Below are positions 1 to 34,800 of a stretch of DNA of 34,800 bases, piece by piece. The stretch is from the IMG/VR virus record IMGVR_UViG_3300017746_000059, positions 1-34,800 of that record, one strand, 5' to 3'. Source of the stretch: a virus. How positions within the stretch are numbered: the stretch's first letter is position 1; each line of letters starts with the position of its first letter. The notes beneath the pieces were generated by a model that saw nothing but the letters and a program-made list of their open reading frames with translations, ran no database searches and was not told the origin of the DNA. Position numbers and translations under genes: made by a program.

Positions 1-1403
1 CCGTTTGTATAATAATTATAATCAAGAACTATACTAGGATTAGCTTTAGCAGAAGATTGCTCATTTCTTAAAATTATTTGACTATTTCCTCTAATATAAA
101 TATCACCTCCTGTATCTGGATCGCCTGCTGGTGGAAGCTGCCTTAGATTTTCTATAAAAATATCTGAAGTGCCTCCAATTTTACTTTGTTGTATTGTAAT
201 GTTACCATCGTTTGCTGTTGCCAAAATACCACCAGTAGCTGATCTTAATTGAATTGAACCAGCAGCAGAAGATCCTTGTGTAGTATCTAATTTTAATTGC
301 CCACCTGAATTTAATTGAATATTTTGATTTACAGATGAGGTTAAGTTAATTAAACCTGCCTGTAATTGTATAACCCCAGTTTGCGCGTTTTGTGCCAGGT
401 TAACAGGAAAGCCACCACCTGCCTGGAGAAGTGTTGTATTTACTGTTCCGGCTGTAGTTAATACAAATTTATTTCCTACTGCACTTGATCCAGTACCTAC
501 GTCAATAAGAAAGTCAGAATTTTCGCTAGCATAAGATGTAGTATTTTCAAGTCCTGTCTGGAAAGCAATTGCTTTACCTGCAGTATATTGCTGAGATCGT
601 CTTGGTACATTAACCTCAAAGCCTATTAAAGCATCAAGACTCGCTGGTGATGTAGCAAATTTTGTTGCAGATAATACTAACCTATCATCATTTGTAATAG
701 CCACACTACTTAATTGGGATATATCACTCTGTTCAAATTTTTCTGGATTACCTGTCGTGAAGCCCCCATGAAATATTATCCCCCTAGCTGAAGAGTCTTT
801 CTGGTGAATCAGAAGCGATGCCTCTGGCGTATTAAGTGTTGTAGCTATAGCATCTGGTATTATATAAGAAGAAGTTAATTGTATACTAATATCAACATCT
901 GGTGTATTAGAAACTGCGCCTCCTATCATAACTGATGGTACTCCTTCATTACTAGAATTGGCACCGTTACCAAAACCAATAGTCCCATTATATATTGCAG
1001 TCTGTTTAGATATTTGAATTGGTCCACCAAAATCTAACCCAAAGCCACCGCTCTGCCCGGCTGGACCAACTGGCCCTTGTAAATCTATAGTAGTTATACT
1101 CCATGTTAGTCCAGTATACTCCCATACTTGTCCATTAAATTGTAAATAATAATCACCCTCTAGCGGTGTAGAAGTTGGTGGTGCAACAATCGGGCTAAGA
1201 CCCGGTGCAGTTGTAGATATATCTTCATACCAAGTAGTTCCTTTAGGCCCTCTTCCACCGCTTGGTCCTATTGGTCCTATTGGTCCAGCTGGTCCTGCAG
1301 GCCCTCCACCATTAAGTAACAATTGATCAAAATTAAAATTTGTTTTATCGACCAGCTGTGAAATAGTATCTGATGCTATTATTTCTTGTATAGTGATTGG
1401 CAT
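1..1403 (-). CDS. Collagen-containing tail fibre-like protein (3' end outside window)
   Basis: Translated directly from the sequence. The frame opens with ATG at 1403 and stays open for 467 codons to the left edge, so the C-terminus is missing. The protein begins MPITIQEIIASDTISQL, followed by an NFNFDQLLLN segment. A short collagen-like Gly-X-Y tract follows (about residues 33-55, with GPAGPAGPIGPIGP), then a WYEDIS segment, a DYYLQFNGQVWEYTG segment typical of phage fibre linkers, and a second small GPVGPAG tract near residue 125. The rest is rich in Gly, Thr, Ser, Gln and Asn with repeated IQL-type strands, suggesting a beta-rich or beta-helical shaft. The leader has only a weak AGAAAAGAA before the start, and the previous gene stops 10 bases upstream. 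Its N-terminus resembles that of the 215-aa product (12261-12908). Likely an adhesion or fibre protein; receptor unknown. Confidence 0.85.
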   Translation of the reverse strand, partial: MPITIQEIIASDTISQLVDKTNFNFDQLLLNGGGPAGPAGPIGPIGPSGGRGPKGTTWYEDISTTAPGLSPIVAPPTSTPLEGDYYLQFNGQVWEYTGLTWSITTIDLQGPVGPAGQSGGFGLDFGGPIQISKQTAIYNGTIGFGNGANSSNEGVPSVMIGGAVSNTPDVDISIQLTSSYIIPDAIATTLNTPEASLLIHQKDSSARGIIFHGGFTTGNPEKFEQSDISQLSSVAITNDDRLVLSATKFATSPASLDALIGFEVNVPRRSQQYTAGKAIAFQTGLENTTSYASENSDFLIDVGTGSSAVGNKFVLTTAGTVNTTLLQAGGGFPVNLAQNAQTGVIQLQAGLINLTSSVNQNIQLNSGGQLKLDTTQGSSAAGSIQLRSATGGILATANDGNITIQQSKIGGTSDIFIENLRQLPPAGDPDTGGDIYIRGNSQIILRNEQSSAKANPSIVLDYNYYTN

Positions 1404-1413
1404 TTCTTTTCTA

Positions 1414-4400
1414 TTATTTTTTAACTATCGTAACGCTAAACCCATATGATTCAGAGAAACCTGTTCTTTTATTATATATTAGCTTTAAATCAAATGGATT
1501 TGTATTTAAAGTTTTTGAGGCAATATTATCATTAATAGTTAAACCATTATTAACTTTTTCAGCATTAGTTAATTCAGCAGTTGTATAATCTGAACCAGCC
1601 TTAGTTCTACTGGCTAAACTATAAAATTCAATTTTGTCTATTTTATAAAGCTTTAAAATATTTTCTCTTATGTATTGTTCTACATCATCATCTAAAGTTT
1701 CTAAATTGCCCCACCCAAATAAAGGATTAATATATTTTTGAAACTCCTGTTTAATTGAAGGAAACAAATACTCTATTAACCTTTTTTCATTAAATAAATA
1801 AAAAGTTTCTACTGGAGCAGATGGCTTTTTCTTAACTGCCCTAACTTGTCGTACTCCTTCAGACCTAATAATTCTTTTATTAACTGTTACTGATGCTTGG
1901 TCTTGGTGCATAAAAGTTCCTTTTATTAAACTAGGCTGTCTTATAGCTGCTTTAATAAACGGGTCAGGTTTAAATGTTTCTAAAACAATTGTTTCTGGAA
2001 CCTTAAGATATTTAGAACCAAAAAATGATTTTCTTTCAAACATTGACCTTGTACCAATAACAGATTGTATTTGAGATTTATCAATGCTTTTTGTAAAATA
2101 TGAAGGTTCCCAATTAGATGAAAATAGGTAAAAGTCCCTGTAGTCAATTCCTATTTCATTAATAAGTGGATATAAGCTAGGAAATGCACTTTCTCTAGAT
2201 AATTCTAAAATAGATGACGGATCTTCTTCATTTACTTTATGATAAAAGAAGTTTTGTATTTGGCCAAAGTTTTCATCTGAACTATTAAACTGAGAATTTT
2301 TATATTTACACAACTCCATTACTTTTATTTTATATGCCGTGTCAGGAATAAGTGCACTACCAGTACTACTTGCACCACCCGTGACATTTTCAAAATCTAA
2401 ATTTTGATAAGGGTCTCTAAATGAAAGTAAAGATAATGCATAAGGTTCATAATAACCTGCATGTCTGGCTATAGGAGTTATTCTTGGGGTTTTTTGTAAA
2501 GAGAGATCATATCCTACAACGTCAGTTAAGTTAAACGTAGTAGGTTTAGCAGGATCTGGTAATACACCTACATAAATAGATTTAAGTATATCTGCCTGTG
2601 CTCTTAATTCTATACTAAAAGTTTGTGCTAGAGTACCATCAGTATTTCTTAATTGGCTTCCGTCTTCTAAAATAGTTTCATATATGATAGAAGGGCTTCC
2701 TTCATTAACTGCATCAAATATTTCACCAAAAGAAACATCAGTTAACCTATTAGTAAATTGATTATAACCTCCGTTAGCAATTGAGTATGTTGCAGCTCTA
2801 AGTGGATTATTACCAGGATTAGAAGATGGTGCCGTCATTGTAAAACCGTTCTGAGTAAACGTGGTAGCCCTAAATGTATTAGAGTCTATAACATCTATAA
2901 TTCCATCAACTACATAAAAATTTCCACTAATGGCAAATTTAATTTGACCAAAAGTACCATCTTCTAATATTCTTATATCATTTACAAAATTAGTAGGGAT
3001 TCCATTTACATTAGGTTGCCCTTTTATTATATAATTTCCAGAAGAATCTATAGAAGACTGTGTTAAAGAAAATGCTCCACTTAATTCAGTTTGTTCATAT
3101 AAATATTGACCAGAGGACACGCGCGGTGAACAGTCTGAATTGGTACTAAAATTGCTATTTAAAGAATATAAAGACGTTCTATCTATAATAGATTTATTTC
3201 CACCATTAATACAGTTAACATTATATTCTATAGAAATTAACATAACTATAGTTTTCCATTTTTCATTTTTTATAAACTTAATTTCTAATTCTGGTTTATT
3301 TGCTAAATTAGGAACCAATATTACAGAAAATCTATATTCATTAAGTGAACCGTCTTGGACATATGACAGTGACCTGGCATCAAAATTAGGCTTTTGTGAT
3401 CCTATTGCTTTAGGTTTTGCTATAACCCTAACACCTCTTAAAAATGTTTCTGCAAAATTCTTTTCATTACCTCCATTTAATCTACCATATCTAAGCTGCC
3501 TGTCTATTTCGGTAATACCACCAGTTGTAAATTTTTGAATAATGAAATAATCATTAAAAAAATCTTTGTTTACATTTTGAAAAGTTCCTGGTACAAATGC
3601 TTGCCCAGTAGCAACATTAGCTTCAATGTTATCAGTTGGTGCCTTATCAATATAACTCCATGAACTCTTTATAGCATCTTGTGTAAAATATTCTGGGAAT
3701 TCTGATAAGTAATACCATTCATGAGTATATCCACTAGACTCTTGGGTTTTATCATATTTAGATGGTGCGAAGTTATTTAGACCAAATGCTTCATTAACAT
3801 CTAATCTATATGGATGATTTCTTACATCCTTACCACCATTAACCCATGCCCATTTATTAATATAAGGAGCAATCCTTGAGGTTGAAGCTTGTGAAGTTAA
3901 GAAATTTTCTTCTAACCTAATATATTCACTTTTAATATATTCGTCATCAGGGTTTTGTTCTTCGGCGTCATTTAGTAAACCAATAAGATTATAAAAACCA
4001 CCATTATCATAAAAATTTCTAATATTTGGATTTTTGCTTATGCCACTGTAATCAGAAAAAGGAGGCGCAGTACTATAAGGCTTTACCGCGTTTGCAACAA
4101 GTTCATTGTATTCTGCAAATTCAAAATCTAATTCTCCTTCTTGGCTATATAAAGTACTATAAAAATCAAAATCAAAATCCTTAACTTCAAAAAATGAAAA
4201 TCTACCAAATGAAGGTTTATAATCAGAATATAAAGCAACTTGATTAGATCTTGTAACCATTATTTGATTATTATCACACGTAATAATTACATATTTATTA
4301 ATGTCAGTATATCCAATTATTTGGCCTAGGCCATCATAAATAGGTTCATCTGTATATGGAACCCAATCACCAATTTCGGCAAACCCACCAGTAGTCTGTA

Positions 4401-6141
4401 CAAAATTACCTTTTTCAAATCTATCTTGATCACCAGCTGTAACCTTTAATAAACTATTCTTAGTATCATTACCACCAACAAACCTTTTTGAAGGATCTGC
4501 AATTGAAGTTAGTGGGTATGTTTGTAATTGATTAAATTGTTCAGGAAAGCTAATATCCATTTCAAACCCTATTCTATTAAATCGAGTACCACTAAATCTA
4601 GATTTTACATAAACCGTAGTATCATTGTAAGATGCAACAAAAAATCTATCATTTTCATTTATACCTTTATTAATAGCAGATGTTATAGATTGAGTAACTT
4701 CTTGTAAAGTACCGTTAGGATTAAAAAATCTTTGAAATGATTTACCTGGTATAGTTGCCATTGTACTATCTGCAAATACTGCACCTGTAAAATTAACCCC
4801 ATCATAAAAAGATATTTTAGAACCTTCTTCAACATTATCTAATACTTTAATATACATCTGGGCAACACCTGCTCTGTTTATAATACTTGCATTAGCAAAT
4901 GTATCAGGATCTTTATAACCAGTAAATAAAGATATATCTACTTTGGTATCAAATAGTCTTATTTGATCCTTACCCCATGTTGATCCTTTTTTAATTGTAT
5001 GAAAATCATCTTCTTTATCTTTAACATAAAAAATAGATTCTACTTCATCTACTCGAGTTGGAGTAGGTAATCCTGTAATAGTTTCAGTTTTTGCTGGATC
5101 TAAATATAGTAATATACCATTTTTATTTGTTAGCTCTAATGGTGTATTTAAAAACTGTGATACTTCAGTTATGTTTGTTATTACAGGTTGTTGAGTTTTT
5201 TCTGTTGATGTTCCTTTATAAAATGCTTCTCCTGATATATCAAACTTTCCCTCTTCAATATCATTAACATACATACCAAAATATCTATTAATAGAATAAT
5301 CATCAGCAGTAGGATCATCAAACAAAAATTCCATATTTAATAAGTTAGCTAAGATAATACCATTATTCTGAAACCCTTGTGTAAATAGATACTCATCTTG
5401 CATAATAGTTGAATCTTTAACAACCATATCTTTATACGCAAAATTACCTGAACTAGTAAATCCTCCACTTTTATATGATATTCCATTCCATAATATTGGC
5501 TCGTCTTTTCTCCAAGTCATATTAAGTGGAACCTCTGGAAAATTTTCTTGATTTCTATAATTTCTAATATAAGAACCTAGGGCAGTTCCTTCAGTCAAAT
5601 CAAATGTTTTAATTGCAGTACAATTCTCTAAAACATTTTTATTAAAATCAACTGATGTTTGTGCTGATGCAGTATTGTTGTTCTCAGTTGCAGATCTAAA
5701 ATTATTTACAGCTGCTGGATTATCTAATCTAAAAATTACAAAATAGTTTGGAATCTGTTCATTTAACCATAACGGAGCAAGAGTACCTAAGCTTTGTGGA
5801 TAGCTTTCAGACGCCACGGATCTAGTACCTGCACAATAAAACATTTCATATTGATTACCATATTTGGAAAGAACGGCGGTATCCTCATATTCTTGAAATA
5901 TTTCATATGCAGATTCAATAGGATATTTACCAAAATCAAAAAATCTAAAAACATCCTGATCATAGGTACTAGTACCATCAACCTTAAATGCTTTAAATTT
6001 TTGTGAAGATAGTCTTGTATTTGCACTAAAAGATTCTAAGTAAATATCTGTGCCGTCGGACACAACCTTTACATTAGCAGTCAATTTAGGATTAGTTCTA
6101 ACTAAACTGTATGATGCTTTATCGAATAAGTTTTCAGCCAT
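1414..6141 (-). CDS. Very large phage structural protein, function unassigned
   Basis: A 1575-residue protein, the largest complete gene in the window. I do not recognise a named family. It has no signal peptide or membrane segment and is rich in aromatic residues, Asn, Ser and Thr, as expected of a beta-rich virion protein. It starts MAENLFDKASYSLVRTNPKL. An aromatic-rich segment (PLWLNEQIPNYFVIFRLDNP) lies about 125-145 residues in, and a Lys/Arg-rich stretch (RAVKKKPSAP) lies near residue 1435. It sits at the end of the baseplate block between a 1304-aa structural protein and a fibre-like gene, so a peripheral baseplate, wedge-tip or fibre-attachment role is inferred from position. The start at 6141 is supported by an AATATATAA motif 16 bases upstream and a 45-base gap to the previous stop. 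Virion assignment is fairly sure; exact role is not. Confidence 0.85.
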   Translation of the reverse strand: MAENLFDKASYSLVRTNPKLTANVKVVSDGTDIYLESFSANTRLSSQKFKAFKVDGTSTYDQDVFRFFDFGKYPIESAYEIFQEYEDTAVLSKYGNQYEMFYCAGTRSVASESYPQSLGTLAPLWLNEQIPNYFVIFRLDNPAAVNNFRSATENNNTASAQTSVDFNKNVLENCTAIKTFDLTEGTALGSYIRNYRNQENFPEVPLNMTWRKDEPILWNGISYKSGGFTSSGNFAYKDMVVKDSTIMQDEYLFTQGFQNNGIILANLLNMEFLFDDPTADDYSINRYFGMYVNDIEEGKFDISGEAFYKGTSTEKTQQPVITNITEVSQFLNTPLELTNKNGILLYLDPAKTETITGLPTPTRVDEVESIFYVKDKEDDFHTIKKGSTWGKDQIRLFDTKVDISLFTGYKDPDTFANASIINRAGVAQMYIKVLDNVEEGSKISFYDGVNFTGAVFADSTMATIPGKSFQRFFNPNGTLQEVTQSITSAINKGINENDRFFVASYNDTTVYVKSRFSGTRFNRIGFEMDISFPEQFNQLQTYPLTSIADPSKRFVGGNDTKNSLLKVTAGDQDRFEKGNFVQTTGGFAEIGDWVPYTDEPIYDGLGQIIGYTDINKYVIITCDNNQIMVTRSNQVALYSDYKPSFGRFSFFEVKDFDFDFYSTLYSQEGELDFEFAEYNELVANAVKPYSTAPPFSDYSGISKNPNIRNFYDNGGFYNLIGLLNDAEEQNPDDEYIKSEYIRLEENFLTSQASTSRIAPYINKWAWVNGGKDVRNHPYRLDVNEAFGLNNFAPSKYDKTQESSGYTHEWYYLSEFPEYFTQDAIKSSWSYIDKAPTDNIEANVATGQAFVPGTFQNVNKDFFNDYFIIQKFTTGGITEIDRQLRYGRLNGGNEKNFAETFLRGVRVIAKPKAIGSQKPNFDARSLSYVQDGSLNEYRFSVILVPNLANKPELEIKFIKNEKWKTIVMLISIEYNVNCINGGNKSIIDRTSLYSLNSNFSTNSDCSPRVSSGQYLYEQTELSGAFSLTQSSIDSSGNYIIKGQPNVNGIPTNFVNDIRILEDGTFGQIKFAISGNFYVVDGIIDVIDSNTFRATTFTQNGFTMTAPSSNPGNNPLRAATYSIANGGYNQFTNRLTDVSFGEIFDAVNEGSPSIIYETILEDGSQLRNTDGTLAQTFSIELRAQADILKSIYVGVLPDPAKPTTFNLTDVVGYDLSLQKTPRITPIARHAGYYEPYALSLLSFRDPYQNLDFENVTGGASSTGSALIPDTAYKIKVMELCKYKNSQFNSSDENFGQIQNFFYHKVNEEDPSSILELSRESAFPSLYPLINEIGIDYRDFYLFSSNWEPSYFTKSIDKSQIQSVIGTRSMFERKSFFGSKYLKVPETIVLETFKPDPFIKAAIRQPSLIKGTFMHQDQASVTVNKRIIRSEGVRQVRAVKKKPSAPVETFYLFNEKRLIEYLFPSIKQEFQKYINPLFGWGNLETLDDDVEQYIRENILKLYKIDKIEFYSLASRTKAGSDYTTAELTNAEKVNNGLTINDNIASKTLNTNPFDLKLIYNKRTGFSESYGFSVTIVKK
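1472..1480 (-). promoter_or_regulatory. Intragenic AATATATAA copy, possible upstream promoter of the fibre gene
   Basis: Minus-strand AATATATAA inside the 3' end of the 1575-aa gene, 68 bases before the ATG at 1403. The only exact copy I found inside a gene; it could drive the collagen-containing fibre-like gene or be chance. Confidence 0.3.
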
Positions 6142-6157
6142 TTATCTTTCACTTTTT

Positions 6158-6166
6158 TTATATATT
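6158..6166 (-). promoter_or_regulatory. AATATATAA promoter-like motif
   Basis: Minus-strand AATATATAA, 16 bases before the ATG of the 1575-aa gene, followed by AAAAAGTG. One of the repeated leader motifs of this window. Confidence 0.55.
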
Positions 6167-6186
6167 CACTAAAAGACATGGTTAAA

Positions 6187-9100
6187 TTATAAGTTAGCTT
6201 GCCCAATGAAAGTTTGGCTTCCACCGCCTGAACCACCACCGCCACCGCTTCTTCTACGGGATACGCTAGTTTGTGATAATGACGGTCTTAATCCTGCAAC
6301 AACTTTCTCTAAATCATTTAATCCTTTAGTAACAGTTGCTTTAGGGAATACGTCTAAAGTTAATCTGTCAGATCTATATTTTGCAGAAAATTCAATATCA
6401 AATTGTACAACCTCAGAATTATTAGGTAATAAATCAAAACCTATTCTTTTTGAATAAGTAAGATTAACAGTAGATCCAGTAGAATCTCCTCCAACATTTC
6501 CTAATCCACTACCAGAAACTGTACCAAAATAATCAGTCATTCTATATTGAAATACTAACGGAACACTAACAGAGTTCTGTTGTCCAAATTGTACAACTTC
6601 TCTCGACTGTATAGAATCACCATCTACTTGAATATTTAAATGATTATCCGCAGATAGAAATAAATAAGAACCACAGGTTTCTTTACCTAAAGTATATTGA
6701 TCAAATCCATCAAACGAAGTTTTAGCATTTCTAGAATAACCGCCAGTAATATAACCCGCAGCCGTAGTATCCCATAAATTAGCTAATGCTACACTGCTTA
6801 ATGAAGGGCTAGCCTCTAATGATTGCCCGCTATCAAAAGGAACTGTTAATTGATTTACTCCACCAGATCCTGTTGCCAAATTATATAAATCAGTAACATT
6901 TTCATTTAAATAAATTGACTGCTGCTTTCCGTAAGGCTCATCAATTCTGAGTGGAGCAAATTTTGATTGTCTAAATAAAACCGCACCTGTACCATTTCCT
7001 GAAGATGTACAATCTAAACCAGTTAGCGGTAAAGCTGGTACAGTTGCTGGTAAAGTATTAATATCTCCGGTGAGAGATTCATAAGCATTTTTATATGCAG
7101 CATAATTTATTAAAAATGGATGTGCAATTGAAACTTGTACAACATCATCATTAGTAGGATATGCAGCAGAAGTTGTTGGCAAACCTGAAGGTAAAAAACC
7201 ACCTCCCCAAATAAATTCAGTAGTAGGAGACGCGCCACCAGTATTACCTGGTGCATTATAGAAGTTTTCTAACGTATCTAAATTAAAAGTATAATTACTG
7301 CTTGGATTAATATAACTATAAAAATCACCCTCAGCAGACACATCTGAAAATCTACTATAAATAAATTGGTTTTTATTTTGGGTAGATTGAAATGGTGGTA
7401 TAGAGACCATTTGTCCATATTGTGTACTTGCAGTAACATCAGGATTAGTTAAAATAATAGGAGTTAAATCATATTTTCTAACAGTGTTATAATCATTATC
7501 ATCTGATCTAAAGGTTGCTCTATCGTTAGATTGATTAGCTTGGCTATTATCCAACCATGAATATGTTGCTGGTAAAATAAGAGAGCCGTTTATAAGAGAA
7601 CCAACACCCGGCGCACCAGTAGCACTATAGCCTGCAGGATTCTCAGATTGTTTTACCATCCTACTACGATTACCAGTAATCCTAGCTAATAATTGTAATG
7701 CAGTCTGTGATTTATTTTCAATATTAATAAAATAAGTTTTAGATACAACAGCTCCCCTAGGATCGTCTAAGCTTTTAACTTCTTGTGCATAAAAACCTGC
7801 AAATATTTTAGTAGTAGAATTCCTTCTTAAATTAAATGTATTACCAGTATCATCTACTAATGTAGTATTTAGTTCACCCTGTGCACTGCTTAAGATTTCT
7901 GAAAATAAATCTAATTGATTTTGCATTTCGTTTAATTTAGTAAATAAATCTATAGGTGTTTGATTTTCTGATAAAAACCCAGATGCAATTACAGGTGATG
8001 AATGCGCATAATAAGTTTCATTAGCAGTAAATGAACTACTTAAGTGAGTAGGTAATCCAATAGATTCCAGATTTTCATTTAATGCAACTAATGCTAAGTC
8101 TTCTTGGTTTTGTGCTAGGATCGATTCAATAGCACTATCAGAACTTAAGTCTGCCGGAAACTCTACTCTTATAGCAGTACTATATTCACTTTCTAATGGA
8201 TTAGATGGCCACCCAGCTTCAGAAATAGATTTAACTTGTATTTCCACCTGCTCGCCTTTTCTAATTGGAATATCTAATTGATTTATATTTACTGAACTAG
8301 CATTATCATCATCTATTGGAGTCCATTCATATAAACCAGTTATAGAATTTTTTGTTCTAGGTCTTACTACACTATCCACAATTACATAATTAGAAAATGC
8401 CCCTTGGCTTGTTCCACTTCCGTCGGTATATGTAAATTGATCTACTGCATTTGCAGCACCATCAGCAGAAAGATATCTATAGCGATATTGAAATTTTATT
8501 ATATCCTGTACACCTGTTTCGGGTGCAGATTTTTCTTGGGGCATCGCCCAGAATCCTCTTACTCTATATTTAGGAGTTATACTACTTACTGAATTATCTG
8601 AAGCAAAAGAATTAATTTCAGTTACAACAGATGCATATAATTTTGCCTGTGAAGCCCTTTCAGTAATTAATCCTTGTAATGCATTCTTATCAGCATCTCT
8701 CTCAACTTCAGTTGTATAATTCGTTGTTTGTATTTTAGTTCTACTTTGGCTAATAGATACATCTAATTCTGTTAGTGTAGACTGAATAGTATTTTTTTGG
8801 TTATTTAAATCTTTAAGTTGAACTATAGCATCTGAATTACTTACTTGTCCATTAATTAAAGATACTGTAAAATCATCAGGAGATAATACTGGAGCATTAG
8901 GTATTAAACCTTCTCTACTCGTAGGCATCTTATCCTGTGCAAATGATAAAAGATATCTACCAAAGTCAACAGCATTTTGTTGATAATAATCTGCTAATGT
9001 TTGTTCAGTTCCTGCAGAATTAATTGTTGTTAAATTATTTGTATAAAAACCACTACCCGGCGACCAATTAACTGCAGGTATTTTAGAATCAGGATCAATA

Positions 9101-10101
9101 GGTTTAATAAATGTTACACACCTTTCATTAAAACCAACAGTAACATCTACTTCTAAATTATCACTTAATGAAGATCCTATCTTTAAAACATCTGAACCAA
9201 TGCTAATAGTTCTTTGCCCTTCTTGTAATCTTACTATTACCGAATTAGTACTTGTGTCAATTTGTGATACAGTGTATCTAGTATCAATTGGTGTTGACAC
9301 AACCTCTAAACTATCACCAACTTTTAATTGAACAGTATCCGCAAAATCAGCTTCGGAATCTGTATAAAATATCTTATTAAGTTTATATAATTTTTGAACA
9401 GTTGTTTGCTCTACACCATTAACAGTTTCAGTAACGCTTTCATCTCCTATTCTCATTACACTGAATTTACCTGAATACCTTTTGTCTCTTGGTGGTAAAT
9501 CTACTACAGCTTCATCTAAAACGTAAGAAATATTTTTTTCTACTATTTCTTGTAAGAATGTATTATAATCAATTGCTGCATTTCCATTATATTGAGATTC
9601 AAAGAAATTAATTTTACTTTGAGAATTGGTATCTAAAATATATCTTTGTATAATTGCTCTTTCAGTATCAATCGGCGCTTGCCCTGTAATATCAAATGCT
9701 ACATATAGTAAAGGATTGATTAATTCTTCAAAAAACCAATTAGGCTTAATGTCAAATTCACTAATAGAATTTATAGAAGTTAAATCCTGTGCCTCTACTG
9801 GTAATTTTGCTAAAACTAATTTCCTAAATGTACCGTCTGCTAATCTTATTGAACTATTACCATCATTAAAATTAGTAAGTGTATTTATATTAGTATTTAG
9901 TCTATCAACTGAATTCTTAAGAAAACCAAAACTAGGAATAGTAAGCCTAGAATTTGTCCCATCATTATTCTGTATATTAACTGTTACTGAATCGCGACTT
10001 GAGGTAATAGCTTGATTGACTTTCTCAAAGCTTTCCAATGAATTATTAAAAAGTCTAAGTAACTCCGGTAAGAATGTTTGTAGTGAATTATTTTCAGCCA
10101 T
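6187..10101 (-). CDS. Large phage structural protein with coiled coil and Gly-rich C-terminus
   Basis: A 1304-residue protein beginning MAENNSLQTFLPELLRLFNN. The N-terminal part is helical then mixed. A likely coiled coil spans about residues 415-500 (DLNNQKNTIQSTLTELDVSI and following). A fibronectin-III-like or Ig-like stretch sits around 540-650, where GEQVEIQVKSISEAGWP is typical of such modules in phage proteins. The tail of the protein is striking: RRRSGGGGGSGGGS about 15-25 residues before the end, then SQTFIGQANL, a flexible linker with a short terminal peptide. No enzyme motif seen. Its place between the 704-aa and 1575-aa proteins, downstream of the wedge genes, suggests a peripheral baseplate or fibre-linking protein, perhaps occupying the place of T4 gp10-like components; that link is positional only. 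The TAAATATAAAAAGT element upstream supports the start. Confidence 0.85.
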   Translation of the reverse strand: MAENNSLQTFLPELLRLFNNSLESFEKVNQAITSSRDSVTVNIQNNDGTNSRLTIPSFGFLKNSVDRLNTNINTLTNFNDGNSSIRLADGTFRKLVLAKLPVEAQDLTSINSISEFDIKPNWFFEELINPLLYVAFDITGQAPIDTERAIIQRYILDTNSQSKINFFESQYNGNAAIDYNTFLQEIVEKNISYVLDEAVVDLPPRDKRYSGKFSVMRIGDESVTETVNGVEQTTVQKLYKLNKIFYTDSEADFADTVQLKVGDSLEVVSTPIDTRYTVSQIDTSTNSVIVRLQEGQRTISIGSDVLKIGSSLSDNLEVDVTVGFNERCVTFIKPIDPDSKIPAVNWSPGSGFYTNNLTTINSAGTEQTLADYYQQNAVDFGRYLLSFAQDKMPTSREGLIPNAPVLSPDDFTVSLINGQVSNSDAIVQLKDLNNQKNTIQSTLTELDVSISQSRTKIQTTNYTTEVERDADKNALQGLITERASQAKLYASVVTEINSFASDNSVSSITPKYRVRGFWAMPQEKSAPETGVQDIIKFQYRYRYLSADGAANAVDQFTYTDGSGTSQGAFSNYVIVDSVVRPRTKNSITGLYEWTPIDDDNASSVNINQLDIPIRKGEQVEIQVKSISEAGWPSNPLESEYSTAIRVEFPADLSSDSAIESILAQNQEDLALVALNENLESIGLPTHLSSSFTANETYYAHSSPVIASGFLSENQTPIDLFTKLNEMQNQLDLFSEILSSAQGELNTTLVDDTGNTFNLRRNSTTKIFAGFYAQEVKSLDDPRGAVVSKTYFINIENKSQTALQLLARITGNRSRMVKQSENPAGYSATGAPGVGSLINGSLILPATYSWLDNSQANQSNDRATFRSDDNDYNTVRKYDLTPIILTNPDVTASTQYGQMVSIPPFQSTQNKNQFIYSRFSDVSAEGDFYSYINPSSNYTFNLDTLENFYNAPGNTGGASPTTEFIWGGGFLPSGLPTTSAAYPTNDDVVQVSIAHPFLINYAAYKNAYESLTGDINTLPATVPALPLTGLDCTSSGNGTGAVLFRQSKFAPLRIDEPYGKQQSIYLNENVTDLYNLATGSGGVNQLTVPFDSGQSLEASPSLSSVALANLWDTTAAGYITGGYSRNAKTSFDGFDQYTLGKETCGSYLFLSADNHLNIQVDGDSIQSREVVQFGQQNSVSVPLVFQYRMTDYFGTVSGSGLGNVGGDSTGSTVNLTYSKRIGFDLLPNNSEVVQFDIEFSAKYRSDRLTLDVFPKATVTKGLNDLEKVVAGLRPSLSQTSVSRRRSGGGGGSGGGSQTFIGQANL

Positions 10102-10117
10102 TATCTGTTTTTACTTT

Positions 10118-10126
10118 TTATATTTA
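10118..10126 (-). promoter_or_regulatory. Variant promoter-like motif TAAATATAA
   Basis: Minus-strand TAAATATAAAAAGT, 16 bases before the ATG of the 1304-aa gene. Variant form shared with the 478-aa gene leader. Confidence 0.45.
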
Positions 10127-12238
10127 TTTGATGCAATCATATACAAATGTTAATACACCTCTCTCGGTACAAATTAAATCAATAATAGGTAGAGTACTTA
10201 TTTTAGAATTAGGAATTGTCGCAGCTAACTTACCAAAGCTTCCATTACTAAGTCTGCTTGGTGCATCAGTATATATTTTTATATCTCTTGATCCCATTAA
10301 AGGAACGTTGTTAAATGTTAATCTAATTGTTTGACCCGTTCTCCATTGAACGGTTGTATCATCAATGTAAATTGAAAGATCACCGTTTGCTTGATTAATA
10401 GTATCTAACCTTAACATATTAGTATATGTTCCTAATGTTGTAAATACCTCAGGATTAACTACATTAAGATTTAAAGGAGCAGTTGTTGTAATTTGAACCT
10501 CACTGCTATCAAAAGGAACCATAAAGTTATATGCTTGAACATTATTAGAAATCTGGATTTGATTAGGTGTATTAGTATTTACACTTATACCAGTTCCCTG
10601 TCTAACAACTCCTGTATTATATTGTAGAGTCTGAGAAACTTCACCATTAGCTAATGACTGGATCTCATCTGAGTTTTTAGCAATAAGATCTAACAGAGTA
10701 GTACTACTTGCAAATGCTAATGATGCATTATCGAGTTGTGTTTGTAAATTATTAATTTGTGATTGTAAAAATGCTGATGTACTAACAGAATTTAAAGTAT
10801 TCTCTACTGAATTTAATCTTGTTTGTATGTCTGTTAATTCTACTTGTTGAGTTTGAAAAATTTGAGCAGATGCCTGCAATTGCGCAGATGCATCTGAAAA
10901 TAATCCCATAGAAAAAGTGTTATAATCATTTACAATAGTATCAATACCTGCAGTTCCAGGTGAAGCATCAAACCTTAAATTAATTTTAAATCCATAACTA
11001 TTACCATTTTGGCCAGTTACAAGATTAGGTTTAAATTTTGGATATCTTTGTATAAAACCACCATCTGTTGTAGGTGTTACATTATCTAGTACCAATATAC
11101 CATATAGGTTTGTTTTAGTTTTACTAGAATCACTTAAGTCTACCATATCATAATAAACTAATACTGCATTAAATTCAAATGATTCAGCTAAATCAGTTCC
11201 ATTAAATTGTGGAATAGTACTTATAGTTGCATCTTGTACAATTTGTTGATAATCATTAGGATTAAAATCTACTGATATACCATCAAGCTCAGATCTTACA
11301 TATGCAGATCCAGCATATCCACTAGGATTATTATAATCAGCAGGATATTTTCTAATGTTAGCATTAAGAACACTTTCAAAAGTAGTTGGTTCAGTAAAGT
11401 ATGCATCTACAGTATTAGGCGGTGTTGATTCATCCATCCAATTTGCATTAGGATCAGTATAACCAGCAGGTCCTGGACCTTGTAGAGGTTGATCATAATC
11501 ATAAAATGCAAATGTATCTAATCCTTGTGGGTGTACTGTTGCTGAGTTCCTTCCCATTATATACTCACTTGTACCTTGGATTTTTAATGACGGTTGGTAA
11601 TTCGTATCAGATATAGAATCAAAGAGGATTGTAGGTGTTCTACCTACCTCTGTTGGTACATTAATATATAATTCCGTATAAGCTTCTCCGGCTTTATCTA
11701 CATTATTTACAATATCAATCTCACCAATATATCTAACTACTCTTCTATACTGTCGAGTCCCAGTTAAAGCTTCATCTTCTTCAACAAATCTTTTATCTGT
11801 AATACTACTTGCTTTCTCTAATACAGTAGCCTCCCTAAATCGTATAGCACCAGTTTCCTTTAACCATTTAAAGAATACTCTTTCTGTAACAGTTAGGTTT
11901 GTTGTGTTATCGTATGTTGCATCACTAATAATAAGTTCCTCTAAATTCAGCGCGTAGTTTTGAAGACTTTCAGTAAAATTAACATTAGGATCACCTTTTA
12001 AACCACCATTCCATATTGCACCATCTATTGTGTCAAACTGCATATAGTTTTCAAACTGACTAAATGTAGTAGGATCTAATCTATCCATATCTGGTAGATT
12101 AAGAAGCACAAACTTAGAAAAGACTAATTTTAACTCATCATTATTGAGAGTTCTAGATAAGTCTTTAGCAGAGGAAGAGAAAGTATAAAACGATCCCCCA
12201 TCTGCTTGTGGAGTTCTGATTAAGGGCGTTGTTGCCAT
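10124..12238 (-). CDS. Phage structural protein with central coiled coil (baseplate or fibre)
   Basis: A 704-residue protein. The N-terminal region (1-430) is mixed and rich in Asp, Asn, Thr and Tyr. A heptad-like coiled coil covers about residues 440-530 (QIFQTQQVELTDIQTRLNSV and SQINNLQTQLDNASLAF). A beta-rich C-terminal domain of about 170 residues contains paired strands such as QIQISNNVQAYNFMVPFDSS. This head, coiled coil and beta tail layout is common in trimeric phage fibres and fibre-base proteins. There is no signal peptide or catalytic motif. It lies between the 215-aa and 1304-aa structural genes. The leader (TTAATTAAAGAAAAAACTATAC) has no clear Shine-Dalgarno sequence and no AATATATAA element, so it may depend on read-through from upstream. 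Family not recognised by name. Confidence 0.85.
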   Translation of the reverse strand: MATTPLIRTPQADGGSFYTFSSSAKDLSRTLNNDELKLVFSKFVLLNLPDMDRLDPTTFSQFENYMQFDTIDGAIWNGGLKGDPNVNFTESLQNYALNLEELIISDATYDNTTNLTVTERVFFKWLKETGAIRFREATVLEKASSITDKRFVEEDEALTGTRQYRRVVRYIGEIDIVNNVDKAGEAYTELYINVPTEVGRTPTILFDSISDTNYQPSLKIQGTSEYIMGRNSATVHPQGLDTFAFYDYDQPLQGPGPAGYTDPNANWMDESTPPNTVDAYFTEPTTFESVLNANIRKYPADYNNPSGYAGSAYVRSELDGISVDFNPNDYQQIVQDATISTIPQFNGTDLAESFEFNAVLVYYDMVDLSDSSKTKTNLYGILVLDNVTPTTDGGFIQRYPKFKPNLVTGQNGNSYGFKINLRFDASPGTAGIDTIVNDYNTFSMGLFSDASAQLQASAQIFQTQQVELTDIQTRLNSVENTLNSVSTSAFLQSQINNLQTQLDNASLAFASSTTLLDLIAKNSDEIQSLANGEVSQTLQYNTGVVRQGTGISVNTNTPNQIQISNNVQAYNFMVPFDSSEVQITTTAPLNLNVVNPEVFTTLGTYTNMLRLDTINQANGDLSIYIDDTTVQWRTGQTIRLTFNNVPLMGSRDIKIYTDAPSRLSNGSFGKLAATIPNSKISTLPIIDLICTERGVLTFVYDCIK

Positions 12239-12260
12239 GTATAGTTTTTTCTTTAATTAA

Positions 12261-12908
12261 TTATGATATTACATATCCTTGCCCACCGACGATGTACCAA
12301 ACTGGTATGTTTGATCCATTATCAATTGCTAAAAGATGTACACTTTCTCCTTTTGCATTTAAACTAATTGTATCTGCTACACCTGTTGTTACTATATAAT
12401 TAGTCCCAGAAGGTGAAGCTATATTAACTGTTCCACTACCTTCTGTGCAAATAAAGAATATCTCTTGTCCTATCGCACCTTGGTGAAGCTCTAAAGATAA
12501 CGCAGTTGTAATATCTGTATTTCCACACCTATTAATTGTATAAGGTGGAATTGCAGTACTAGTACCAACACTAATTGCATTACCTCCTGCTGTAGTGTCA
12601 TTAAGAGAGGTTGGGTTAGTATCATTTCTAAATACACATCCACCACTCATAGTTAAATTACCAGTCATTTTAACATTTGTTAAAATATCAAAAGTACTAG
12701 CATTTATATCAAGTAAAATTGTACTTAATCCAACTCTTAGTGCTTCAGTTGAAAGGTTATTTAAATTAGTAAGTGTACCTGCAGCTGGAGCAAAATATAC
12801 TTCCATTGCATTAATCTCACTAGCAAGAACATTAAAGTTGTCATTAATAACTAACCTTGATCCGGATAAGGAATCGGTTCCTAAAATTTCTGTTACGCTG
12901 ATTGCCAT
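12261..12908 (-). CDS. Small beta-rich virion or fibre protein
   Basis: A 215-residue protein. The first 35 residues (SVTEILGTDSLSGSRLVIND then NFNVLASEIN) match the pattern of a short N-terminal segment seen in structural proteins of large phages, and resemble the start of the fibre-like protein at 1-1403. After that comes a Thr/Ser/Asn/Gly-rich beta region, including MTGNLTMSGGCVF, which looks like a fibre strand repeat, and a C-terminal barrel-like region ending VWYIVGGQGYVIS. It follows the 1390-aa wedge-like gene after 15 bases. The leader is A-rich without a Shine-Dalgarno sequence. Likely a small trimeric baseplate or fibre component; no enzyme function is seen. Confidence 0.8.
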   Translation of the reverse strand: MAISVTEILGTDSLSGSRLVINDNFNVLASEINAMEVYFAPAAGTLTNLNNLSTEALRVGLSTILLDINASTFDILTNVKMTGNLTMSGGCVFRNDTNPTSLNDTTAGGNAISVGTSTAIPPYTINRCGNTDITTALSLELHQGAIGQEIFFICTEGSGTVNIASPSGTNYIVTTGVADTISLNAKGESVHLLAIDNGSNIPVWYIVGGQGYVIS

Positions 12909-12923
12909 TTTATTTTATTTGTT

Positions 12924-15900
12924 TTAAATTTGTTGAGATCTTTCAATCTCTTTTATATTTAAGATATTTCTATCTTTTTTATATTTATTCCCATTCGTAT
13001 CTGTAAGTTCTAATGTTATCATATACTTTCCTGGGTTTTTAAAAAGATATGTTAGATACTTGCTTTCAAAATATATATCAGCCACTGATGAGTTAGTAGT
13101 ATTGGAGATAGTCCACTTAGGAGCAGCCTTTCCAACTATTCTACATTTATCATAGACAAACATTGCCCATGTCATAGGAGGTAATACTTTTCCATCATTA
13201 ATAAACTTAGCAGTTCCCCATGTAGGATTACTGTTTATACTTTGGCTTGATTTATAGATTCTACTTAAACAATCCACATTTCCACCGATAGGAGTTGTTT
13301 CAAAAGGTACATAACCTGACGGTGTTGCTGATGTTGCAAATATTGTATTTAATATAGCAGTACTAGGTTTTACTAATAGCTTACTTATATAATTTGTGTA
13401 AAGTGCATGACCTAATGGATTATTAACTTCTACACTCACAGCACCAGGAATACCTGTATCTAAACCTGTATCGGCTGTCCATTCTGGTGATAAAGTTCCA
13501 CCGCTTATATATGTAGTAATAAAATTCCATTCTGCATATATTAATAAGTATAGATACTCCCTCATTAATAATGCGTTAAACTCATCTAAAGATTGCCCAG
13601 GTTGCTGAGTATAACCTGAGGTATCAAATACACCATTTGTAATCGCTTCAGCCATCGCAGTGTATGTTGGGCCGTATGCTGATGTTTGATTAAATACGTT
13701 AGGGTATGCACCAGGTAAACCAAATGTTGTTATAGTATGAAGAACATGTTCTAATACTTCTGTTATCTGAGCATTTGCACTAAGAGATAAATTTTCCCAT
13801 ACAAAATCAACATTGGCATTATCATCAGATGTTTGATCCCAACCAGCTAAAGTTTCTAATGAAGGCGTATATGATCCCATCCCAACATAACCTATTCTCT
13901 GTATTGTTTTTAGAGATTGCATTTTTTGTAACACTGCCGCCTGTTTATTATATGTAATTCCAGTTGCAGTAGGATCTAATATCATTTCAACACACCTAGC
14001 TACCTTTTCAACAAAATTATCAGTTACTGCAGGTGCACCGCTTATTGCCCCAACTGAAAGTAAAGTCATTCCGTTTATAGGTAATGATTTTGCAAACGGT
14101 GGATATAATGTAGTACTCTGTAAAGGTCCACCTATATAATCTGTATTATTACCTGTCCCGGTTGCACAAACTCTAACACCATTAGCATTTACAATATCCA
14201 CTGACTTAAAATCTCCATGCTTACCAAAATACCTAGATACAGCCTGTACAAACATTTCACTGCTAGCAGAATTTAGTACTAGATTATAAACATATTTATT
14301 AATAATAGGATTTGTACTTACATTAAGCTGTGATACTGCATCACCTAGTGTAGTAGTTGCTGCATCAAAGAAATGAGTACCAACAGTACCATCTAATTCT
14401 GTAATCTCTAAATAAGTGTTTGGTTTCATTTCACTAAATTGAAAAAATGCTGGTGTATCACCTGTTGTAGATGTCATATCCCACCATAAGTGGTATCCAT
14501 TTTCCCATGTACACAATCTATCATTTAAATTTTTCCATTGATAAGGGCCACTAAAGCTTGCCTTTCCACTATCTTGAAAATTAGCTAATTGAAAATCTGT
14601 AGAAGTACCAATACCAAACGTTGCTAATATTGCATTAATACGATCAAGTGATTCATATAGGCTTGGTGTTTCTTCATCCCAAGTTATAGATGGCTGTATT
14701 GGAAGATCCCACAAAGAGCCATAATCTTTCCATGTATATTTTCCTTCACTAACCCAACTATATTTTCTTTTTCTAGATTGATACCAACCAGAATATTCTA
14801 CTTCTCTACCTTCAACGCAGATAGCATCATGTTTTACTGATGATGAAATATTATTATATAAATCAAATAATTTCATCTCAACATTATAAGTACCTACATA
14901 AGGCAAAGTTATAGGTAATATTCCATACTTACCTACCGATCCTCTTATTTGAAAATAATAAGCAGGAGATACGTCAGATGCATCTTTATAAATAGTCCAT
15001 TCTATTTCTGTAAAATTACCTGATTCTAAACCATTCCAAGTAAATAGAGTTTCACCAGGTAGTTGCACAATAGTAAATTCCCCACCACTTGCTGGATTAG
15101 CTAAAGCAACGCTTGTTGTAAATCTATTAACATCATTACCATATCCTCTAATACAAGGACCTATATCGTTAGTAACTTGAGACCAATCAAACCATAACCA
15201 AGGGTCTGTTTGTGCTGTCTTAAATGCAACAACTTGATTAAATATAGAAGTAGTAATTGTTTGTATTGTATCACCTGCCACTACGGTGTGAGTTGCAGAT
15301 GTTCCAGATGCAGGGTCGCTTAATGTATAAACATCCCCAACATTTGCTCCTTGGATATTAAAATCAAAAGTAAAGAAATCATTTGCATTTGTTAGCTGAT
15401 CCCATGTACTATCAATATTATTCCACGTTAAATTATTAAAGCTATCATTAGTTAATGTAATTAAAGCTCCTGATGGGGTATTAGGTTGGTCGGGTAAATA
15501 TTCAGAAGAGTAACCATCTTTATAATCTAGTCCTGCTACTTTATTTAAATTAGGTGCATACCTTGAAAAATAAGCAGCATATACACCAGCTGCATCTTGT
15601 ATAGAAACAGTACCGCCAGTTTGTAAAGCCCCAAGTACGCTATTAGGATCTGGGCCAATAGGTGCTGGAGGTAAGGTTTGTCCAGGTATGTAATTCATTA
15701 TCATATTTTGACCGATAGCGGCTTGGCCACCTGCACCAGAGAGTGGTGCAACAAATGCATTACAAAAGTTAATTACAGCCTGCCCAACAACAGCAGCTTC
15801 ATCTAAACAGAAAGAATCAAATCTTCTTAAGTCTTCTAAATAAGTACATGCAGCTGGTGCAATTTTAAAATCAGTATTAATACCTGCTTTAATTGTATTA

Positions 15901-17096
15901 GTATCATTTCTACTGATTGTGTTTGTAACTTCTAATAATCCAAAGAAATCCGCTTCTGCTGTGATTCCTTTAATATGAGCATTAAGAGGAAGATATTCAT
16001 TTTCTAATTTTCTCTTTAATCCAAAAAGTTTAATAAGTATTTCTTCAATAGTAAAATCTTGCAGTTCTTCTGTAATTGGTAAATCTTCATCTGTAAACTT
16101 ATCAGGAACAATCCTATTAATTCTATAGATAAGTTCAAACATACTAGTCTTCCTAAAGTTTTTATTAGGTAAAGTTATTTTTTTGTCATCAAATTGTGCA
16201 GTAGGAGAAAATAAATCTACTGCATTACTTTGAATAAGTTTACCAAATAGAGGTGAATTAGCATTTACATTTTTCCAAAATTCTTTAAGCTTTAAATTAT
16301 CATATCCAAAAAATTTAATAGCATTTATTAAACCTTTGTAGGATCCTATGAATGGGTAAATGTTACTACCCTCCATCATAATTTCTTTTCTCTTAATATT
16401 AATTTCTACAAAATCAGGTAATGCTTCTTTTAAATTAGTTTCTCTAAAAATAGTACTATCAGATGCAATAACATTATAACCCATATTTTGAGTCATAGTT
16501 CTTAATCTTTCATCTTCTTCAATACTTTCAGCATAGACTGTAAATTCTGCTACTGTAGTATTAGTGCATTCATCTATTATAATTAATTTTCTTTTGTAAG
16601 TATTTTCATATTCGGAAGAAAATGTTATATCTACCTGAAGTGCTTCAGATTTAATTTGATCGGTTACAATAAAACCATCAGCATCTATTGTTTGGTTAGG
16701 ATCATATTGTAAAGGCGCAATTAACTTATCTACTTTTATAAGAGGAGGGCCGTCAGGTTCTTGTACTAATGCAGATTGTGTACCGGTATTAAAGTCTTTA
16801 TTAAATTGAAAAAGAAATATTTTATCTGGTTGAGTAGTTTCCCATCCTACATTCCAATCACAGTTATCACCAGTAGACTGTTGAGCATAACCATGTGGGT
16901 ACCCAAACATAAAAGTACCACTAGTCTTATCTACCATTTTTTGTAAAATGAATAGTTGGCCTACTTCGAATAAATCAATAGAAACTTGAGGCAAGAAAAT
17001 ATCACCAGTCCACATGTCAGTAGAACTGTCATACGCCATATTGTAATTCTTTCCATGCTTATCAAAGAAATATAAATGTTCCCAATTTTTAGCCAC
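12924..17096 (-). CDS. Large baseplate wedge-like structural protein (possible gp7 analogue)
   Basis: A 1390-residue protein that starts at GTG (17096-17094), giving (f)M-AKNWEHLYFFDKHGKNYN. The next in-frame Met is residue 20, which would remove an aromatic-rich N-terminus, so GTG is preferred. A distinctive segment at about 242-277 (GSYKGLINAIKFFGYDNLKL, then KEFWKN) looks like the tail-end motif of gpI-type or wedge proteins in contractile tails. Trp-rich Ig/PKD-like modules appear in the middle (around 680-790) and at the very C-terminus, where a PGKYMITLELTDTNGNKYKK strand pair precedes the end. It lies just after the gp6-like gene and an 89-aa gene, which is the place of gene 7 in T4. 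The gp7 analogy rests on position, size and the conserved segment, and is uncertain. Virion location is very likely. Confidence 0.85.
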   Translation of the reverse strand: MAKNWEHLYFFDKHGKNYNMAYDSSTDMWTGDIFLPQVSIDLFEVGQLFILQKMVDKTSGTFMFGYPHGYAQQSTGDNCDWNVGWETTQPDKIFLFQFNKDFNTGTQSALVQEPDGPPLIKVDKLIAPLQYDPNQTIDADGFIVTDQIKSEALQVDITFSSEYENTYKRKLIIIDECTNTTVAEFTVYAESIEEDERLRTMTQNMGYNVIASDSTIFRETNLKEALPDFVEINIKRKEIMMEGSNIYPFIGSYKGLINAIKFFGYDNLKLKEFWKNVNANSPLFGKLIQSNAVDLFSPTAQFDDKKITLPNKNFRKTSMFELIYRINRIVPDKFTDEDLPITEELQDFTIEEILIKLFGLKRKLENEYLPLNAHIKGITAEADFFGLLEVTNTISRNDTNTIKAGINTDFKIAPAACTYLEDLRRFDSFCLDEAAVVGQAVINFCNAFVAPLSGAGGQAAIGQNMIMNYIPGQTLPPAPIGPDPNSVLGALQTGGTVSIQDAAGVYAAYFSRYAPNLNKVAGLDYKDGYSSEYLPDQPNTPSGALITLTNDSFNNLTWNNIDSTWDQLTNANDFFTFDFNIQGANVGDVYTLSDPASGTSATHTVVAGDTIQTITTSIFNQVVAFKTAQTDPWLWFDWSQVTNDIGPCIRGYGNDVNRFTTSVALANPASGGEFTIVQLPGETLFTWNGLESGNFTEIEWTIYKDASDVSPAYYFQIRGSVGKYGILPITLPYVGTYNVEMKLFDLYNNISSSVKHDAICVEGREVEYSGWYQSRKRKYSWVSEGKYTWKDYGSLWDLPIQPSITWDEETPSLYESLDRINAILATFGIGTSTDFQLANFQDSGKASFSGPYQWKNLNDRLCTWENGYHLWWDMTSTTGDTPAFFQFSEMKPNTYLEITELDGTVGTHFFDAATTTLGDAVSQLNVSTNPIINKYVYNLVLNSASSEMFVQAVSRYFGKHGDFKSVDIVNANGVRVCATGTGNNTDYIGGPLQSTTLYPPFAKSLPINGMTLLSVGAISGAPAVTDNFVEKVARCVEMILDPTATGITYNKQAAVLQKMQSLKTIQRIGYVGMGSYTPSLETLAGWDQTSDDNANVDFVWENLSLSANAQITEVLEHVLHTITTFGLPGAYPNVFNQTSAYGPTYTAMAEAITNGVFDTSGYTQQPGQSLDEFNALLMREYLYLLIYAEWNFITTYISGGTLSPEWTADTGLDTGIPGAVSVEVNNPLGHALYTNYISKLLVKPSTAILNTIFATSATPSGYVPFETTPIGGNVDCLSRIYKSSQSINSNPTWGTAKFINDGKVLPPMTWAMFVYDKCRIVGKAAPKWTISNTTNSSVADIYFESKYLTYLFKNPGKYMITLELTDTNGNKYKKDRNILNIKEIERSQQI

Positions 17097-17102
17097 TGCC
17101 TT

Positions 17103-17372
17103 TTAATTTATTTTTTGATACCACTTAGGAACTGCAAAATTAAAATAAATCCTTAAATATTTAACTTTATTAACATAAAATACCATAATAGGGTTTAGAT
17201 AATCTTCTAAGAATGTTTTAAGATGTCTATTTCTAAACATATAATTAGATAAGGTTTTGTTTAACAATGTTTTTGAATAATCATACCCAGTGTTTTTTAA
17301 TTCCCACCCCTCTTCGTACGTAGCTCTATATAAGCTAGGAAATCCTGTTCTATTATTTTTTACTGTTGCCAT
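17103..17372 (-). CDS. Small conserved-looking protein between gp6-like and wedge genes
   Basis: An 89-residue basic, Tyr-rich protein (MATVKNNRTGFPSLYRATYE at the start, NFAVPKWYQKIN at the end). The centre (RNRHLKTFLEDYLNPIMVFY) is likely helical; no signal peptide or known motif. It has the best Shine-Dalgarno sequence in the window (AAGGAGAA, AGGAG 6 bases before ATG), placed inside the last codons of the gp6-like gene; the start is only one base beyond that stop. This tight arrangement suggests translation coupled to gp6 and a role in wedge assembly, perhaps as a small wedge linker. Function not recognised. It is not a broken end of either neighbour, because both have complete frames. 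Confidence 0.8.
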   Translation of the reverse strand: MATVKNNRTGFPSLYRATYEEGWELKNTGYDYSKTLLNKTLSNYMFRNRHLKTFLEDYLNPIMVFYVNKVKYLRIYFNFAVPKWYQKIN

Positions 17373-17373
17373 C

Positions 17374-19230
17374 TTATTCTCCTTTTAATGCTTTTAAAGT
17401 AGGGTTATCTACTAACCTTCCTGTATTTAATCCTGCTGAATTTGCACCAGTGGCTATTGTAGTACCCCTGTTTCTTTTAGCATTATTATATTTTTCTTGT
17501 TGTATTTTATTATATAGATTATTTGCAATTGCTTCTTTATAGAAAACATTAAGAGAACTAATCTTATTAGCTTCTGGTATAGGTTCATAATAAGTACCAC
17601 TTCTATCTTTCCATCCACCACGGATAATTGCTATATCATTATTTTCAATAATAACATCCCCAAAACTATCTAACCCTAATTGTGGATCTTCACCTTTCTT
17701 TAATACAATTTTCTTATTCTCTATTAAAACTCTTTGGTCGGTTACAGGATCTGTTCCATAAACCGGAATAAAATAAAAACCATCTCTTATAGCCTTTTCA
17801 TTAACTTCTGATATAAAGAATACATTTACAGAATCAATACCTTCAACATTCTCAATTATTGAAATAATATCAGATCTTGGAATCCTATCTCTTCTATTTA
17901 CATTTAAGAAATATTCATCTAAATTTTTTCTTATTTCAATTCTTATAGAGTCTTTATCATAATTATCAAACCATCTTACTACAATATTAAGTGCATATCT
18001 TTTAATAATTGGATCTACTATTCGAGTTTCAGCAGTAACTACTTGTCTACCGCTACTATTTAATATTTCATAAGTCATTTCCTTTTCCTGCGTTGTCATT
18101 GTAAATTCAACCTCAGGAATACTAAAATAATCTAAATCGCTTGTTAATTTTTTCTTTACATCAGGAATTAAGAAAAGATAAATAATATTATCGTCATCCA
18201 AGTATTCATCGTTCTTAGTATTATAAGCATCTATAAATGACCAAAAATCATACTTACTTAAATAATAAATATAATTATTAGGATTAGCTAATACAAATGA
18301 ATTACTTGCATAAGGCGCGATTAATCGAGTAAACTGAGGATCTTCAGAATCAGAACCAAACATTGGATTTCTTGTAATATTCATTGCAAGTATTTCATTT
18401 AAATCTACTTGCTCACCAGATGTATCTGTTCCTGGGTCTATAAATTTTATATCTAATTGCTTTCCTCCAATATTACCAGCAGCTCCTCGAGTCTTTACAT
18501 AGGTAACTCTAATTTTAGATCCTAGTGGCGGTGGAAACCCAAATTGATTATTCCCAAAAAATACACTTAACCCACCATTAACACTTGACTTAACCATAAC
18601 TGCTTTATCACCTCTATTCATATCATAAATAGACTCTTCCTTTTTCCAAAGTTGCCCATCTACATAAACATCACATAAATATTGATCTGTAGGTTCTTTA
18701 GTACTTAAGTTATAACTTTGTAAAGGATTACCAGAGCCTGTAAAACTCTGTTCATCTTTTTCACCTTGAATAACTTCTACATTAACAAAAGCTTTTGTAG
18801 TTTTATCTAATCTAATAAAATCACTATTAAATCTTAAAAAATATTGCAATCCGTTCTGTCCAATTTGAAATTTTACACCGTTCATAATTTGTACATAATC
18901 ACCATTAAGAAGGGTAGATGCACTTGTGTTTAATCGTAATCCAATTATACCTCTTGCAGATATACCTCTTGTAGGATCATGTCCAGTTAATCTAGACAAA
19001 CCATATATAGATTCAATATTCCTTGCCCGAGATATATTCATCTCTGTAGCAACAGCCTCTATATAAAAGAAAATCATTTCACCTAAGTTAGAAACTACTG
19101 TTAATATTTGTCCAAAGGGTGAAGCAGGAGTAAATACCTCAACGGCCTGATCATAGGTACGCTGAAGATAATCAAATGAATCTTGGAATAACTCAGTAGC
19201 TTTTAATCTTGTTTTACTAAAAAATGACAT
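17374..19230 (-). CDS. Baseplate wedge protein, gp6/J-like
   Basis: A 618-residue protein of the baseplate J / T4 gp6 type, which forms the dimeric ring that ties the wedges together in contractile tails. The N-terminal helical region contains ELFQDSFDYLQRTYDQAVEV and a region near 65-95 (SRARNIESIYGLSRLTGHDP) typical of the J-like N-terminal part. The clearest signature lies at 218-253: GGLSVFFGNNQFGFPPPLGS followed by IRVTYVKTRGAAGN, which fits the family's FGdG-fG-P-G-i-v-Y-G-GN pattern. The C-terminal part carries DYDKDSIRIEIRKNL-type and RRDRIPRSDIISIIENVEGI segments, also usual for this family. It follows the gp25-like gene by 13 bases, the usual W-J order of contractile tails. The length is close to that of T4 gp6. 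Leader without Shine-Dalgarno. Confidence 0.92.
   Translation of the reverse strand: MSFFSKTRLKATELFQDSFDYLQRTYDQAVEVFTPASPFGQILTVVSNLGEMIFFYIEAVATEMNISRARNIESIYGLSRLTGHDPTRGISARGIIGLRLNTSASTLLNGDYVQIMNGVKFQIGQNGLQYFLRFNSDFIRLDKTTKAFVNVEVIQGEKDEQSFTGSGNPLQSYNLSTKEPTDQYLCDVYVDGQLWKKEESIYDMNRGDKAVMVKSSVNGGLSVFFGNNQFGFPPPLGSKIRVTYVKTRGAAGNIGGKQLDIKFIDPGTDTSGEQVDLNEILAMNITRNPMFGSDSEDPQFTRLIAPYASNSFVLANPNNYIYYLSKYDFWSFIDAYNTKNDEYLDDDNIIYLFLIPDVKKKLTSDLDYFSIPEVEFTMTTQEKEMTYEILNSSGRQVVTAETRIVDPIIKRYALNIVVRWFDNYDKDSIRIEIRKNLDEYFLNVNRRDRIPRSDIISIIENVEGIDSVNVFFISEVNEKAIRDGFYFIPVYGTDPVTDQRVLIENKKIVLKKGEDPQLGLDSFGDVIIENNDIAIIRGGWKDRSGTYYEPIPEANKISSLNVFYKEAIANNLYNKIQQEKYNNAKRNRGTTIATGANSAGLNTGRLVDNPTLKALKGE
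17379..17383 (-). promoter_or_regulatory. Strong Shine-Dalgarno AGGAG
   Basis: Minus-strand AAGGAGAA inside the last codons of the gp6-like gene, AGGAG 6 bases before the ATG of the 89-aa gene. It decides that start and shows coupling. Confidence 0.65.
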
Positions 19231-19243
19231 TTACATTATTATT

Positions 19244-19606
19244 TTAAAAAAGAGCACCTATAACTCTTTGTTCATTTACAAATATATCAACCAAACAACC
19301 ATTTCTTTCCAATGTAGAAAAGAAACTAACTTTTGTATTTATATCAAAACCGGCAACGTCTGGTAAACAGTATGCAGTAATTTGGCTATTAATATTATTT
19401 TGTATAGTGTTTTCATTTAATACTAAAGAAAAAACCAATTCATCTAAATTACAACCTATACCAGGCGCGCCTAGTACTTCACCTTTTCTAGTAAATAAAC
19501 AATTTTCAATCTTAATAATTAATTGAGATAACGTATCACTTACTTCCAAAGTAGCATCATTAAACTTCGGGGCTTCAGCATCTCTACTATAAATATCTTT
19601 AATCAT
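19244..19606 (-). CDS. Baseplate wedge protein, gp25/W-like
   Basis: A 120-residue protein matching the GPW/gp25 family, a small lysozyme-fold-like wedge piece that contacts the sheath and gp6 and helps start sheath polymerisation. The central signature is at about 39-60: TRKGEVLGAPGIGCNLDELV, where family members have a G-R/x-P-G-G-x-L-x-x-L-F pattern, followed by a helix (ENTIQNNINSQITAYCLPDV) and a terminal strand pair (GCLVDIFVN). The length is right for the family (T4 gp25 is about 132 aa). It lies immediately before the gp6-like gene, as W before J. The leader holds an AATATATAA motif 20 bases from ATG, so a promoter may begin the wedge unit here. Confidence 0.9.
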   Translation of the reverse strand: MIKDIYSRDAEAPKFNDATLEVSDTLSQLIIKIENCLFTRKGEVLGAPGIGCNLDELVFSLVLNENTIQNNINSQITAYCLPDVAGFDINTKVSFFSTLERNGCLVDIFVNEQRVIGALF

Positions 19607-19626
19607 TTAAGAACACTAATTTTTTA

Positions 19627-19635
19627 TTATATATT
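19627..19635 (-). promoter_or_regulatory. AATATATAA promoter-like motif
   Basis: Minus-strand AATATATAA, 20 bases before the ATG of the gp25-like gene, in a 60-base gap, followed by TAAAAAATTAGTG. Confidence 0.55.
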
Positions 19636-19666
19636 CTCTTTTTATTTAATAGCTTTCAGATTATAA

Positions 19667-20530
19667 TTATCCTGTGAAAAAATAATCAACACCCTCATCT
19701 CCTTTTATTTCTTCAACTACTCTATCTACGTCTTCTCTACCTTCTGAAGATATCATATCATAATTTATAGTAATATTACCTGGAAGATTAAAAGAAAAAG
19801 TTCCTAAAATTCTAGATAGTTGAATTTTGGCCATTCCAATAACATATCTTTGAAAAGCTTCATCCTCAAATAGAGCACAATCAGGAATAGTTGAAAAGAT
19901 TTCAAATATAACAGCTCTCTTAGGTAACTCTCCTTGGAATCTAAATTTCTTAGTTAATCTATTAAATGTATATGATATTTGTGGTAATAAAACCTGTCTT
20001 GCATTGTCCATGAATAATGAATTAACAACATAGTACATTAAATTTTCACTTCCTATACCAGCACCATAAACATCATCATAAATAAATTTATCAATTGAAA
20101 AGTCAACATCGTCTGCATTAAAACTCATTTGACCAAACCCACCATCTTCTCCACTGAATCCACCAATTTCAAATACATCATTAACCGAATATACTCGAGA
20201 TGGCATCTGAACAATACCCCTAGGATTAGCGAGTTGATTTTTATTTGTTATAGTTTCGTTAGATTGACCAGTTCCATGCGGTACACCTTGTTTAAAGCTA
20301 GTTTTTTGTAATGCACCGGCTGGTAAAGCAATATACATTTGCTCTACACTATCTTCATAGATTTTATAAAAATATTTTTTTGCTCTTTGTATAATGTTTG
20401 CTAATTCCTTCTTAGGAACTGTGAATGGAATTTGGCATGCTATTGTTAATTCATCATTAATTAACTTGATTAGTGCATCTAAACATGCAGCTTCATCTGG
20501 ATCATTACAATAAGTATTCTTATTAGCCAT
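19667..20530 (-). CDS. Phage structural protein in wedge cluster, unassigned
   Basis: A 287-residue protein. The N-terminus (CNDPDEAACLDALIKLINDE) is helical, followed by a KKYFYKIYEDSVEQMYIALP segment. The C-terminal third is aromatic and rich in features that look conserved: DEAFQRYVIGMAKIQLSRIL then GTFSFNLPGNITINYDMIS, and an acidic end (EEIKGDEGVDYFF). Helix plus beta hairpin in this order is familiar from virion proteins of large phages, and I suspect a neck or baseplate part, but no T4 counterpart is recognised. It lies between the amidoligase-like gene (6 bases after it) and the gp25-like gene (60-base gap). Start supported by AATATAAAATAAG immediately upstream, though this overlaps the end of the previous gene. 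Confidence 0.8.
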   Translation of the reverse strand: MANKNTYCNDPDEAACLDALIKLINDELTIACQIPFTVPKKELANIIQRAKKYFYKIYEDSVEQMYIALPAGALQKTSFKQGVPHGTGQSNETITNKNQLANPRGIVQMPSRVYSVNDVFEIGGFSGEDGGFGQMSFNADDVDFSIDKFIYDDVYGAGIGSENLMYYVVNSLFMDNARQVLLPQISYTFNRLTKKFRFQGELPKRAVIFEIFSTIPDCALFEDEAFQRYVIGMAKIQLSRILGTFSFNLPGNITINYDMISSEGREDVDRVVEEIKGDEGVDYFFTG

Positions 20531-20536
20531 CTTATT

Positions 20537-21829
20537 TTATATTTTTTCTATTTCAATTATTTCGGTATTTTCAAACGTAGCCAATTTAGTAGCTCTACCT
20601 TTTCTAAAAATACCACCTTCCATTTTTCCACTAAATACTCCCCTACCACCAAAGACATAAGAATCTTTACATATTACATTTTTACTAACATAAGAATTAT
20701 CTATCTTACAGTCAGCAGCATCGGTTGCACCAAATAAGTTACTTTCAACTAATGATGAATTTATGAGCTCCGAACTAAAAATATCACAATTTAAAATGTT
20801 ACCTTGAATTTTAGAGTCTACAATATCAATTCCTTTTATTTCAAAACATCTCATTAGTTCTGCATTCTTTAATTGCATTCTACCAGTATCAGCATCGTAG
20901 TTAATTAAACCTTCTTTTAACCCAGCTAAAGTTAAAAGCTTAAAAATCTCTTCTCTCATTTTAGGATAAAATGTTTCTACAATTTGATCATATGTTTTAA
21001 GATCAACCATTAATTTTATCTTTGGAAATTTTTTCTTAAATGCTTGATAATCTTTATAAGATTCAACTATACCACTGTGCTTTTCTAAAACAGCATCTAA
21101 TTGTTTAAGATCTCCATCGGTATATTTAGGATACATTAAAGTTTCATATAATGATATAACAAAATGTTCCGTTAAATTCATTATTGTATTATACTTCTTT
21201 TCATAATCCTTTCCACCAAGATATCTAAATTCAATATAATTCTTAGGTAACTTAGAAAAGTTTACACCATAATACTTTTCCGATACAAACATATAATTTT
21301 TCCATGAAATTCTTTCAGGAGATGGTTGAGTCATTCCACTTAAAGGAACAATAAATTTTATTGACTTAGCATAAACAGAATCTTTTCTATTAGGAAATGC
21401 TTCATATATTTTATTCTCATCAAAATTTAATACAAACTTACCAATATCCAAATTTGATATATTTGTAGGAACTCCTAATTTCTTTCCATCAAAAGCTATA
21501 TTAATATGAATAGAACATCTTTCATTAGTAGATCCATTTTCACGAATCCATTTTAAAGTTTTTGCAATAATAAGCTTTGATTCAACGAACGGCATTGGCC
21601 CAGTGACCAATTCAATCATTCCAGTTCCTCCGGAATTATCAGGCTCTAATTTAAATGTTTCACTACTAGGAGTAAAATCACTATGAGCCGTTTCCTCTAT
21701 TTGTATTCTTTTATTTAAAGCATTAGAAAGACTTCTTTTAACCTCGTCTAGCCCTTCATTAGCAAAGAATTCAAATTCTAATCCAATCTTGGATGCGTAT
21801 ATAGCATTTAATTGTTCGTTAGTGTACAT
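20537..21829 (-). CDS. Amidoligase-like (COOH-NH2 ligase) protein with beta-helix-like tail
   Basis: A 430-residue protein. Residues 15-205 carry the motifs of the amidoligase family with a glutamine synthetase-like fold: IGLEFEFF (15-22), a KLEPD segment at about 60-64, MIELVTGPM (71-79), CSIHINI (105-111) and YIEFRYLGG (199-206). In this family the Glu and His residues bind metal and nucleotide, and a carboxyl group is activated and joined to an amine. The middle (210-330) is helical. From about 333 on, short repeats such as KGIDIVDSKIQGNILNCDIF suggest a pentapeptide-like right-handed beta-helix, which would be an unusual fusion. It lies in the baseplate block after the S1-repeat gene. The leader has AATATATAA 16 bases before ATG and an AGGAA Shine-Dalgarno 4 bases away. 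Activity and target are unknown; could act on a virion or host protein. Confidence 0.8.
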   Translation of the reverse strand: MYTNEQLNAIYASKIGLEFEFFANEGLDEVKRSLSNALNKRIQIEETAHSDFTPSSETFKLEPDNSGGTGMIELVTGPMPFVESKLIIAKTLKWIRENGSTNERCSIHINIAFDGKKLGVPTNISNLDIGKFVLNFDENKIYEAFPNRKDSVYAKSIKFIVPLSGMTQPSPERISWKNYMFVSEKYYGVNFSKLPKNYIEFRYLGGKDYEKKYNTIMNLTEHFVISLYETLMYPKYTDGDLKQLDAVLEKHSGIVESYKDYQAFKKKFPKIKLMVDLKTYDQIVETFYPKMREEIFKLLTLAGLKEGLINYDADTGRMQLKNAELMRCFEIKGIDIVDSKIQGNILNCDIFSSELINSSLVESNLFGATDAADCKIDNSYVSKNVICKDSYVFGGRGVFSGKMEGGIFRKGRATKLATFENTEIIEIEKI

Positions 21830-21833
21830 GTAG

Positions 21834-21838
21834 TTCCT
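21834..21838 (-). promoter_or_regulatory. Shine-Dalgarno AGGAA
   Basis: Minus-strand AGGAA, 4 bases before the ATG of the amidoligase-like gene. One of few clear ribosome binding sites in the window. Confidence 0.5.
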
Positions 21839-21845
21839 GATTTGT

Positions 21846-21854
21846 TTATATATT
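21846..21854 (-). promoter_or_regulatory. AATATATAA promoter-like motif
   Basis: Minus-strand AATATATAA, 16 bases before the ATG of the amidoligase-like gene, in a 40-base gap. Confidence 0.55.
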
Positions 21855-21869
21855 CAAACCAGGAATAGG

Positions 21870-23012
21870 TTATGCTATGTTCATGGTAATCTTACGATCA
21901 CTAACATTCACGCTACCAATTTTTACATTTAAAGTATCACCTTTAGATAAATCAGCACCTTTTAATTTTGATTTATGAATTAATCCACTAATTCCTTTTT
22001 CTAATTCAACAAACGCGCCGTAAGAAGTTATCTTTGTAACTTTGCCTTCAGTAATCATCATAGGTTTATATTTTTCATCAACACCATCCCATAGATCAAT
22101 TTTAGGTCCTAACTGACTTAATATAATTTTTCTGTCTGATATAACTTCCTTTGCCCAAAATGTTATTTCATCACCTGGCTTAATACTTCTATCGTCTAAC
22201 GCTTTTTGGTACTCTTCACTTAATTCAGCTTTAGGTATTAATCCAGTTAAGCATTCATCAAATTCAGCAAATACTCCAAACTTAGTAGTACCCGTTACAA
22301 AACCAACTCTAGATTCTTTAATAGTTTCGCTTAACTTTTCAATAGTTGAAGGAATCATAGTTCTTAGATATTCTCTATGTGATACAACAACAGTATCTTT
22401 ATCTTTAGAGAATGTAATTGGCATAACAATAATTTCTTTTCCAAGTATAGCCTCAAAATTATGTAACTTATTTAGACCTGCCAATGAACCTGGCATAAAA
22501 CATTTAATACCTGCAACATCTACCCAATATCCTCCATGAATTAATTCTTTAACTTTAGCAGTAAAACCAATTGTTGAATTTCCAATAGCCTCTTTAATTT
22601 CTCTTAGCTTAACTTCTTTTATAGCATCTGAAATAGAAGCTATGACATCACCAGTTTTTGGGTTGGTTTTTATCTTAATGTCAATTTCCATACCAACCTC
22701 TAATTGTTCAACAATATAATCAGGTTCTTTTGATAGAGTACAATACGCTGTATATTTAGACTGAATGTCAATAAGAGCTCTTTCTCTATCTTTAGATATA
22801 AAAGAAACTTCACCTCTTGTAGTGTAAGCTATATTGTCTTCTATTAATTGAGTTTTTTGTAGAGTGGAATCATGAAGATTATACATAGAAAGTGCATCAG
22901 CGGCATATGCTTCATTTGCCATTAATTTTGTACCTTCTGGAACTTGAACTTTTATTTTCTTTGTATCAAATGGATCATCACTTAATTGAATGGTGATTTC
23001 TTGTTCGGTCAT
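21870..23012 (-). CDS. S1 RNA-binding repeat protein (bS1-like)
   Basis: A 380-residue protein with an acidic, probably disordered N-terminus of about 60 residues followed by what I read as four S1/OB-fold repeats, at about 65-130, 148-212, 235-300 and 318-378. Signature pieces are GYWVDVAGIKCFMPGSLAG, VTGTTKFGVFAEFDECLTGL, EGKVTKITSYGAFVELEKGI and SGLIHKSKL. The last repeat is the most canonical. Bacterial S1 proteins usually have four to six such repeats and bring mRNA to the ribosome; phages encoding bS1-like proteins are known. This copy might favour phage mRNAs, which here mostly lack Shine-Dalgarno sequences; that is inference. The gene sits between the small 90-aa gene and the amidoligase-like gene. 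Its leader carries AATATATAA 28 bases before ATG within an 83-base gap, so its own promoter is likely. Start ATG agrees with a full N-terminus. Confidence 0.88.
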   Translation of the reverse strand: MTEQEITIQLSDDPFDTKKIKVQVPEGTKLMANEAYAADALSMYNLHDSTLQKTQLIEDNIAYTTRGEVSFISKDRERALIDIQSKYTAYCTLSKEPDYIVEQLEVGMEIDIKIKTNPKTGDVIASISDAIKEVKLREIKEAIGNSTIGFTAKVKELIHGGYWVDVAGIKCFMPGSLAGLNKLHNFEAILGKEIIVMPITFSKDKDTVVVSHREYLRTMIPSTIEKLSETIKESRVGFVTGTTKFGVFAEFDECLTGLIPKAELSEEYQKALDDRSIKPGDEITFWAKEVISDRKIILSQLGPKIDLWDGVDEKYKPMMITEGKVTKITSYGAFVELEKGISGLIHKSKLKGADLSKGDTLNVKIGSVNVSDRKITMNIA

Positions 23013-23040
23013 TTTTATTTTTTTATGAGGTTAGTATAGA

Positions 23041-23049
23041 TTATATATT
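23041..23049 (-). promoter_or_regulatory. AATATATAA promoter-like motif
   Basis: Minus-strand AATATATAA, 28 bases before the ATG of the S1-repeat gene, in the largest gap (83 bases) of the window. No hairpin or riboswitch-like structure was seen in the gap. Confidence 0.55.
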
Positions 23050-23095
23050 TGTACATCTAGTATTAGTTATACATATAAGTTAGTTGATTGTTTCA

Positions 23096-23368
23096 TTAGG
23101 TGATTGCACCAGTACCAGTACCTGCTTGAGCTACTGCTGATCCTGCAGTAACCACGGCAGTAGTTACTAGTCCAGTCTTTATGAAAGCATTTATTGCTTT
23201 ACTTGCTTCTGCTGCAAATGCTTTTCCTCCAGCATCTCTTATGGCTGCTGCTGATGTAGTAACTGCTACATCAGAAGTATTCTTTGCTGCTTTGTCATCC
23301 ATAGCTTTCATTCCTTTCTCAAAGGCTTTTTCTAATGCTAATTGTAATGCTGGTACTGCTAGTGGCAT
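23096..23368 (-). CDS. Small Ala-rich protein after the spike gene, unassigned
   Basis: A 90-residue protein, starting MPLAVPALQLALEKAFEKGM. The first 60 residues are likely helical and Ala/Lys-rich (AAIRDAGGKAFAAEASKAIN). The C-terminus is apolar and Gly/Ala/Thr-rich (TGLVTTAVVTAGSAVAQAGT), which might insert into or line a structure, but it is too polar to call a membrane helix. It directly follows the gp5-like spike gene. A spike-tip, internal virion or tube-plug role is a guess from position; the sequence is not a PAAR protein (no PAAR motif seen). The leader is 31 bases and contains an AATATATAA motif and a 13-base tandem repeat. Confidence 0.7.
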   Translation of the reverse strand: MPLAVPALQLALEKAFEKGMKAMDDKAAKNTSDVAVTTSAAAIRDAGGKAFAAEASKAINAFIKTGLVTTAVVTAGSAVAQAGTGTGAIT

Positions 23369-23393
23369 AATTTATAGTTTTAATTTATAGTTT
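23369..23393 (-). repeat. Short tandem repeat in leader of the 90-aa gene
   Basis: The 12-base plus-strand string aatttatagttt occurs twice with a 13-base period (23369-23380 and 23382-23393). It lies between the promoter-like motif and the ATG of the 90-aa gene. May be chance in an AT-rich leader. Confidence 0.5.
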
Positions 23394-23400
23394 ATATATT
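23392..23400 (-). promoter_or_regulatory. AATATATAA promoter-like motif
   Basis: Minus-strand AATATATAA, 23 bases before the ATG of the 90-aa gene. It is preceded by TATA, giving TATAAATATATAA, which contains the exact T4 late promoter string TATAAATA. Confidence 0.5.
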
Positions 23401-24296
23401 TATAAAGTTTTTACTTGCTTTTGGCTTAATTCAGCAGGCGTCATTGGTTTTATAGGTGGGCTTGTTGGTACTCCTTTATTTCCAATATGATTATGACTAT
23501 TAAATAATGACATAAATTTGTTCCCTAATACTAATGGTTCACTTGCACCTTCTCCTAATTCTATTGATGATGCATGATTAACAATAGTATTTTTACAATT
23601 AATTATTGCATCTTCACAATTTATTTCTGTATTGGCTCCACTGTTAATTGTAACTTGAGCAGAATGTGTAAAAGTTAAATTACCATCATTAAGCATTACA
23701 ATAGTATCACCGTTAGCATTTATTATTTCAACAGAATTATCAGGTTTTATATTTACTGTAGTTGGGCCTTCTGTTGTGGTATAATCCATCATTAGTCCTT
23801 TTTCTTCTGTAAAGAAAACTTTAATATGTTCACCTTCTCTTTCATTTGTTACCTCAGATACCCCATCCTCTAATGTACCTGTCAAACCAAATGCAGTATC
23901 ATAAATTAATACATGAGAATTCTGATAGGATGGTTCTACTTCAGCTTTTGTTTCATCTGAAGGATAAATATTTTCATGATAAATAGGCTGATAAAAATTT
24001 CCATTATCAAAAGTAAGTCTAACGATAGAACCTAACTTAGGAATTTCAAATTTACCACTTCCTGTATTACTTCCGCCATACATTAATTGATGAGGTCTTG
24101 ACCACGGCAATGCAGCAGTTGGAATCTTGTATGCACTTTCAGGATCTTCAGGATCTACGCGATCATCCATTTTACCATATACTCTTATCTTACACCTACC
24201 TTCAAAGATATCATCATTAGTATCTTCAACAATACCAACCCACTGTGTAGATCTTAAATCATCAGAATTAAAATTTTTTGGATTAACCTTTCCCAT
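23400..24296 (-). CDS. Baseplate spike protein, gp5/gpV-like, without lysozyme domain
   Basis: A 298-residue protein. Residues about 15-110 look like the OB-fold at the base of gp5/gpV/VgrG spikes: QWVGIVEDTNDDIFEGRCKI, then LPWSRPHQLMYGG and KLGSIVRLTFDNGNFYQPIY, a pattern I associate with the family (G-x-V-x-x-x-x-D-x-x-x-x-G-R-x-x-V). Residues about 155-250 are short repeating strands (TINSGANTEINCEDAIINCK) expected of the triple-stranded beta-helix needle. The C-terminus has SHNHIGNKGVPTSPP (267-281), a widely shared end motif of such spikes. T4 gp5 carries a lysozyme domain between OB-fold and helix; none is visible here, so cell-wall digestion is probably done by another protein or not needed. 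Overlaps the previous stop by one base (TAATG), so it is coupled with the 478-aa gene. Confidence 0.9.
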   Translation of the reverse strand: MGKVNPKNFNSDDLRSTQWVGIVEDTNDDIFEGRCKIRVYGKMDDRVDPEDPESAYKIPTAALPWSRPHQLMYGGSNTGSGKFEIPKLGSIVRLTFDNGNFYQPIYHENIYPSDETKAEVEPSYQNSHVLIYDTAFGLTGTLEDGVSEVTNEREGEHIKVFFTEEKGLMMDYTTTEGPTTVNIKPDNSVEIINANGDTIVMLNDGNLTFTHSAQVTINSGANTEINCEDAIINCKNTIVNHASSIELGEGASEPLVLGNKFMSLFNSHNHIGNKGVPTSPPIKPMTPAELSQKQVKTL

Positions 24297-25732
24297 TAGT
24301 CAAATATATTTTCGTCAGTTATAGTAGAGTTAGGAGGAGGCCCTGATGGACCAAACGCATTAATAGAAGTTAAACCTCCTAATGTATTAGTAGATGGATC
24401 AAATACCTTATCAGAACCACTTAATGTATTATTCGGTGGATCAGGAGTACCTAAAGGGCTATCACCAATATTTGTTACAGCAGACTCATTACCAAAAGTA
24501 GGTAGTTCTCCACCTTGTATAGCCGCACCTACTGCTGCATTAATTAATCCTTGTGGATTTGAAATGGCCCCAAGTAGTTCATTCCTTAAACCGAATACAT
24601 TTCCTAAGGTAAAACCTTGTATTGCACTTGACACAGTTCTACCAACTGCATTAATTGCCCCTTCAGCTGCGTTAGCTAATTGATCTTTTCCAAACTGTTT
24701 AAGCTTATCTTTAAATGATGGGTCTGTATTAGACGGAATTTTACTTGCATCTAATTTACTATTATAGCCAGAAAATTGAGAAACATTTTCCATTAAACCA
24801 TAATTCCATTTAATTTGTGTAGTAGCTATATCTCCGCCATTATTAGTTACACCCTCAAAAACATTTCCACTTGCACCAGGATCCCACATACATTCAGTAA
24901 ATTTAAAACCAACTTGAGATGTGTTGTCATTTACAAGCTTTTTAGTATCATCCGAATCTTTTGATGGATTTAATGCCCCTAACCAATTTCTTACTGTTTT
25001 AAATTTTCTAATTTCTTGTACATAAACATACACATCAAATCTTAATAAGTTTTGTGGTACAACAAACCTTTTGTATCTCGTATCATATACGGCCATTTTA
25101 TACAAGCTAAATAATGCTGTAAGCTTTAAATCTATAGCCTCTAAACAACCTATAGTAATACCTTCTTCACCAGTAGTACCAGTATAAGGATCTGTACTAA
25201 ATGTTGTTGATTTTTGCCAAGCCTCTAATAATCCTTGTATAGTTTGAAAATAATATGGCCTAGTTTTATTAATTTCCTGTAATCCTTGTATAAATGCTTT
25301 TAAATACTCTACCCTATTTAGTTCTCCAATTTTTGCTAAATAAGCAACTGCTGATGGCGTTGATGGATAACTACTATCTCCAGAAGGTGGTGTAGATGAA
25401 GTTCCTCCTAACCCTGAAACGGCAACATCACCGTTAGCCGTTGGGGCTGGATTTTGTACAGGGGTAGAAATACCAGTATTTGAAACAACAGCACCATTAA
25501 ATAAAGGAGATGTAATATCAAACATTAAACTAAATCCAAGATAAGTAGGGTCATCTAATGAGGTTACTCCATTGCTTCCAGAACCGTACGCGGTTGTTGG
25601 GTTAGCAACAAACCTTTTAGCAAACTCATAACTTTGTGGAAAAGTCCCACCTCCTAAGTATGAACCAAATGGTCCAGCTAACTGAGCCAATGCTTGACTA
25701 CCTGCAGGGTTTGCTAAATCTATTAAAGGCAT
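24296..25732 (-). CDS. Phage tail/baseplate structural protein, possible tube-initiator
   Basis: A 478-residue protein. Between residues 195 and 250 is a conserved-looking block with AIDLKLTALFSLYKMAVYDT and VPQNLLRFDVYVYVQEIRKF, followed by NWLGALNPS. Another block near 274-322 (VGFKFTECMWDPG, then IATTQIKWNYG) looks like the beta strands of tail-tube-type domains. The C-terminal third contains an amphipathic helical stretch (NAAEGAINAVGRTVSSAIQG). It lies between the gp27-like hub and the gp5-like spike, and is a candidate for a tube-cap or tube-initiator protein of the gp48/gp54 kind; this is inference from position and fold impression, not a motif match. Leader TAAATATAAAAAGAAG fits the promoter-like motif family. 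Confidence 0.82.
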   Translation of the reverse strand: MPLIDLANPAGSQALAQLAGPFGSYLGGGTFPQSYEFAKRFVANPTTAYGSGSNGVTSLDDPTYLGFSLMFDITSPLFNGAVVSNTGISTPVQNPAPTANGDVAVSGLGGTSSTPPSGDSSYPSTPSAVAYLAKIGELNRVEYLKAFIQGLQEINKTRPYYFQTIQGLLEAWQKSTTFSTDPYTGTTGEEGITIGCLEAIDLKLTALFSLYKMAVYDTRYKRFVVPQNLLRFDVYVYVQEIRKFKTVRNWLGALNPSKDSDDTKKLVNDNTSQVGFKFTECMWDPGASGNVFEGVTNNGGDIATTQIKWNYGLMENVSQFSGYNSKLDASKIPSNTDPSFKDKLKQFGKDQLANAAEGAINAVGRTVSSAIQGFTLGNVFGLRNELLGAISNPQGLINAAVGAAIQGGELPTFGNESAVTNIGDSPLGTPDPPNNTLSGSDKVFDPSTNTLGGLTSINAFGPSGPPPNSTITDENIFD

Positions 25733-25745
25733 ATCTTTCTTCTTT

Positions 25746-25754
25746 TTATATTTA
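25746..25754 (-). promoter_or_regulatory. Variant promoter-like motif TAAATATAA
   Basis: Minus-strand TAAATATAAAAAGAAG, 13 bases before the ATG of the 478-aa gene. It resembles the variant before the 1304-aa gene. Confidence 0.45.
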
Positions 25755-27239
25755 TTAGGTCGTAGGAGTAAACTCTCGACGTTGTAATTTTAATCTCATT
25801 CTAACAGGACCAGGTTTAGTTAAAATCCATTCAACACCAGATATAACATAGAACCCTGTTAAGTATTCATTAACAACTCCATTTTCTGAATTTTGATCAT
25901 TTTCATCCGGATCACCGCTTCTTGTTTGCGGTGCCTCTTCACCTTCAATTTCATCATTAGATGGTGCTAATAAAGTATTCTTTATAGGACTAGCAAATTC
26001 TAAAATCTGAACATATATTCTACTATATCTAACTAAAGCAGGATTAACTGTATCTAATTCTATAACCATTCCCATTTTATTAATCTCAGCATTATTTTGA
26101 TAATTCTGAACTGTAGCATATTGAAATTCAGGATGAACATTATCACCCTGTGTACCTAAATATTTGTATTTAACTTGATCATTTCTAGGGCCTTCTACTT
26201 CACCGTCTACTATTCTACCTTTTGTAGCAGGTATCATTCCTGGGGTATCATTTGTTAAAGGGTCTACAAATTCGCTAATCCATTCTTTTGCTTCAAGATC
26301 CCAATATTGGGTATATCGTTTATAGCCATTTGCTTTGCTAATTGCCCCACTTTTATTTACTAATTCATGCTTGGATACATATCTTGCCCCACCTTGCATC
26401 TGAATCATATTACTTAAATAGTTAGGAAATTCATCCTCTTGTCCTTCTGATCCTTCAGCACCCATAGTATCTCCAGCGTTTTGGCTAAATGTTTGACTAG
26501 CTTCAATCGCACCTTCTTGGCTAAACAATCTATTTACATCAACCATTGTTAAATAATAATAGGGATCAATATAAGAAGTAAAAAAGGTTTCATCGCTTAA
26601 GTAACTATTTGCAACAATATCTTGTATCCATGTTTCTGTAGTGTCATTAGGATTTGTCCATGTCATTGCATCAGCAGTCTCTTCAACATTAGATGCATAC
26701 CCTAATTGTAATCTTTCAGCTATATTTAATAATGCATCCCAGCTTGTGACGTCTTCTTCATATTCAACATTTTCTGTAAAAAGATTAGGGACAAACATTC
26801 TACCCATTATTAAATATTCACTTGCACTCGCACCACCTCCACCACCGACAGGTTTACAATCAACGATAGTAAAATCTATTCTTATTGGCTTAAATGTAGT
26901 TTCATCACCTTGTGATCTAATGTTAACTTGTATTAAATCCCCATCTTTAGGATAAAATCTTGAAGTAAAGAATCCATCAACATCAGCAAATTGTATTTTA
27001 ATAGTTGGGTAAAAGGCATCGTTTTTTAATGAAAATAGATTTAACCTATCCATTTGAACATCATATCCATTTACTCTAATGTCTGGTACTACTTGAGAAA
27101 ATTTAGAAGGTTTTTCTTTTAGTGTTGAATCATCAGAATTTTCTGACCCACTTTCAACATCCAATATTTCCATCGGATCTAATTCTATAGCGGGTTCTAT
27201 AACCGTTAATATATTTCTTTCAACTATACTATCAGACAT
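25755..27239 (-). CDS. Baseplate hub protein, gp27-like
   Basis: A 494-residue protein consistent with the gp27 / late-control D hub family, which makes the trimeric ring joining tail tube to spike. After a disordered acidic stretch of about 50 residues (SGSENSDDS) comes DIRVNGYDVQMDRLNLFSLK and FYPTIKIQFADVDGF, typical of the first hub barrel, then a Gly linker (VGGGGGASAS, 131-140). The block at 165-240 contains VTSWDALLNIAERLQLGYAS and ETFFTSYIDPYYYLTMVDVN, the aromatic hallmark of the second half. The C-terminus is NGVVNEYLTGFYVISGVEWI and a basic end. The gp53-like gene precedes it (3 bases between stop and ATG), suggesting coupling. Length is a bit above T4 gp27 (391 aa). Confidence 0.85.
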   Translation of the reverse strand: MSDSIVERNILTVIEPAIELDPMEILDVESGSENSDDSTLKEKPSKFSQVVPDIRVNGYDVQMDRLNLFSLKNDAFYPTIKIQFADVDGFFTSRFYPKDGDLIQVNIRSQGDETTFKPIRIDFTIVDCKPVGGGGGASASEYLIMGRMFVPNLFTENVEYEEDVTSWDALLNIAERLQLGYASNVEETADAMTWTNPNDTTETWIQDIVANSYLSDETFFTSYIDPYYYLTMVDVNRLFSQEGAIEASQTFSQNAGDTMGAEGSEGQEDEFPNYLSNMIQMQGGARYVSKHELVNKSGAISKANGYKRYTQYWDLEAKEWISEFVDPLTNDTPGMIPATKGRIVDGEVEGPRNDQVKYKYLGTQGDNVHPEFQYATVQNYQNNAEINKMGMVIELDTVNPALVRYSRIYVQILEFASPIKNTLLAPSNDEIEGEEAPQTRSGDPDENDQNSENGVVNEYLTGFYVISGVEWILTKPGPVRMRLKLQRREFTPTT

Positions 27240-27242
27240 ATC

Positions 27243-27788
27243 TTATGATTCAGTATTTGTACTATTTCTTGTCGGTAGATTTGCCCCTAATTTAATTTTA
27301 CCTCCTTCATATACTTTAGCATCTTGTCCTTGTTGTAGCATATTTGGTGGTATAGGAGACTTTACCCCATTCTTTTTTGTTTTAGCTTTTTGTATTAGTC
27401 TTTGAATTCTAGACTGGTCTTGTTCACTTTGCCTTCCAGTATCAACATATTGAGCCAATGTAGCGCTTGGTCTTTCTGCAGGATTCGGTCTTTTATAAAC
27501 TAAATCTAATTGTTCTAATTTAGGTATTGCTAAAATATCACCTTCTTGTATAGTGAATGGATTAAAAATATTATTCACTATACATATTGCATCTAAATAA
27601 GCATCTGTCCCAAAGTATATTTGAGAAATTTTATCAACTCTACCAACTTGATCTTGCTGAACATAATGTAAAGCCTTAACTCCTAATTCTCTTTTATACT
27701 TAAAAGAAGGCGCAGTTAGATCAAAATATTGTTGGCCTGTTTTTTCATCGGACAATTTATTTTTTAGTGTAAGAGATTTAATATTCAT
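27243..27788 (-). CDS. Baseplate wedge protein gp53-like with LysM-like domain
   Basis: A 181-residue protein. Residues about 48-92 have a LysM-like layout: VGRVDKISQIYFGTDAYLDA then VNNIFNPFTIQEGDILAIPK, which fits the D-x-I-s-x-x-y-f-G...N...P...i-x-x-G-d-x-L-x-I-P pattern of LysM and of gp53-type wedge proteins. In T4 gp53 contributes to wedge contacts in the baseplate. The C-terminal 80 residues are basic, Gln/Lys-rich and probably extended (QSRIQRLIQKAKTKKNGVKS). The gene runs into the gp27-like gene with 3 bases between stop and start. Alternative: a generic LysM tail protein such as gpX. Leader has ATAAAAGAATTAGATAAAA without a Shine-Dalgarno sequence. Confidence 0.75.
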   Translation of the reverse strand: MNIKSLTLKNKLSDEKTGQQYFDLTAPSFKYKRELGVKALHYVQQDQVGRVDKISQIYFGTDAYLDAICIVNNIFNPFTIQEGDILAIPKLEQLDLVYKRPNPAERPSATLAQYVDTGRQSEQDQSRIQRLIQKAKTKKNGVKSPIPPNMLQQGQDAKVYEGGKIKLGANLPTRNSTNTES

Positions 27789-27803
27789 TTTTATCTAATT
27801 CTT

Positions 27804-29615
27804 TTATGAGTCAATTAACATTTGTGTTAAATTACTAACATATGCACCTGTTGTTGCATCTTGGCTAGCACTACCATTTTTAAGAGATGAAACTTCAGAA
27901 CTATTGTTTTTAATATTAGAGATTAATTCATTATTAAATGAATCAGCTGATGGTTGATTTGTAGATGGCTGTAAACTACTTGTTCCTACATCTGGTATAA
28001 CACCATACATTGAAACTTCTTTACCAGCTAAATTAAGTACATCTTCAACACCTTGCGCTGATGCATATATTCTACCTTGGCCTGCATTAAACATATTTTC
28101 TATATCTCCTTTATCTCTTGGCTTACCGTGCTTTAAATCAATTTCAAATTTAGCCTCCATAGGAAAATCATCATAACCTAAACCTTGCCCTAATGTCATA
28201 GTAGCATTATCACAAATCATATTCCCCATCATTACAATCGGATTTAATGGATTACCGACAGTTAAATGCCAGTCACCAGTAGGCTCTCCACTAATAAAAG
28301 CTTTTGTCGCAGATGTACCTGTAGCACCACCTACTTGCTTACCTAAAAAGTTACCAAGCATATTACCTAATAAATTTTTACCAACTTTCTTTAAACCATC
28401 AACGATACTATTAGCATCAAAGTTTCCATTAGAATCTCCAAATAGACCTTTCATACCAGTCTCTACATCATTAACTACACTTCCCATATAACCAGAAAAA
28501 TTACCATCTCTTAACATACTAATGTCTCCAAATTGGCTAGCAACAAATCCACTACTTCCATAATATCTATGTCCTCCTCCAAAAAATTGAGCATTATTAG
28601 TAGTCATTGTTAACATATTACTTATAATATCAATCATTGCTATTTTAGGATTAACATAACTTAATGATTTAAGTTCATATTCAAATGTTAGCTTCATATC
28701 ATTTGTAAACTTTAATCCACGTTTACGAACCATAGTACTGTCTACAACATTTACGGGTCCTAATACAAAATTAGCATAAGTAGTTCCTAACCTATCAGCA
28801 GTAGAACTACCTGCTCCGTTTTGAGCTCTAAACTTAGAACCTGCAGTTTGTCCTTTCGCCGAGTCAGCAACTGCTCTACCTATTCCTCCAATCTTATTAT
28901 AAAAAGGTTGTTGTGTGTAACCACCACCTGATGAACCAGTATCTACTGATTCAAAATCAGCTGTTATTGCTTCATAGTTTAAACCAAAAGACATTTTTAA
29001 AAGTTCTTCTAAACTATTACCAGCAGTTTCTCCTAAATATGTTATTGCCGTTACACCAGCAACTTGTGTGGCATCGGCTACATTTCCTTCTTTATCCTTA
29101 ACTTTATATTGATAAATGTTATCACTAATTGCAGTTGGAAACCTCCTAAGTGTAATTAAATGATTTACTGGAATTTTTTTGTAATATTTAGAATATAAAA
29201 AATCTGATGGCTTATAACCTATTTTAGGATAGTGTTCATCAAAGTAATTTATGATCTTTGGCAATGAAACATTAGTAGCATTCTGTCCACCCATTAATTC
29301 ATTTTCAGGTTTGTCAATATACTTGTCTTGTTGAGCTGTTGATAAATTACCATAAAATCCTTGGAAATTAAACAAAGCATACTTATTAGCAATAGAACTT
29401 GCAATTGGTGATGTAGACATACCATTAGCCACGGTTGCTGCATCAGCTAAGGCAGAGTTAACATAAAATTTTTGACTGTATAAGTCTGAAACCCCTTTAG
29501 CAAAACCTGTGGCCTGCCCACCAAAAGGACCAACTAAATTAGAATTAGCTGTATTCTCTTGGGGATACATTGCATCATTTAAGTCGCTTATTGCATTACT
29601 AAAATTAAAAGCCAT
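27804..29615 (-). CDS. Phage tail structural protein, possible tube-end protein
   Basis: A 603-residue protein. Two blocks look conserved: residues about 145-170 (KKIPVNHLITLRRFPTAISD) and 445-520 (GDWHLTVGNPLNPIVMMGNM, then LGYDDFPMEAKFEIDLKHGK, then FNAGQGRIYAS). The strand pattern in the second block is like that of tail tube or tube-cap domains. The centre is Gly/Ser-rich (about 225-275), and a short glycine-patterned helix (KKVGKNLLGNMLGNFLGKQV) lies near 409-428. It opens the hub region ahead of the gp53-like gene. I infer a tube/baseplate junction protein, possibly one of two related tube-cap proteins together with the 478-aa product. The AATATATAA motif lies 17 bases before ATG, supporting the start. 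Confidence 0.82.
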   Translation of the reverse strand: MAFNFSNAISDLNDAMYPQENTANSNLVGPFGGQATGFAKGVSDLYSQKFYVNSALADAATVANGMSTSPIASSIANKYALFNFQGFYGNLSTAQQDKYIDKPENELMGGQNATNVSLPKIINYFDEHYPKIGYKPSDFLYSKYYKKIPVNHLITLRRFPTAISDNIYQYKVKDKEGNVADATQVAGVTAITYLGETAGNSLEELLKMSFGLNYEAITADFESVDTGSSGGGYTQQPFYNKIGGIGRAVADSAKGQTAGSKFRAQNGAGSSTADRLGTTYANFVLGPVNVVDSTMVRKRGLKFTNDMKLTFEYELKSLSYVNPKIAMIDIISNMLTMTTNNAQFFGGGHRYYGSSGFVASQFGDISMLRDGNFSGYMGSVVNDVETGMKGLFGDSNGNFDANSIVDGLKKVGKNLLGNMLGNFLGKQVGGATGTSATKAFISGEPTGDWHLTVGNPLNPIVMMGNMICDNATMTLGQGLGYDDFPMEAKFEIDLKHGKPRDKGDIENMFNAGQGRIYASAQGVEDVLNLAGKEVSMYGVIPDVGTSSLQPSTNQPSADSFNNELISNIKNNSSEVSSLKNGSASQDATTGAYVSNLTQMLIDS

Positions 29616-29632
29616 AGATGAAGGTTATTTTA

Positions 29633-29641
29633 TTATATATT
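29633..29641 (-). promoter_or_regulatory. AATATATAA promoter-like motif
   Basis: Minus-strand AATATATAATAAAA, 17 bases before the ATG of the 603-aa gene. It overlaps the last bases of the 187-aa gene. Confidence 0.55.
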
Positions 29642-30204
29642 TAACTTAAGCTGTTGAGGTACTTATTAATATCTATGTTACCTTTTTCAAATTTATCAGC
29701 CCAGCCTTTTTTATATCTGGCATCAAATTCTCTTACACTATCTATAGAGAGTGGCCCTTTAAAAAATGGCCTAGATGATATGTCCCTAATCTCTTTTAAG
29801 TTTTTAGAAATCATATACAGTTGAACTTTTTCAAATAATTCAGATAATCCAACCTTTGTTTTGGTACACATAACTGATTCTATAACTACATAAAATCTTT
29901 CTCTATCTTTTTCATTTAACCTATCTTCTAAAACTTTAGCAGTTTTAAAGTCTTCGGCTTTAAGAATCATTTTCCTTGCACGATTTTCAAACATATGTCT
30001 AAAATTCATATCAAAGAAATGCTGTTTAAGAAATCTCATATTATCATAAAACTTAATAATACGAATTTGATAAAGAGGATTTACTGGATCCCATTTGGAA
30101 TCTAAGATTTTACCTTTAACTGGTAAAAGTATGTTAGGATTAGTATGAGATGCTAAAAGGCAATATACGTTTTGTCCTTTATTAAATATCCTATGTGTTT
30201 TCAT
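29641..30204 (-). CDS. Small phage protein of unknown function
   Basis: A 187-residue, basic protein (MKTHRIFNKGQNVYCLLASH at the start). The first 60 residues look like a small beta barrel (NVYCLLASHTNPNILLPVKG, then PLYQIRIIKFYD), the remainder is helical and charged. No membrane segment, signal peptide or family motif recognised. ATG overlaps the stop of the preceding gene in ATGA, so translation is likely coupled to the 130-aa gene. Between this group of small genes and the hub genes lies the AATATATAA motif of the 603-aa gene, so it is probably at the end of its own small unit. Role possibly in tail or head completion; not known. Confidence 0.78.
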   Translation of the reverse strand: MKTHRIFNKGQNVYCLLASHTNPNILLPVKGKILDSKWDPVNPLYQIRIIKFYDNMRFLKQHFFDMNFRHMFENRARKMILKAEDFKTAKVLEDRLNEKDRERFYVVIESVMCTKTKVGLSELFEKVQLYMISKNLKEIRDISSRPFFKGPLSIDSVREFDARYKKGWADKFEKGNIDINKYLNSLS

Positions 30205-30593
30205 TCAAATTCTATTATGTCATCGAATAGCTCAGCAGTGCCGTTGACAGTAATATCAGGTGAATGATAAATTTTGTAAGTAATAGGTTTATCGGATAGT
30301 GATTCTACATATGTTTGTATTCCGCCAACCGTTTCTTTGTTAAGATTTCCTAAAACATAAAATATTGTTGTAGAAATATTACGACCTATTGCATTTTGTA
30401 ACTGTCTCATTAAATAAGATGATACTACTGCATCTGATGGTTCGTATTGATAAAAATCGTTTTTTGTAAGTTTGTTAAATATATCCATATAATTTATACA
30501 CTCAATACTCCTAGGGACATTTCCTAAAAATGTTTTAACGCGTAGTGCATCATTAGAGTATATGAAATTAAATTCTATATGTTCTTCTTCCAT
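30201..30593 (-). CDS. Small phage protein of unknown function
   Basis: A 130-residue acidic protein, beginning MEEEHIEFNFIYSNDALRVK and ending LFDDIIEFE. It has alternating strands and helices (STTIFYVLGNLNKETVG) and no membrane segment. Not recognised. The start overlaps the end of the 110-aa gene by 19 bases, and an AAGGAA Shine-Dalgarno lies 8 bases before ATG; this supports a coupled, real gene rather than a shadow. It ends in TGA that overlaps the ATG of the 187-aa gene. No slippery heptamer was visible at the overlap. Confidence 0.75.
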   Translation of the reverse strand: MEEEHIEFNFIYSNDALRVKTFLGNVPRSIECINYMDIFNKLTKNDFYQYEPSDAVVSSYLMRQLQNAIGRNISTTIFYVLGNLNKETVGGIQTYVESLSDKPITYKIYHSPDITVNGTAELFDDIIEFE

Positions 30594-30907
30594 TCTTCTA
30601 GTTCCTTAATCTCACTCTTAAGTCTTTTTATTTTAAATTCAATATCTTCACCAGTAGGTTCATAGTGAGTACCCCATTGTGTATTAATATCTAATACTGT
30701 TTTATCGAATTTACTACCGATCTCTAAACCGAGATCATCGCATAAATCAAAAAAGAATCTTTTTACATAACTGTATTGATTCTTATCATTTTCATTTGAT
30801 TCATAAACATCAGTAGAAGTAAAATGCTCTCTACCACCACCATGATTATCATCAATAACTTTTTTGATTACACCATTCCTGGCGGGTTCTAAAACTATTT
30901 TAATCAT
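30575..30907 (-). CDS. Small phage protein with C-terminal coiled coil
   Basis: A 110-residue protein. Its first 85 residues (MIKIVLEPARNGVIKKVIDD; LCDDLGLEIGSKFDKTVLDI) have no recognised motif. The final 20 (KIKRLKSEIKELEEWKKNI) form a short, charged helix with coiled-coil look. It starts on the base after the stop of the 128-aa gene and ends with TAG 19 bases into the next gene, so it belongs to the coupled small-gene group. Function unknown; protein-protein contact through the C-terminal helix is plausible. Confidence 0.75.
   Translation of the reverse strand: MIKIVLEPARNGVIKKVIDDNHGGGREHFTSTDVYESNENDKNQYSYVKRFFFDLCDDLGLEIGSKFDKTVLDINTQWGTHYEPTGEDIEFKIKRLKSEIKELEEWKKNI
30602..30607 (-). 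promoter_or_regulatory. Shine-Dalgarno AAGGAA
   Basis: Minus-strand AAGGAA inside the end of the 110-aa gene, 8 bases before the ATG of the 130-aa gene. Supports the overlapping start. Confidence 0.5.
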
Positions 30908-31294
30908 TTACGATTTTCTTTTGTATAAATTTTCTCTTAGTTCTTTGAAGACTTTTCTTGCCTCCTTCTTGTCTTTATGCCAAGTAGATTTATCTTTAAT
31001 AGTAATCATAGCTAAAGCATCTCTTAATTTTTCTATTTCTTTATCTGTATAACCTTCTTCTTTCCATTGAGATATTTTATTATTCTCAACCTGTTCTAAT
31101 TTGGCATATATGGATTTTTCAGCAGCTTCAACATTTGCTTCATGTATCTCTTTGCCTTTTTCTCTGGTTTGTTTACAGATTTCTAACCATTCTTTAAATG
31201 ATAATTTGCTTTTCATTTTTAGAATTCCTTGATGTTTCATAGCCGCTCTTCTTTGGCGACGGTTAGGTATAGTTTGATTTGTAGTCTCGCTCAT
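30908..31294 (-). CDS. Small basic helical phage protein
   Basis: A 128-residue, strongly charged protein (NRRQRRAAMKHQGILKMKSK near the N-terminus). Most of it is predicted helical (ANVEAAEKSIYAKLEQVENN), with many Lys/Arg, so it could bind nucleic acid or pack with a partner. No family is recognised. The AATATATAA motif lies 13 bases before ATG, placing a probable promoter for the coupled group 128-110-130-187 here. Confidence 0.75.
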   Translation of the reverse strand: MSETTNQTIPNRRQRRAAMKHQGILKMKSKLSFKEWLEICKQTREKGKEIHEANVEAAEKSIYAKLEQVENNKISQWKEEGYTDKEIEKLRDALAMITIKDKSTWHKDKKEARKVFKELRENLYKRKS

Positions 31295-31307
31295 ATGATT
31301 AATTTTA

Positions 31308-31316
31308 TTATATATT
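31308..31316 (-). promoter_or_regulatory. AATATATAA promoter-like motif
   Basis: Minus-strand AATATATAATAAAAT, 13 bases before the ATG of the 128-aa gene, in a 39-base gap; likely drives the coupled small-gene group. Confidence 0.55.
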
Positions 31317-31333
31317 ACTAGTTATAAAGTGTG

Positions 31334-31879
31334 CTATTCACCTTTGTACTTGCTCTCGATTAATGATTTAATACTATCAAATAAACAATCAGTAATTTCA
31401 TCTTGAGATAATTGATCTAAAATAAAGTCATGTAATTCTTCATTAACTTCAGTAGGATCAAATGATGCACTCATTAATTCATATACACCTTTTGCTGGAA
31501 TATTTACAGGAAACTCTAAAAGAAGTTTTACTTTATTATTCTTTTTTTGTTTGTTAAATAAAACTCTAATCGGTGAGGGTGTTGTATCTAAAGCAGGAAT
31601 TGGAATATCTACCGAAACTTTTTGTACGGCTGTAGATGGTGTCATAGCTATTGATGACTGAGTTTTTAAAAGTTCTCCAGCTATATCTGAATCTAACTGC
31701 TTTATAAACTCAGACTTTAAATCTTTAGCTAATCGAGTACCATTATTAAAATTTATCCATTTATCGTCTTCACTCTTAATAGTTACTACATTTCCAATAT
31801 CATCACCTTTAATCCATTGCCAATGTAAAGGCTCATTAGAATCTTCTTGTAGAGTTTCTTTAATATTATCTTTTTGCAT
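31334..31879 (-). CDS. Small phage protein of unknown function
   Basis: A 181-residue acidic protein. The N-terminal 80 residues look extended (QEDSNEPLHWQWIKGDDIGN, DDKWINFNNGTRLAKDLKSE). Around 110-130 there is a beta pair (VKLLLEFPVNIPAKGVYELM), followed by an acidic helical C-terminus (LHDFILDQLSQDEITDCLFD). No motif recognised. Its leader has a variant of the promoter-like motif (AATGTATAATAAT) 17 bases before ATG. A chaperone or assembly function would fit its size and charge, but this is only a possibility. Confidence 0.75.
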   Translation of the reverse strand: MQKDNIKETLQEDSNEPLHWQWIKGDDIGNVVTIKSEDDKWINFNNGTRLAKDLKSEFIKQLDSDIAGELLKTQSSIAMTPSTAVQKVSVDIPIPALDTTPSPIRVLFNKQKKNNKVKLLLEFPVNIPAKGVYELMSASFDPTEVNEELHDFILDQLSQDEITDCLFDSIKSLIESKYKGE

Positions 31880-31896
31880 TTGTTGTCTATTTATTA

Positions 31897-31905
31897 TTAT
31901 ACATT
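31897..31905 (-). promoter_or_regulatory. Variant promoter-like motif AATGTATAA
   Basis: Minus-strand AATGTATAATAAT, 17 bases before the ATG of the 181-aa gene at 31334-31879, in a 52-base gap. One base differs from the main motif. Confidence 0.45.
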
Positions 31906-31931
31906 AAATATAATAATTGTTTAAGAATTGA

Positions 31932-32225
31932 TTATGTACAGTTACCATTGATATCTTGATTACATATTGTATCAGGATCTTCTTCTGTATATGGATTCCA
32001 TGATAGTGCAGGTTGACCAACAGCATTTAATGCAATATTAAAAGCTTCAAAGGTGGAAAATGTATTTATATTAGCAGCAGCGTATTTAGTATAGGCTTCT
32101 CTTGTCCCTGCCTTTCCTGATCTATTAACACCTACAAGAAATGCTGTAACATATGAAGTTTTTTTAGAATCTTCATATACAATATAATAATCTTCTCCAG
32201 TTGGTGTTATATCTGTTGCCGCCAT
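31932..32225 (-). CDS. Small phage protein of unknown function
   Basis: A 97-residue protein (MAATDITPTGEDYYIVYEDS; ending CNQDINGNCT). The first half looks like a beta hairpin then helix (KAGTREAYTKYAAANINTFS). No known motif, no signal peptide. It starts 15 bases after the BspA-like gene stop, with a poly-A leader (AAAAAAAATAATAAATT) and no Shine-Dalgarno. It may be a small virion or fibre-associated protein because of its place beside the fibre genes. Confidence 0.7.
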   Translation of the reverse strand: MAATDITPTGEDYYIVYEDSKKTSYVTAFLVGVNRSGKAGTREAYTKYAAANINTFSTFEAFNIALNAVGQPALSWNPYTEEDPDTICNQDINGNCT

Positions 32226-32240
32226 AATTTATTATTTTTT

Positions 32241-33563
32241 TTAAACTCCCCCACCGTCATTAAGTGTTCCCCATTTAGTAGCAAGACTCGTGCGTGCAAT
32301 TGCTACTTGATTACCTGGTGATGTTATTGAATACTGACTATTACCAAAATCTACAGTACCACCTGGCCAAGATGGGAAACTATAAGCAGCATCCCATGCA
32401 ATTAATAACGCATCATAATTAGCAGTAGATAATTTAAAAGTAGTAGATGGGCCAGTCATTGGTGAGGTACCAACTGTGCTTACATTCCATGCATTTACAT
32501 TCCAATTTCCTATAGGTTGATCAAACGCAGTAGCATTGTCAAACATATCTCTCATATCCACAACGCCTGAAGTATCCCAACCGCTAATAGCCTGATTAAA
32601 ATTAGGACAATCCTTAAACATTTCTCGCATAGTAGTAACTGATGATGTATCCCAACTTGATATATTGTCATTAAAGATTGCACAGCCGTCAAACATAAAA
32701 TCCATCCTTTGAACACCTGATGTATCCCAAGAATTCATAGATCCAGAATTGTTATTATCAAAGTTGACACAATTCCTAAACATGGATTTCATAGAGAAAA
32801 TAGAAGATACCTTCGCACCTATATTAGTAAACACCCTAGGATTCATAGCAGTGCAATTATTAAACGTTCTTTCGAATTGTGTAACATTACTTACATCCCA
32901 ATTACTCAAATCGATAGGTCCACCCCCATTAGATCCAGATTGGAGTTTAGTACAACCTGAAAACATTATTTGCATTGCACTCAATCTACTTACATCCCAA
33001 TTTGCAATATTATTAATTGTAGTAAGACCACTACAACTACTAAATGTTGCTCTTCCTCCACGTGTATTAAAATTAATATTATTAGGATGTCCAGGAAACC
33101 AAGGAGTATCAGGGGCTGATATTACTGATAAGTTTGTACAACTTCTAAACGTTTGCCCGGCTGAAGATTGCTGCCCACCTGTTAGTTTTAAGTCACCCCA
33201 CCTTGTTATCTCTAATAATTTGTTACCGTCAGCTTTACCAGTCGCTTGTGCCAGCTCCCAGAAATTAAATCCTGCAATATTACCTTCTGCTGAAATTGTA
33301 TATGTACCAGGCCCACCTGTAAATGTATGCAAACATTCAGTAGCATAATTACTAGAATTAACATTAGAAGTTGTACCATCACCCCAGTTTATAGTAAAAT
33401 TAATGGTATAACCTAAATCATCTGTACCATTTGAAATGGGAAAATAAAATTGTCCCGTTCCAGATGGTGTTGTAAAACCATATTGAGTCTGAATGGCACT
33501 ATTAACTTTCATTTCAAACTTACCTTTACCTGAACCTCGCCTACCTGATAAAATCTTTCTCAT
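32241..33563 (-). CDS. BspA-like (DUF285) repeat protein with PKD-like N-terminal domain
   Basis: A 440-residue protein. After a basic N-terminus (RKILSGRRGSGKGKFEMKVN) comes a PKD-like strand set at about 50-92 (INWGDGTTSNVNSS ... FTGGPGTYTISAEG). Residues about 188-358 contain repeats of the BspA / DUF285 type, with the units NWDVSRLSAMQIMFSGCTKL, NWDVSNVTQFERTFNNCTAM, SWDTSGVQRMDFMFDGCAIF, SWDTSSVTTMREMFKDCPNF and GWDTSGVVDMRDMFDNATAF, plus divergent copies. These leucine-rich-like repeats occur in secreted surface and adhesion proteins of bacteria and protists. The C-terminal 60 residues hold a NYDALLIAWDA segment that often closes such arrays in marine bacteria. No clear signal peptide, so a virion or cytosolic role is likely. 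It follows the collagen fibre gene after 4 bases and may be part of the receptor-binding apparatus. Confidence 0.9.
   Translation of the reverse strand: MRKILSGRRGSGKGKFEMKVNSAIQTQYGFTTPSGTGQFYFPISNGTDDLGYTINFTINWGDGTTSNVNSSNYATECLHTFTGGPGTYTISAEGNIAGFNFWELAQATGKADGNKLLEITRWGDLKLTGGQQSSAGQTFRSCTNLSVISAPDTPWFPGHPNNINFNTRGGRATFSSCSGLTTINNIANWDVSRLSAMQIMFSGCTKLQSGSNGGGPIDLSNWDVSNVTQFERTFNNCTAMNPRVFTNIGAKVSSIFSMKSMFRNCVNFDNNNSGSMNSWDTSGVQRMDFMFDGCAIFNDNISSWDTSSVTTMREMFKDCPNFNQAISGWDTSGVVDMRDMFDNATAFDQPIGNWNVNAWNVSTVGTSPMTGPSTTFKLSTANYDALLIAWDAAYSFPSWPGGTVDFGNSQYSITSPGNQVAIARTSLATKWGTLNDGGGV
32487..33002 (-). repeat. DUF285/BspA repeat region of the adhesin-like gene
   Basis: Approximate span, within the gene at 32241-33563, encoding seven WDxS-type units (near residues 189, 222, 253 variant, 279, 304, 329, 354) of about 25 residues each. 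DNA copies have diverged, so the repeats are recognised at protein level only. Confidence 0.7.
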
Positions 33564-33567
33564 ATGT

Positions 33568-34800
33568 TTATGGTGCTATTTGTTCAAACCAATATTCATT
33601 ACGATGGCCATTAAATTGTACAGTTAAATACATATTGGTATTAGTTATAAAATCATCTCCTTTAATTGCTGTAGCCGAAACTACATTTGGTGCTGAAGCC
33701 GTGTTAGTTAATATTCTAGCAAAACCACCCAGTACAGTCGATGCTGGAGATATACTATATGATGTAGCAGTAGCAGCAGGGGTACTATCCATATTATAAT
33801 AAGTACCTAATACATTATCAGTTGTAATTGTTCCTGTTGTAGTACCAGCAGTAGCAGTATTACCTGGACCAGTTGGTCCTTGAATACCAGTTGGCCCGGT
33901 TGGTCCTTGAGGTCCTTGAATACCTTGATTACCTGAACCGGTTGGTCCTTGTGGTCCTTGAATACCCTGGTTACCTTGTGGTCCTTGAATACCTTGATTA
34001 CCTTGAGGTCCTTGAATACCTGTTGGGCCAGTTGGTCCTTGAATACCTTGATTACCTTGAGGTCCTTGAATACCTTGATTACCTTGAGGTCCTTGAATAC
34101 CTGTTGGACCAGTTGGTCCTTGGATACCTTGGTTACCAGTTGGTCCTTGAATACCTTGATTACCTTGGGGTCCTTGAATACCTGTTGGACCAGTTGGTCC
34201 TTGAATACCTTGATTACCTTGTGGTCCTTGAATACCTGTTGGACCGGTTGGTCCTTGAATACCTTGGTTACCTTGTGGTCCTTGAATACCTTGATTACCT
34301 TGAGGTCCTTGGATACCAGTCGGACCTTGAATACCTTGATTACCTGAACCAGTTGGTCCTTGAATACCTTGGTTACCAGTCGGACCTTGAATACCTTGAT
34401 TACCTGATCCCGTTGGTCCTTGTATACCAGTTGGTCCTGTTGGACCTTGGATACCTTGATTACCTTGTGGTCCTTGTATACCAGTTGGTCCAGTTGGACC
34501 TTGAATACCAGTTGGACCTTGGATACCTTGATTACCTGAACCAGTTGGTCCCTGAATACCAGTTGGTCCTGTTGGACCTTGGATACCTTGATTACCTGAA
34601 CCAGTAGGTCCTTGTGGTCCTTGTGGTCCTTGAATACCGGTTGTACCAGTTGGACCTTGGATACCTTGATTACCTGAACCAGTTGGTCCTTGAATACCAG
34701 TCGGTCCTGTTGGACCTTGGATACCTTGATTACCTGAACCAGTTGGTCCCTGAATACCAGTCGGTCCTGTTGGACCTTGGATACCTTGATTACCTGAACC
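33568..34800 (-). CDS. Collagen-like fibre protein (5' end outside window)
   Basis: A frame that is open from the right edge to a TAA at 33570-33568 (410 codons visible). A shorter reading from an internal Met at 33792 would be artificial, because the frame upstream is continuous and collagen-like: Gly-X-Y triplets built from [17 protein letters not shown] units with Pro, Thr, Gln and Asn in X/Y positions, for about 310 residues. Repeats end near 33862. The remaining 98 residues ([20 protein letters not shown] and a globular C-terminus ending [11 protein letters not shown]) probably trimerise or cap the fibre. Gly-X-Y fibres occur in phage tails and act as stiff or flexible stalks. The start and N-terminal anchor lie outside the window, so the full size is unknown. 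Confidence 0.9.
33862..34800 (-). repeat. Collagen-like Gly-X-Y DNA repeat tract
   Basis: About 940 bases made of near-identical short repeats (on the plus strand, variants of ggtccttgaatacc followed by ttgattacctgaacc and agttggtcc). All are in phase with the fibre gene on the minus strand and encode Gly-X-Y triplets. Eight GGT-TCA (or GGA-TCA) dipeptide breaks, giving GPTGSGNQG, are visible. The tract continues beyond the right edge. Confidence 0.95.

Follow-up and report, generated by a model that had tools for sequence, protein, structure and literature searches.

A predicted amidoligase-fold/beta-helix fusion protein encoded among the contractile-tail genes of large phages

The window analysed here is a 34.8-kb IMG/VR record, a genome fragment, and its long minus-strand open reading frames (ORFs) make up a contractile-tail module. 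One of them has an ATG start and encodes a 430 aa protein for which an amidoligase fold joined to a beta-helix is predicted. It belongs to a family of which 144 distinct complete proteins were compared. The gene and its neighbours are located as follows:

17374-19230, minus strand: gp6-like baseplate wedge protein, 618 aa (phrog_219, 2.4e-27)
19244-19606, minus strand: gp25-like baseplate wedge protein, 120 aa (phrog_43, 0.0017, weak; conserved gene order)
19667-20530, minus strand: T4 gp13-like neck protein, 287 aa, 6 bases downstream of the amidoligase gene (phrog_211, head-tail adaptor, 4.6e-12)
20537-21829, minus strand: amidoligase-fold/beta-helix fusion protein, 430 aa
21870-23012, minus strand: S1-domain protein, 380 aa, directly upstream of the amidoligase gene (PF00575, 1e-21)
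23096-23368, minus strand: small alanine-rich protein, 90 aa (relatives in 109 of 184 loci)
23400-24296, minus strand: gp5-like baseplate hub/spike protein, 298 aa (phrog_37871, 1.5e-13; phrog_430, 4.9e-12)
27243-27788, minus strand: gp53-like baseplate wedge protein, 181 aa (phrog_7145, baseplate wedge, and phrog_15542, tail sheath, each matched by 10 of 14 members)
27804-29615, minus strand: 603 aa protein whose homolog adjoins the amidoligase gene in most megaphage-type loci

The sequence-only reading had described the ORF as lying among tail genes. This is borne out by the gp25-like, gp6-like, gp5-like spike, gp53-like wedge and gp13-like neck genes that surround it. The model of the gp13-like protein (modest pLDDT of 65.7) aligns with chain 9lu7_A of the T4 neck complex (VIA Z 12.5, rmsd 16.4). 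The gp53-like protein has weak PDB matches to chitin-binding proteins, which we take to be LysM proteins. PDB sequence searches with the gp6-like and gp13-like proteins returned nothing useful. The 603 aa protein of the window has no match in PHROGs, and the designed helical proteins found in its profile search were discarded as composition matches. At the slot between the spike and S1 genes, where the window encodes the 90 aa protein, non-matching proteins of 185-424 aa are found in L142, L183 and LR756500 (L178). Elsewhere in the window, proteins of 1575 and 1304 aa (1414-10101, minus strand) match phrog_31887 and phrog_29329, which have no annotated function, and are possibly parts of fibres or spikes. 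A 440 aa protein (32241-33563, minus strand) matches parts of function-less PHROGs up to 1857 positions long. The S1-like gene within the tail operon suggests that not every gene of this operon is structural. In huge phages, a lack of identifiable Shine-Dalgarno sequences has been connected with the putative S1 proteins they encode (PMC7162821).

Four motifs had been quoted as those of the glutamine synthetase-fold amidoligases: GLEFEFF (residues 16-22), MIELVTGPM (71-79), CSIHINI (105-111) and YIEFRYLGG (198-206). All of them are present in the 430 aa ORF. The top conserved columns of the family include G16, E18, E20, E73, G77, H108, N110, E200, R202, G205 and G206. Since residues of the quoted motifs rank among the best conserved columns, the motifs are not a product of chance. 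A chance ORF or motif is also ruled out by the size of the family and by dN/dS values of 0.087-0.144 between the window gene and seven intact relatives. A search against Amidoligase_2 (PF12224), which had been suggested as a check, gave a divided answer: The window protein scores 16.7 bits, below the gathering score of 22, whereas the family member L180 (26.9 bits) and the relative in Agrobacterium phage Atu_ph07 (30.2 bits) pass it. Ten of 46 family members match PF12224 at E <= 0.01 (best E 5.5e-6). Pentapeptide_4 is matched by 14 of the 46 at the same threshold (best E 5.4e-6), with 13.5-25.4 bits against a cut-off of 38 among the four matches listed. The window protein itself has no match to this Pfam family. 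In PHROGs, the nearest family is phrog_33777 (function not annotated), matched by 21 of 46 members. The window protein is thus a divergent stand-alone relative of the phage Amidoligase_2 proteins. With the family profile A1, 12 matches were obtained among PDB sequences, comprising pentapeptide, solenoid and unrelated proteins; none is glutamine synthetase-like. One PDB protein that appeared in this search, at E 0.49, is the anti-phage Hailong effector HalA. The corresponding NCBIfam model is weakly matched by 9 of 46 members via the beta-helix part (best E 5.2e-4), and a few members match NCBIfam Qnr models. These matches probably reflect shared repeat geometry and beta-helix likeness only.

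An AlphaFold2 model was computed from a 46-sequence alignment (pLDDT 88.5, pTM 0.81), with values below 50 at residues 165-173 only. Foldseek placed glutamine synthetases (GS) at the top (8fbp_E, E 1.2e-4), at a low whole-chain TM score of 0.29. In VIA comparisons, model residues 1-235 align with glutamine synthetase 4bax_A over 186 residues (Z 10.5, rmsd 3.7), and the C-terminal part aligns with the beta-helices 2j8k and 5di5 over 111-113 residues (Z 10.0, rmsd 2.2-2.4). Unrelated proteins can reach best Z values of 7-8 with this tool, and repeat proteins up to about 13; both values are only moderately above this background. Among the matches listed for the BFVD viral models, 25 of 50 bear the name amidoligase. 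According to the model, the window protein is a GS-like core fused to a quadrilateral beta-helix. The two domains and the conserved motifs of the core map to the following positions:

20915-21829, minus strand: GS-like core, residues 1-305 (boundary approximate; VIA, Foldseek)
20540-20881, minus strand: pentapeptide-type beta-helix, residues 317-430 (VIA; Pentapeptide_4 in relatives)
21770-21778, minus strand: ExE motif, E18-F19-E20 (E18 in 142 of 144 proteins, E20 in 144 of 144)
21596-21646, minus strand: EPDxSGG..GMIELVTGP motif, residues 62-78 (D64, S66 and E73 each in 142 of 144)
21494-21517, minus strand: SIHxN motif, residues 105-112 (H108 in 142, N110 in 141 of 144)
21212-21238, minus strand: YIEFRYLGG motif, residues 198-206 (E200 in 142, R202 in 144 of 144)

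The predicted active-site set comprises 14 residues: E18, E20, D64, S66, E73, H108, N110, R148, K155, K158, Y186, N190, E200 and R202. It is complete in 140 of the 144 distinct proteins, including that of the window, down to about 30% identity. One of the four deviants differs at N110, one at K155 and K158, and two, L252 and L254, are decayed. We take this set to correspond to the GS metal ligands. The mapping rests on the fold and on the motifs of such enzymes, since profile comparisons of the family with E. coli GlnA and GshA yielded no usable sequence alignment. The GS-fold core and the pentapeptide-like tail claimed from the motifs are therefore both recovered in the model. The sequence-only reading would have been abandoned if the GS-like core or the Glu/His pocket were missing; in a comparison at the level of fold and conserved motifs, the core, a conserved Glu/His set and the beta-helix were found, and the claim survived. 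The amidoligase gene of L284 (3448-4759) falls into two overlapping ORFs, which reflects either a frameshift error or a decaying copy.

The gene is part of a tight operon with the order S1-domain protein, amidoligase, gp13-like neck protein, gp25, gp6. The order S1 - amidoligase - gp13-like is found in 96 of 134 distinct loci, a set from which duplicates were removed by containment only, so that near-identical contigs remain. The other 38 loci comprise six that are cut at a contig end, the window's own locus, Atu_ph07 and 30 that are otherwise arranged; beyond the 96, six loci show the gp13-like side only. In 94 of the 96 loci, the gap between the amidoligase and gp13-like genes measures 1-9 bases (median 4), and in the remaining two -14 and 844. 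The S1-like gene lies at a median distance of 42 bases from the amidoligase gene (range 16-1266). When loci were selected by their gp6 gene instead, the amidoligase gene was found in all 136 testable loci (63 of 63 and 73 of 73 in the two queries), always directly before the gp13-like gene. This count includes the decayed lineage. It leaves aside 14 loci with fewer than 2,900 bases upstream and no amidoligase gene, while short loci with such a gene were scored as present. Query A overlaps the contigs found through the amidoligase, as do at least three of the 80 of query B (L181-L183). In the main clade, the place of the gene in the operon is fixed.

In IMG/VR, at least 177 loci (L001-L063, L071-L184) were identified by scanning with the window protein, the A1 profile and distantly related members, some contigs occurring twice; one of these scans covers the best 80 of 566 relatives. 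Relatives are also present in LR756500 (462 kb), LR756501 and LR756503 (735 kb), LR745206, LR756502 and LR756504 (634-642 kb) and, weakly, in Atu_ph07. Five genomes above 634 kb are reported as Mahaphages with Bacteroidetes hosts in the available part of the source (PMC7162821); they are presumably LR756501, LR756503, LR745206, LR756502 and LR756504. The family belongs to large phages known mostly from metagenomes. Among 84,980 bacterial and archaeal species genomes, at least three contigs match, all of them from metagenome-assembled genomes. This figure is a lower bound because the scan used two peptide patterns only. With so few bacterial and archaeal matches, the family looks mainly viral. 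The gp6-like and 603 aa proteins of the window are closest to those of LR756500, followed by other huge phages, Lak, PAU, Tenacibaculum, Flavobacterium and Chryseobacterium phages. Where a host is named for a relative, it is mostly a member of the Bacteroidota.

In megaphage-type loci, the amidoligase gene is divergent to the gene of the 603 aa protein and 0.5-2.6 kb away from it (24 of 134 loci); the gene order is otherwise reshuffled. There, the 603 aa gene precedes the gp53-like wedge gene. In L171, L172, L174, L175 and LR756504, a tail-module gene is found 0.5-3.2 kb from the amidoligase gene. LR756501 (735 kb) is an exception, with 9.8 kb between the amidoligase gene and the closest module gene recognised. 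Atu_ph07 is another: Within 9 kb of its amidoligase relative, no member of the window families is encoded, and the portal gene lies two genes away. This relative, AUZ94978, is gene product 196 (counted from the portal) and falls within CDS 170-215. According to the part of the report available, this region is one of three clusters that hold most of the proteins found in virions by mass spectrometry, a statement at cluster level (PMC6102473).

Phages with related tails can lack the gene. The family profile A2 found no amidoligase in PAU, pT24, PTm5, MA9V-2, MaF61, Lak-A2 and Lak-B1 (0 of 7), while it detected the protein in 8 of 8 records known to carry it. A DNA search with PF12224 was negative in the same seven cultured relatives. 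It also missed L180, which is matched in hmmscan, so that the claim of absence leans on the A2 profile and PF12224 adds little. For the Lak phages, whose ORFs break at in-frame stops, the absence rests on the A2 profile, which reads through stops. The gp6 homologs of Lak-A2 and Lak-B1 (L190, L191) fragment under the standard code, in agreement with the alternative coding reported for Lak phages in the portion of the source available (PMC8346664). Given the relatives with similar tails in which no amidoligase was found, such tails do not in general require the gene.

One lineage has lost most of the predicted active site and kept the gene. It comprises two distinct proteins, since that of L261 is identical to that of L254:

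L252, 3529-4812: decayed amidoligase-fold gene, intact ORF of 427 aa
L254, 3532-4815: decayed amidoligase-fold gene, intact ORF of 427 aa
L261, 3532-4815: decayed amidoligase-fold gene, intact ORF of 427 aa

E18, D64, S66, E73, H108, N110, N190 and E200 are missing in L252 and L254; E20, R148, K155, K158, Y186 and R202 are retained. The decayed gene occupies the same operon slot and has the same neighbours as its intact relatives. L252 and L254 differ at 52 synonymous and 9 non-synonymous sites, which corresponds to a dN/dS of 0.038 overall (0.042 in the core and 0.029 in the tail). No second amidoligase copy was found in the contigs of this lineage, which measure 161, 56 and 49 kb and may be fragments. 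The L254-type protein matches no Pfam family at E <= 0.1, PF12224 included. A gp6 tree places the decayed lineage, with moderate support (89/93), within others whose sites are intact. In this tree, the five outgroup rows do not form one side of a branch, the long-branch MaF61 fell inside and long branches were flagged. From the nested position, the loss of the active site looks secondary. We also considered that a co-conserved substrate gene had been lost in this lineage. This scenario was rejected, since the stretch examined still contains every neighbour, the gene of the 90 aa protein among them. The combination of a lost active site and strong purifying selection on the protein implies that it is retained for something beyond the usual catalysis. 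The family protein therefore probably does more than catalysis.

The explanation we favour, tentatively, is an ATP-dependent ligase that acts on a tail, neck or assembly protein and has, in addition, a separable non-catalytic role. The protein would be an amide-bond-forming enzyme of the GS-like amidoligase superfamily that is encoded in a late module and produced together with neck and baseplate proteins. It might act on one of these or on an assembly factor. Most likely, the enzyme would couple an amino acid or a peptide to a carboxylate, or it would cross-link two chains. The C-terminal pentapeptide beta-helix could anchor the ligase to its target or to the tail under construction. As the protein has persisted in at least one lineage despite the apparent decay of its catalytic part, a docking or structural role may be separable from catalysis. 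Enzymatic activity, late expression, class of substrate and docking are inferred for the family protein; the fold, its two domains, the conserved predicted catalytic residues, the place in the operon of the main clade, the missing cassette partners in eight relatives (see below) and the decayed lineage were computed. A particle target is favoured over a host or metabolic one by the linkage to tail genes across very different genome layouts, a pattern that LR756501 breaks. The gene neighbourhood does not prove the substrate. A stricter version, in which a tail- or neck-bound ATP-dependent ligase installs amide bonds, as residue tags or cross-links, on the tail during assembly and is purely structural in one lineage, is rather unlikely. 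Of the earlier proposal, the GS-like core, the conserved Glu/His set, the beta-helix and the fixed place in a structural module are supported, while peptide tagging or cross-linking of a baseplate or host protein, with the beta-helix as substrate binder, would be a possible function. The decayed lineage complicates a purely enzymatic view, as it points to at least one case in which catalysis can be dispensed with.

The decayed lineage is also the starting point of a rather unlikely alternative: GS fold and beta-helix might form a neck or baseplate component, a chaperone or an assembly scaffold in which catalysis is residual or lost. Consistent with this, L252, L254 and L261 have lost eight predicted residues, keep an intact gene at a dN/dS of 0.038 and have no second copy, their protein matches no Pfam family at E <= 0.1, and the gene is fixed in the tail operon. 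However, a structural part would not need the intact active-site sets seen in 140 of 144 proteins, and the decayed lineage is rare (2 distinct proteins) and nested among intact ones (89/93). The target could instead be a host protein, for instance a ribosomal or translation protein to which an amino acid is ligated. The beta-helix would then bind the host protein and the late operon would provide timing only. Gyrase is bound by pentapeptide helices such as those of MfpA, Qnr and AlbG. An S1-domain gene next door hints at translation-related genes in the operon, and host proteins have been proposed as targets of the ATP-grasp peptide ligases that jumbo phages encode (PMC7824862). Nevertheless, the gene is near tail-module genes in LR745206, LR756502 and LR756504, and in LR756502 the S1 homolog is far from it (348 kb versus 95 kb). 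A host-directed effector is rather unlikely.

The latter distance also bears on the idea of a RimK-like ligase: As RimK does with ribosomal protein S6, the enzyme would modify the phage S1-like protein encoded next to it, or ribosomes that carry this protein. The S1-like gene is located directly upstream in 96 of 134 loci, at the median of 42 bases given above, but the two genes are apart in LR756502 and in LR756501 (684 kb versus 241 kb), and no S1-specific feature indicates a ligation site. This reading is very unlikely. Even less probable is an auxiliary glutamine synthetase or a small-peptide or cell-wall ligase, as proposed for phiEco32 and for the cassette of the LUZ24/phi14:2 type. It could draw on the GS-like fold, on the joint occurrence of amidoligase, GATase and COOH-NH2 ligase genes in phi14:2, on the nine moraphages for which an 'AMG glutamine synthetase', possibly the window family or another gene, is listed in the available text (PMC12619734), and on the cell-wall or superinfection role suggested for such cassettes in the part of the source available (PMC10580990). 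Against it stand the missing N-terminal part of GS (alignments begin at GS residues 101-181), the absence of GATase_6 and COOH-NH2_lig from eight related records and the tie of the gene to a tail operon instead of metabolic genes.

If the tentatively favoured ligase acts on the particle, it would provide an ATP-driven covalent maturation step for a contractile phage tail. Independently of its substrate, a two-domain amidoligase occurs constantly in the neck-baseplate operon of a phage group that is common in IMG/VR. In several megaphages, though not in all, its gene is likewise close to tail genes. The natural lineage without the predicted active site offers a ready test of the dependence on catalysis.

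In the partial texts available, phage amidoligases have been treated as accessory metabolic or host-modifying genes (PMC7824862, PMC3890496, PMC10580990), and among titles and abstract openings of the literature no such protein in a tail operon is described. A known setting is a cassette. The early module of UFV-P2 is reported, in the part of the paper available, to contain a COOH-NH2 ligase motif, amidoligase, GATase and ATP-grasp genes (PMC3890496). In Cellulophaga phage phi14:2, gp038 shares the GS-like core motifs with the window family, although hhalign to the family is not significant (PF12224, 20.3 bits). Its gene follows those of GGCT, an ATP-grasp ligase, a COOH-NH2 ligase and GATase. 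The phi14:2 cassette is surrounded by replication genes, and the virion genes are on the other strand, whereas the window gene is part of a tail operon. The cassette partners GATase_6 (PF13522; controls 14 of 14) and COOH-NH2_lig (PF14395; positive control phi14:2) were found in none of eight large records of relatives of the window phage, two of which are IMG/VR records and maybe fragments. Membership in a cassette of the phi14:2/LUZ24 type was therefore rejected.

With GlnA, the window core has the fold of the catalytic domain in common (VIA Z up to 10.5), at 9-16% identity among the GS matches listed. It differs from GS by the additional beta-helix, and no sequence-profile alignment to E. 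coli GlnA was obtained. As alignments begin at model residue 1 or 2 and at GS residues 101-181, the N-terminal part of GS is missing in the window protein. A true glutamine synthetase was rejected, as the protein is without the N-terminal hundred or so GS residues. The 'glutamine synthetase' of the moraphages could be a true GS or the window family under another name. The C-terminal beta-helix resembles the pentapeptide protein NP275-NP276 (Z 10.0, rmsd 2.2), and AlbG and MfpA appear among the Foldseek matches. In contrast to these pentapeptide-repeat proteins, the helix of the window protein is a C-terminal domain on a ligase-like core. The Atu_ph07 relative AUZ94978 is like the family: The A2 profile aligns with it over 211 columns (probability 98%), and the alignment shares EPDxS...ELV, HINI and YIEFR..GG, while ExE is outside the alignment but visible in both sequences. 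Unlike in the window protein, the profile match is limited to positions 28-256, and the beta-helix is not covered. Both domains are present in the BFVD model A0A6J5PQ40 of an uncultured Caudovirales phage, which matches over the whole length (TM 0.87/0.86, 24% identity) and is a distant unannotated member of the family.
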